Of a stretch of 64,000 bases of DNA, positions 1 to 64,000 are shown in pieces. The translations under genes and the position numbers were made by a program. A model generated the notes under the pieces. That model had not been told where the DNA came from. It ran no database searches and worked only from the letters and a program-made list of their open reading frames with translations. Positions within the stretch are counted from its first letter, which is position 1; each line of letters starts with the position of its first letter. The DNA comes from Branchiostoma floridae (taxonomy: Eukaryota; Chordata; Leptocardii; Amphioxiformes; Branchiostomatidae), in NCBI RefSeq assembly GCF_000003815.2, contig NC_049990.1, positions 9,935,539-9,999,538 on the forward strand, written 5' to 3'.

Positions 1-255
1 ATTTTTTGGTTGTGTCAAGTGTGAATTACCCTCTTATGATTATGTTGACAGAAAAAATGTTTGTGTCTTCTTTCAACATCATTACTAGATAGAGTTTGAA
101 TACCAGCAGCAATGGGTAGAGTTGTAGTCCTCTGGATGGGATATTGACAAAGAGGTCCCTCTTGAAGAACACAGAACATGTATCATTAAAAGCAAGGGTT
201 TGTCCCAGTGTGAGACGACCAAACCAACCAGTCCTATGTCTTACACAGTTTGTTG

Positions 256-261
256 TTTATT
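256..261 (-). promoter_or_regulatory. Poly(A) signal AATAAA for the leftmost minus-strand gene
   Basis: The minus strand reads AATAAA about 85 bp past the TAG stop at 347-349. This is a sensible distance for a short 3' UTR. The first 240 bases of the window show no other gene that I can support. Confidence 0.4.
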
Positions 262-346
262 ACTGCCCATTGCTAGTGCTTACATATTACACAAAATAAA
301 AACAGTTGAAAATGACAGTTGAACAGACTTTTTTTACAACAGATAA

Positions 347-1039
347 CTACAAGGCGTACCTGAGCATATCTCCATCCAGCTGCACTCGTTCATACCGTTC
401 CCGCCGCGCCTGGCGACGCTCACGGAAGGCCTGACGACGACGAATCACGACTTGGCGGGCCTGAGGCAGCAGCCGCCCAATCAAGTCATCCCTTATATTC
501 AAGTCTGTGAATGACATAGATGGGAGAATTCAACAAAAGTCCACCGATAGCTACTGATAGTGAATATGAAAATGGTAGATTCTTTATGATCAGAAAATGA
601 ATTATTAGTTAATTTTTGACATCAAACGTAAAACAGAAAATGTGTATAGTTTCAGTAAACTTCTAACGTCATGGAAACTGATTTCAAATAACGTCACAAT
701 ATTACCACTAAAATTATTATATTATATCAAGCAACCACTTCTGACAACTTTCAATTCGCCCCCCTCCCACCTTTCGGTTGGCCAGTCTTCAAAACATAAA
801 CAGTGCGCTATCAACATACCAATCAAATGGTGATTATTGGTGATTTCTAACTTCTTCGCGTTACAGTACACATAATAAAGCTACTATGGAGGAATATCTT
901 GAGTGGCAAATCGCGAAAATAAATTTGTGTTATTCTTTTTTCCGACTCACCCCGGTCCAGATGACGGGCCTGTACAGGCACAGGAGGCGCGGGAAAAAAT
1001 CGGTTGTCTCTGTTCATCAGGGGTCCCTACTGCCGACAT
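347..1039 (-). CDS. Small Arg-rich protein, two-exon model (unrecognised)
   Basis: Exon 1 is 951-1039: the ATG opens MSAVGTPDEQRQ and the exon ends in phase 2 at a strong GTGAGT donor. The last exon ends at a TAG at 347-349. It encodes DDLIGRLLPQARQ followed by a very basic helix with a run of RRR and RR pairs, then DGDMLRYAL. Starting the last exon at 491 (after AAG) joins in frame and gives about 77 residues. The better-looking acceptor at 505-506 does not join in frame with exon 1, so a missed small exon or an alternative start is possible. I do not recognise the family. The basic helix could be a coiled coil or an organelle-associated segment. It is divergent to AGTRAP, with 471 bp between the two start codons. 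Confidence 0.42.
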
Positions 1040-1510
1040 GGAGGTCACACAGAGATGGCTGCCAACTCTCTACATCAGGGGAAAACTCAAGATATCTGAC
1101 AGAATGAGCTGACCGAAGGAAAAATGAAACTTTGGTGTAAAACAACGACACAAGTTCCTGGTTCTTCCTTCCTGGTTGGGACTTCGTGAGGTCAGATATC
1201 GTCTCGTACCCAGGACACGCCTCTCGTTCCCAATCTCAGAACACACCAAGTGGAATCTGGCATAGGGGTGTTAAAAAATAAGTGTACATTTATCATCGTT
1301 ATGATTTAATATGTCGTACTGGCATTGACGTATACCTTGCATTATTCCTCTTCTTAGCAAAAATCACTAAATATTTTTCCATGGATATTAGAGCCGTGTT
1401 TCCACAAACTCCGGGAAGAGACCAATGCAGTGACGTCATTTGCTTGCACAGACAGTCAGCCATCATCGTCACATGATTCCATTTACTCAGCTCGTAATAG
1501 TCTAACAGTC
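1040..1510. promoter_or_regulatory. Divergent promoter interval between the left gene and AGTRAP
   Basis: The 471 bp between two outward-facing start codons must contain both transcription starts if both gene models hold. I see no convincing TATA box, which fits a housekeeping-type bidirectional promoter. The assignment rests on position only. Confidence 0.4.
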
Positions 1511-4500
1511 ATGGCTCTGAACATGACTGTGGTCAACCTGAAGGTAGGTTTGCTACTGCATGGTGCAGTTTACGATGTTGTAGGGGTTCCCTAGTCGCTG
1601 GTGTGCCTGGAGTCTCAGTAGTTTAACAGTAGACGTTATCGTGAAGTCGCGTTGACATGTTTACTAGGGTGTTGATGTGCTACTGATCGATTGATGGGGA
1701 GGGGGGCCAAATTATTTACATGTGCTGGTGCAATATCCAAGCAGATGTGTTGCTTGTCGCGACTCTGTATGTTTTGCAATGATACATGTTTTATATTGAT
1801 CATCCTCACGTGGTGATGTAGTATGTAAGGAAAGCACAAAATGCTTGAAGGGGTAGCGAAAAAAGCATGGCAAAAGTGGGGTGGGGTCCAGATAATCAAG
1901 GAGCTCCTCTGAATGATATAACCATGTACATGTACTAGTAGTAGTATTACAGTGATAACTTTTTCAGGGTGTCAGGTAAATAACGCTTCATCCTGAAAAC
2001 TACTTGTGGTTGACTGTGCTGCAGCTCAAAATCCATTTTTCTGCATTTAACGTTACCTGCGCACCATACTAGTTTACTCATCTTTACCCGTACCACTGTT
2101 ATATCTCTGCTATTGGCGCATCGAAAAGCCTAGTACAGTAGTAAGCCAGTTAATTGCACAACGGATTACTGAACACTTCCATGAATTGCACGGAATCCCA
2201 AACCAGTTTGCTCCAGCTGAATATCTTTGCATTGATGCACCACCCGGATAATTGCAGTAAGCAAATGGTTATATAAGACGTCCTTGGTGCAATTAACCGG
2301 CTTCTACTGTAGTACTATTTGCAATCAGTGTTGCCACAGCCACGGTTGTCTGTTTCTTTGAGTTTGAGGAGGGAACTGATTTATTGATATTGATACTAAC
2401 TTAAAGTTAAACTTTGACTCTTAATGTGTACATTGTGTACGGAGGTGGGTTCGATGAAAGAGCTGGGCTGGGCCCCTGGCCTGTCTACCTGGCCTGTCTA
2501 CCTGGCCTGGCCATCACGTCAGGCCACCAAGATACCCCCATTCATACCCTCAGAAATTCTCAGCCTCTCATCTAGCTGCGCCCTCTAGCAGAATATAGAC
2601 AAATTGCCGAGAGCATGTACTTACTGCATTGTCAAGCCACCTACGAGCTAGTCTGTGTAACACAAACTCCGCTGTCCAGGGCTCTAACTGGCCGGCGGAT
2701 GTTTGGCGGGCTGCTATAAGCGAGATTTAATCAGGCTACCTACGAGCAAGATAAACTGATATCTATTCAACGTTACTTGTCTGAATTTAAATTTCTAAGG
2801 GTCTGCAAATAGATAAACAACAACCTTAAGGGAGATAGAAACGACGCTTGTGGTTGATGTTGAGAACAACGATACCATACACACAGTGTAACATTTGATC
2901 TAGTGGTAAACGTTATAACAGGCAGTTTGGCCAAACAAAGGAGGTCATATTTAGGTCACCACGTAACTGCAGGCCTGAGTATGGCAGAAACGGGTGCTGT
3001 CAGAGGATTGGACTTTGAATTGACATTTTCCCCTTCACGTCATCGAAGGTTTGAAGATTGAATATTTAGTCTTCAATGTTCATAACAAGGACTGACTGCT
3101 TTAAAACAAGGCTGGAATACAGCGGTTTGTTTTTCATTTAGCAAATGTTAGTTTAACACACTGCTTTAGGGATCTGATCCCCCAGACAACTCTCTAAGGG
3201 AACTAAGTGCCAAGCATGTGACCCCGGTCATCACAGGCGCTCCACCTGTCACGTCTCTTTTAATAAACCAGCAACAGGCGCTTGTCCAGGGACAAAATAC
3301 ATGTAGTTGATTGAGAGGCATAGTAATTGCTACTCTTTAGCGCTGTCAGAGAACTCAGCCTGGCCTGTCAGCCCGGCCCCTTGACTGGCCCTTTGAGGAA
3401 GTAAAAATATAACTCTGTCTGGGAGATATTAGGCCTTTCTACCAGCCAGAAATACAAGTACCACAGTTTGTGTCTTTTTGATCTGTCTTCGACTAGACCG
3501 TACAACAAAAAGAGAAGTAATGTTCATGACGTACTGTTTAGAGGTAAAACAACACTTTCCTCTCCCAGTCCCCGGAGCCAACAATCTCCACTCATTCCAA
3601 CACAGAGTTCCCCAGTTGTTTCTCTGACCCCTGTGTGACATCGAGGCCACAGAAATGGCTGGGGAGGGGAAACCCACCAGACCAAGAAACTCTGCGGAAA
3701 ACTTTGTACAGAAAGTACTGGAAAGTCTTAAATGACCGACTTGCCTGGTACGATCCTAGATATATGAAACAAGAAGAACAGAATGGATTAGGGAAGTAAC
3801 GTTATACCTGGATGGATTAGATGGAAGCAACTGCTTGGTTCCTGGTAGACACAGTCCAACAGATCAGAGTGTTAGAGAAATCAACCGTGTCTTACACAAA
3901 GTTACACTAGGTACACCAGCACTACCCAAGTTGTCAAAGGTTCCATACAAAGACCACAAGTTCTTCTGAACCATTACGTTTTTTAGTGTCAACTTAATAC
4001 AAGCAGATCCAAACTTGCGCTTTCCTGCTCTTTTCGTCACAGTATGTATCACACACGTCTATAGAAAAAATTATGTATTTTGCCCTGAGATTTTTCACAA
4101 CGTTGTTCTTAGACAGAACGCCCAAAATATAAGGCTAGAGAATACTTGCCCTTATACCCTAATACTTTCTGCCTGGTGTAAGACGCAGTCTGAGGCATGA
4201 TTTCTCTGACACTCTGCTCTGTTGGACTGTGTCTACCTGTAACCAGGTATCCACCAATTGTAACTCATATTCATGATCTTGTAGTTTTGTGCTTGTAGTT
4301 ATGATGGAGACTTTCTTGCCTTTATGATGTTATTTCTATGCTTATCTAATTAAGGCCACGTTAATTTGATTATATGGATGACATCCGTGCTTGCACCAAT
4401 TTTCGGCCATTTCCAAAAAAAAAAAAAGTTTTCGACCACACAATAAATTGTGCAAATCAGCTGTAAAATGAGCACAAATATTCCGTAGATTAAAAAAAAT

Positions 4501-7500
4501 AAATCAGAAAACAGATAACTAATGCCATAGAATGCCAAAATGAATCTACAGTCAAAGAATAAGATGTGAAAGGACACGAGGCAGAAAAAAACAATCTATT
4601 CTTGGTTGGGAGAGGTACCCGAGTACAGAAAATTCAGGTCCAGAGGATCATTTCCAGGTCCGGACATGAACCTGGACTTGATTGTCTGTGGAAACTTGAG
4701 AACTGGCAATACTCAAAACAATGGTAATTGGTCAATTTTGCTACAAAGGAATCTGTTTGGTGGATTATTGGACTCCCACTGCATTTTAAAATCCCATCTC
4801 CATGTAAGAAAGGCTAACTGTCTCTGTACCTTTGACTGTAGAAACTTGGTGCAATTGACTATAAACTCTACTTGACTTCGCTCTTGTTGTCTTCTTGCGA
4901 TACATACATTGAGACTGAATGATCAAAGTAGCTTATCCTAAATTTGTAATGTACTTCATTCAAGAACTGTATTTGGTGTATAACGTATTATTTTTAGAAT
5001 AACCGATGACATTCTCCAATCTGGAAACAGACCATAATTTTTCATTAGACCATTAAAGATTCTAATGGCTCACAAAAAGGCCTGTATAGCATTTTACCGG
5101 GCAGCAGTACAAAAGTCATAACAAAAACCTTTACCACCTACAATACTACATGCAAAACTATGGAAAAAGGGCTTTTAGAGTCTGATATTGCAAAACAATA
5201 TTATGAAAAAAATATAGATAACAGTGTGAGAACACTGTCCGGCTGTTCTTTGACACGGCAGGTTGTGAGGACCAGATGCCAAATCTTGCAGGGAAGGAGT
5301 AGTTGCTCTCTGGCTAGCGCTCAGCGGCTGTGCCCCGATTTTCTGCTCCAGCCAGAATCTCCCCAAGGGCAAGATGGTGAAGCTGAAACATGCGCTCTGG
5401 AGAACGGTTGGGGGTTTAAACAAAAAAATCAAGGAAAACGTTGCTTCACCCTAGATATATAACGTTAATAAAGACACAAACTATGGTACTTTTCTACAGA
5501 TACTTTTCTAGTGTGATAAATACTGTGACGAAAAGAGCAGAAAAGTGCGAGATTGGTTTAGAAGAACATATGGTTCAGAAGAACTTGTGGTCTTTGGATG
5601 GCACCTTTGACAACTTGGGTAGTGCTGGTGAACTTAGTGTAAGACACAGTCAGGCATGATTCCTCCAACACTCTGCTCTGTCGGACTGTGTCTACCAGGA
5701 ACCAAGCATTTGTTTCCATCTAATCCATCCAGGTATAACGTTACTTCCCTAATCCAATCTGTTCTTCTTGTTTTACATATCTAGGATCGTACCAGGCAAG
5801 TCGGTCATTTAAGACTTTCCAGTACTTTCTGTACAAAGTTTTCCGAAGAGCAGAGTTTCTTGGTCTGGTGGGTTTCCCCTCCCCAGCCATTTCTGTGGCC
5901 TCGATGTCACACAGGGGTCAGAGAAACAACTGGGGAACTCTGTGTTGGAATGAGTGGAGATTGTTGGCTCCGGGGACTGGGAGAGGAAAGTGTTGTTTTA
6001 CCTCAAACAGCACGTCATGAACATTACTTCTCTTTTTGTTGTACGGTCTAGTCGAAGACAGATCAAAAAGACACAAACTGTGGTACTTGTATTTCTGGCT
6101 GGTAGAAAGGCCTAATACCTCCCAGACAGAGTTATATTTTTACTTCCTCAAAGGGCCAGTCAAGGGGCCGGGCTGACAGGCCAGGCTGAGTTCTCTGACA
6201 GCGCTAAAGAGTAGCAATTACTATGCCTCTCAATCAACTACATATGTATTTTGTCCCTGGACAAGCGCCTGTTGCTGGTTTATTAAAAGAGACGTGACAG
6301 GTGTCTGAGATGACCGGGGTCACATGCTTGGCACTTAGATCCCTTAGAGAGTTGTCTGGGGGATCGGATCCCTAAAGCAGTGTGTTTAACTAACATTTGC
6401 TAAATGAAAAACAAACCGCTGTATTCCAGCCTTGTTTTAAAGCAGTCAGTCCTTGTTATGTACATTGAAGACTAAATATTCAATCTTCAAACCTTCGATG
6501 ACGTGAAGGGGAAAATGTCAAGTCAAAGTCCAATCCTCTGACAGCACCCGTTTCTGCCATACTCAGGCCTGCAGTTACGTGGTGACCTAAATATGACCTC
6601 CTTTGTTTGGCCAAACTGCCTGTTATAACAGATCAAATGTTACACTGTGTATATGGTATCGTTGTTCTCAACATCAACCACAAGCGTCGTTTCTATCTCC
6701 CTTAATGTTGTTGTTTATCTATTTGCAGACCCTTAGAAATTTAAATTCAGACAAGTAACGTTGAATAGATATCAGTTTATCTTGCTCGTAGGTGGCTTGA
6801 CAATGCAGTAAGTACATGCTCTCGGCAATTTGTCTATATTCTGCTAGAGGGCGCAGCTAGATGAGAGGCTGAGAATTTCTGAGGGTATGAATGGGGGTAT
6901 CTTGGTGGCCTGACGTGATGGCCAGGCCAGGTAGACAGGCCAGGTAGACAGGCCAGGGGCCCAGCCCAGCTCTTTCATCGAACCCTACGGAGGTCATCAT
7001 ACATTCAGGTGGCGCTTGTTGCAATATTTAACATTTACAGTACAATACTTAATGTTATGTGTCAATAATTTGTTGTTTATTTATTGGTATGTTGTTTTTA
7101 TTTGCAGGCCATAGTCTTAGGACATTGGGTGCTCACAGTCTGGTAAGTTTCCTTGTTTACTAAGTAAGGCACAATGTTTAAAAGATTGCAAATGATGTGT
7201 TGCTAACAGCTATGTTGTTGTTGTTGTTGTTGTCCTTGCTTAACGTCTAATTCTGCGCTAGATGTGGACTCCAGGCTAGACTCAAGGTACTGTTCTCATC
7301 TAGGTGCTTAACAGCTAGCTCAAAGATAATATGAATTTCTTATAGTCACTCAGCATGCTGGGAAAGTTACATGCCACGAAAATTAGAAATTTTCTTTTTT
7401 CTACAGGGCATGTATGGGAGGTGCGATACAATGGCTGCCAGCCTCCTACCAGTGGTGCAACTTCACTGTGTTAGCTGTGGGAGTCTGGGCAGTGGCACAG

Positions 7501-8921
7501 AAGGACTCAGTAGATGCTATCTTCATGGTAGGTCACAACATGGATGTTTGAACTGTTGGGAGTGAAATATCTTGCATATCTTGCTCTCACTTGTTGCAAT
7601 CATTTGATTCAGCCAAAGACATTATATTTGATTCAGCTCTACCAATGAAACAGCGTCCTAATTGTTCAACTGTTTTTTAGTTCCTTGCAGGCATGACAAT
7701 TAGTATCCTTCTAGACATCATCCACTTTGGGATCTACTACGGCAGATCTATCCAGAACCAGAATGGTATGTAGGATACCTTTAGTCTTACCACTGAAAAT
7801 TGAAATGTACATATATATTAGGAATGAGTAAAGAATCTTGGTGGGTGGGGTGGTATGGGATATTTTATTTGTTTGTATTATTTAAATTAAATGTTGCAAA
7901 AAATAGTACAAAGGGGAAGAAAAGGCCAAAAAGACTGACAAACCATAAAAGAATACTTGCGCCTTGCTTTTTGAGTTGCTATGTGATAATTTTTGTTCAA
8001 TCTCCTTGCATTTGGGATTATGTACTCATTCAAATGTACATGACTGATGTTGTATTTCCCCCACTACAGCTCAGCCTTCAGTGCGAGATGAGTTCAGATT
8101 TGCTGTTGGGTATCCTTGTGAAAGTTTCATAGTATTGTCTAACCTTCCTAATGTTGCACATACAGTTGAACTATATGTATTGCTGATATCTAACAATTCT
8201 AATGTATAACAGTAGAAATGTGCTATCTGATTGGAAAGGCAACCTTTGGTATAGTACATCCTTGACCCTGACCTTGTAGCATGGCCATTCTGAACCTGAT
8301 CCTGAAGCCCTTCACCTGTCTGCTGCTGTACCAGATGTACCGTGAGAGAGGAGGGGAGATGTACATGAACTTTGGTAAGTACACAATGTAGGTTTGGTTA
8401 AAAAAAACACCCCAATAGCAGAAGCATAGTAAGCGAGTGAAGTATCGTTTTTGGCTCTTGGGTCTGCAAGCCTCAATATTCATAATAGAAATGCATTAGA
8501 CAGAGCCAGCAAGAAATTTAGCCTGGGTGCCATCTGACCTACAGGAGCACCTATACATTGTACTCCTTCAAAACTAATAAGAATACCATCCTATTTATTA
8601 CTAGGGCTCCTATACTTGTATGGGAGCTTTGGTAGTAAATCCAACCGCTCTTGAGAAATTCACAATATTGGGTATAACACGAAATTTACCAAAATTAAAA
8701 AATATTTCATGGAGGTGTGAGGTCTTTAATTTTTGTTGCATAATGGCAAGGACGTTATATCAGACCTTGATAATGGAAGTCTTGTTGTTATTTTTGTAGA
8801 TGCTGCCCAGGAGAGGTATGGCCCACTGGACAGCTCCACAGAAATCCCCCCACCCCCACAGCCTGTCCCCCCACCCCCTCAGCAGAAAGGGCCATCCTAC
8901 ATGTACCAGGACGTGCCATGA
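1511..8921 (+). CDS. AGTRAP: AGTRAP: angiotensin II type-1 receptor-associated protein ortholog
   Basis: Seven coding exons: 1511-1543, 7108-7142, 7407-7527, 7681-7765, 8070-8109, 8280-8374, 8800-8921. All have GT/AG borders and matching phases, giving 176 residues (human is about 159). The start MALNMTVVNLK and the motifs LGHWVLTVWACM, VLAVGVWAVAQKDSVDAI, FLAGMTISILLDI and LYQMYRERGGE are diagnostic of the family. It is a small multi-pass membrane protein with hydrophobic segments in exons 2-3, 4 and 6. In vertebrates it binds the AT1 receptor tail and promotes its internalisation. The C-terminal exon is proline-rich (PPPPQPVPPPPQQ) and ends at TGA 8919-8921. Exon 4 must start at 7681 after TTTTTAG, because the later CAG (7690) would shift the frame. 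Intron 1 is 5.56 kb and contains the foldback element. Confidence 0.93.
1544..2437. other. AGTRAP intron 1, left part, no gene seen
   Basis: This follows the GTAGGT donor after exon 1. The open frames on either strand are short, without recognisable motifs or a coding pattern. Confidence 0.5.
2447..4070. repeat. Left inverted arm of the foldback element
   Basis: Reverse complement of about 5490-6985. Open frames in the arm (for example minus 3429-3677) have no recognisable domain and are treated as chance. Confidence 0.85.
4350..4905 (-). repeat. Fragment of a TIR-MITE family nested in the foldback spacer
   Basis: Starts with the terminal motif GGCCACGTTAATTTGATTAT and matches the reverse complement of 60568-61103 through the oligo-A block, the CAGGTCCAGAGGATC segment and GACTTCGCTCTTGTTGTCTTC. 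The far end of the element is missing, so it is a truncated copy. Confidence 0.75.
5490..6985. repeat. Right inverted arm of the foldback element
   Basis: Matches the left arm in inverted orientation, with scattered substitutions and small indels. The outer end CATCGAACCC abuts the 9-bp target duplication. Confidence 0.85.
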
Positions 8922-9232
8922 TAGGTGAACATGACCTTCAGGTTTTCTCTTCAACCAGCACAACTGTCTACTCTACAGGTTGTTATATACATTAGGTAGT
9001 CCTAAGATTGAAGTATGCTACTGTGTGCTGGTTGAAATGTAACCCAATCCCATGACTCAAATTGGTAAAGCACAGTTACACACCTGTAATAAGCCCTAGG
9101 AAAATTTATGTGTTTGTTTCAAATTACGGTTGTGTAAAATAGAGTCAATAGGTAAGGATCATTGCAAAGCCTTAACCTGTTGAGAGAGTGTGAAATATAG
9201 GAAGTCTGTGAGACAACTTGCAAGACTACATA
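8922..9232. other. AGTRAP 3' flank, probable 3' UTR
   Basis: Non-coding sequence between the AGTRAP stop and the mariner relic. No clear AATAAA lies within it, so the true transcript end may be further downstream. Confidence 0.4.
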
Positions 9233-9810
9233 CGAGGGGCGTTCAAGAAGTAATCCACCTGACCCATTTCCCAAAGGAGGAGATTAATGAAACTTGGTGC
9301 AGTTATTAGTCTTTCTCTTCATAGGAATCACCCAGAGTTATGCATTTCTACCATCGTTTGATGCAGCTCTGTACACCGTTTTTGTAGGACGCCCCAGGTT
9401 GGTCCTGCAACAGATGCCTCATCAATGGCAGAAGAGGGACGACCAGGTCTGGGAGCTGTTTCCACAGACTTCCGGCCATGTTTGAATTCACAATGCCAGC
9501 GTTTTACAAGGTCATATGATGGGGAATCATCACCATAAGTTTCTTTTATTTCATCAAAAGTCTCATTTGGTATGCGTCCTTTCAAATACAAAAACCGGAT
9601 CACTGCGCGACATTCAACTGGCTCCATTTCACACCTGGTCCATTTCACACCTGACTCAGTTCAAACACCTTTAAATCAAAAACCAAAATTAGTTCAGAGC
9701 TGTTTTTTGCAACATAACCCATAGAGATATGAATCATTACATATGCAAAATTTCATCTAGATCAGACAACTGGAAGTGGGTCAGGTGGATTACTTCTTGA
9801 ACGCCCCTCG
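9233..9810 (-). mobile_element. Internally deleted mariner-family element
   Basis: Perfect terminal inverted repeats of about 33 bp (9233-9265 and 9778-9810) begin CGAGGGGCGTTCAAGAAG and are flanked by TA on both sides (9231-9232, 9811-9812), the Tc1/mariner signature. Intact TIRs around only 578 bp point to a recent MITE-like deletion derivative of a longer autonomous copy. Confidence 0.93.
9328..9648 (-). pseudogene. Truncated mariner transposase (N-terminal HTH only)
   Basis: The 106-residue frame contains a mariner-type helix-turn-helix: VECRAVIRFLYLKG, then ETFDEIKETYGDDS and VKRWHCEFKHGRKS, ending in the PRPGRPSS linker. The DDE/DDD catalytic domain is gone and the frame runs into unrelated residues before its stop. 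It cannot catalyse transposition; a DNA-binding remnant is the most it could make. Confidence 0.85.
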
Positions 9811-12280
9811 TAGAATTTCAGATGTCAGATCGAAACTTTTATCCCTGCCAACAGTTGAATCCTAAAAAGAAAGACTATGGTTCGGCAGATTTTTGCTAGG
9901 GTTTTCAGGAAACCGTAAACACAACATTTTCCTAGGCCTATCCGCTATTCACTGCTGTTGTTTTGTGCAGGGCTCTCTTTGTCGATTGTTCATCTGTTGC
10001 TGGATAGAATTTTGCTATCCTGGAGCATTACATGTACATGTATGTGTACTGTTAGACAAACAAAATTCAAAACTCTGTGACATTTTCATCAGATTGTAGA
10101 TAGTGCCACATGTTTGTTTTTTTTTTAAACTTGAAATGAGGCCATTTGAAGTTTGTCCCCTTAGAATGAAGGAAATACCAGTTTTCTTTATTAACTTGTG
10201 ACATTTTCATTAGATCATCTACACTGCCACATCACTTTTACAAACTTGAAACTAAGCAAATTGAAAACATAACACGAAATAATAGCATTTTCAAACATGA
10301 CACTGAATTCCCAAGGGAGACATGAAATGAACCCTTGCTGTAGATTTTATTTGTAGCGGTCACCATCATCACCTCCATATGGCATGCTACTGTAGATAGT
10401 TTTTTAAATGAAACAACGAGCTATCTAAAATGATATCCTGGAGCTTTGTTAGGTTTTCTGTTAGGTTCTGAAATGCCCCTTGTTCTGCAGTGTCCAATAT
10501 CTTGCCACTACTAAAGCTGGAGAGAGCTCTGTTTGTTTGTGACAGCACCTTTGACTACCTTCCATGTTTGTACCTTTGTTTATTCATGAGAAACTCTTGT
10601 CAGCCTTCAGGCACCTTTTCTTCAAGGTTATGAGAGAGGAGTTAAAGATCAGATAAAAGATCATACATGTATAAGTTAGTATAACCTTGGGATTTCTTTT
10701 CATGTATCATTATTGTGAGGCTGCTATTGATACTGTGGGTCTTGTATCGTTTTCAACTGAATGGTAATTAGATGTATATCTTATATGGTGAAGTGGTCAT
10801 TGATATCTATATATATTAAGCAGGGTGAGAAGTTCCATGTATAAGCTTGTTTTAGTATGACATGTGTGAGATATAATATAACCCTAGAGCTAGTTGTTCT
10901 TTTCCACAGATGTATTGCATATCAAAATTTAATTTAGAACAGGGCTTGTGCAAAATATTGTAGCTTGAAGGATAGCTTTAATATAATGTTGCAGTAGATA
11001 TCCTTATTGTCCATAAGGCTTTCTATATTTTCTACATTTAAGCAGTCCATGCTGTAACAGATATCGTGAATTAATGTAACATTGTAGAGACTTATCCTCA
11101 TGGTAAGAGGACATTTTAAGGTGGTGAACATTGTGTCGTGGGTACATTTGTAATAACACATTGCAAGATAAAACGTGTTCAGGGTGGGAATAATTTCAGT
11201 GGGAGCTTGCAAAAAATGGGAACGTCAAACCACAGTGTGTATTTCACTATTTACTGTTTAGTAAGCAAATGGCTTGATTCTACTCGGAATATATATAAAT
11301 ATGATATTATCTTGTCATTGAGGAATTGTAGAGAAGAATGAATTTTTCACCATGGTGAGATAAAAGACAGTAAATTACACTAAAGTTAACTGTTAGAGAT
11401 AGCTATACTCAGAGTAGAGTCTGTAACTAGATGTTGTCAATCATGCCATAAAGGGAAAAATAAAGTTTTGAGGACAACTATTGTGACAGACAAATTCTAG
11501 GTGTTCTGTCATGTGTTTATGTTTGAGTAGCTACTGAAACACTACATGTATGTGTACAAGGTGCTATGTAATTACGTTTCATGTGCCATAGAGACTAAAG
11601 TCAGTTGACTGTGCACAGAAGCTTGTGCACATATCAGGAATTCGTCTTATACTAATAGATTAAATGAGTTCTCCGTGGTATTGACTTTTTTGGTACTTCT
11701 ATTCATCTTCAAAGCACACTTTTTGTGTTAACTACTAGTAGGTTTTTTACCTGGGCAGGGGGCTTTGCCCAATAAAGTATAGCTGAAGTAGAAAAAGAAA
11801 AAGGTTAGAACAGGGTTATGTATACATTGTACTATTTTTTGGCAGACGGAGAAGCACACAACAAAGTATGTATACATGTGTAGTAGTAGTGGCCTGACTA
11901 AATCACGTTTTAAGTGGCTTGCCCGAGAGTAGCCACCCCTACAGGTCAATAACCCAAGCCAGGAGAGACTGCAGACATTTCAAGGCTCTTTTTGAATAAT
12001 CATTCCAAGTACTTCTTGGTGCTTTTTGTCTAATATCAAACAAAGCCTTGAGGGGCAGATTTGTCTGGTAAATGCAATCAGCGTAGTAGTTTCAGTACTG
12101 TAGTGATGTGCAGTCCAGGTGCCGAGCTTGTGAAGTGTTGGACACAGAGGAGGCAAGTGGGCATTTGATCGACAGCAGTAGCTGGTTTGCGTTGTCAAAG
12201 GTGCTGACTAAATACACAACCTCAGGTTAGTGTTCTGCATGTCTATCTAGCAGGGATGTGGTTTTGAAAGGATAGTCAGG
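9811..12280. other. Gene-free interval between the mariner relic and the LRR gene
   Basis: AT-rich with only short open frames (for example minus 10934-11212). It may contain the distal AGTRAP 3' UTR; an AATAAA occurs near 11458. I found no upstream exon for the LRR gene. Confidence 0.4.
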
Positions 12281-15200
12281 ATGTACTTAGCAAGATGTGA
12301 GAGGAAATCTGCTGGGCCGATGTTTTTTCTGCTCCTGTCAGCTGGGTACGGAGCTTCAGATGGTCCTGCTATCCCGTGTATGACAGTAGAGTGGCAGGCG
12401 TGTGTAACCTTCGAAGACGTGCTTGGTAATTTGATCAATGTAAATCTGGGCACATGTGTCTTGTGCAAGGGCTTTAATGCGGATTTTTCCAAGGGCAGTC
12501 CTCCATTGCTTACGAAGGTCTCCAGATCAACACATCTGGCAATAAGAGGGCATGCATTTGGTGTCCTCTCGGCAGGGAAACTAGCCTCCCTTGATCATTC
12601 AGTGGTCAAAACTCTGGCTCTGGTCGATGCTTTCATCACTGATATAGAAAACGACACCCTGAAGAACTTTACCAATCTTGTCAGGCTGGGCTTAGTCTTC
12701 AACACATTTACACATGTCAGGCAGGGCTGGCTCTCCGGCTTAGCGAACCTTCAGTACCTGATCTTGTCCAACAACCAGATCCAGCAGATAGAGCCAGGGA
12801 GCTTCGTGCACCTGTCTAACCTGCGTGTGCTCGACCTGGGGAACAACAAGCTGCAGGTTGTGGACCACGCTTGGCTTCGTGGGCTGAAGAGGCTGTTGTA
12901 CTTGTTCCTGGGATCTAACAAGATTCAGACAATCTCTCCAACTACATTCCAATATGTGCAACCGTACAGGCTAGATCTGAGTGGAAATGACCTGTCAGGT
13001 CTAGACAGGGAGGTCTTCAGGGGACATGTAAACCTGGGAATACTCCACATTGGTGGTAACAAGATGGTTTCTGTTCATGATGTGATGTCACATCCAGTGA
13101 TATGGAACCTAGGTATCTACACCGAATTCAGTTTTACAAACAATTTTGCTATAATTGTTAAGGTGCCCAAACTCCTTTCCTGTATCATGTATGATCAGGC
13201 AACATACGAGCTTGTAGTTGGGTGGACCTTTGATCCGTCAATTGTTGCGCCCAATGTCATTCAAGAAGAAATGCCTGGGGCCTCATGTACCCCTGTAAGT
13301 TGGTGGGAAAGTCATAACATTAGAAAGATCTCTGTCCGGCCACCAGTTGTCATCATTGCCACTGATAGCCCTGCAGCAGCTGAACAGGTCCCTGACATAT
13401 CCGGGCAGTGTAGACAGGTTTGGAAACAAGATGTGGGCATTACAGTAGTCTTGGGAAGTGATGCCAGCTTCCGGCTACTTTCAATGAGCACAGGGCGCAA
13501 TGCAACAAAGAGGGCTGTAGCCATGGCGTTAAATGTGCCAATACAAAACACACGAACACCCAGCACCAAAATCCCAAAGCACACCTCCAACACAAGTACC
13601 ACCTATGTGAACACTGAGAACATAACCTGTATTCTGATCAGGAAACCTGGCTTCACGAAGTTAAACTTAAACATCTCTAATGTGCCTGTTCAGCCTCCTA
13701 CAACAGTCACAACTGATGATGACGAAGTTAGCAGGATACGTAATTATACGATGTTCCCGTTTTTGCAATTGAGAAACCAATCTACAGTGCAGGTCAGCAC
13801 CAAACTGCCTGCCCTCCCATATACTAGATACAAGATGCGCCCGTTTTCAGAACCAAAAGACTGGTCTGCCTTACCGGGCAGCTCCAAGCTTTCATCAGAT
13901 GGTGTTCTCATTCCTGTTATCTCAGCAGCAGCTGCTTTGCTTCTATTGGCCCTTGCAGTATTCATGTGGAGGGTGTGCTCTGCAAAGCAGCGCAAAGCAG
14001 CTTTGACAGCCAGCAATGATGCACACATATGGACAATTCCTCCAGGCATTGCCTTCCCCGGTTTGTTCAGGTCTGCCTCTCTCCCTACATTTGCCCACAA
14101 GGCGCCGTCGGAGGACACTGCCTCCTGTACTTCACTGCCAACTGTCCTCTATTCCATTGAGCCAACCTACAGCGAGATCCCTGATAGTGTAGCTGCAGAA
14201 CAGTCCCTCTCTGACCTCCCACATACCTACAGTGTGATCCCAGACCTTGATGGGGAGCCCATGTCTTTTTATGCCGCTGCTGCTGAAGTTTTGCCCATCA
14301 TATACAATGGACAGAATCAGCACCTGGCTTACCTGCACAAGGGTGCAGCTATTTCCAAAAGACACCAGTCTGGACAACACATTGCTGCATATGGAGAGCA
14401 TCGACAGACCAAAGCCCAGTGTGGGACGGTCTATAGATGTGTTGATAACGACAAAGACAGAGATCTTGGCAACCCTCCAATGCCCTCAAACATCTACTGG
14501 CCATTGAATATCCCAAGGAAGAGAATCTATAGCATGCCGCGGCGTGTGTCCCTTCCTCTTGTCACCCTGCCAAACACCTACTGGCCATGGGAGATTCCAG
14601 AGAAGGGAACCCGTGAGACACCAGGGCGTGCGTCCCTTCCCCTTGTCACACTGCCAAACACCTACTGGCCTTGGGAGATTCCAGAGAGGGGAACCCGTAA
14701 GATACCAGGGCGTGCGTCCCTTCCCCTTGTCACCCTGCCAAACACCTACTGGCCATGGGAGATTCCAGAGAAGGGAACCCGTAAGATACCAGGGCGTGCG
14801 TCCCTTCCCCTTGCCACACTGCCAAACACCTACTGGCCTTGGGAGATTCCAGAGAAGGGAACCAGTAACACACCACGGTGTGCATCCCTTCCTCTTGTTA
14901 CACTACCAAACACCTACTGGCCTTGGGAGATTCCAGAGAAGGGAACCAGTAACACACCACGGTGTGCATCCCTTCCTCTTGTTACACTACCAAACACCTA
15001 CTGGCCTTGGGAGATTTCAGAGAAGGGAACCCATAACACACCACGGCGTGCATCCCTTCCCCTTGTCATACCACCTAACACCTACTGGCCTTGGGAGATC
15101 CCAGAGAAGGGAACCCGTAACACACCACGGCGTGCATCCCTTCCCCTTGTCATACCACCTAACACCTACTGGCCATGGAAGATCCCAGAGAAGAAGACCC

Positions 15201-15490
15201 GCAACACCCCACTGTATATGCCCCCCTCCAAACTACCAAACACCTACTCGCCATGGAAGATTTCAGAGAAGGGAACCCGTAACACACCACGGCGTGCGTC
15301 CCTTCCCCATGTCACACTACCAAACACCTACTGGCCATGGAAGATTCCAGAGAGGGGAACCCGCAATACCCCACTGAATACGCCCCCCTCCAAACTACCA
15401 AACACCTACTGGCCATGGGAGATCCCAGAAAAGGGAACCTGTAACACACCACGGCATACATTCCTTCCCCCTGTCACACCACCTAAGTGA
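12281..15490 (+). CDS. LRR transmembrane receptor with tandem cytoplasmic repeats, truncated by a LINE
   Basis: Single-exon frame of 1069 residues. The start at 12281 has A at -3; an inner ATG (12320, MFFLLLSAGYGAS) looks more like a signal-peptide start. About five leucine-rich repeats span residues 125-270 (for example LQYLILSNNQIQQIEPGSF, LRVLDLGNNKL). A Ser/Thr-rich stalk with N-glycosylation sites follows. A membrane helix (PVISAAAALLLLALAVFMW) sits near residues 538-560. The tail has two TYSxIP tyrosine motifs near residues 630-660. The C-terminus is an array of 28-residue repeats (from residue 733) with core LPNTYWPWEIPEKGT. The TGA stop at 15488-15490 is supplied by an inserted LINE, so the present C-terminus is not ancestral. 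Amphioxus has many LRR receptors; the ligand is unknown. Confidence 0.85.
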   Translation: MYLARCERKSAGPMFFLLLSAGYGASDGPAIPCMTVEWQACVTFEDVLGNLINVNLGTCVLCKGFNADFSKGSPPLLTKVSRSTHLAIRGHAFGVLSAGKLASLDHSVVKTLALVDAFITDIENDTLKNFTNLVRLGLVFNTFTHVRQGWLSGLANLQYLILSNNQIQQIEPGSFVHLSNLRVLDLGNNKLQVVDHAWLRGLKRLLYLFLGSNKIQTISPTTFQYVQPYRLDLSGNDLSGLDREVFRGHVNLGILHIGGNKMVSVHDVMSHPVIWNLGIYTEFSFTNNFAIIVKVPKLLSCIMYDQATYELVVGWTFDPSIVAPNVIQEEMPGASCTPVSWWESHNIRKISVRPPVVIIATDSPAAAEQVPDISGQCRQVWKQDVGITVVLGSDASFRLLSMSTGRNATKRAVAMALNVPIQNTRTPSTKIPKHTSNTSTTYVNTENITCILIRKPGFTKLNLNISNVPVQPPTTVTTDDDEVSRIRNYTMFPFLQLRNQSTVQVSTKLPALPYTRYKMRPFSEPKDWSALPGSSKLSSDGVLIPVISAAAALLLLALAVFMWRVCSAKQRKAALTASNDAHIWTIPPGIAFPGLFRSASLPTFAHKAPSEDTASCTSLPTVLYSIEPTYSEIPDSVAAEQSLSDLPHTYSVIPDLDGEPMSFYAAAAEVLPIIYNGQNQHLAYLHKGAAISKRHQSGQHIAAYGEHRQTKAQCGTVYRCVDNDKDRDLGNPPMPSNIYWPLNIPRKRIYSMPRRVSLPLVTLPNTYWPWEIPEKGTRETPGRASLPLVTLPNTYWPWEIPERGTRKIPGRASLPLVTLPNTYWPWEIPEKGTRKIPGRASLPLATLPNTYWPWEIPEKGTSNTPRCASLPLVTLPNTYWPWEIPEKGTSNTPRCASLPLVTLPNTYWPWEISEKGTHNTPRRASLPLVIPPNTYWPWEIPEKGTRNTPRRASLPLVIPPNTYWPWKIPEKKTRNTPLYMPPSKLPNTYSPWKISEKGTRNTPRRASLPHVTLPNTYWPWKIPERGTRNTPLNTPPSKLPNTYWPWEIPEKGTCNTPRHTFLPPVTPPK
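14478..15486 (+). repeat. Coding 84-bp tandem repeat, 12 units before the LINE insertion
   Basis: Twelve units of 28 codons (two have 26) encode PNTYWPWEIPEKGT plus TPRRASLPLVT-like segments. Units 5 and 6 are identical at the protein level, suggesting recent unequal crossover. Because the period is a multiple of three, a second frame also stays open (14544-15377); I treat that as a shadow. Confidence 0.9.
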
Positions 15491-16582
15491 GTGGAAATTT
15501 GTTGACGACCTGTCGTTGGCCGAGTCTCGACAACACAATGCACCATCTATTATGCAGGAAGAGCTCGATGACTTTAGCCTGTGGGCCAGTCAAAACCACA
15601 TGCTGTTGAATGCTGATAAATGTAAGATCATGATATTCTCGTTTATGAAGCTTCCGCCTGCCCCGCCAATTCTCAAAATCAATGGAACTCCGCTGGAGAT
15701 CGTGGTAGTTACCTGTCTAGTAGGAGTATGGTTACAATCAAACTTAAAATGGGATACGCAGGTATCAAAAATGACCTCCAAAGCCAACGGAAGACTCTTC
15801 ATGCTTCGAAGCCTGAAACGGTTCAAAGTTACGGTGGATGACTTGCTTCAAGTATACACGTCCTATGTCAGACCTGTATTAGAATACTTCGTGCCTGTAT
15901 GGCATCCCGGACTCACTAAGGAGCATACTGTCGGTTAGAAAGAATCCAGAAGAGAGCCCTCCGTACCGTGTTAGGCGGACAGTACACAACCTATGAAGCT
16001 GCACTGGGGCGCACCGGCCTCCAAACGCTGCTACACAGGCGCGAGGACTTGTGCAGAAAATTCGCAATGAAACTGGGCCCAGACATGCTCCCACAGAAGA
16101 CAGGTCAGCTCCATGGACGAAACACCAGAAACTCTGACAAACTCAGACTGGTTTAATGTAGAACAAACAGATACAGGGACTCCTCTATACCCTACCTTGT
16201 GCGATTACTCAACGACGATGTAAAGTAATTACTGCGATGTTTTAGAGTAATGTAATCCTCTTATTTTGTGCTGCAATACGACGCTTTCAATTACCAGGAA
16301 ACAATGTATTCATACATTCTTTCTACCTAGCGTTATTCGTGATTGTGTCGCCTTCAAATACCTTGTTTGATTACCAGGTAACAGCAAAGAGATATATATT
16401 TGTACTTGATTTTATCTGTGAATGTACGATTTTAAAACTATAGTTCAATTGCTTCATCCGCATGTTACTCAGTAATTTTAATTCAATGATTGAGATTGTG
16501 ATTTCTGTAAGATGATACATAATTCAGCCATTGGGCTGCCAGATATCTTCATTTTCAATAAACGAATCATCATCATCATCAT
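15487..16582 (+). mobile_element. 5'-truncated LINE inserted in the LRR coding repeat
   Basis: Flanked by a 7-bp target duplication CACCTAA (15480-15486 and 16583-16589). Removing the insert restores the consensus junction CCACCTAACACCTACTGG. The insert begins at the reverse-transcriptase catalytic box (KFVDDLSLAE) and continues through the thumb and C-terminal region (LLNADKCKIMIF, SYVRPVLEYFVPVWHPGLT). A frameshift lies near 15930, and coding resumes as ERIQKRALRTVLGG. It ends with AATAAA (16557-16562) and an (ATC)n tail, typical of CR1/Jockey-type elements. The copy is dead. Confidence 0.92.
15516..16156 (+). pseudogene. Reverse-transcriptase C-terminal remnant with a frameshift
   Basis: The coding remnant of the LINE runs in one frame to 15938 and in another to about 16156 (RREDLCRKFAMKLG, then RNSDKLRLV). 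It has no endonuclease and no RT palm apart from the final catalytic box. Confidence 0.85.
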
Positions 16583-16830
16583 CACCTAACACCTACTGGC
16601 CATGGGAGATCCCAGAAAAGGGCACTCGTACCTCACCATGGTTTTTATCCTCCGCCACACTACCGAACACCTTGGCCATGGGAGATTTCAGGGGAGGGAA
16701 CCCAGAACACACCACAGCAGGCCTCTTGTACCATGAGGAGTTTCATGCTCTTACCCAAATGTACAATCAGCAGAGCATAAGTCAAAAAGCCCTGCCAAGA
16801 AGCGTGCTGGAGGCTACAAATAAGAATTGA
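16583..16830 (+). pseudogene. Severed 3' end of the LRR receptor gene
   Basis: Resumes the receptor repeat immediately after the LINE (SPNTYWPWEIPEKGT), followed by one more unit. That unit carries a 2-bp deletion (CACCTTGGCC where the repeat has CACCTACTGGCC), so the frame shifts after about 16674. The tail is no longer translated with the receptor and is already decaying. Confidence 0.8.
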
Positions 16831-18029
16831 AATTTGAAAAGTCACTCAGACAAATCTTTCCCTTGCACAAATCCTCGCCCATGAAATGACTTAAACCATT
16901 TGCAAAATCTTTTCCAGTTGCTTGAGTAACTGCTCTTTGGTTTGTCATGAACTACAATGTACACAATGTTCAATTTTGATACTAAACATTATGAAAATAT
17001 CAATCATTTTTTAAGCTGAACATCATAGATGAAATTAATACATTGTTCAATACAAATTCATGTCAAGAAATATCAGTTGTTAAATTTTGATGCTGAATAC
17101 TGAAGTTATGCCACGTTCTGTGATTAGTTTATCACTCAGTCTATTACAAATTGCTCAGTGAAATTTGGGTGCTGAACACTGTACATATGTAATGTTCCTC
17201 ACTTTGATACAGTAAGAAATTTGAATTTGTTGAATTTAGATGCCAAACACCGCAAAAATATTTGAAATCGGTGGAAGGCAACTTAGGCAGGTAGACAGGA
17301 AGGCAACAGAAAAGTAATAGAGAAGTAGTCATTATGAATATTGAAATATGTGGTGCGAACATGGGCTAAAAATTTCATAACAAAAATCCAGGAGTAAAGC
17401 AATGAGACTTTACTGTGGGGATTTGCTGCAAAGTGTACAGTTCTGATTGCAATGAGAGGAATGTCACACCAGCATTTGAGTGTCTTCAAGTAAGATCTGA
17501 AGTTCCACCTCTATCAAACTCCATATTATAAAGCATAATGTCATTATGGACTCAGTCACTGGAGCAAAGAAGTGTACTTAACTGGCTGTGGACCAGAAGG
17601 ACAGGCATCAGATGGACTAGACTCTTTGTACTCTGGGACAAGACTTGCAAGCTCCCGATGAAGGTTAAGGACTTCAGCAGTTTAATGTTGCGAGCCATAC
17701 ATCCAGTGTTTAAGAAGAGTCTAATGACTCTCCACCTGACTATAGAGATTGAGATAATGGTGATTGACCACAACTCCACTCACAATGCATACATGTACAG
17801 TACTAAAGTGATGAGTCAGGTGGAGACTTTGACAACACGTGTAAATGCAAATACAGAATGATGCAGTCTTACAAGCTCTATGATTGTCTATCCCAAGCTA
17901 TGGGTACATGTATGTGAAAATGTTATCAGTGCAATGAGTTTATGAAATAGTCTTTTTCAATGCTGTTTCATACTTTGATGATTGGTGCGAGTCAGCTCAA
18001 TACTACTCTATGTAATTCAGTCTATAAGA
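16831..18029. other. Gene-free interval
   Basis: AT-rich. The short open frame at 17538-17861 shows no recognisable domain. No exon or mobile element is evident. Confidence 0.4.
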
Positions 18030-18900
18030 CACCTGAATGTCTGTTTAACCAAATGTGCGTAGCAAAACAAGTGTATACTTCACAAACCCACACTGAATTC
18101 TCATAGGCTGGCATTCAGCTGGCATGTAGCATGAAATAAGTCTTTGACTCACAATTTCACCAGGAATCCCCAACAAACTCCACGTACGTTGAAGATAGAT
18201 CTATGTCTCAACAAACAATGCTATACACCTTATATGGGTCCTATATGTCGCCAAAATAGATGTAACGTTAAGAAAGCAGACTAATTCAATATCATATCAT
18301 AGTATGTGCACATAACTGATCTTTATTAATTTATTCTGAAGTACACCATGAAGTTGTGTTTTTATGAATCTTTACTTGAGAATGTAAAAAGTAGCAAAGT
18401 CTGCTGACTGTGTGCAACTACATTTTAATGGTGAAAGAGATTAAAAAACATATACACACACGTAGACAACCCAAAGATACGTGTGTTGCATACTAAAACA
18501 TTATATTTTGTTTTCCACATGTTTTTGAAATAAGATTTAGTACCAACGATCAAAACGCTTCTTATACTTCTAATGCTTCTTCAACATTCTGTAACGTTAA
18601 AATTCTGTGTTTTAAAGATTAAATTAATACTGTCTGAAAGCCTTCAATAGACTCCTGAATTCATTGATCGATAGCCTAGTTATAATCGCCCAATACTTCC
18701 ATCCGCATACAGATGTGTTTTTTCCACGTCAGGATTAGGAATCGGACGTAGCGTGCAGTGACCCGATTGGCCAACAGGTGGCGCATACAGCACGCAACAG
18801 GTGGCGTGTTGGAGTCGATGTTGCCTTGGAACACCTGTTGGAAAGGGAAATAACGGAGAGCTATTTTTGTCCTCTTAGCAAAACATTCATAACTTTTTTT
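18030..18900 (-). repeat. Duplicated 3' end of the F5/8C gene (copy of 29552-30384)
   Basis: Collinear with 29552-30384 in the same orientation, including CAATTTCACCAGGAATCCCC and the terminal exon. Small indels distinguish the copies. It covers only the last exon plus 3' sequence; I find none of the upstream discoidin exons near it. Confidence 0.85.
18676..18834 (-). pseudogene. Orphan F5/8C (discoidin) terminal exon
   Basis: Reads VFQGNIDSNTP at the start and YVRFLILTWKKHICMRMEV near the end, finishing at TAG 18676-18678. It remains open, but is 159 bp against 144 bp in the parent because of a 15-bp in-frame expansion around a GCACGCAACAGG repeat. The acceptor CAG is kept. Without other exons it is probably a dead fragment unless spliced into an unseen transcript. 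Confidence 0.75.
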
Positions 18901-20129
18901 GGCCGAGTTTTATTGTCCTTAGATAAAATCAAGTCTTGTAATTCCGCCGGGTGCCTTAAAAGACTGGATCTAATTCACCGATTTAGGGGGCTTCGCTACG
19001 TGGAATTTGACATTCAGTTCTCGTGTACAAAATATCATATGAAGAGATAATTTGGCTGGGGTGAGGATGTGAGAAATGAAAACTACACCTGGTTTAAAAC
19101 TGTTTATTCAATAGTATTTCTTGACACAATCTAGGAACACAAAGTGTACAATATGTTGATCAGATTGTACTTGGCATTTTCAAACCTTGACCACAGGAAT
19201 AGATTACAAGTACCGAAATAAAAAGGTCTTTTGAAGTTAGTTTTCTTGGACAAGGTGGCTTTTTACGACAAGGTGGCCAGTCCTGTACTAGAATAGCCAC
19301 AAAATACACGAAATGCAAAACGAGAACAAAAGACCTTCAAGGAAGGAAGACATGGAAAGGGTACAAGGCAAGAAACAAATCAATTTGTACTATGTATAGT
19401 ATGATATTTTTTAACAAAGGCTACTGCCTACATACAGTCAACTCCAGACGCTATCAGAACACAGTACAATGTTTGACACTGTAAAAGTAACATTTCCGAA
19501 CTGAGAAAGATGAGGAAAGATTAGTTTTTAATTGCGCTAATAGAAAAATAAATCGATGTAACGTTAACTTGCTCAAAGGGAAGAACATAAGCTACGGTAC
19601 CAGTGCTTGCAGTAATCCACATAGACACCAGATGACATCCTTGTGTTCTAAAACAGAACAGTTGTTGCTAACATTCATAAGGTTGACATTGGCTCGTGAG
19701 CCAAATTTACGAAAGACGAACTAAAGAAAGAAAGAAAAAAAGCTGCAAGCAACCTTCTAATTAGGGGCTCCCGTGTCGTCCGACGTTACACCATAAATTG
19801 ACAACACAAGCATAGATACATGCTCTCGGATACACTTTCTTGACACCAACAAAGAAATTGTGATCAGCCCCGCAGTGCCGACAATGTCTCAGGTAAAGAA
19901 AATCGTAAGATCAGCCAAAGCTATGAATGTAACATCACAGATAATCTATTTCCTATCTTGCCAATGCCAATCTCCCCGGGCGTTGTTGTGAAACACCTAA
20001 CAAAGTTACGGTTAAAGTTGGCATCTCTCGTCGGCAGCCCTTGTGTCCCTTGCCGTTTGTAGATATTTCTGCCTACGGTGCGAGTCCGTGCGACGAGACG
20101 GTCACTATCTCGTATTGTTCAAGACGATG
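18901..20129. other. Gene-free interval
   Basis: Several taacgtta motifs, common across this window, and short frames only. The segment 20041-20129 is a possible 5' exon of the following unknown locus, but nothing fixes it. Confidence 0.35.
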
Positions 20130-20440
20130 GTCTGGGGAAAGAATCAAACGTGTGCCCAACACAGCTGGTGAAAATGATTACTGGTCCGCGATTGGTCAAG
20201 AAATCAATCGTCTAGACAGGATCAATCATAGACGAGTCCTTATGCTAATCTGTCTGTAGCCCCTGTGCCTCGTCATTGGTCAATGGTCTGGAGAAGCAAT
20301 CAAACGTGACTGCCCAACACGGTTGAAAATGATTACTGGTCCGTGATTGGTCAAGAAATCAATCAGTTGTCTAGACTGGGCAAATCGTAGACGAGCCCCT
20401 GTGTATATATGTCTGGAGCACCTGTACCTCGTCATTAGTC
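20130..20440. repeat. Tandem duplication of about 155 bp with CCAAT-type motifs
   Basis: Two adjacent diverged copies (about 20130-20276 and 20285-20440) share AAAATGATTACTGGTCCG, GATTGGTCAAGAAATCAATC and TAGACGAG. ATTGGTC is the reverse of a CCAAT box and occurs twice per copy. It may be a duplicated promoter for the locus downstream, which is inference. Confidence 0.6.
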
Positions 20441-20499
20441 TGCCAGCTGTCTGCGGAGACGGACTCACCTCACCTAAGACAACAGGTTAGTTCGGTCAC

Positions 20500-21600
20500 T
20501 TTTTCGCGGAATACTTTGTCATAATTTCTCATAAACATTCTTATCTGTGCCTTGTGCGCTTGCTGCAGTGTGTTGAGGCAAAGTATGCATGACTGTTTCT
20601 TCTACCGATTTGTTAGAAACGTCTGGACACCACGGGAGGAAAGAAGTTGGTGCTTGTCACTGAAGGTGCTTCGGGACAACATCCAGTGCATCACCAAGCC
20701 AAGGGCGCATGCAGTCTTTCCGAGACATTCGACAAGGTATTGTGTTGTTTTACATTGTTTTAAAAAAATGCTGTAATCTTTAGCTGACACTTTCAATGGG
20801 TTAACACTTCTGTGAGTTTCCTGTACAAACAATACCGCAAATTCAGAGTGTCACTGTCACTGAACAGTTTATACGAACTTTGACCTTTATGTGTGTTAAT
20901 ACGTTTTGTGCAGATTATCGCCAGCCAGTTCAATGTAATATAAATAATCGGTAACGTTAACACTGACTTCTTTTGTGAACGTCCGAGGATGAAAAAACAG
21001 AACTAGCTGGATCATGTGAGGCACACCTGTGCCTAATTTATCACCAAAACAAGACGTTTAGTCTGAACCTTCTTGCTTCTAGGATCTTACTGGTGCCATC
21101 AAGCCCGGATCAACTACAGCTGCAATGTTCAAGTTAAGTGCTTAACATTGTCTTATGGGGTTTGAAATTGTAATGGTTGCAGATATGGACTCCTTTTGCA
21201 CTCAGGGCTTCGGTCCGTTTCCATGGTGTACAGGCCTGGTGTGTGGCTGGTTTGGTTTCTGTGACTGTGTCGATAGTCTAGATGGATTCGGCCAGTAACT
21301 GCAAATTCTGTTCTTTACAAAACAGGGTTTTCCCTGGTTCACCATCTGTTGTCATTTCTGTTTTATGTCATGGTCGGTGGTTGTCGGGGACCTAGACCAT
21401 TACATAATCTGCCTCGTGTCGTTATCTTGGGTCCCGAACCAAGAGGACGACACAGGCCAGAAAGGAACGCATGTGGTTGAACATTATTATTAGTATTAGA
21501 ATTAATATCAGTTTCTTCCTTTAGAAATACTTGACCATCTCGGCTGTTGGACACAGTCACAGAAACCGAATCAGCCATTCATTGGGCTTGTACACCACAG
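20500..21600 (+). pseudogene. Unit A of a duplicated small locus, degenerate
   Basis: Matches unit B (22070-23200) in order: a first exon-like block, a WVNT exon remnant, a terminal exon remnant and a 3' tail with ATTACATA and CGTGTCG. Here the exon at 20569-20736 is fully open (SMHDCFFYRFVRNVWTP, then a basic stretch) with AG and GT borders. The later exons survive only as scraps (TGGGTTAACACTTCTGTGAGT near 20800). Family unrecognised. Confidence 0.55.
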
Positions 21601-22069
21601 AAACAGACTGAAGCAATGAGTGCAGAAGTAGCCATGTAGCTTTCGAAAGTAAACCGAAGGCCTTTCCTATATTTCTGAGCCAAGTTTCATCTTTGTCTTG
21701 TTTTTCTTTTTTCTATCGAGGATCATCGCACCGTAGGAGGGAGTGTCTGGACGGGGAAAGGGCGGCGAGGACTGATGAAGGAAGGTACCGGACGTGACCG
21801 CCAATGGGGATTTGAAGTCTTCCCACACATATGAGAAGGTATCTTGCCGTATTGTGTGAAAGCACATAGTTTTTAATTGTAAGACAACAGACTTTGTCAA
21901 TGAATGACTTTTTCATGTGTGTTGGTAAGTTTACAGTTTCAATTTCAATTTTGTTACCTGAACAATTATATTTATAAGCTCAGTACAAAAGTCTTTTTCT
22001 TTTACTTGCTTATCTGACTCTGAATTGAACGAAGTATATGAATACCTTTGACTGTTTGTCAAGTAAAAA

Positions 22070-23200
22070 ATTTGGTCATACCTTCGCTGTGCCTTATTCT
22101 TATCTGTGCCTCGTGTGTTTGTTGCAGCGGTGTTGGGGCAAACTATGCATGACTGTTTCTTCTACCGATTTGTTAGAAATGTCTGGACGCCATGAGGGAG
22201 GATAGGAGCCGGGGAACGGAGGTGTCAATCGCCTGTCACTGAATGCAGTCTTTCCGAGACATACGACAAGGTATTGTGCTGTACAGTATTGTGTGAAAGC
22301 AGTTGTAGGATAACAGTCTTTAGCTGACATTTTCAATGCCTAGTCCTGAACAATGCTTAATAGCGTTTTCTTTTTCTTTTAAAAATTAGAATATATGTGT
22401 GGTGTGGACGTGAGGCAGCTGATGCGTGCTACATCCTGCTTTTGAACCCAGGTGTTCCTTGGAGGAAGGAAGCAGACAAGAAGACTGTTGACTGGGTTAA
22501 CACAACTGTGAGTATCCTGTACAAATCAAACTTTCAATTTAGAGTGTCACTGATGCTGAACAGTTCAACATACCAACTTTGAGCAGATAAAATCAGTAAC
22601 TTGTAATTTTACCAGTTAACGTTAGATTTTTAGATTTAGATTACAGTATTCTCTTGACTTTCCGCTCCAGGCAAGGACATAATACAGCCTTGTGCCCTTT
22701 CAAATGTTTCGATTCCATAACAGCAAAATATTTTTGGCCTACCTCGTTATGATTGTTTGCAATGTCACTTTCTTGCAGGTACAAGAAGTTGGGAAGGAAA
22801 CAGCTCTCAGCAGCTTCCAGGATCGTATTGGTGCCCGGATCAACTGCAGCTGCAATGTTCATGGCGGGACTTATCCTGGCGAGAGGCTGCCTGATGACCT
22901 GATGATCTTCACGGTGACGTCCAGCAAGATCGTGTACTAGCGCGCTCCTATGGTGTACAGGCTAACGTGTGGCTGATTTGGTTTCTGTGACTGTGTCGAT
23001 GGCTAGGATTGTATTCGGTCAATTACTGTAAATTTTGTTCTTTAATAAAAGAGGAACTTTCCTGGTTCACAGTCTGTTTTCATTCTGTTTTATGTCGTGG
23101 TCAGTGGTTGTCGGGAACCCAGACCATTACATATTCTGCCTCGTGTCGCTATCTTGGGTCCCGAACCAAGAGAACGACACAGGCCAGAAAGGATATGTAG
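22070..23200 (+). CDS. Unit B of a duplicated small locus, unrecognised protein
   Basis: Two exons join in phase: 22390-22507 (IYVWCGREAADACYILLLN, ending DWVNTT) and 22779-22940 (VQEVGKETALSSFQDRIGA, then NCSCNVHGG, ending SSKIVY and TAG at 22938-22940). The first exon-like block (22126-22271) is interrupted by a TGA after VWTP, unlike unit A. The locus is therefore either recently broken or uses another first exon. YVWCGREA recalls a gelsolin-like strand, but the rest does not follow that family, so I assign no function. Confidence 0.5.
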
Positions 23201-23452
23201 CTAGTTAAGCTTGCTTGAGTTACGTTTTATGTACATGTACAGGCTTGATTCACATATTTCAGTATCATTTTGGTGTCTTCTTGCGTTTTGCAAAGATGTT
23301 TTGTAGATGTAGCTTAGTTTAGTCGCCTTTTGTAAGCAGCTTTGTGCATTTCATGTAGACTTCCACATTTCCGTTATTTTGTAGAGGTTGTTTGTAGCCC
23401 TTCAAATTTGTAGCCTTTGGCAATTTCCCTAATTAAAGGCTTATGCTGCAAC

Positions 23453-23493
23453 ACATACACACACACACACACTAACAAACTAACCCCAACAAA

Positions 23494-23536
<43 letters not shown>
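23453..23536. repeat. (CA)n microsatellite
   Basis: Two blocks of AC dinucleotides separated by about 28 bp of AACAAACTAACC-like sequence. Confidence 0.9.
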
Positions 23537-23537
<1 letters not shown>

Positions 23538-24499
23538 CAACATACTCATGCAGCTCATGCCTTAGTAAAAAACCTTGTGATTCTTCAAGTACAAAAAGGC
23601 TCCAAGCAACCTCTATACCTTTGCTGTGTTAGTACAACATGTACTACTACTAGGATAGTTTTTATTTATTGTATGGCTTGAGATTTGTACATATTTGTAA
23701 GCGTTGCATTCATGTATTTTGTCAGCAATTGCTATTGAATAAACAATTTGAAATCACACCGTGTAGTGTTTATTCTATTTTATAAACACTTCACCACCTT
23801 AGATCCGTCCGCCCGTGTGAAATGGATGGTCCCTCCCTTCCCAAACCCTTAGCTCCATGTGAAACAAATGGCCCTGCTTCCCAGTTTGAGCCTATTCCAG
23901 CAGTGTAGCCTTTTCCAGACTTGTTGCAGCCCTTTTCATTGAAAATGTAAGAGAAATTTCATATTGATGACAGTACAGGGTGCAGACATCGCCAACAAAC
24001 AAAGTTTTGCTCCATTTTTCACCCCTATGTTTGAAGTGGTCAGTCCCCGAATTCACATTATAAAAAAAAGATGGTGAGATTCTTCTAGAATTGCGATAGC
24101 TGTCACTGATCAGAATTTCTTAAAATCAGATGTTTGGGACACTTAAGATAGCGTGCTTCTGTGGTGACCACTTCTTCTGTGTGGGGTGAGTTATTAAGAC
24201 CTGGAATGTTCACGGATGAGATCATGACACCCTGAACTTGCATATTTTTACATTATCGCCTATGGGTCCCCTCCCCACCCTTGCTTTCTTAATTAGAAAT
24301 GGACGGTCTCTTCCTTCCCAAACCCCAAACCCTTTGCCCTTGTGGAACCCTCCTTCCCAGACTCTATGTGAAATGGTTGTTCCCACCTGTTCATACCCTT
24401 ACGGCCATGTTATATGCTTTCAGCACCAAGGACAGGCTTATTGATGGTGTTCAGCACCAAGGACAGGCTTAGTATTAATAGTGTTCAATACGAAGGATT
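23537..24499. other. Gene-free interval
   Basis: Contains short C-rich near-repeats (CCCTTCCCAAACCC near 23836 and 24315) and a 29-bp tandem pair with CAGCACCAAGGACAGGCTTA (24421-24469). No gene is evident. Confidence 0.4.
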
Positions 24500-24885
24500 A
24501 GGGGTGTACCGGTACAAAACCGTTTTTTCTTATTGGACCGGTCTGGAAAAACTGGACCTGAAAAAATTCGGTGGACCGGATGTTGGACTGATCGAAAAAT
24601 GAACAGATTATATGATCAGGCATTCACACGTTTTGTAGCTTACTGGTCTACCAAGAGCGAAGTAGAGTAGAGTTTATAGCCATTTACACCGAGTTTTACA
24701 GTCAATTTTACAGAGGCAGTTAGCCTTGTAGGATTTTAAAATGATAATGGGAGTCAAATATATTTCTTTGTAGCTAAATGGACCATTGTTTTGACTATCA
24801 TCAATTCAGAAGTTTTCCATTACCGATTCAGGTCCAGGTTCAGGTCCCCACCTGGACTTGATCCTCTAGACCTGAATTTTCTGTA
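24500..24885 (+). repeat. Third fragment of the TIR-MITE family
   Basis: Similar to 60420-60850: GACCTGAAAAAA, the segment CAGAGGCAGTTAGCCTT, the CATTTTAAAATC-type block and the CAGGTCCAGGTTCAGG to CCTGAATTTTCTGTAC end. It is interrupted at CCGG by the next element. Confidence 0.7.
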
Positions 24886-24889
24886 CCGG

Positions 24890-26054
24890 TGTGACAGCGA
24901 TCTCGCCCCCCCCCCGTGATCTCGCCCCCCCGGGGGCGAAATCACTAGCGATCTCGCCCCCCCCGGGGCGAAATCACTAGCGATCTCGCCCTCCCCGGCT
25001 AGTGATCTCGCCCCCCTACCTCGCCCCCCTTTAGCGATTTCGCCCCCCCCCCCAAAAAAACGGGTTTACATGACATTTTAGAAGTTGATTGGTATAAATC
25101 ACAAAATGTAGTTTCAGAATGATATAAGTACACGAGTTTGATACATAACTCCATTCATAGTATCAATATTAACGCAATTACATGGTAATGAGATAGTTGA
25201 ACTTGTTTCAGACAAGGAGGGTTTGGTCCCTTGTATTCCCATTATTGCATATACCTGAGTCTCGGTGTGACAGCGATCTCGCCCCATTCATTGTATTCAC
25301 CTGTCGTCAAGCAACCTATATATCTCCAATATGAAGTCTCTACCATGAAGTGACCACAAAAGAACTATGTAATGTCTTTATTAATTATGCAAATATTAGG
25401 TATTAATTAGAATAATGCACATTTTGGTATATGTACCTGGCCAAGGGATATCTTCACCTCCAACATGACTGTTTTTTCTAGTATTTAGGAACTGATGTAT
25501 TTACCCGTGTTTCTTAAGACAGGTACTTTACCAGTTTTGTGTAGCATTTCGCAACAGGTATATCAACTTGCGCGTAGATGGTGTTTATAATGAGAAACTA
25601 GTTAACTATTATTCACGTGTGTTTTTGTTAGTGCTTTGGAAATGTTTCCAGCACAAGAAAGAAAACACTGTGACAAATTGAAAACATATAGCTGACGTAT
25701 TCCGTACCATAGACGGTGTTGATTTATACGTTTGCAGTAGCACTGTTTTTATGCCACCTCAGCTGCAAAAATTGTCTTTTTTATTTCAAAGTCATGTTTG
25801 CACCGAACAATATAGTATCGACTTTCGAGGTATGACATCTTACGGTACGGTAATAAGGTGCCATATAGGTACCAGGTAACACACCATATACGTTACTCCC
25901 CAGGTGCAGTATAGTACCAGGTAGCGCACCTGTAATACGTAGTAGCCAGCTGCTCTGGGGGGGGGGGGGCGAAAACGCTAAAGGGGGGCGAAAACGCTAG
26001 TGATCTCGCCCCCCGGGGGGGCGAGATCCCCGGGGGGGCGAGATCGCTGTCACA
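24890..26054. mobile_element. TIR element with GC-rich subterminal repeats, inserted at CCGG
   Basis: Ends are TGTGACAGCGATCTCGCC and its exact inverse. CCGG flanks both sides (24886-24889, 26055-26058) and a related uninterrupted copy near 60840 shows the pre-insertion context, supporting a 4-bp target duplication. Subterminal arrays repeat GCGATCTCGCCCC (24898-25050) and GGGGGCGAGATC/GCGAAAACGCTA (25950-26050), with long C and G runs. A third TGTGACAGCGATCTCGCCCC lies internally at 25266. No transposase frame. Family unknown. Confidence 0.85.
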
Positions 26055-26279
26055 CCGGTACCCACCCATACGAAGAATGGTTTTAGCAGTTTGGTACCAT
26101 AGCTGCCTCTTTTAACTGTTTGGTACCCTAGTTGCACCTGTTTAGCCGTTTGGACTGGTGGACTGGCATGATACGTTTACAGTATCAATCTTAATTCCAC
26201 CATTATGATCATAAATTGTGACCACTTCTTTGCTTAGCTCAACACACAAAGCAAATGCTTTCCTGTACGGAATCAGTTC

Positions 26280-26780
26280 GCTCTGTCGAATAGAGCTCGC
26301 TCGCTCGCTTCTTCGCACACAGCTCGCTCACTCGTTCGCACACAGCTCGCTCGCTCGTTCGCACACAGCTCGCTCTCTCGTTCGTTTGCACTCAGTTCGT
26401 TCGCAAACAGCTCGCTCGCTCGTTCGCACACAGCTCGCTCGCTCGTTTGCACACAGTTCGCTCGCTCGTTCGCACACAGCTCGCTCCCCCGTTCGCACAC
26501 AGCTCGCATACACGAGCGAGCCATGTGCGAACGAGCAAGCGAGCCGTGTGCGGACGAGCGAGCGAGCCCTGTAGCTGTGCGAACAAGTTAGCTGTAAGCG
26601 AGCGTGCTGTCTGTGAAGGAGCAAGTGAGCTGTGTGAGAACAAGCGAGCGAGCGAGCTCTGTGCTAACGAGTGAGCTGCGTGCGAGCGAGTGAGGTATGT
26701 GCGAACGAGTGAGCGAGCTGTGTGCAAACGAACAAAAGAGCTGTGGGAGAACGAGGCAACAGAAGGAGGTAGCGAGCTGT
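26280..26780. repeat. Palindromic minisatellite of GCTCGCTCGTTCGCACACA units
   Basis: About 230 bp of direct repeats of a 20-28 bp unit (GCTCGCTCGTTCGCACACA) switch near 26512 to about 260 bp of its reverse complement (TGTGCGAACGAGCGAGC). The whole tract is an imperfect palindrome of repeats. All six frames stay largely open, producing SLARS- and ERASEL-like peptides with no meaning. Confidence 0.9.
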
Positions 26781-26839
26781 GTGCGAGACCTCTGAGGGCT
26801 TGAAAGCTTTGGTGGCCTTTTGGTACAGGTGAACATTAT

Positions 26840-28420
26840 TGAACATTAATTATGCAAATGATATGCGAAATAATTTAAATAAATTATCACAAAATGTGTT
26901 TAATTACTTGGAGCAATCAAGTATTATAATTTATGTAAATTAGGACCTTATTTGCATGATTTATGCAACTGATACAAATTAGGAACATTTTTATGCATAA
27001 TTTATGGAAATAAGGACCTTATTTGCATTACGTTTAAAATTTTCCTAATCTTTATAAATTTACAAATGAGGCCCTAGTTTGCATAAATTATGCATGAAAT
27101 GTTCTAATTCGTATAGATGATGCAAATAAGGTCCGAATTTCCATAAATTGTGCAAATAAGTACATAATTTGCATAATTTTATATTTATTTAAGGTCCTGT
27201 TTTGTAAATTAGGACCTAATTTGCATAATTTATGACAAAAACAATTTGCAGATGTGTACAGGGTCATTTTGGCAAACTCTATTGTTCAATCATCTTTGTG
27301 TCCTGAATCTTTGAGCAAACATGCCTCGGCAGAGGAATAAGACTGCTCTGGCATACCATTTTATTGATGAATACATGTACTTGTATATGACTATAGACAA
27401 AAAAATTTGGCAATTTCATTCTTTGATCTATCCCACCCAAAAGGAATCAGAAGCACACTGTAATTGTTTCATGATAAACCTGGATTGGACAGGGGGTTGG
27501 GTCAAAGAAACCTGGATCGGGCAGGAGGTTGGGTCAAACAAATCTGGATTGGATAGGGGGGTTGGGTAAAAATAATCTGGATTGGACAGGGTAGTTGGGT
27601 GAAGATAATCTGGTTTGGACAGGGGGGCCGGGTAAAAATTGAAACCTATTGTTGTCTTATTTTTATTACTCAGTTACCTCCATGAAATGTCATGGACTCC
27701 GAGGTTATATTTTACCCTGTGTTTGTCTGTCTCAAGAACGGCTGGGTGAATTGGTTTCGTAATTGATGTGTTGGTAGTGTGTGATGAAAGGTGGACATGA
27801 TTAGATTTTGGGCCCCCTAGCGGCTTCCTTTGGTACTGCAGCGCAACTTCCGAGTTTGCTATCTCGTGTTCTGAGCAAGCTATGGTCACGATTTTGGGGT
27901 GTTAGATAGCTCTTGTGCTCAGAAATAAGTGACATAACAATTATGCAAAATAGGAGTTCATTTGCATAATCAATGAGAATATTCTATCATAGCAGTTTTT
28001 TTCTATGTATCTCTTGTCCCGGACGTGATATGGTCTTGACATTTGGCTGGTAGATAGCTTGCAGTGTCATGACAAAGTGGGGCAGGTTTGAGCCCCCTAA
28101 CATTCAATTTCGGAACTGCAGGGGGGTTTTGTCAAGACATTCCAAAAACTGCAGAAAGAATTGACGGATTGGTATCATTTTAGGCATGCAGGTAGCTTAG
28201 GCAAAGATGTTTATAATGCAGATGAGGACTTAATTTGCATGATTAATGAGGAAATTGTATAATTCCATTGTTTGCAATAACTGGACTTCAATAAATGTAA
28301 CGCTTGTTAATTTTGATAGGCGGTATATAAATAGATACCAAATAAGGTAATGAGGAACTTATTTGCATAATTTATGAAGAAATTGCAAAACTGCTTTATA
28401 ATGGAAATTTTATATTTGTG
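26840..28420. repeat. AT-rich tract with many ATTTGCAT/ATGCAAAT octamers
   Basis: Repeated segments such as TTTGCATAATTTATG and GACCTTATTTGCAT occur on both strands, densest at 26850-27240 and scattered to 28400. The octamer equals the POU/Oct site, but here it belongs to a dispersed repeat. No gene seen. Confidence 0.7.
27478..27640. repeat. Minisatellite, five units of 31-34 bp
   Basis: Units share CTGGATTGGACAGGG, then GTTGGGTCAAA, with modest divergence between copies. Confidence 0.85.
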
Positions 28421-28698
28421 ACATGTGTACGTTAGTCAATGATGAACAACACCATGCATGAATTATGTTAATGTCTTAGTCAATTGCACAAAGTTTATGG
28501 TGGTATGAGGTCGCCGAACTCTAGTTATTATATAGTTTGACCGATCCTGTCTTGCGCCCAGGATATCTACTTCTATCAGTGTCGATGATGAAAAAGTATG
28601 AATATTAAAAAGAACTGTATGAAATCAAATTTGATGACGTATAAAAAAAGCACAAATTTGAAGACAAGTGAAACGAGAGGCAGGTAGAAACAGTCTCC

Positions 28699-28779
28699 TG
28701 GCTCCCAGGATTCAAACCCGTGCCGAACCCGGGTCACCGGCTCTGAATTCCAGCACTGCTAACCATTAAGCTCAGAGCC
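28699..28779 (-). repeat. tRNA-derived repeat (SINE-like), copy 1
   Basis: The minus strand starts GGCTCTGAGCTTAATGGTTA (A-box like) and has a B-box like GGGTTTGAATCC and a closing GGGAGCC that can pair with the start. A second, diverged copy lies 280 bp away, which favours a tRNA-derived dispersed repeat over a working tRNA. Confidence 0.55.
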
Positions 28780-28964
28780 GCTGTTATGGTGGGTTTGGCA
28801 GAGCTTGAACCCCACTGTTACACTTTTCCTCCTTTTCATTTTTTAGGTTCATCCTCAAATCTCAGAGTTCGATATCCCTTTGTGGTAAAAATTCTTTAGC
28901 CTGTTACTGACGTTAGTACTCGCAGGGTTGTGATGGGAACCAGTCAAATAAGAGGCGAGTAGAA

Positions 28965-29070
28965 ACAGTCTCCTGGCTACCGAGATTCAACCCGCCCTGA
29001 ACCCGGACCGCCAGATCACAATCCCAGCACCGCTTAATACCTTTGTCTCAAAAGTTCAGATCTAGAGCTG
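28965..29070 (-). repeat. tRNA-derived repeat (SINE-like), copy 2
   Basis: Shares CAGTCTCCTGGCT and the ATTCAACCCG region with copy 1 but is more decayed. The acceptor-stem pairing is lost. Confidence 0.5.
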
Positions 29071-29551
29071 TTCAAGGCATGGTCAGTTTGGTGGTGCTTG
29101 AACCCCATACAACCAACATTTGCAAGGTAGCATGTGTCACTCACGCATGTGAATTGCTTCTTGTCGCTAAGCACTTTGGATTACTTATCATGGGTACATG
29201 AAGGCATTTTGAAATACATTGAATTCATAATCATTATTGCTTTTCTTGTAGCAGAAATATCACAAGCCTTCATAGTACCAATTGTGTCTGCAGTTGCTAG
29301 AAAACGTTCTAGCAGCAGTTGCAGAGTGACATGGTGGTTTCATCCTCCCTATATGACCCGGAATCGGGTGAACATTGTAAAGTAACACTGAGTGAAAATT
29401 ACACTAATCACACAATGTATAACTTCAGCATTCAGCGTAAAGATTTGAATAATAAAAAAAAGATATCCTTTTTCTATGCATACCGGTATCTTGAATATTT
29501 TGATGCCAGATTTGTGTGACGTTACCTCGTCTCTACATGTATATACATTAC
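29071..29551. other. Gene-free interval
   Basis: Short frames only (29134-29385, 29349-29582). No recognisable domain or splice-bounded exon. Confidence 0.35.
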
Positions 29552-30168
29552 ACCTAAATGTCTGTTCAATTGGAAGGCACATTAAAGATGATTGCTTCCT
29601 TCATGCAGCTGCCCAGACTCCATCCAATAAATGTGCCCAGCAAAACTGACTCGCCGTGATTTCTCAATAATAGGCTGGCGTTCCTCTGGCATGTATCATG
29701 AAATAAGTCTTTGACTCACAATTTCACCAGGAATCCCCAACAAACTCCATGTACATTGAAGATAGATCTATATCTCAACAACCAATGCTAGTAGCCAAAA
29801 TACATGTAAGATAGCAGACTAATTTAATATCATATCATGTATGTGCACATAGCTGATCTTTATTTATTTTTCAAGTACACCATAGTTCCATGAAGTTGTT
29901 TTTTTACGAATCTTTACTTATATAAAGTAGCAAAGTCTGCTGACTGTATGCAACTACATTTTAATGGTGAAAAAGATAAAGCAAGATATGTGTGTTGCGT
30001 GTTAAAACGTTATATTTCATTTTCCACAAGTTTTTGAAATAGTACAAACCAGCAAAATGCTTCTAATACTTTTAATGCTCCTTCTACATTGTGTAACATT
30101 CTGTGTTTTAAAGAGTATAATGAAAACTGTCTGAAAGGCTTTGATTGCTTGATTTATTGATCAATAGC

Positions 30169-32233
30169 TTAGTTGTAATTCCCCAGTACTTCCATCCGCA
30201 TACAGATGTGGTTGTTCCACGTCAGGATTCGGAATCGGACGTAGCGTGCAGTGACCGGATCAGCCAACAGGTGACGCTGTGGCGTGTTGGAGTCGACGTT
30301 GCCTTGGAACACCTGTTGGAATGGTGGAGAGAGAGAATGGAAAGCTATTGTTGTCCTCTTACCAAAACATTCATAACTTTTCTTGCTACATTCTCTCATA
30401 GACGCTAACGGTACAATGTATGTACCCTTCCTATTCTGTTATCAAACATAAGTTGTGATTAACAGAATATTGTTCACCTCAGTGTAATAAGTTTTGGGCC
30501 ACTCTTGTATATTTCTTTACCTATCAATGTGTTTGTGGTATGTTTTTATTTGATTGAAAATTTGTCACAGCTAATTTAGGGTGTGAAACGTATTGTTTTC
30601 TTCCCCTGCTTGTGATGGTTTGTGATCTGTAATAAAGTTTATTGACATTTTAAAGAATTCAAGATAACATTAATACCTTCTGTCGACCAGAGGCATCGGT
30701 GTAAGGCCACCAGTTGTCCCCGTCAGTACCAAATTGTAGTTTGTAAGTTTCCACCCACTGTTGATGACCGAAGCGACCCTGTGTGACCACACCCTGTATC
30801 TCGGTAGGCTTTCGTAGGTCCACCTGGGAAGGAAATGTGGCCATGTTAGAAAAAGCAATACACGACTGGGTAAATACACAAAGGGACCCCTAGCTGTACA
30901 AACAAAGTTAAACTGTATGTGCGTGCATGCAAGAAACGCACACACACACACACACACACACACAATCACATACAATAGAGTGTAACCGCATTTCATTTGA
31001 TTATATCATGTATCATACAAACTTCAGGGTAGGGTCAAAATCAATTTCATTACTAGTACCTTAGAATGAGGACTGGTCACACACAGTAATATTTTTGACA
31101 TACAGTTATCTATTTCATTCCAACCAAGCTTTTAACGAGTTTTTATCACAAGGCCCCTGTTCTAACAAAGAAATTAACACGGTTTAGGTAACAAGTGGCT
31201 GAACGAAGTTGTTTGAACGTCGTCGGCATGTGCGGATACCTGAAGCCACTGGTTGCCGTCATTGTGTTTAGCGCACCACGCCCCCGTGCCGTCCCCATCA
31301 TTTACAGCGTACAGACGGGCCCTCCTCGGTCCGTGGCCGCTGTTGACTTCTGACGACGCGCTGATCTGAGTGTCCGGAATCTGCCCCGACTCGACCCCCA
31401 GTGGATCCGGACCTGTACCGGCACATGTAAACACAGAAATATATAGTAACGCTTTTCTTTGGTAAGAGAACTACGTACCGAGTATCTCAGTTTCAAAATG
31501 GATTTTTGGCAACTAGTGTAATGTGCGATCATGTTTGTGGGTGTGGATGTTTGTGCGCACGTGCCATGTCACAGTTCAGGTCTTGGTTATAATCGGTTGG
31601 TAACTGGGAGACCTTGGTCCAAACCTGGGAAGGGCATCTAGGTTGAGGCTTTCGGAAGGGACGTGTGTCTGTGAGTGTTTGGCTAGCTTGTATATTTTTT
31701 CCAACGGTTTCATATTTTCGATCCACTTGTAAACATGTTTAACGTTAGGATATCTCACCAAAGAGCAACAGTTGAACTGTTCACCCACCTTTAACCCGAA
31801 AAATCACATGTTCAGTCGCCTCTCGTATCCTGTGATCTATTTCCTCAAGAACAATAGTCTTCACGTGCGTCGCGATGATGTCTTCAACTAGCGACGATTC
31901 TGGAGAACACCCTTTCTTCAAGAGATCGTCCAGACTTTTGTTCACCATCTGTAAGGAGTTCTTGAGGTGATGGAGGAGGTTGGTAGCGGCGCCTTTCCAC
32001 GCCAGGAGTGCGTGCAGGTCCGACTGCATGCGGCCCACACTGTCGCAGGTTTGGCGGTCGGTTTGGGCGGGCACCGCGCAGTTACAGGAGCAGTGGATGT
32101 TAGGGGCCTTGCCGTACAGTTCTGGACTATCTTCGGTCGCCTTTGACGCATGGGTTTGGGTCTGTGTGTCGCACACAGTCGAGGAAATGCACGTCGCAAT
32201 CACCAGAATGACTTTCACACCGATATGTGCCAT
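30169..32233 (-). CDS. Secreted protein with C-terminal F5/8 type C (discoidin) domain
   Basis: Four exons in transcript order: 31789-32233, 31240-31412, 30677-30823, 30169-30312, phases 1, 0, 0, about 301 residues. Exon 1 starts at ATG 32231-32233 with a signal peptide (MAHIGVKVILVIATCISS). A Cys-containing helical region follows (SLQMVNKSLDDLLKKG, then IVLEEIDHRIREATEHV), possibly an oligomerising coil. Exons 2-4 build one discoidin domain: QISASSEVNSGHGPRRARL, GAWCAKHNDGNQWLQ, VDLRKPTEIQGVVTQGR, WVETYKLQFGTDG, VFQGNVDSN, ARYVRFRILTW, ending GNYN and TAA 30169-30171. Such domains bind lipids, carbohydrates or matrix. The upstream in-frame ATG at 32350 would hide the signal peptide, so 32233 is preferred. 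Its 3' end is duplicated at 18030-18900. Confidence 0.88.
30938..30963. repeat. (CA)n microsatellite in an F5/8C gene intron
   Basis: Uninterrupted ACACAC run between exons 2 and 3. Confidence 0.9.
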
Positions 32234-35200
32234 TTTTTCGAAAACCTTGCCACACGGAATATCGTAATGAAAACGTACTGCGCAGTCCGATTTTGCTTCT
32301 TTGATTAGGGAAGTGTACATGTTGTATTCTATTTCATCCTTTGATATCAATGCATTGGTGTAGTAAGTCTATAAAGTAAGTAATGGTGCTCTTAGTTACA
32401 ATGATATTTTTATGCAACTACATTGTTTTTTTGTTTTTTTTTAATTCGTAGCTTATTGTACCGAAGTTCAAGAGCGGCAACATACATAACATAAAACTTG
32501 TATCGACCCCCACTCTTAATTTTGGTCCGGTCCTTTCCGGCTGTTTGTTGAAACCAAAGCACCAGAGTGTTTTAGTGTAAGGCTGCACCCTAACGATAAG
32601 AAACTTAACCAACTGAATGTCAAGAGGAACTAGTGCCGCCTCGAGTTCGGCGATAACATACCTTCGCCAGTACGATGCACGGAAACAACTAGTTTTGATC
32701 TGTCCACACGGTCACAACAGGAACATGGCCACAACATTGGAGCATTTTTTAGATTATTCATTTATGTTTATTTCATCCTTTCCTGTTACATCTGTAAGTA
32801 TCCATACAAATCTGATAAAAGTCTTTAAAATTGTATTAACTAAAATATACGAATTGTGATTAGAAAGTAACGTTAAGTAAAACATACCACTGATACGAGA
32901 AAACGGACAACTCTTCTGGGGAAAACCGGGGAGCCATTACGTAAAACCGCCGCTCAGTTTTTACCCAACCACCGCTCATACTACGGGCAGTGCAGGTACG
33001 TAAGTTTCTGTCTCTGTAACGAGAAATACCATTCATGGCTACCATGCTACATTGGCACATAGTGCCTACGTCAGTAAAAACAAACTTTAAAACACTTAAG
33101 CGTATCCGCAAATTTCAACATACATAATACTTTACTTTGCAAAAACCCTCATCCCTTCGAAGTGGCTTTCAAATAAACAAACATTGCACACTCTTGATAC
33201 ACAATGTACTAACGACAGCTCTTGGTTATATATCAATACCCAGTATGTGATAATCCCATATCATATATAGCAACTGTTGTATAAATTGTATAACTGTTAT
33301 GTCTACATTTATGTCGGCACTGTCGGCGATAATATAGGGAGTTAACGTTCTTTAAGAGTTAAGTTGTTTGACTACCAGACATGAATGAATATCTGAGACC
33401 ACCCAACATACGCTAGTCTACGGTAAGGACCTCCAAGCAACTTTTTTCTCTGTAACGAGAAATACCATTCATGGTTACCATGTTACGTCATGGCGGCACA
33501 TAGTGCCTACGTCAGTCAAAACATCACAAAGGACACCGGGGTGTATCCGCAAACTTACACATGCGTAAAACGTACAAAGCCACAATCTTCATCACTTTAA
33601 AACATACTCTTTCAGACATTTGATTCTTGGCTATTTAGTAATACTAACAGACATGTGATCAACTCATAACATATCAGAACATAATGTAGCAGCAGTTACT
33701 ATGCACTTGTCAGTGTCAAATAAAACAAGAAATCTTTTTAAAAAAGCTGTGCCTTGCCGCGTGGTAGGAATATCGTCAGGAAAAGGTAGGTCGGCACTTC
33801 AAGCCCGGCAAGGCAAAATGCTGTGCCTTGGCGTGCAGTAAGGATAATTTGCTTGTCTGCTAAATACGTATTATTAAAATTTTGACACTAGAAACCACGA
33901 AAATGAGAAAATCTTACGATTATATTTGAAAGGCAACACTCTGAAAATACAAATGGCATTCTGTGCCCATCATCAACCCAAAATACGATCTTTTTCACGT
34001 GCACGTGTTTACGGTATAGGCCGCATGTAGCCAGTCACAAGTATGCAAATGAGCTAACTATATTTAGTACCATGCAAACACCGCATGTGACCATGTTGGA
34101 ACACGTTTTCAGCTGTGTTTGCCGACGAATTCCTGCCGTTAGGGAGAATTTGCGGCCTCGAAACTGATATCACAAGTGAAGCGAAGTTATAGTTGTTGTT
34201 TTACTTTCATTATTTTGAAAGAACTTTGTAGCGTCATAGCGAGATCAACCGATATGTTTGGATGACATAGCGGCGCGGAAATATATGCTTCGACGGCGTG
34301 AATTTTGAGCAAAAATACCGCAGAATTATGGTTAGAAAACCCAAGGAGCTTTTATCCTTGGAAAACCCCACATTTTATTATTTCAGGGGTCCCTGGTCCA
34401 ATTTAAAAGAAATAATAAGTGTACCGTCCAAAATAAGAACGTAGCGGGTGGATTCTGCGGCTGAAAAAAATAAACGTAACTGTTACCTAAACATGCACTC
34501 TTGAAAATGCAGACCAAAAAGTCCCAAAGGTGGGTTTTCATGGTTCTGGTCGCATGACGAAAATATTCTTATATCAAATGGATGTTATAAAAAGGTAAAA
34601 GGACAATTGAAAAAAAAAAACTTTCACTAGGCGGGTTCGAACCGGGGTCGGCAGTGTGGCGACTATTCACGCTAACCACTACGCCATGCTAACATTCCCA
34701 GTACCACCTCGTATTAACAGGTATCCAAATCTAAGGCATAACTTGAATACGTCCGTTCATTCCAAGATTCAAAGATTCTAATGTCTAATCCTCCGAAAAA
34801 TGTCTAAACAACTGTTACTTATGTGAAAAGTTTGTAATGAGACGAGAGCCTGGCAAAATAATGTCGGGAAAGGCATGTTACAAGCTCTGATTGGCTGGCT
34901 GGAATCTCGGTGTGTCAATAGCCTGTTTAGGCTATAGGCACACTCAGTGTGTCAATAGCCACAGCGATATAACAAAATGATCCTAAATATTATCTATTGC
35001 GACTTCTCGTGTGACGTTTTGAGCTGGCGCTCTCCTAAACTCACGTTAGCGTTTTGCTGCGGTCTCGGAAGGCCTCTCCAACGTTTTGATGACGTCATGG
35101 CTACTTATATATTCACATACAATTTATTAGCCTGATTTGGAAATTGTTTCATCTTTATGAATAGCTAATGCAATTCTTGTTGCGAGATAATGCACTTGAT

Positions 35201-35817
35201 TTTATGTCACTCCAAATGAATTTGGAATTTTACCATACAAACGCTTCATTTATTCAATGTAACCAAATATTAAATGCTTTTAGAACCGACCGCAAACAGA
35301 AACAAATACGTAAAATGGACGGTTTAAAATTCAACAGGGATGTACCATTGTCTGCCTGAGCCGTCAAACTTGTCCATGAGAAAGGCGATTTGGAAGGGCC
35401 TTTGGAAGGGGCTTTGGAAGGGCTGGGTTAAAAGGTCCGTCCATTGATCCATGGAAAAAAGCTGGCGTAAAGCCTTGCCTGGCGGCAAGGCAAAAAAATG
35501 AGGGGTATATTCACGCCCATTCATGTAAGGGTACATGGGGCGCTATCGTGTAGAACTGTTGAGTTCTTGAATAGCTACGTTAGACATCTTCTAAACACTT
35601 GCACTTGCTCCCCCTAACATTGACATTGACAGGTGCATTATCACTGTAGGATATATCGGCTCCTAGCTAATCTCCGAGCAGATGTAGAAGGGGAAGATTG
35701 TAACGTTTCTCAAGTTCCCAGAGTACTGGCCAGTTGTTCTATAACGTTAACTTACTATACCACGAGCTTAAGAAACGTTAAGATTTTCCCCTTCTGTATC
35801 TCCTTGGAGCTGAGTTC
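32234..35817. other. Interval between the F5/8C and cytokine-like genes
   Basis: No gene that I can support. It includes the probable upstream region of the F5/8C gene, two diverged copies of a 130-bp segment (about 32990-33120 and 33445-33575, sharing GAGAAATACCATTCATGG and CACATAGTGCCTACGTCAGT), a tRNA-like repeat (34626-34693) and a short imperfect repeat of TTTGGAAGGG (35388-35430). Confidence 0.45.
34626..34693 (-). repeat. tRNA-like sequence or tRNA-derived SINE head
   Basis: The minus strand has a good A box (TGGCGTAGTGGTTAGCG) and B box (GGTTCGAACCC) at the right spacing. The acceptor and T stems do not pair well, so I call it a tRNA pseudogene or SINE head rather than a functional tRNA. 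Confidence 0.5.
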
Positions 35818-38609
35818 CTAGCACCCCTCCAGCCTGGTCAGCAGCTCCGCTCGCAGCAGGGCCAGGATCTCGTGCAGCCAGTGGAAGAACACGAAGTCCC
35901 GGATGTAGTGAGTGTACAGACTGTCTCCTACGTCTGGGAGGGGGACGGGGTCTGCTGTCCACCCCTGTGGTACAGTGGGATCGCCCAACTGTCCTGCCAC
36001 CGTCATCTACATCAAAAGATCAGAGATGACAGACTTTACCCCCTTGTCGAAAAAGAGAGACTGTAGATTTTAGCTGATATAAAATGTAACCTCTTTACAC
36101 CTATACTTAAGTTAACTCAATGCATTTAGCCCATGTTGGGCAGGAATGTGCAACAAAGATCATTGTCTAAATGACCCTTCTAAATTCCAACAACAAATCA
36201 TAAATGGAAAACTTCACCCCTTTAATTTAAACTTCAGAAACAATCAAACGGACAGGCATGTCAAAAACAATACGATACCTCACAGTGTCAATTCGGTTTA
36301 ACATTCTTTGACTGACGTAAAACGTCACAAATAGTAACATGTTGAATTTTGCAAGATGGATTCATTTCAACAATTCACACGTGTGCCAAGCTATAACTAC
36401 GTACTGGTTTGGAAATTCTGACTAAGTTTTCATCAGTTGTGATCGTGGCGGTCATTCTTACCGTAAGGTTAAGCTTATACAGCAGGTTGTTCAGGACGCT
36501 GTTGGTGTCACGCATGGACTGCCGCAAGGAGGCGCTGTAGCCGTCTAGATGACGCGCTTCATGAATGACAGTTAGGACAGTCACCCGGTAACGGCTCAGG
36601 TTACGGAACAAGGGGACTAGCCCGGTGTCATCCTGAATAATGGAACACATGCACATTAAAACAGTGCTCAAGTTATGCATTTCCTCAAAGTTTGTACAGA
36701 CAATTGCAAGTCAAATGCATGCGGGGCAGGAATACAGCCATGATGTGAAAAGTTTGCCTTTGAAACTTCGGTAGATGGAACTGAAGCCTGGTGACCATTT
36801 CTACGGAGCGGCTTAGGGGTGTTTTACCGACGAAGTTCTTTAGTTAACTGTCAGTGTCAGCATATCTTTCTTTCTGGTTGAAACAACCCCGTAAAAATTC
36901 CACAGCGTGTGCCAAGCAAGGGATCAGTCATACAAGTCTGCGTATTGACATTATTTTATCTCAGGTAAACTTCGAGGTCGACCAAGTATTATTTTCGGAC
37001 ACCAGTCTTTATAACGTTGGGTCAAAGTAAGAAATAATTCTTCCCGCAAAATTTACCTAAACCAACAAAATGTCAACACGTAACTGATACGGGCTTTAAC
37101 TTTGTCGTGTGACATGCCGACTACTTATGAACTGGTCGGGGGCAGGAAACACTTGGCGTAATCTTCAGGCAGATTTATCGGTGGCATAAGACAGTTGCAC
37201 AAGGGTGCACCCGGGGTGCAAACCTGCACACCGGGGCTGTAACCGGCCAAGGAGTGTCCATTTGCTTTAGGTAGACATGAAGATGGACAGTTGCTTTACC
37301 CATCTATAGCAACAGGGACTAAATAACTTATTTTGCGGCCACTGGCAAATCTGTCTGAAGGTTATTACACTCCCAGAACAATGAGTTACGAGGGACTCCC
37401 GATATACAAGGTACAGTAATAAACAAGGCTAAGGGGATTCCCCAACAACTTGGACGACAAGTTTTCTTTTTCTTCCGGCAACAACATGTTTTGGAATAAA
37501 CCACTGTTTGATGTCGCAGTGCACGTAAAAGAAAGGTTACCAGTGCGTTCGATAGCTAAAGACTCAAGACATTTTACCCACAATTCTTCAGCAAAACAAC
37601 AACAACAGCAACAACAAACAATGCCTCACCTGAAAGTAAGCAGCAGTGGGGAGCTCCTCCCAAGCGATTAAACCGGTGTCGTAAGTCCTAGAGCAAAAAA
37701 CGTCCTGTTTCTGTTGAATAAACACAACGAACACACATCAGCATCTACGTATACACATGGTATTACTCGTATATGTACTTGGAATTGTTTTCAACAGAGC
37801 ACGATTATAGAGAGTATGTCGTCAAAATGATCGAAGAAGTTGGAAGGAACTGACTCCTGCGATGCAACACAAATAAAACATGTCGACGTTGTACATGAAA
37901 CTATATATTTTGATGTTCAGCTTTGTAGATCCAGACACCGGAAACTTAAACCTGAAACAAAGTCGAGGTAGAAGAACGGAAACTACATCGCTTGTTTGTG
38001 ATGCATTGCAGATGTAACTGACGTTTCCTGAACTTGAGTAACAAAGTCACACCAGGATGCATGCAAGATGCAAACCTTTGCAAATTTATCCTGTATATAT
38101 ATGTCCTCCTGTGCGTACTTACCATGATTGTCATGGTATTGTTGGTATGTATGATTGTTCTCTCCGTCAGCTGGAGGTCTTGCCGGAACCCTCTCCTCTG
38201 ACACGGTCGGTAAGGGTTGAGGTTTGCAGAGCGAGTCTGTCGGTGCGCTGTTCCGGAGTGCCCCGCGGCCGGAAGGGCAGATGCCGCCTGGACAACCGGC
38301 ACGAAGAGCAGCGTCCACAGCAGAGTTTCTGGAGACAAATGAATTGTGGTGTCATGGTGATAAGTCTCTAAAATACTAATAACTTTCGAAAAAGACCTGA
38401 TAGCCAAAATTGGCTGGTGAGCTAGGCGTTAGCCACAGCGCAAAAAAAAACACCCAACGCATGTATCGAGACGAGTAGGCGTGGCCGGGTTTGCCTCAAA
38501 AGGCATGAGTCACTAGCTATAGAAAAGGCATTTCTCTCCGCCCACACTACTAGCACTGCAAAATATATAAAAGAAAGCATGCATCTTCACCTTTCCGCTG
38601 TGAAGACAT
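35818..38609 (-). CDS. Candidate IL-6/LIF/CLCF1-family four-helix cytokine
   Basis: Five coding exons in transcript order: 38591-38609, 38123-38328, 37630-37710, 36462-36632, 35818-36006; intron phases 1, 0, 0, 0; about 221 residues. The 19-nt first exon plus exon 2 give a clean signal peptide (MSSQRKETLLWTLLFVPVV, then QAASA). Helix A candidate: FRQDLQLTERTIIHTNN. Exon 3 is the A-B loop (VFCSRTYDTGLIAWEELP). Exon 4 has amphipathic B and C helices (LFRNLSRYRVTVLTVIHEA; SLRQSMRDTNSVLNNLLYKL). Exon 5 has a D helix (IRDFVFFHWLHEILALLRAE) ending LEGC and TAG 35818-35820. Size, signal peptide, exon count, the tiny first exon and the phases match long-chain helical cytokines (IL-6, G-CSF, CLCF1). 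A minimal RxxR site (RQTR) lies at residues 36-39. Identity is inferred from architecture, not strong similarity. The exon 3 acceptor could also be six bases later. Confidence 0.68.
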
Positions 38610-38746
38610 GTGACAGCTGAGGTCTCAGGTAAATGTAGACTTCGGCCAGGTGCAAGCACCTCCAGAGAATTCTCGTGTGCATACTGCCCTGCACACACGT
38701 CCATGTCGGCTTTATAATGCACACTGCCTGTTTACGACCAAGAGCT

Positions 38747-38754
38747 CTTATATA
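38747..38754 (-). promoter_or_regulatory. TATA box of the cytokine-like gene
   Basis: TATATAAG on the minus strand, about 140 bp upstream of the ATG at 38607-38609. This leaves room for a transcription start near 38720 and a 5' UTR of about 110 nt. A TATA-driven promoter is usual for inducible cytokines. Confidence 0.55.
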
Positions 38755-38842
38755 GCTGTCCATGTTTAGACACGAATAATGAAGTCGTTGAAATGGTACG
38801 TCAGCAAAAAAAATAAAGCTTGTTTTTTTCAGCTAAGTCTTT

Positions 38843-38851
38843 TTCCCAGAA
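38843..38851. promoter_or_regulatory. GAS/STAT-type site TTCCCAGAA upstream of the TATA box
   Basis: Matches the TTCnnnGAA STAT consensus about 90 bp upstream of the TATA box of the cytokine-like gene. Such a short palindrome can occur by chance. Confidence 0.25.
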
Positions 38852-38859
38852 CTCATTTG

Positions 38860-41271
38860 TCAAGGCGATCACGCCACTTTTTTTTCTCTTCCTGGTCTTG
38901 TCGCAACATCACACCACCTTCGAAACTAAGGGGTGGCCTTACCCAGGGAAACGTCTAAGGGGCCAATACCGACAGGTGCCAAAGACATTACGTCACCAAA
39001 AAATCCCCAATATGCAAATCACGTTGTGGGAAACAACCAGACACGGAACATGATATCTAATGTACATGTATGTTTAGGTAATGCCCCAAAATAGCCGGGC
39101 ACTCGAGTGTTTTCTTGACGCCTACTGCTTGGTACAAAGACTTCTCACGACGAGACATGCAACAGTAAACAAAAACAAGAGAGCTCTAGGGGCAACATTG
39201 TTTACCGTAAACACGAGTTTGCGTCATGAGGAAAATGACGTTGGAAAATTCAAGACATTGGTCGAGCTTCTAGAAAGCAAATCTGCACCTTATTCTTTCA
39301 TTCATATAATGTCTACAAGAAATTTTAGTCAGGTCACATAAAACATTCGTACCTGCCTTCTATTCCGAAAGATTTGATAAAGAGATCTATACAATGCAAG
39401 GTAACGCTCTCAAACACACCGTGTTTTAAAGTAGCGGATATGTTGATTATCTATTAAACTCGGTGGACGTTAGCTATAGTATCTAAGAAGTTAAGTAGTT
39501 GTGACAGTGGGACTTAGGGATCGTCCCCGTGTGAAGTTTCATTGCTAGGTTTTCTACTCTGTATTCCCCATTTACAGGTGCCCCTTTGAACAGGTGATTC
39601 CATGCGTGATAGTCAGTCATTTGACGCCAAATACCATGCAGTCGGGGGAAGTTCATGACGTCGGCCCCACACCCGGAAACAGCTTAGGGGGCACAACTAA
39701 AACTTCGGGGCTTACAACTATAAAGCCTTCTGTTATATATTGACCATGGTAAAATCCTAATTGATATCAGCCCTACGGCATCGAATGTGGTTAATGTCCA
39801 CTAAAACTAAAATCGTTCTAATTTTTTGCCGGCCACGATCTTTTGAAAACCAACCTAAGCACTCGTCACACATCCAGAACCTTTCGACGACTTCATTGAC
39901 ATTGTGAATTGCTGCGACCACTCCCCATTTGAGGTAGGTGCTGTGTAGGGAGTCGTCTGGAATCCATACTATTCTATATGTAGCTCCGCATTCGGTTCGC
40001 TCCTGTACATGTGATCGCATCCAAGTAGAATATAACAGTCATTCCAATTTTCTTAGACAGACTAATAGGCAGCATCGCCGACCACAGATAGCCTTGCTTA
40101 ACACAAGCACCAAGGTCGGCCATTTGTCCCAGAGACTTATTGATGTACATGTATGCTGTTGGCGAGAGTGGGTAAAAAAAACATACAAAATCGTTTTTGT
40201 CCATCCTCAAGACACTGAAAATTACTTTTATTTTCCTTTTCTGATACATAAAACGTTGAAACTTGATATAAATGTATAAAGTTAAGGTATTAGATTATCT
40301 TTATATTCTTTTACACATTAAATTCGGTAACCAATAGTTGGTTCATCACAATGTCCTGTATGATTGCCCATCTTTAAGGCACAATATCATTCACAAGCAA
40401 CATGATGTGAAGTAATGTCTTAAGTTTCTCCATATTCCAAAATACAGATCTAGAGGTTGTAACATTTAACATATCACACATATATTAACTCTACATCGCT
40501 TTAGCATAAGCACTGCTGTACAACTGTATCACCATATTCACCTCTATCAAGTATCAGATCACCAATGACAGAGTTAGACCAATGATCTATCTCCCTGTTC
40601 AAAGCTCCTTGCCTGGAAACTGTTGGATTAAGTCTTCATGTCCACTGGAATGTTCAGTGCCCACTGCAATACCTTTACCGGGCCCCAGGGAAGTAGAGGT
40701 GAAATGTCAATCATATCATCTCTAAGTATTATGCTACACATTCAAATGAATTGATTTCCTCCTGACAGATTTGTGAAGGTAATTTTTACTACAAGCCCCA
40801 CCTCCAATATACATTGCACAAAACAAGAAGAGTAACATTGAAAAATCTGTTGACATGAAAAAAATAACCACACCAACCATGACCCCCTTCCCCTTTCCTT
40901 CTGTTCTTAATTAAAGTGAATACTGTATCTCTAAAAAACCAAGGCACTTCTCTTATTACAGAGCAAGGCACACACTGACATAGAACGTTACACATGAAGA
41001 CAACATTCAATAATTGTAAAACATCGTAATAAAAGAATAACATACTGTCATTAGATGATTTGCAATCAACTTTATGTACTGATAGTTTATTGATTGCAAA
41101 TACAATCTACAAATACATTGCAGCACTGTATGTTGTATCTCTAAAATCTATGCAAGCTGCATGCATATTCCCATGAGTCCCAAAAGTACAACTTACTGAT
41201 GGGTACTCATCATTACGAAAAGCTCCAAAACTTATGGCTGATATTTCTGCACAAGTAAAAGTGTGTTGCCA
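38860..41271. other. Gene-free interval between the cytokine-like gene and INPPL1
   Basis: Short frames at 39081-39341, 39757-40020 and 39938-40279 show no family motif. The 41000-41271 end is probably the INPPL1 3' UTR. Confidence 0.4.
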
Positions 41272-41502
41272 CTAAACAGATGTCTCATTCTTTTTCTTGA
41301 CCTGGCTCAAGAAATGCTCGCGCTGTTCCTTCATCGTCATGCCAACGTCGATCAAGTCTTGTTCCGTGATGTCGTCTAGAAACTCCAGCCGGTCCCAGCC
41401 GGCGCGCACCAGCTTGTCGTGGTACACGATCAGACCAAGCTGGCTCAGCCAATCAGCAAGCTGCTGCTCGTGATGCTGTGTGGTCCGTGCAGGTGGTGAC
41501 AG
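41272..41502 (-). CDS. INPPL1: INPPL1 exon 27: SAM domain and C-terminus
   Basis: QLADWLSQLGLIVYHDKL, then GWDRLEFLDDITEQDL and VGMTMKEQREHFL form a clear SAM domain, ending NETSV and TAG. In SHIP2 the SAM domain pairs with EphA2, ARAP3 and others. Partner choice in amphioxus is unknown. Confidence 0.93.
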   Translation of the reverse strand: MSPPARTTQHHEQQLADWLSQLGLIVYHDKLVRAGWDRLEFLDDITEQDLIDVGMTMKEQREHFLSQVKKKNETSV

Positions 41503-44500
41503 CTGATGGAGTAAAAAAATGTCAGACTTATACAATGTAACTTTGAACCTAAATATCAGCAAATAGTCATTCCTTGAAGATACAAATTGAACTGTATTGC
41601 ATTGTTTTTTAGGACAAAGTCAACAGCTGTGGTAAAAATGGACACAAATTATGAACTATGGAAATCTGGTACTGTCCATTCAAATGATGGAAGGATCACT
41701 GAAGTGCAAGGGAAACTAGAAGTGACAACACAACATTACCGGAATATCCGATACAGAAGCAGTAGAAGTCCTGTTGCCTCTACTCTTCATTGGTAGCGGA
41801 GGTGGAATGTCCAAGTTAGCCTTATTGTCTTCCTTTGTGACTCTTACAACAGGCGGTGGCTTGTAAGGGGCCACAGGAGGAGCAACAGATGAGTTCTGGT
41901 CCTTTGGTTCTGCCACAAACTTCCTGTCTCGTGGTCGTCTCTCTGATGCCGACCGAGACGACGACAGCCTTGGGGGAGGTTTTGGCGGCCGGACGTCCAT
42001 AGGGTCACCTGATCGGTCACTGGAGCGTGACCTCTGCTTCCTTGTAATGACTGCGTCGTCAACCTTGCTGCCAGACGACTGTCCGGTACCCACCTCGCGC
42101 TCTAAGGAACTACCCCTCCTCCGAGGGGTTGGTTTGGGTTTCTTCCGCTGGGCGTCGGTCAGCTGCAGCCCTTCCGGTGGCTTGTCGTCCACCCCGCTGG
42201 TGAGGAAGTACATCTCGTTGGTGGCAGTCAGAGACGAGGTGCTGCTGACGGGTTTGTGTTTGTGGACCGTACCATCCAGGGGGTTGCTGAGGGCGGGTTG
42301 TAGGTGGCGGTGGCCGGCAACCGGTAGGACGTGGTCCGAGGTGTCCTCAACCATCTCTCCGAATGAGATGAGCTCTGTGTTATAGTAGGGTAGCAAAAAA
42401 TTACCTTCAATTACATTTCCAGTCCATTTATGTTATCTGTCTGTGACCTGTTTTTGACAAGACCCTGGATACAACTAAAAATGTGAGAACACAACAAATA
42501 CGTAATTGTATACAATAGAAACAATACCTGACAAAGGTGACATCAAGTGACATCAAACACACTAAAACTTGTAAAAACTGGCCTCTACTAAAGTTTAATT
42601 TTCTGGTGATGATGATCAAGAGGAATCAAACGATAATAGCCTCACCATAGCTTCGGGACATCTCTCTCTGTGATCGTATCCTCTGGTCTCCCTTGACATG
42701 CATCCAACCACTGCAAAATGATACTTCTTTGTAATGCAGTAACTAACATTTTCCATGAAATGCTATGGTAATAATTAGAATGATACATTATATAATACAA
42801 TATGTTCACCCATTAATACATGCTTCGCAAAATTTTGATCACTATATATTAGACACCTGTATTACATAGATGGAACAAATACCTTTAATAGATTGTAGGA
42901 CCAGGGTTTTCCCCACACATAGATTCTATTCCATCTTAGCAACCCACTCATCTAATGATTGACCTAGGACAGGCAATGATTAGTATCATATCATTCTACT
43001 TTCAACCATACCTGAGAGTCCCTGTGCACTCGCCCAGATGTGTGATGAAACTGTCAAACTGCTGAGGCATTGAAGCGATCATGTTCTTCAGGGACAGCAC
43101 ACATTCACCTAACAAATATACAGCATACATACGGAATGAATTTTAGCTTAGAGATACAATACAAGCTTTTCATTCCACTGCCATAAAAAAGCTTTTGTCA
43201 TGGAGTCGTTTTTGGAGCAAGTACTGTTATTGTGCACATAGCACAAGAATAACACATACTAGAAGATAATACACTTTTTTAAAATTTCCTTTTCCATTGT
43301 GGTATAAGACCAAACATTTGCTTTGTGTACTGAAGCAGTCAGTTACCAGTAGGTAGTTAAAAGCAGTATGTGCCATTTTAAAGTATTTGGTATGTCTGGG
43401 TGGGGATTTGATCCTAGGGTTTTGTTTACCGTATGACTCGTCGCTGTCTGCTGACTTGACTGACAGGAGCAGGTGTTGTTCCTCCAGGTACTCCCAGTCA
43501 GAGATGAGGGGTGACAGCTGTGGGCAGGTGATGGACACAGGTGTGGGGATTAAAAAAACTATTCTTGGCAGTTGGCTACTCACAGTAGAGAACATTTCTG
43601 TATCACAAATCACAGTTATAAGTGTAAAACAATTATCCGCAGACTCATGCAAAGAGTCTCATCATCAATATCACAATTGGTACATGTACATACATATACT
43701 TGAATGTATCTAACTTAAATTTGCTTTATTCCTCATAACACTCACTCATATGGAATGAAGATATTGTAGAGGGCCATTGTTTCAATAATCAATCATATAG
43801 AAAGAATACAGAAGATGGGAATATAATCCCTGGAACAAGCACCTGCTGAAACAACTTTTGCACATCAAGAAAGAGCAAATGCATATAAAACCATTTGTCA
43901 TTGTAAAGGTCAAAGGTGATACCCTTATGTGTTCTTAAGGGGTTACTGCCGACCAACTAATACAGAGTATTCCTACCAATGGCAGGTGACTACTGCTCCA
44001 TGAAGCTTTGATGTTCCCTCCATCCCTCAGCCCTTCTACACATGTGCTCTGGGATGGTCCTACAGGGCAGAGATAAAACTATGGTCATAGATAATACACA
44101 CATTACACTACTTGGGAATAACATCAGTCAGAGAGTTCAGGTTGATGTCATATAGTGACAAAGAATAAGGCAAAACTTACCCTCCAGACAAGTGGAATGG
44201 ATCTCCAGATAGAAGCTAGTTTTGCTGCTAGTTTTTATCTGTATGAAAGAAGACATGATTACTGATCACATCTCATCTCATAGCATTACACCTTAATCTT
44301 CTAGCTATTACATTAGCATGAAGCATAAAACCTGAGTAACTGGTTGAGTCCTTACCTTGGCATCCATATGTTTGAACACAATCTCCACTTTCTTGTTGTC
44401 TGCCCCACCAGTGCCACCCAGATCTGGGAGTTGATGTATACAAGGCAATTAGAGATCATGATCATAGCACCCCCTCCAAAGTTGAAAACTCTCTCTCATG

Positions 44501-47500
44501 ATGGTAAGGGCTATCTGACAGAACATACTGAAACTGCACTGCAGAAACACACAAAGACACACACACAGAAAGACAACAAGGACAGGTAGTACTAAATATA
44601 GTTTACATACTATTCTACACATATAGTCAATGCCTATGCAGTCTCATAGTTCATAGTTGAATGATGAAATTACATGTACGTCAAGAATACACTGCATTAC
44701 ATGTAGAACACAACTTGTCTTCACTAAGACAAAATCAGTGGGAGGTGGTCAGACAGACATGATGCCCACCTTTTTTAGAAACATACTGTGTGGTGATCCC
44801 CACATCAAAGGATGCAAACACAGGGGAGTGATCGCTGGTTACAATGTCCTCTGTGCAACCTGAGACAAGAAAAAACGAGATATTGTTTAATAATATGGTA
44901 AAACTACCTTATGAACAGGGCAAACAGATATGGTGTATCATGAAAGAAAGCCTCAAAGCAGAAAGTTGTAAACAGGGTCCAAAAAGCGTTATATATCCAC
45001 ACATCAATATAATATTCCACAGGCAGATAGACATACATGTGACCGGAGGTTTGTTTTTTGCTCATTATATCTCTGTGCACTTGAAAGTTATCTTAAATTC
45101 TCCTTCGGGCCAACCTCATCGCAACTGACGTTCCGATTGGGGAGGGGGGCAGTATTTGAGCCGTGCCATCTCAGCTGGTTTTGCTTTTCATTTGTGATGC
45201 GATATGAGACGGTGTCACATTGTTTTGCTTGACTGTGAATCGTAGACTATATTTAGCTGTAATATCTGTTGTTTTTTCGTAAAGAGTTTGCTGCATTCCT
45301 GTTGTGTATTGGTATGCAAATTAGGCAAAGACACTTGCTGGTTTCCAAACTGAAACGTTAATTGCATTACCGCCGGACTGGCGACAGAGTTGAGTTGTCT
45401 GAGTTGGCAAACCTTTCCTGGCTGTTGACAGTGCTATTTCTGCCGTTCGTGATTTTTATTCAACAAACATTTGAGAGGAAACAGTCCTCAGACCGGGATC
45501 CACCCGTTTTCTGTCGGTGGAGGTTTGCGCCTCAGACAGCGCCGCTCCATGCCCATGCAAGGTTCAGCTAGTTTTGCTTTTCATTTGTGATGCGATATGA
45601 GACGATGTCACATCGTTCTGATTTATTGTGAACCGTAGACTAAATTTAGCTGTATTATTTGTTCTTGTTCGTAAAAGTGGTACCTAATTTCCGGCTGTGT
45701 ATTGGTATGCAAATTAGTCAAAGAACCCTGCCGAACTTCAAGCTGTAACGTTAATTAAATTAGCACTGCATGCAGTAGCTGTAGAAATAATTGTGCAATA
45801 CGCTTTGAACTACCGTGTATTTGTTATTGTTTTCCTGTATGATTGCAAGTAGCAATAACTAGACCATGCTAGCTGTGAAAGGAGTTTGTCGTGTTGTGAA
45901 GGGGGTAGTAACCCTTGGTCTTCCTGTGACATTACTTGCTAGTATACTACTGTTAGCGGTGTTACCACGGCCAGTTGTTCTCCCTAAATGGGATAAGAGT
46001 ACTAGCATTGTAAACGCAGAGTCAGGAACATGGATTACTCAGTCTCCCAACCTCGTAAAACTCAACCCTGGTCTGCTCGGAGTAAGGTCTCTTGCACCGT
46101 CAACTACTTGTACAGACAGGCGTAGGCAAACTGTTAACATTCTTGTTTGTACCACACTACTGCTGGCTGGAGATATTGCCCCAAACCCTGGCCCAGTTGT
46201 GGATGGACTGCCTCACTGGAGAAAGGGCCTGGTGTACGCCTTCTACAATGTGGTCTCTCTCTCGCGACATCTACATGAGATCCAGCAGTTACTCCTGAAG
46301 AATACCCGTATACATGTACTAGGGCTAACTGAAACTCGCTTAAGTGACACCATTCCAGACACTCTCGTGGAGGTTAGCGGATACACCTTGTACAGGAAAG
46401 ACAGGGACCGGCATGGCGGGGGTGTGGGTGTATATGTCAAACAGACTATTCCAGCCCAGCGTCGACATGATCTTGAGCAGGCGGACGTCGAGGTTTGCTG
46501 TGTGGACATCAAGCCAAACAAGGCCCGTAAAACTCTGTTGGCTTGCATCTACCGCCCACCCAAAGCTGGCTCTGAATGGAGGGACTCTGCAGAAGGACTT
46601 GTACACAAACTCAACGCAACTGCTGAAGAAGAAAATGCAGAAGTCATAATCATGGGGGACTTCAATTCAGACTTGTTAAAATCAACCCAAGCGTCATCTG
46701 TGGAATTCCTAATGAGATTGTACCAGTTAGTACCTATCATACTTCAACCCACCCGCATAACAGAGTACACAGAATCGTGTATTGACAATATGTTTGTAAC
46801 AAACCCAGACCGCTTCAGATCAAGTGCAAGTGTGGCATGGGGACCGTCGGACCACAACCTTATCCTGGCCTGTGCACAAGCAGGAAGAGAGGCATGCGGT
46901 ACACGCTGGTGTGAATACAGGTCTTACAAGCAGTACACCCAACAATCTTTTATTGATGGACTCAAGTCAGTTCACTGGGATACAGTATTAGACTGCACTG
47001 ATGTAACGGATGCTTGGGATGCTTTTAAGGATATTTTCCTGAATGTAGCTGACAAATTCGCTCCGCTGTGCAAGAGGAGAGTGAGGGATAACAACACTGT
47101 TGCTCCTTGGATGACGGACAGGGTAAAAAACATGATGGGGCGACGCGACGCAGCTAGACGCAAAGCAATCAAAACCAAGGAGGGAAAAGACTGGGAGGTC
47201 TACCGGGTGATAAGGAACCAGACAACATCAGCAGTCAGAAAGGCAAAGAAAATCCACTTTGCTGAAGCTGTGACAGAAGCGAAAGGAGATCAAAGCCTCA
47301 TGTGGAAAATTATTAACGCCTTCACAGGGAAATCCAAAGGGAAGTGTCAAGTTCAGAACTTGGCGAGACCTGACGGTACCAATATATCGGACCCCAGCGA
47401 AATGTCTCAAGAGTTCAATAGCTACTTCGCAACTTGTGCTACAAGCCTTGCCGATAGTATGCCAACCTCCCAGAAAGATCCTCTCCGACACATACCGGAG

Positions 47501-50500
47501 CCTAGTACAGAGTTCAGCTTTGAGTCAGTTGACGAATCGACAGTGCTAAGTGAACTTCTCAGATTGAAAGCAAAGAAGGCCACTGGGCTGGACAATATCC
47601 CCTCAAAACTGCTTAAGGACTCCGCCCCTGTCATTGTCAGACCACTGACACACATATTTAACCTATCACTTGCCACGGGAGAAGTCCCTAGTGACTGGAA
47701 GACGGCAAAGATTACACCCATTTACAAGACCGGTAATCGAACTAATGTGGCCAACTACCGTCCTGTCTCTGTACTGAGTGTAACATCCAAAGTGTTGGAA
47801 AAACTCGTTGGTAACCAAGTATCACGCTACATGGCCCAGAACAACCTTCTCACGGTACACCAAAGTGGGTTTCGGAGAAACCACAGTACTGCCTCTGTAG
47901 TTTTGAAGATTGTGGAGGATATTAGGTCGGCCAATAATAGTCGCCAGGTCACAGTTGCTCTCTTCCTAGACTTACGCAAAGCATTTGACACTGTGAATCA
48001 TGCCATTCTGTTGAGTAAGCTCAAGAAACTGGGTTTTGATAGGGATGCAACAAAATGGTTTACATCATACCTCTCTGGTCGCTCACAATGCACTAGTCTG
48101 CAAAGTCAATGTTCAGAGATGGCTGCAGTCACCTGCGGGGTACCACAGGGGAGCGTACTTGGTCCCTTGCTGTTTTGTTTATATGTCAACGACATGCCAC
48201 AGGTTCTAGAAAAATGCAAAATACACTTGTATGCAGACGACACCGCAATCTATTACTCGGCGGGCACGATGAAAGAGTGTGAAGAGGCAGTTTCCCAGGA
48301 TATGAAGAGAGTGTCAGACTGGTTAATTGATAATAGACTTTCTCTCCATCATGACAAGACAAAGTCTATGCTATTCGGGGTTCCTCAGAAGCTGAGACAT
48401 GTTGGGACAACAGTTCAGATCACAGACGGTGTTAACATTTATTAGCAAGTTAACACTTTCAAATATTTGGGCATCACTCTAGACCCATCGCTCCAGTGGT
48501 CAGCTCACATAACAAATATCACGAAAAAAATATTCAGTGGCCTCAGTGCAATGAGACGTGCAAAACCCTACGTAACAAAAGAAATATTACATACTATGTG
48601 TCAAACTTTGTTGTTGTCGCACTTGGACTACTGTGGCGCGGCGTGGTTGCCAAGCCTTGTACAGGGCAAGAAAACACAAATGCTGCAACTCGACAGGCTG
48701 CTGTTTAGAGCTGCAAGGATGATTACAGGCTACACACTCCGGGATCATGTCCCAGTTGGTAAACTGTTAGCGGAGGCGGGGTTGGTGTCGGTGAGAAATC
48801 GGGCGGAAAAAATCAGTCTGGCCACAGTTTTCAATGCTGTACGAGGAAAAGCCCCTTTGTACATATCTGACATGTTCAGGTGGAAGTCACCACCAACTAT
48901 AAGAGCTCGCACCCGCACGGCTGTTAAAATGTTCGCTGACTGGGACCCTCACCAGTTGAACTGTCCCGTAGCAAGCCTGAAGTGCTACGAGGGAAGCTTA
49001 AAATCTTTTGGCCCCCAACTGTGGAACAAACTGTCACTGAAGCACCGCAAGACTCTGGGACTGGTTAAGTTTATCAAGGAACTGTGAGGTCTAGATGGAA
49101 ATGACAAGTGAAATTGTGAGTTTTGATATGTCGTTTTGTGGTTATGCACTATTGTATGTGTTATTGTAATATTGCAAAGTTTTAAATTGTATTTTTGTTT
49201 ACCCAGCATTGCCTGAAAAACAGGTTGTTATGTACCTGAGTGTTACTGCTGGTAAAATAAATAAACTGAAACTGAACTGAAGACCTTATGACATGACATG
49301 ACATGAATGTAGCATAGGTGGTGACACCAGAGGAATATCAGACTTTGTCTGCATCTGCTATTCAAGTTGAATATCACAAAAAGTTTGGATGGTAGAGATA
49401 GTTCAAGCTAAAGATAAGTCATAACACAGGGATAACATCAAACTACAATCAAATTCTGATATCTTCAGACTGTCCAACTTCAGGCATGACAGGAAGAAAC
49501 AGTGATTGAGCAAAGACGTACCGTAGGATAAACTGGTAATGTACGTGTCGGGAAACGATCGCCACATGACGCGATCACACCAGGAAGGAACATTGATGCG
49601 GATCTTGAGAGAAATAAGAAAAAAGAGATATGATCATTGTGCACAGTAAGGGTATGAGATGATAAATGTGATTTTAAGATGTTACACAACAGGGTTACTA
49701 AACAAAACTGGACAAAGCTAGTCTAAGGTCTGGAGTCTGTCTGCTCTATAAGCATATTCATGGTGTTACTTAAAATGTATATTGTGCCTACTTGGATGTT
49801 TGCAACAGTTCTGACATCTATCTACTAAAAGTAAACGTACTTGTGGACAGAAATACTAGTAAGTAAAAATGTTGAAGTTACCCCAGTCTTCTTAAACTTC
49901 TGCCATGTGTATTCCTTCCGGTGTCCTCTTTCATAGCGATAAGTTGGAGGAAAACTTATATTTTCCTCATCTGGAGAAATGATAAAGTAAAGTTCAGAAG
50001 AAAGATAGATAAGCCATGTTTTCAAACATGCTTCAACAATTTAAAATAAATAGCAGACTAAACAAATGGAACTGAAGAATCATGTTATGAGTAACTTGAA
50101 GCAAGTGCCCTCAATGATATTTTTCTCCACAAATACAACATCCTACTTACTGAATCTGACAAAAACCCTGCCCTTGTCCTGTTCCACCTTCAGCTGATCA
50201 TGTGTCAAAAGGCTTTCATAGTCTTTCTCATTCACCTTCTTCAGGATTTCCTATAAAAAAAGACATACAACAACTATCAGCACAACTACAATAGCTCAAA
50301 AGAAGACTCCTTGCATTGCTTTTTTATGTATGATTTTTAACACAACAAGTACTACTAGCCACTTGGTCTGCTAGCATGTCAAAGTTTTTTAAACAAAGTA
50401 TGAAACAACATTAAAGCATCAAACTGCATGTTAATAACCCCAAAACTTCCATTTAGCATGCAATCATCATAATGCATTCCATAGATCAACTCCACATGTA

Positions 50501-53500
50501 GATATTTGTAGATAAGATTTTCCAAATCTATAGTATTACTAGTGCACATATTACTTGAACTAATCAGGAATATGTACCATATTGTGTGTTAAGAGTCAGT
50601 TTGGAGGTTCCCATCCCCCATACCATTCTCACCTGAACAGGTAGGTCCAGCCTGTAGTTCAGGTCTCCTAAGAAGAAGACGTGGTGGAACTGTGTTGTGA
50701 CATCAAACCCTCCAAGTTTCAAGTGTCCCAGGTTCAACCCCCTTAAGATGTCGTGATAGTTCTGATTCCGTCTGGAACCAAATCAAGAGTCATGATGAGC
50801 ATTCATAACTGTGGTGTCATGTGTGCCATAACTAGTAGAGCATTCAGCTCGGAATCTATAAGTCCCGAGTTCGATACCCACTGTGCCCCCAGCATTTGAT
50901 CCTTGGGAAAGGCACTTAATATGACTTTCCTCACTTCAGCCAGGTGTAAAATTGGGTAACTAACTTCGGTCTGGGAGGTAAAAGAAAAGACTACCTTTAC
51001 CTTCCGTCTGTACTGTGTATGTGGCACTGTTAATATAAGTTACTAACTTGACTGCAGTGCCACATTGTCGTCATCTGTCCAAAAGCAAATGGGAAAAAAT
51101 TATAAGGTGGCATGTGTAGTCCAGTGACCCTGCATCTGAACACTAATACAGAATGTAGTATCATGTGCACTGTTGAAACTTACCTGGCACATTTTTCACT
51201 GCCTGATGTCAGGTGACAGTTAACAAAACAGAAAGCTGTCCCCCAGAAGAGGAAGGAGATACCAACAGCTCCCTTGTTCCCTATGAAAAAAATAGATGGA
51301 GGTGGATGCTCAGAAAACAAATACATTGAAGTATTCTTAAACTGAAGCAGAAAAATGAGAGAGAGCAATCATTATTTAAATAGCTAGCCAATAATTTTTT
51401 TTACATTCTTGGAAAGATTTCATCACCAATACAATCTGTCCATTAGAAATGAGAATTCAGGTTTAATATTTAAGCAGGCTTATGCCAAAATCATACATTG
51501 AAGTGTTTTCATTTTCCCCTGACTTTTTACATACTCCATGCATTAACAAATCCCAAAGTGAGCTTGTAATTTTGGAATTGAATGTTTGATAAATAAAACA
51601 GTACAGCACAATGATTAAATCATATTCTTATTCATTACACAATAGTTCTGAAACATACCCAAAGCATTGGCTATACCAGTCTTGACAGAGCTTGTCTGTA
51701 CATGGCTGATCCTATGCTGGTGTTCAGGCTTGACCAGGACCACTAGGCGGATGCCCCACAGGGTGCTAACTGCAACCTACAAAAAAGAAATGGCTTGTTT
51801 CTGCTTTACACAATCTTAGCACAACTTATCTAAAAGTAAAAGTCTGTCCCAGGCCTATGTTTTGGAATGAGTGAACATGCCTTCTTTCAAAGAAGCAGAG
51901 GTAGACCACGCAAAATGTACATCAACTTTGTGAAGATACTGGCTGCTCGGCTGAAGAACTGCCAAAGGCTATGGAGGATAGGGAAGGATGGAGGAAGAGA
52001 GTCATGGCCATCCGTGCAACCAGCAGGCCCTGATGATGATGATGAACATGTATTGCCTCAGTGCACACATTTCTCATTCACAGGCTTCAACCCAATATAC
52101 ACAGCACTTAGGAGCCTAGAATTCAGCACCAAGGACATTGTCAGGGCACAAGGAAACTTCACTATGCACTGTACACCCTACAATTGTTGTTCCCCCTGCA
52201 ACTGATTGAGTATGGCCACTCCTTTAACTTTGAACTTTGAACTTTATTAAAATCACCACTTTGCAGGCAATTTAGCCTGAATTGTGTTGGTGTTTACAAG
52301 CTTCGTTATTAAACATTGTTTAAAAAGTTATTACAATTTTAAAGGCATACTTTACATTGACTTATAATTTTGCTTAAAATCACAAATTACAGACGTTTAC
52401 TATACAATATTTGTAACAATGAGTTCGGTACACGTCATACGGATTTGATAGTGCGTTAATTGTCATTCAACAGAGCAAGGGCCCTGGGGATAAACGATTG
52501 CGAATGTCTGTTGGACCGGCTCAGTGGCAGCTTAAAACGGGGAGCCCGTCGTAGCTGGTACTGACACTCTGTAGCCGGCTGCAGGAACTCCTGGCAAGGG
52601 TGAGTGGCTTAGAGAGATGTAGGGATGCCCTCACAATCTTCCTCTACCCAGAACACCTCAGCTCCTGCCTGGAATTCATTACTTTTTTGTTTGCATGACT
52701 GCCTCGGATAATTCTTTGATACAGACAAATCAACTTTTATTCTTACATGTTATAAGCAGCAAGCTCACTGTCAATACACATCAATCAACCAATCAATCAA
52801 ACAACCAACCAACCAACCAACCAATCAGTTGATGAATCACATTTAATACAGTAAATACAGTCCTTACTGGCTGGTACTTGATCTCGCAAAGGCCCCATAG
52901 CACCAGCTGAAGCCTCTGTACCCAGTCCTTCTCGCTGACAGCAGACTCCTGGGTGCCGATTACGTAGACGTCAAACGGTACCAAAGCGAAGGTTTCGTCT
53001 CTCGTCTTCCCCTGGCCTTGACACTTGAACCATGAGGAAATGTTGGAAGGAGCAGGGGCATCTCCTGGAAAATAACAACATGTAGTTCAGTCACTGTAAA
53101 ATTTTAAGGGGAGCAGCACTATATTTTTCTTTGCTGAACAGAGTATCATGCTTAACTACATATACTATCCCTGGTACCAAACTACCACCAAGGACTGTCC
53201 ATGGTACTAAACTACCATCATATACTGTCAATTGTGCTGAACTACCATCACACACTGTCCCTGGTACTGAAATACAAACACAAACTGTCCCTGGTACTGA
53301 ACTACCATCACATACTGTCCCTGGTACTGAACTACCATGACACAGTGTCCCTGGTACTGAACTACCATGACACAGTGTCCCTGACACTGAACTACCATCA
53401 CAAAGTGTCCCTGGTACTGAACAACCATCACACACTGTCCCTGGTACTAAACTACTATCAACCACCCCCTGGTATTGAACTACCATCACACAATCTCCCT

Positions 53501-56500
53501 GGTACTGAACGTCCACAGTCTATCCATGATACTGAACTACCATCACAAACTGAATCACTGGTAAAACAGAAAAATGTCGCTATGCCGGAGCCCGGCACAG
53601 GTGATCCAAGCCAACCAACCCACCCACCCCTTTTATTTCCAACAAAGTGCTTATGGTACCTTTACTTTTTTGTTTGCCTTTCAGGCATATGATAAATTTT
53701 GACAACAGTCAGTCCTCTTGATTATAAGCTTTCAATGAAGCAAACTGACATAAATCATTCTAATCCTCAAAGAGGACTTCTATCAGGATGAAATGGTACT
53801 GCAGGAAACTGCACAACAATGGCTGCATTTGCCTTGCAAAGCAAAAGTGGTATCCAAATCCACATTCAGCTAGCCCTGCCATGGAATTCTAATTTAGAAT
53901 ATACTAGTAAGTCCATGAAAACTAAGCTTGACAGGATAACCCTTCTCCTAAACGATCAAGTTCAACTACCAGCAGGCCCAAAATCAAACCTGAGCATCAG
54001 GCAGCCAGCACCAACAGGATTTCATGACAGGATTTCATGTTAATGACAACTAATAAAAAGGTCCTCTTGGATAGTACATATATAAGATTGGATAAAAACA
54101 CATACCCATGTTCCAGGTTCCTACAAAGACAGAGATTTGATCCACATCTTTGTCTTTAGAGTGGATGTTCTTCATATGCTGGATGAGCTGACAGAACAAC
54201 TCCCGGGACTAGAACAGAACAATTAAGTATAAGGCAGAATTTCTTTGTGGATATATTACAAGCAGAATGTAAGAGAACCCATACAGTATTTCTTGCATTT
54301 TCTTTTAATCATTAACATTGCCTGCATCCATCCTGGCCTGAGTGCAGATATAAAAATGCAGAAACATCACAAGCTATCATTACTTTTTATTGTAGTGTAA
54401 AAATAAATGAACGTTATTTACCCTGACATCCTCAAAAATGAAGTACTTTCCTTTCTGGTCCTCAATCTTAATTCCAAGTCTTGCCTTTGGAGACTTGACC
54501 AACTGCAAAACTAAAGAAAAATTACATGTCAATATGGTGAGGATCTTTTGGTATAAAATAAGTAAACATAATCAAATGCACTTGTGTCCCTAGGTTTGAG
54601 TTTTGAATCCTGGAGTCTGACAAGTATATAATTGGTAGGAATTACATGCTGTCCTTCAGAAGAAATGTGAAGCTTGATACTAAGATAGTCTTGTGTTTGA
54701 GCAAGCCTGAAAAATTATATCTTGTCTCAATAGAATGAATGAATGATGATTTTTTTATGTGTACTGTAGAAAGACATTGACCTATTTTTGTAGGCCATTG
54801 AGTTGGACATGATAACGATAAAGGAGTTTCAAAGAACATCAGTCTGTGTATCAGATACAGGATTACCACTGTAAACTTTTATGTTTTGCCTTACAAGGAG
54901 ATGCAAACTGGTAAAATTATGTTACTTTTCTTGTGTGTGAAGACTTCCTCCGGGTTCTTAGGGCTGCGGAGACAGTACAGCTTGCCATTCATGACGTCCA
55001 CCTTCACCATCAGCCGTGTGGACTTCATCGCACCAAGACTTTCCTGTCGTACCTTAGGGAAAGGAACAAACTTTGTTAGGGTCCAGAGCAAACTTTCTGA
55101 TGTAGAGAGAATACTGTCAAGTACTTCGAGGTTACAGGGATTTCAATGGAGTGTTTGAGTTTGTGGGTAAAAAAATAGTGACAAAAAACATTTTCACAGT
55201 GGATACAAGCTCACAGTGAAGAAGTCACCACAAAAACTGCAAAACATAAAAGTTCCAGTAACATTTTCCCTTTTCCCATAAATGTTGATAGAGTACAGGT
55301 TGTACCAGAAAATACAATTTTAACACACAAGCACAACAAGGTAAGTTGGCACAATAAGCTCATACATTTTGTATGTACGGTAATTCTGACCAAGAGTCTT
55401 AATGATCTCAAAAAATCTCTTCCTACCTCGAAAGTCTTGGGAGGGATGGAGGGTGGGGGTGACTTGGCCACTTCTCCCTTAGGGAAGTTTTCCTTGGTCC
55501 TGTTTTCACTTTCAGCTTCGGGTTGAGCAAATTCCTGCAGAACTCTGGAGGCCTACACACAACAACAACAGTTATCTTCCCAACAGTTCCTCAACAGCAA
55601 TCTGTCATCATGATGATGTTGTTTACAACCACAAGGCCTCAGACCTGAAATTTATGCTACTAGTAAAGTAATGTTAGAAAATAAACATGAAAACAGAACA
55701 ACATATTCCTTGCTACAGACAGTTATTGGGGTTGAATATAGACAGCCTTGTGTTTTCCTCCCGGATGTGGGTTTATAACTTTTCTATTTTGACCTTTTGC
55801 TAAAATTTCAATTAAAAACTTCTGAGAGGCAAGCTGATAAATTGAAGTGTTGCTAGGTTAAAAACAATGCTTGCTACTAAAGAAAAGTACTGTCTTCTGA
55901 TAAACAAACTCAACTAATTACTGCACAGAAATTCATGCACTGAAATGGAACAGAAGAAAGAATAGTTGTAAGGGAGTTCATGCTTTGAACTGCACACGCA
56001 CAGTGTGACGCATTGTGGGTAGTATGTGAAAGTTGAAGGCTCCAGGCACAAACATGGGTTTGGTATCAAGCAGGGTTTACATGATCTGTAAAATGGCCTT
56101 CATCATGGTAGGATTGCTAGTAGAGCAATCATAGGGAATTACGCTGAAGGAAGTGATCCTTGACCTCCACTAAGTGGCATCTGCCGTATAGGCTCGCCTC
56201 TTGCTTATCTTTTTATTGTAAAATTTCATAATTTTATTTCTCATCAAGAGATTCTATCTATGCGTCCAGCGTGTCCTAACTACTATGGCACACGATTCTG
56301 CTAGCAAACAAGCGCATCACCATGACGGTCGGTCTGTTTAATGGCCTTCACCTTTACCCCCTGTTAACTGGCTTATTGGGAAGGCATGAAGAACACAGGA
56401 GCTGTTTTTCCCACCTTTCTTTCCAAACTTGTAATGACTGTTTTACAGGTGGCCAGTCGCTCCAAAAGCTCCTGCAGGTCAAACTGCCCCTGGTCATCCT

Positions 56501-59500
56501 GATAAAAAAAAATGAGTTACATATACATTACACAACTATTATCAAATCTTTTACGTCATTGCTTCATGCATTATCCAATAATTACTTCTCTGTTATACAT
56601 GCAATTACTTTCCAGTCTACAACTGCTCAGACCAATCAGGCCACACAAAGTTGATGCATTGGTTCTTAGATAGAAAAACAAAACAACAACTGCTGAAGTG
56701 GTAGACCATATTTAACATGTAAACAGAGTTTGAGAGGAAAGTCTGAACATTGGTTAACACAGTTTTGTGAAATGATTATTATCAGATGGTTGTTTTCTTC
56801 CCAGCCCACTGTTTTCATGTTGTCCTCTTGCTCAATTTTTAACTCTATTATGTCTAAAAGCCATGGAAATAAATCAGCATGGTCTCCTTTTCTTATGTAA
56901 CATGCACTTATTGGTTTTTAAAGAGATGTATTGGAGAATTTAGGCACCAAACCTGCAAACATGTTTAATTCAAAAATATCCATTCAGATTGAATTTTGCA
57001 ACTATGTGTAATTTTCCAAATATTTGTGTCATTTCTTCACATTTCCAGTATGTATAAACCCCAGTTACAGAGTGTAAAGAGATACCTGACATTCTCATGA
57101 CACAATAGGATTTACATGCTGTGATTATTGCAGTGTAGTAGGATGGATTCAAATTATGATGTAGAAAAATGACCAAAAACAATGACAATGGCTCAATTTT
57201 TTCCTTTGATATTACTACTTTGATATTATTTTTTTACCTACAATATTTATAATACCTTTGATACAAAAATCTAAGAAGGTTACTGATCTAGACGAAGACA
57301 ATACTGAAAAAAGCAGAAAGACTGTCACGATAACATACATGTACCTTGACAGGGTCAGATGCCTTCCTGTTTTTCCCAGGGGTAGTCTGGTCAAACAGTT
57401 GCCTCATGGTGTCCATCTTAGCCAGGAAACTTTCAAAATGACTGGGGAACCACATATATTACAAGAAAACTTTGATGACAGGGAATTCAACTATTAAGCA
57501 ATGAGCATCCCAATGAACCCATATGTGGTTCAACTCATGATTAATTGTTGACTTTCTTTGACATAATAAGGAAAATACTGTCCATCACAATTAGCGATTC
57601 AACCAATGAGATAGTGGCTACCTTTCCATCAAAATGCAGAAGTTCAAAATAAAAACACAATCATTCCTGGTTATTTTTAGAAGGTTGCAAATTATATTCA
57701 TGGCCTTTTCAATACAAGTTTGGGTGTCCTCTAATATGTATTATTCAAATTACTGACCTTTGTCAAGGACATTTGATTACCGAAGAGTCCTTGGACTTTT
57801 CCAAGAAATTTTCATGTTTGTTGCACAGTTTCTTCGTAATAGGATTTTCTGCAAGGCTACGGCAAAACCAATCAGTTGAATTTGGTACAATGCATGCCCT
57901 AATTTTTTTCCTAAACACTCTGTCTTACAAATGCGACCATCACGGCTCCTAGACCCGTCCCTCTGTCAAGGAACGGAAATTTGCTTGTTGGGATGAACAC
58001 AAATATCACTTTGCCTGTCAAGAAAACTGAAATTCACTATATGAAATTAATGAAAATGTATTTTTGTAAGCTCAAAATGTCACATTTGATAAGGAAAACT
58101 AACAACATCAGCTCCTAAAGAATGAGTTGGATGGAAAAAGATGGAGAAGTAACCATCAAGACTGCTGAATTTTGTGCAACATCCCTACAAATGCCCTCAA
58201 TTTTCAGTCCTAAACATATTGTAGGAGGGATGTGACCAGGCCCTTACCCATGTAACTCCTGTGCAGAGTGCTCCACCAGTCTGTGCAGCTGTGGCAGGTT
58301 TGACCCTCCTGTCCGCACACTGTCCATGTCCTGCTGCAGGCCCTGCTGGACATACTGCCGCAGCTGACCAACAAAACCATTGTCCACTCTGCGGACAAAT
58401 CAAAACCATTCAGAATCCAATCTCAATATTGACTACATGTATACTCTCAGTACATTATCAAACACATTCAGAACCAGGTAAATCACTGTCCTTATAGAAG
58501 GACTACCACAAACATTGGCTTGGACTTCTTTAATACAGCTCTAACATCCAGGATTTAATCTTAATCAAAAAGTAGATCTACTTTTTGCAAAATTGAGTCC
58601 ACTGGAAATCACTTTATCAGTCCGTGATGGCAGGTAGAATTTAAGAAAAACAAAAAAAAATCAAAGATCCACCCTCACATCCTACCATTATGTTTAAATA
58701 ATTATGGACACACATCAAGACAAACACCACACTGTTTTCGCAGAATGAAACAATAGTTTTGTTCTGTTCCATACCTGGATAACCTGAGTTGCTCTAGCCT
58801 CATCTGGAACACTTGTGAGACTGTGTCTGTCTTGGAGGACTTGGAAAAGTCACCAACATTCTGGAGACTGTCTTCATCTTCATCATCATCTGTAATTTAA
58901 AAAATACCATGTTCAATAAAGGTAATGGAATGATGAAATGATCACATTTAAAACCAATACAATTTTGCCAAAGACAATAAGGGAGACTTCCACTTAACTT
59001 AATATGTAGATAGCTAGGTAAGAGAAAACCTTATTATTGTAGATGTAAACATCTACATGTAATTTGCTTGTATGATACCTTTAACTGGTTAACCCCCTTT
59101 TGGCTTTATATGTTAAGTACAAGCTGCACACAACTCGACTTATAAGGGTTGACTCAACCACACTAGGATAGAGCCCTTCTCTTTTTGATGCCTGTTTTGT
59201 CTTACAAGTTACAGGTATAACAAAAAACAACCAAAAGCTAGATCCCAGTGTACAAACCTGAGTCCTCCTCAGACTGGTCCTGTTGTACGGGTTCCTTCAG
59301 TGGGCAGACCAGGACATCAGTTTTGGAGCTGTGCTGAGTCACCAACTCCTGCAGACTGGAGAATCGCTGCTCCTGGACACCACGGATAGTCTGAAGACAC
59401 ATGATACATAATCTTTTCTTTAATCTGTAAGGCTATGACAATTCAATTCCTTGTTTTTCTGACATTTTAAGGTAAGGTCATGTTGGTTTGATTACATGGA

Positions 59501-61663
59501 TGACATCCTTTGCTTGGATTCCCCAAAACTTTACCAGAGCTTAAGAATAAAAAAAAGCTGCCATCATTATTTGGAATCTGGTCAGGAATGTTGCACAAAT
59601 GACAAAACTATGGATTTTTGATCTTTGATCATATCTTCTGCTTTCAATTTGGAATTAACTTCAGCATTCTTTGACATTGATTAAAAGATATATCTGTCTT
59701 CCCTTTTTTTCAAATTCTGCGGTATGATCAAATACTTCTTTTTTTTAAAATGATTACATGCGTGTGGATGTCAACCAAATAATCAAGTGAACATGGCCTA
59801 AAGATTTAGAGACAAGTTGAAAACAGGAACAAGTGGAAATATGCAAATAGGCAGAGAAAAAAAGTCTTTCACTTCCTGCCAAGTAAAAGTGACAGACAAA
59901 CCTGTAATGCCAGTAGTTCGTCAGCATCAGGAAGGATTCTATACTGGTGTATGGCTCCATGGTACCTGAAAAGAAAACAAGAATATTATGGTACGTACGG
60001 ATCAGAAAATGGTATATAGCCAGGAAGAAAAAATATCAAGATCAATGCATCACCAGCAGAATCTATCTGTGAAATCTGTACCTGCCCCAAGCTAGTGGTG
60101 TTAAATAGGAGGAGGTGCAGCCTTGATGGCTGGATTCCAGGCTATAATTACTATGAAGGCTAATTTCCCAGAAAATAATATACAAGAATGAAGGCCTTTA
60201 TTGTACATTTTTGCTCTACTAAGGCCATGTTGATTTGATTATATGGATGACATCCTCCGGGAACTCCAAAACTGATGCGAGCGAGCGAATAAAAAAAAAA
60301 AGTTTGGCCAAAAAAAAAAAGTTGGCTCCAGTATGAAATCAAAGTGGCCAGGAAGGTTGAACATAGGACTAAACACACATAGTATGGTATACCAACAGTT
60401 AGGTGTAGGGACCAGTACATCATACGGGTGAAAAAGATTTTTTCTTCTTGGACCAATCCGAAAAAAACAGACCTGAAAAAACAACAACAGAGGAACAGGT
60501 TTCGCCAATTACAAAATGGACACACTATGTCGGCAGCCATTTGGGGTCTAACCTGGGGGCCAGGAAGACAACAAGAGTGAAGTCAAGTATAGTTTATAGT
60601 TAATTGTACCAAGTTTCTACAGTCAAAGGTACAGAGACAGTTAGCCTTTATTACATGGAGATGGGATTTTAAAATGCAATGGCAGTCCAATAATCCACCA
60701 AACAGATTCCTTTGTAGCAAAATTGACCAATTACCATAATGTTGTTTTGAGTATTGCCAGTTCTCAAGTTTCCACAGACAATCAGGTCCAGGTTCAGGAC
60801 CGGACCTGGAAATGATCCTCTGGACCTGAATTTTCTGTACTGGTACCTCCCCTAACCAACAATAGATTTTTTTTCTTTCTGTCCTTTCACATCTTATTCT
60901 TTGACTTTAGATTCATTTTGGCATTCTATGGCATTAGTAATCTGTTTTCTGATACTTTTTTTCAATCTACAGAATATTTGTGCTCATTTTACAGCTGCTT
61001 TGCACAATTTATTGTGTGGTCGAAAACTTCTTTTTTTTCGGAAATGGCCGAAAATTGGTGCGAGCGCGGATGTCATCCATATAATCAAATCAACGTGGCC
61101 TAATAGAGCAAAGTACAGGTCATTCTTGGACATTCAGTACTTGGACATTCTGGGCATATTTGTAATCCACTAGAAAGATACCAACAAAACAAAAAATGCT
61201 TCCACCCCTGTGGTGTTGCCAAAAACGAGGAACCTGTCATGTAGTTGACAGCGGATCAGTTAAGCCATTTACGTACGTACAGCACAGCACCACTATCTAT
61301 GGTGAACACACTTCCTGATCTTGTACAGCAGAACTCTAGCCAAATCCACCAGGATGTTGGCAAATCATAAGTCTACGATGTCTAACGTTATATCGCGTCT
61401 TGTATTAATGTGTGCTATATTGTATGTGGGAATACAATATATAGAAAGGTATATTAACTGGAAGTACATGATTAATACGGAGCAGTATTTTTGATAAACA
61501 AGTCGTTTTCTTACAGGACACACAAGGCGAAGGCTCCCTTGACACTCTCGCTGTCCCGCACCAGGAAACAGCCGTCCTTCTTGGCCCTCCCCAGAAGTTC
61601 TTCCGCCTTGAGTCTGCTGATGTTGCCGTGGTACCAGACCTGGCCGGGCGGCACAGGCCTCAT
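41272..61663 (-). CDS. INPPL1: INPPL1 (SHIP2-type) phosphatidylinositol 3,4,5-trisphosphate 5-phosphatase
   Basis: 27 coding exons, all GT/AG with continuous phase, about 1154 residues (human SHIP2 1258, SHIP1 1189). In order: 61515-61663, 59902-59965, 59258-59390, 58775-58889, 58248-58388, 57345-57441, 56415-56498, 55427-55552, 54926-55052, 54422-54510, 54106-54208, 52868-53064, 51659-51776, 51184-51280, 50633-50771, 50151-50250, 49882-49970, 49522-49603, 44770-44859, 44356-44423, 44181-44238, 43977-44059, 43430-43517, 43012-43108, 42646-42710, 41740-42374, 41272-41502. Start ATG 61661-61663; stop TAG 41272-41274. It removes the 5-phosphate of PIP3 at the plasma membrane, restraining PI3K/Akt signalling. 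All catalytic motifs are present. The C-terminal SAM domain marks it as SHIP2-like rather than SHIP1-like. Intron 18 is enlarged by an antisense LINE. Confidence 0.95.
41740..42374 (-). CDS. INPPL1: INPPL1 exon 26: proline-rich tail
   Basis: About 212 residues, low complexity, with SH3-type motifs (RPPKPPPRLSSS, PYKPPPVVRV, IPPPLPMKSRG) and basic serine clusters. The NPxY motif of vertebrate SHIP proteins is not seen; the nearest match is SNPLDG. A possible tyrosine site is NEMYFL. The donor is GTAATG at 41734-41739. Confidence 0.85.
44770..54208 (-). CDS. INPPL1: INPPL1 exons 11-19: inositol 5-phosphatase catalytic domain
   Basis: Motifs in order: SVFVGTWNMG (exon 11), DVYVIGTQES with the metal-binding Glu (12), VKTGIANALGNKGAVGISF (13-14), FVNCHLTSGSEK (14), FLGDLNYRLDL (15), FPPTYRYERG (17), VPSWCDRV (18), TSDHSPVFASF (19). 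Every known active-site residue appears conserved, so the enzyme should be active. Confidence 0.94.
45168..49276 (+). mobile_element. Nearly full-length CR1/L2-like LINE in INPPL1 intron 18, antisense to the gene
   Basis: The 5' region contains two related segments (about 45168-45360 and 45561-45770, sharing TTTTGCTTTTCATTTGTGAT and TGTATTGGTATGCAAATTAG), perhaps duplicated promoter monomers. One long frame then covers endonuclease, reverse transcriptase and the C-terminal region. The 3' end is AATAAATAAACTGAAACTGA. Exact ends and a target duplication were not fixed. Orientation is opposite to INPPL1, as expected for tolerated intronic LINEs. Confidence 0.88.
45866..49087 (+). pseudogene. LINE ORF2: endonuclease plus reverse transcriptase, one in-frame stop
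   Basis: 1074 codons including the stops. The N-terminus is hydrophobic (VTLLASILLLAVLP), then LLLAGDIAPNPGP, a 2A-like motif. The AP-endonuclease-type domain shows LGLTETRLSD, IYRPPK, IIMGDFNSDL and WGPSDHNLI. The reverse transcriptase shows ITPIYKTGNR, NYRPVSVLS, ALFLDLRKAFDTVNH, GVPQGSVLGPLLF and LYADDTAIYYS. The only defect I see is a TAG at 48443-48445 (after GVNIY); the same frame continues (FKYLGITLDPSLQW) to 49087. A single nonsense change implies a recent insertion. Confidence 0.92.
50815..50980 (+). repeat. tRNA-derived SINE in INPPL1 intron 14
   Basis: B-box-like GAGTTCGATACCC with an upstream TAACTAGTAGAGCATTCAGC, followed by a body with CCTTGGGAAAGGCACTT and TTTCCTCACTTCAGCCAGGT, as seen in deuterostome tRNA-derived SINEs. 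No terminal duplication fixed. Confidence 0.6.
51840..52045 (+). mobile_element. 3' fragment of a LINE with a (GAT)n tail
   Basis: The frame reads RSRGRPRKMYINFVKILA and RLWRIGKDGGRESWPSV, a pattern seen at LINE ORF2 ends, and runs straight into CTGATGATGATGATGAAC. Only the last 200 bp of the element remain. The downstream part of the frame, to 52205, is probably read-through. Confidence 0.55.
52215..52690 (-). mobile_element. 3' fragment of another LINE, minus strand
   Basis: Minus-strand coding remnant YQLRRAPRFKLPLSRSNRH, then SFIPRALALLNDN and stop (about 52450-52570), a typical LINE C-terminus. A 3' UTR follows and a tail AATAAAGTTCAAAGTTCAAA (TTCAAAG repeats). 5'-truncated. Confidence 0.7.
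53157..53560. repeat. 30-bp minisatellite in INPPL1 intron 11
   Basis: About 13 units of CTGTCCCTGGTACTGAACTA plus CCATCACACA. The period is a multiple of three, so open frames arise on both strands (53201-53692 plus, 53091-53516 minus). These are artefacts of the repeat. Confidence 0.9.
54422..58889 (-). CDS. INPPL1: INPPL1 exons 4-10: linker and PH-like domain
   Basis: Exon 4 starts with an acidic run (DDDEDEDS). Exons 4-7 form a helical linker (QLRQYVQQGLQQDM, LFDQTTPGKNRK). Exons 8-10 form the PH-related domain before the catalytic core (SPPPSIPPKTFE, LMVKVDVMNGKLYCLR, PKARLGIKIEDQKGKYFIFE). In mammals this region binds phosphoinositides and tunes activity. Confidence 0.88.
59473..59800. 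mobile_element. MITE in INPPL1 intron 2
   Basis: About 328 bp with imperfect inverted ends: TTGGTTTGATTACATGGATG on the left and, inverted, TTCACTTGATTATTTGGTTG on the right. Same end family as 60208-61112. The target duplication is not clear. Confidence 0.65.
59902..61663 (-). CDS. INPPL1: INPPL1 exons 1-2: SH2 domain
   Basis: Exon 1 gives VWYHGNISRLKAEELLGRA and GCFLVRDSESVKGAFALCV, containing the phosphotyrosine-binding FLVR arginine. Exon 2 adds YHGAIHQYRILPDADEL. The SH2 starts only nine residues from the Met, shorter than the human lead. The intron between them contains a 905-bp MITE. Confidence 0.93.
60208..61112. mobile_element. 905-bp MITE in INPPL1 intron 1
   Basis: Inverted ends share TTGATTTGATTATATGGATG after a TTTGCTCTA start. 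GTACA flanks both sides (60203-60207, 61113-61117), a possible 5-bp target duplication. The interior holds oligo-A and oligo-T blocks and no coding frame of note (60160-60540 minus is a chance hydrophobic frame). The 4350-4905 and 24500-24885 fragments match its interior. Confidence 0.75.
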
Positions 61664-62631
61664 GTTTCCCCGCTCCTACCTCGGTCTGCAGCCTGCTGAG
61701 CTTAACATCTTTTAACTTACACGACTTTGGAGAACAGGAAAACACGCGGAGACGGGGGAAATGTCTAAGACTCTTAGCGAAACTTTCTGGTGGAGCTTGC
61801 CGCGCTAAACGCTTCCAGCACTTCCGGGTCGTGCTCATAGAAATATCACGTGACCTCCGAGCAGACGCAGGGTGTTTAAATCGTTTTTGTAGTGTATTTT
61901 ATGTGGTATGGATATCGCAACTGTTGAAATTTTGACCATTGACGAAGTGTAAGATATTTATCTGGATGTATAGAAGGTATTGCTCGAGCAACATGTAACG
62001 TTATTTAAAGATCAAGTGTATCTCACTGAACTTGGGGTACTGGTGCGGCACTTCGGGGTTTGTTCACTGCTGATCGAATTTTCACATATATATATAACTC
62101 TGAGCACACTTTCAGATATAGCAGAATTTTCCTTCCAACAACAGTATGACTATGGAACAAACTACCTCAGAGAAAATAGTTATTACAAGGGACAGAAATA
62201 AGTTCAAATGTGAAGTTTATTCTTTCTTCAGCTAGTGCACACTGACAGCGTTCTGTCTACCATCCGCAGTCCAGCTGCTATATGTAATATAATATTGTAT
62301 GAAAGTTGATACAGAATACATAAAATACATAGGCAGTCCAGTTGCTGATGTTATATGAAAGTGGATATAGAATGATTTTTTTTTTAAATCATACAATACC
62401 GCCAGTATTTCCCATTGAACATCATCTGTAAAAGAAGCTATCTCGCAAATTTTGCTTCAAACATTGTTTTCGCCTTTTTATACTGTGATATTATGATTAT
62501 GTGCGAGTAAATAAATTTAAGACTTAATAAAGTCCGGAGCGACGCCAGGCCTTGTATGTACTCTGATTCTACAGGATGACCTTTACTTAGCCCTAATCTG
62601 ACGTCTTTCTTTTGTTTTCTCCCACACATTG
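61664..62631. other. INPPL1 5' UTR/promoter and intergenic DNA
   Basis: 61664-61850 is GC-richer and likely holds the INPPL1 transcription start. The remaining sequence up to the lectin stop is AT-rich with no gene seen. Confidence 0.45.
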
Positions 62632-63547
62632 TCAAATCAGAGTAATATATGGCCGTATGTACTGTATTGGGCGTTTACAAACATAGGGACAACGCCAATC
62701 GCATCGAGCGTCGTTCCACTTTCCTCGCTTCCTCTCGGCCCCAAGAGGCCACTTCCTGTAGGTCTGTTAGAAAAGTAACATACAATAATTCATAACATAT
62801 AGAGATTGGTTGCTTTGCTCAACACGATTCCAGGTAAGTCTAGTTAACGTTCCAGTGTTATTCATTTATGATACATAGCGTTATATGCATATTGATATAT
62901 AGATTCATGAGAAATGTTTATAAATGATAACGTGCCAAAAGCCAATTGCAGCTTTCAACTGAGAAAAATATCATCTTAAGCTTTGATATGGTTTAGTTTC
63001 GGACAAGAGCATACACCCAAACTACACCAAAACAGTTATGTCTATATTACGTTCATCGATCAAGCAAATGAGATTACATGATATGCGTCCATTGGTATTC
63101 CGTCACTCCGCGGTTAACGGAAATATGGGAAATGCGTAATTGTGAAAACATAGACAAACCGACAGGCCAAAAGCACTGTGACACGTGAAAAAAGTGGCCT
63201 CTTCATCAATGACCATGCATTCACAATACAAGGAGTGGTCATGACTTATACAAAGTACTTCCTATCACTCTTCTGACAGTGTATCCAAATAACTACAGCC
63301 ACACAAAAAAGGAGTAAAAAACATGTATATAAAATCATTTACACAGTGAGGTAATCATGCAGACCTACCTCGGAGTACACGCCGACACAGTTCTCCTGGT
63401 GGGAGGCGATAGGTAGGACATGGTCGTTGTTCGGTTCACCTGGAGCCCAGTTGGTGTACGTAAGACGTGACCCATCCGTCCAGACAACGGGTCCACCTTT
63501 ATGTAAGTCCGTCAGTCCGATCCAAGCAGCTTCCCATCCTTTCCGGG
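62632..63547 (-). CDS. C-type lectin domain protein, last two exons (partial)
   Basis: Exon 63369-63547 encodes KGWEAAWIGLTDLHKGG, VVWTDGSRLTYTNWAPGEPN and HQENCVGVYSE. It joins in phase 0 to 62632-62763 (TYRKWPLGAE, then GKWNDARCDWRCPYVCKRP), ending at TGA 62632-62634. WIGL, EPN, ENC and WND are all present, so the calcium and sugar site is intact, and EPN predicts mannose-type preference. The acceptor at 62764-62765 (TCTAACAG) is required; the later CTACAG would break the frame. The 5' exons lie at or beyond the right edge. Confidence 0.88.
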
Positions 63548-64000
63548 CTGCGAATTGTTAGAGTCAAACCTTTATTAGTAAACACATCTTCATTAAAACA
63601 CACCTGGTCATTGGTCATTGCGGTCACATTTTAGTCGTCCCTTATATTCCTCTCACCATTGAATTACCCAATACCGTCTATAGTTGCCACATATCTACTG
63701 CAACCATTTTCTTCAATTCCATTGAGTGGTCAATATAGACGGGATTGACAGTGATTTTTGAACAAAGAATAGGGTCGCTTTGTAATTTTGTTTAAGTATA
63801 AGAATGGTCTAGCACATGGAGTGAGAAAAATATAGCATAACTTTGGGCCGAGAAGAGGGGAGAAAGTACTCGTAACAGAATCACGTGGTCGTTGGCACCA
63901 CATGCACAACAGTATTACATCACGTGGCATTATCTACCCTTGCCTTAGAAGTTTCACCCCTATTCCAGTTTTGCAACAACTCCAGCATAACAACTAAACA
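63548..64000. other. Right edge, intron of the lectin gene
   Basis: Sequence upstream of the lectin exon. No further exon recognised before the window ends. Confidence 0.4.

What the first reader, a model, noticed from the sequence alone, without database searches (positions are those of the whole stretch)
35818..38609. Candidate invertebrate-chordate IL-6/LIF/CLCF1-type cytokine gene
Seen: five splice-consistent exons encode a signal peptide and an all-helical protein of about 221 residues whose last exon holds a strong amphipathic D-helix (IRDFVFFHWLHEILALLRAE). Established: vertebrate long-chain helical cytokines such as IL-6, G-CSF and IL-11 commonly have five exons, a very short first coding exon and intron phases 1-0-0-0; human IL6 exon 1 also has about 19 coding nt. 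This gene shows the same pattern. Inference: a cephalochordate member of the gp130 or G-CSF cytokine group, which sequence searches miss because the family diverges fast.
Basis: partly seen in the sequence, partly recalled or inferred. Interest (0 to 1): 0.9.

Follow-up and report, generated by a model that had tools for sequence, protein, structure and literature searches.

The report
Amphioxus family of helical cytokine genes
The stretch holds a real five-exon gene for a small, probably secreted helical protein, one of at least seven sister genes in this animal's genome that look like early relatives of vertebrate signalling proteins such as erythropoietin, growth hormone and interleukin-6, although which branch they belong to is not settled.

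Summary
On the minus strand, five exons (19, 206, 81, 171, 189 nt; GT-AG introns; phases 1-0-0-0) give a 221-residue protein with a signal-peptide-like start. It is not chance: six sister genes in the same genome can be read with the same phases, a 19-nt exon 1 and a 171-nt exon 4. All seven have a TATA box 107-121 bases before the ATG, two invariant cysteines and an invariant sequon; dN/dS is 0.33-0.57. AlphaFold on single exons gives a helical hairpin for exon 4 and a 25-residue loop plus 36-residue helix for exon 5. With exon 3 as linker this fits the plan of long-chain class I cytokines.

The gp130 (IL-6/LIF/CLCF1) claim is open. Pfam and PDB searches find no cytokine; control cytokines also find few of their relatives in the PDB. 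One profile comparison picks CLCF1 out of 19 proteins (E 0.0019 uncorrected); HMMER does not. The exon plan fits EPO, GH and IL-6 alike (recalled). No full-length fold was run. A review mentions amphioxus helical cytokines without detail (PMC9010856).

The parts
38710..38716 (-). TATA box (TATAAAG), 107 bases before the ATG
   Evidence: a TATA box sits at -107 to -121 in 7 of 7 paralogs. The window gene has a second TATA-like site at -145.
38591..38609 (-). exon 1, 19 coding nt (MSSQRK + 1 nt), phase 1
   Evidence: a 19-nt exon 1 with a donor site can be read in 7 of 7 paralogs; in two of them the choice rests on a search for this length only
38123..38328 (-). exon 2, 206 nt: signal-peptide-like stretch, Cys49, helix A with sequon N69-N-T71; ends in phase 0
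   Evidence: counterparts in six of six paralogs
37630..37710 (-). exon 3, 81 nt: A-B linker (KQDVFCSRTYDTGLIAWEELPTAAYFQ), phase 0
   Evidence: counterparts of 51-66 nt, best-scoring candidates between exons 2 and 4, in six of six paralogs
36462..36632 (-). exon 4, 171 nt: helices B and C, phase 0
   Evidence: AlphaFold of the exon alone gives helices 5-28 and 34-56, mean pLDDT 79.1
35818..36006 (-). exon 5, 189 nt with stop: C-D linker and helix D, terminal Cys221
   Evidence: AlphaFold of the exon alone gives a loop 1-25 and a helix 26-61, mean pLDDT 95-98 over residues 31-60

Best explanation
A functional gene for a secreted long-chain class I helical cytokine, one of a family of at least seven in this genome. 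The exons give a signal peptide, helix A, a long linker, helix B, a short turn, helix C, a long linker and helix D. This long-short-long pattern is what an up-up-down-down four-helix bundle needs, and a disulfide between Cys49 (start of A) and Cys221 (end of D) would close it at the end where those two helix ends meet. It is probably N-glycosylated at N69. It most likely acts as an extracellular ligand that pairs class I receptor chains and switches on JAK-STAT. Shown: gene structure, paralogs, coding constraint, TATA box, helices of exons 4 and 5. Inferred: secretion (read by eye), the assembled bundle, the disulfide, glycosylation, receptor and signalling. The vertebrate branch it is closest to is not resolved.
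For: Gene model with canonical splice sites. Seven paralogs that can be read with the same five exons and phases, exon 1 of 19 nt and exon 4 of 171 nt; exon-4 queries from two divergent members return the same seven places. dN/dS 0.33-0.57 in 21 of 21 pairs. TATA box in 7 of 7. Invariant Cys49, Cys221 and sequon N69-x-T71. Exon 4 folds as two helices and exon 5 as loop plus long helix; helix A has a strong 100-degree moment (43 of 5000 shuffles). [quoted passage not shown] one C15 member here is also 208 residues.
Against: No cytokine is found by Pfam (0 of 7 members), by phmmer with the window protein or by the seven-member profile against the PDB (20 sequences at E <= 10, none a cytokine; the best is initiation-control protein YabA at E 0.002, most of the rest influenza HA2 chains). 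Pfam models do recognise the vertebrate members tried: CLCF1, CNTF, LIF and EPO. No full-length fold was obtained. Helix D is not clearly amphipathic, helix C only weakly (325 of 5000), and the C4 copies carry three prolines in the helix B stretch. No expression data. A receptor-family search gave two hits below the family's cut-off, with no WSXWS-like motif in the loci fetched.
Confidence: 0.75

Rival explanations
1. It is specifically a gp130-type (CLCF1/CNTF/IL-6) ligand, so that subgroup is older than vertebrates.
For: hhalign of the seven-paralog profile (which kept 5 of the 7 sequences) picks CLCF1 out of 19 proteins: score 26.9, E 0.0019 for one comparison, against 17.9 or less for the other 18 and 19.8 or less for the reversed profile against 16 of them. 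The genuine CNTF-CLCF1 pair scores 27.8. Of 129 windows from E. coli open frames 0 reach 26.9 (max 20.1); of 300 block-shuffled CLCF1 sequences 1 does. The aligned part runs in register from helix C through the C-D linker into helix D. Each of the four paralog groups alone has its best match in the same CLCF1 stretch, though three of the four at background scores (14.0-14.7; C15 22.7).
Against: After correction for 19 comparisons the E-value is about 0.04, and CLCF1 was already named in the finding's title. HMMER without filters gives CLCF1 0.2 bits, 16th of 148 sequences and below decoy windows; LIF is first with 5.5 bits, E 0.1. Without the C15 pair the hhalign score falls to 17.9. Pfam's CNTF model recognises human CLCF1 with 24.0 bits but none of the seven proteins. 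CLCF1, CNTF and LIF lack the five-exon plan (recalled). The family PF06875 found nothing in the genome, but its control genomes were silent too.
Confidence: 0.27
2. It is a class I cytokine of the EPO/TPO or GH branch, or a stem lineage outside all vertebrate subgroups.
For: Five exons in phases 1-0-0-0 with a short exon 3 and a 57-codon exon 4 are closest to EPO (13/146/87/180/156 nt, recalled). Cysteines just before helix A and at the C-terminus mirror EPO Cys7-Cys161 (recalled), and the invariant sequon near the end of helix A mirrors EPO N24 (recalled; the query letters show an N-I-T there).
Against: hhalign against EPO, TPO, GH and PRL scores 13.2-14.8, no better than the reversed profile (14.1-19.3). 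Control pairs such as EPO-GH also fail (11.2), so this is weak evidence either way. Pfam's EPO_TPO model recognises human EPO but none of the seven.
Confidence: 0.48
3. A lineage-specific family of secreted helical proteins that is not a cytokine (for example a carrier or pheromone-like protein).
For: No library match to any cytokine; an all-helical secreted protein can have many roles.
Against: The combination of 1-0-0-0 phases, exon-to-helix correspondence, long-short-long linkers and length matches class I cytokines. In the PDB search, three true cytokines found few relatives: CNTF only CNTF, CLCF1 only CLCF1, EPO found TPO at E 0.49.
Confidence: 0.2
4. A gene-model artefact or a dead copy.
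For: No transcript data were available, and the paralog models were built by looking for matching exons.
Against: Seven copies with open frames and splice sites, dN/dS below 0.6 in 21 of 21 pairs, and TATA boxes that were not used in building the models.
Confidence: 0.02

Closest known systems
Amphioxus GH-like hormone GHl (GenBank KJ735508; PMC9010856 and PMC5376476, passages seen)
   Same: Amphioxus, reported as a type-I helical cytokine of 208 residues with low identity to vertebrate cytokines; one C15 member of this family is also 208 residues.
   Different: Its sequence is not held here. Its two published qPCR primers (from B. japonicum) have no match in this genome at up to 3 mismatches; against six of the seven genes the best primer match is 17 of 25. 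Whether GHl is one of these seven is untested.
Erythropoietin / thrombopoietin (PF00758)
   Same: Five exons in phases 1-0-0-0, similar exon 3 and 4 sizes, one Cys before helix A and one near the C-terminus (recalled).
   Different: No sequence match.
CLCF1 / CNTF (PF06875, PF01110)
   Same: Weak in-register similarity of helix C, the C-D linker (W-T) and the start of helix D by hhalign.
   Different: Fewer coding exons (recalled); no Pfam match; HMMER gives no support.
IL-6 / G-CSF / IL-11
   Same: Five exons in phases 1-0-0-0; human IL6 also has about 19 coding nt in exon 1 (recalled).
   Different: hhalign scores 12.3-14.8, no better than the reversed profile.

Membership tests
Long-chain class I helical cytokines | Secreted, roughly 160-200 residues when mature, with a signal peptide | tested here: met
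   Hydrophobic N-terminus read by eye from seven translations; precursors of 208-223 residues. No signal-peptide program was run.
Long-chain class I helical cytokines | Four helices with long A-B, short B-C and long C-D connections | tested here: inconclusive
   Helices B, C and D with a 5-residue turn and a 25-residue linker by AlphaFold of single exons; helix A only by hydrophobic moment; full-length fold not run.
Long-chain class I helical cytokines | Five coding exons in phases 1-0-0-0 with a tiny exon 1 (recalled as typical) | tested here: met
   and readable in 7 of 7 paralogs.
Long-chain class I helical cytokines | Up-up-down-down left-handed bundle | not tested
Long-chain class I helical cytokines | Significant sequence match to a known member | tested here: not met
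   In the PDB search three true members also found few relatives; Pfam did recognise the four true members tried.
gp130 (IL-6/LIF/CNTF/CLCF1) cytokines | Use of the shared beta-receptor signalling chains (definition in PMC13203501, passage) | not testable with these tools
   Needs binding or signalling assays.
gp130 (IL-6/LIF/CNTF/CLCF1) cytokines | Closer sequence kinship to gp130 ligands than to other class I cytokines | tested here: inconclusive
   hhalign favours CLCF1, HMMER does not.
EPO/TPO family (PF00758) | Pfam EPO_TPO match | tested here: not met
   human EPO itself matches with 237.3 bits.

The most novel reading that the evidence does not exclude
Cephalochordates carry a family of at least seven true CLCF1/CNTF-like gp130 ligands on the ancestral five-exon plan, so the gp130 cytokine branch was already separate from the EPO/GH branch before vertebrates arose.
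Probability: 0.22. Interest if true: 0.85.

Novelty: new member of a known kind. Interest (0 to 1): 0.6.

Why it matters
Two surveys report IL-6-family cytokines only in vertebrates (PMC13203501, abstract and passages; PMC8226699, passages, which also notes Drosophila unpaired-3 as IL-6-like). A constrained family of at least seven class I-type cytokine genes in a cephalochordate, with the vertebrate exon plan, would give concrete sequences to test when and in what form the EPO/GH/IL-6 superfamily arose, and candidate ligands for amphioxus class I receptors such as the GHRl described in PMC9010856 (passages).

Tried and rejected
First exon boundaries out of frame, corrected. Pfam, PDB phmmer and profile searches for a cytokine: nothing. 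Viral contigs: none. GHl primers against the genome: none at up to 3 mismatches. One further exon-5 hit, on C13 (29% identity, E 0.71), was dropped: by eye its surroundings read like retrotransposon and simple-repeat sequence, with no matching exon noticed in the frames listed; the longer stretch fetched for it was not searched. PF06875 in the genome: none, control also silent. Rfam and tRNA scans of the window: nothing. No gp130-type cytokine gene of amphioxus was seen in eight paper searches. Passages of PMC4690019 and PMC9049855 were seen and added nothing used here.

Full report
What is there. The minus strand of 35818-38609 reads as five exons of 19, 206, 81, 171 and 189 nt with GT-AG introns in phases 1, 0, 0, 0, giving 221 residues.

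Why it is real. Exon 5 finds four relatives and exon 4 six, on contigs C4 (two), C6 (two) and, for exon 4 only, C15 (two). Exon 4 of a C15 member finds the same seven places. All seven genes could be built by hand: five exons, phases 1-0-0-0, exon 1 of 19 nt, exon 4 of 171 nt, proteins of 208 to 223 residues. These models were built by looking for matching exons. For exon 1, lengths of 10 to 31 nt were tried in five genes, with two or three candidate readings in four of them and none within range in the fifth; in that one (L018) and in the second C6 gene only 19 nt was then sought, with two candidates each. The more independent signs are coding constraint (dN/dS 0.33-0.57 in 21 of 21 pairs) and a TATA box 107-121 bases before the chosen ATG in 7 of 7, against 0.15 expected per 220 bases. 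Identity of the window protein to the others is 44-56%.

What it looks like. Forty-five residues are invariant, among them Cys49, Cys221 and N69 and T71 of a sequon. Folded alone without an alignment, exon 4 gives helices 5-28 and 34-56 (mean pLDDT 79.1) and exon 5 a loop of 25 residues and a helix 26-61 (pLDDT 95-98 over residues 31-60). Helix A at the end of exon 2 rests on its hydrophobic moment only (43 of 5000 shuffles reach it); B gives 140 of 5000, C 325 and D 746, so D is predicted as a helix but is not clearly amphipathic. Exon 3 is a linker of 17-27 residues. Long, short, long connections imply an up-up-down-down bundle, in which the start of A and the end of D lie at the same end, where Cys49 and Cys221 could pair. 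This step is inference; the whole bundle was not modelled.

Which branch. Pfam finds a cytokine family in 0 of 7 members; the profile against the PDB lists 20 sequences at E <= 10, none a cytokine, the best being YabA at E 0.002. Controls: in the PDB search CNTF found only CNTF among real relatives, CLCF1 only CLCF1, EPO found TPO at E 0.49, so silence there is expected. Pfam is less silent: its models recognise CLCF1 (PRF 34.1 bits, CNTF 24.0 bits), CNTF, LIF and EPO, which counts somewhat against close kinship with any of these. hhalign of the mature profile against 17 cytokines and two other helical proteins gives 26.9 for CLCF1 (E 0.0019) and at most 17.9 for the other 18. Real pairs give 27.8 (CNTF-CLCF1), 26.9 (LIF-OSM), 35.9 (EPO-TPO) and 76.0 (GH-PRL), but 19.1 (IL6-GCSF), 15.8 (CNTF-LIF) and 11.2 (EPO-GH). 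Nulls: 0 of 129 windows from 85 E. coli open frames and 1 of 300 block-shuffled CLCF1 sequences reach 26.9. Against this: 19 comparisons were made, HMMER gives CLCF1 0.2 bits (16th of 148), three of the four paralog groups alone score only 14.0-14.7, and the score falls to 17.9 without the C15 pair. The gene plan and cysteines point rather to EPO-like genes (recalled). I therefore leave the branch open; on rechecking, the Pfam control made me lower the gp130 reading slightly (0.30 to 0.27, and the novel case 0.25 to 0.22).

What is known. A review (PMC9010856, passages) describes amphioxus GHl, a 208-residue type-I helical cytokine, and says several more such genes exist and are quite divergent. 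These seven may be among them. Two surveys report no IL-6-family member outside vertebrates (PMC13203501, abstract and passages; PMC8226699, passages, which also cites Drosophila unpaired-3 as IL-6-like); PMC13203501 used BLAST at E <= 1e-5 and 30% identity, which would miss genes like these. No description of this gene family was seen in the eight paper searches, but the library lacks most subscription papers, and the original GHl paper was not seen.

How it most likely works. A TATA-driven, probably inducible gene makes a secreted, glycosylated, disulfide-closed four-helix ligand that brings class I receptor chains together and activates JAK-STAT. Secretion is read from the sequence by eye; the rest is inferred from class I cytokines in general.

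Noticed in passing
window 41300-43660, minus strand: The next gene upstream on the same strand has a SHIP1/2 second C2 domain and a SAM domain, so it is probably SHIP2 (INPPL1)-like (the SAM domain of SHIP2 is recalled). Human INPPL1 and CLCF1 both lie in 11q13 (recalled), a synteny lead only.
   Followed up: partly
window 45863-48442, plus strand: Endonuclease and reverse transcriptase domains in one frame, as in a non-LTR retrotransposon.
   Followed up: no
window 12251-15487, plus strand: Open frame of 1079 codons with leucine-rich repeats near its start; its end overlaps a stretch (14508-15374) that reads as tandem peptide repeats in another frame.
   Followed up: no
window 26200-26840 and 53090-53690: Stretches that read as short tandem peptide repeats in several frames on both strands.
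   Followed up: no
L017 and L018 (C15), L013 and L019+L014 (C6), L015 and L016 (C4): The six other family members come as three young pairs with 97%, 88% and 89% protein identity; no close sister of the window gene was found.
   Followed up: partly
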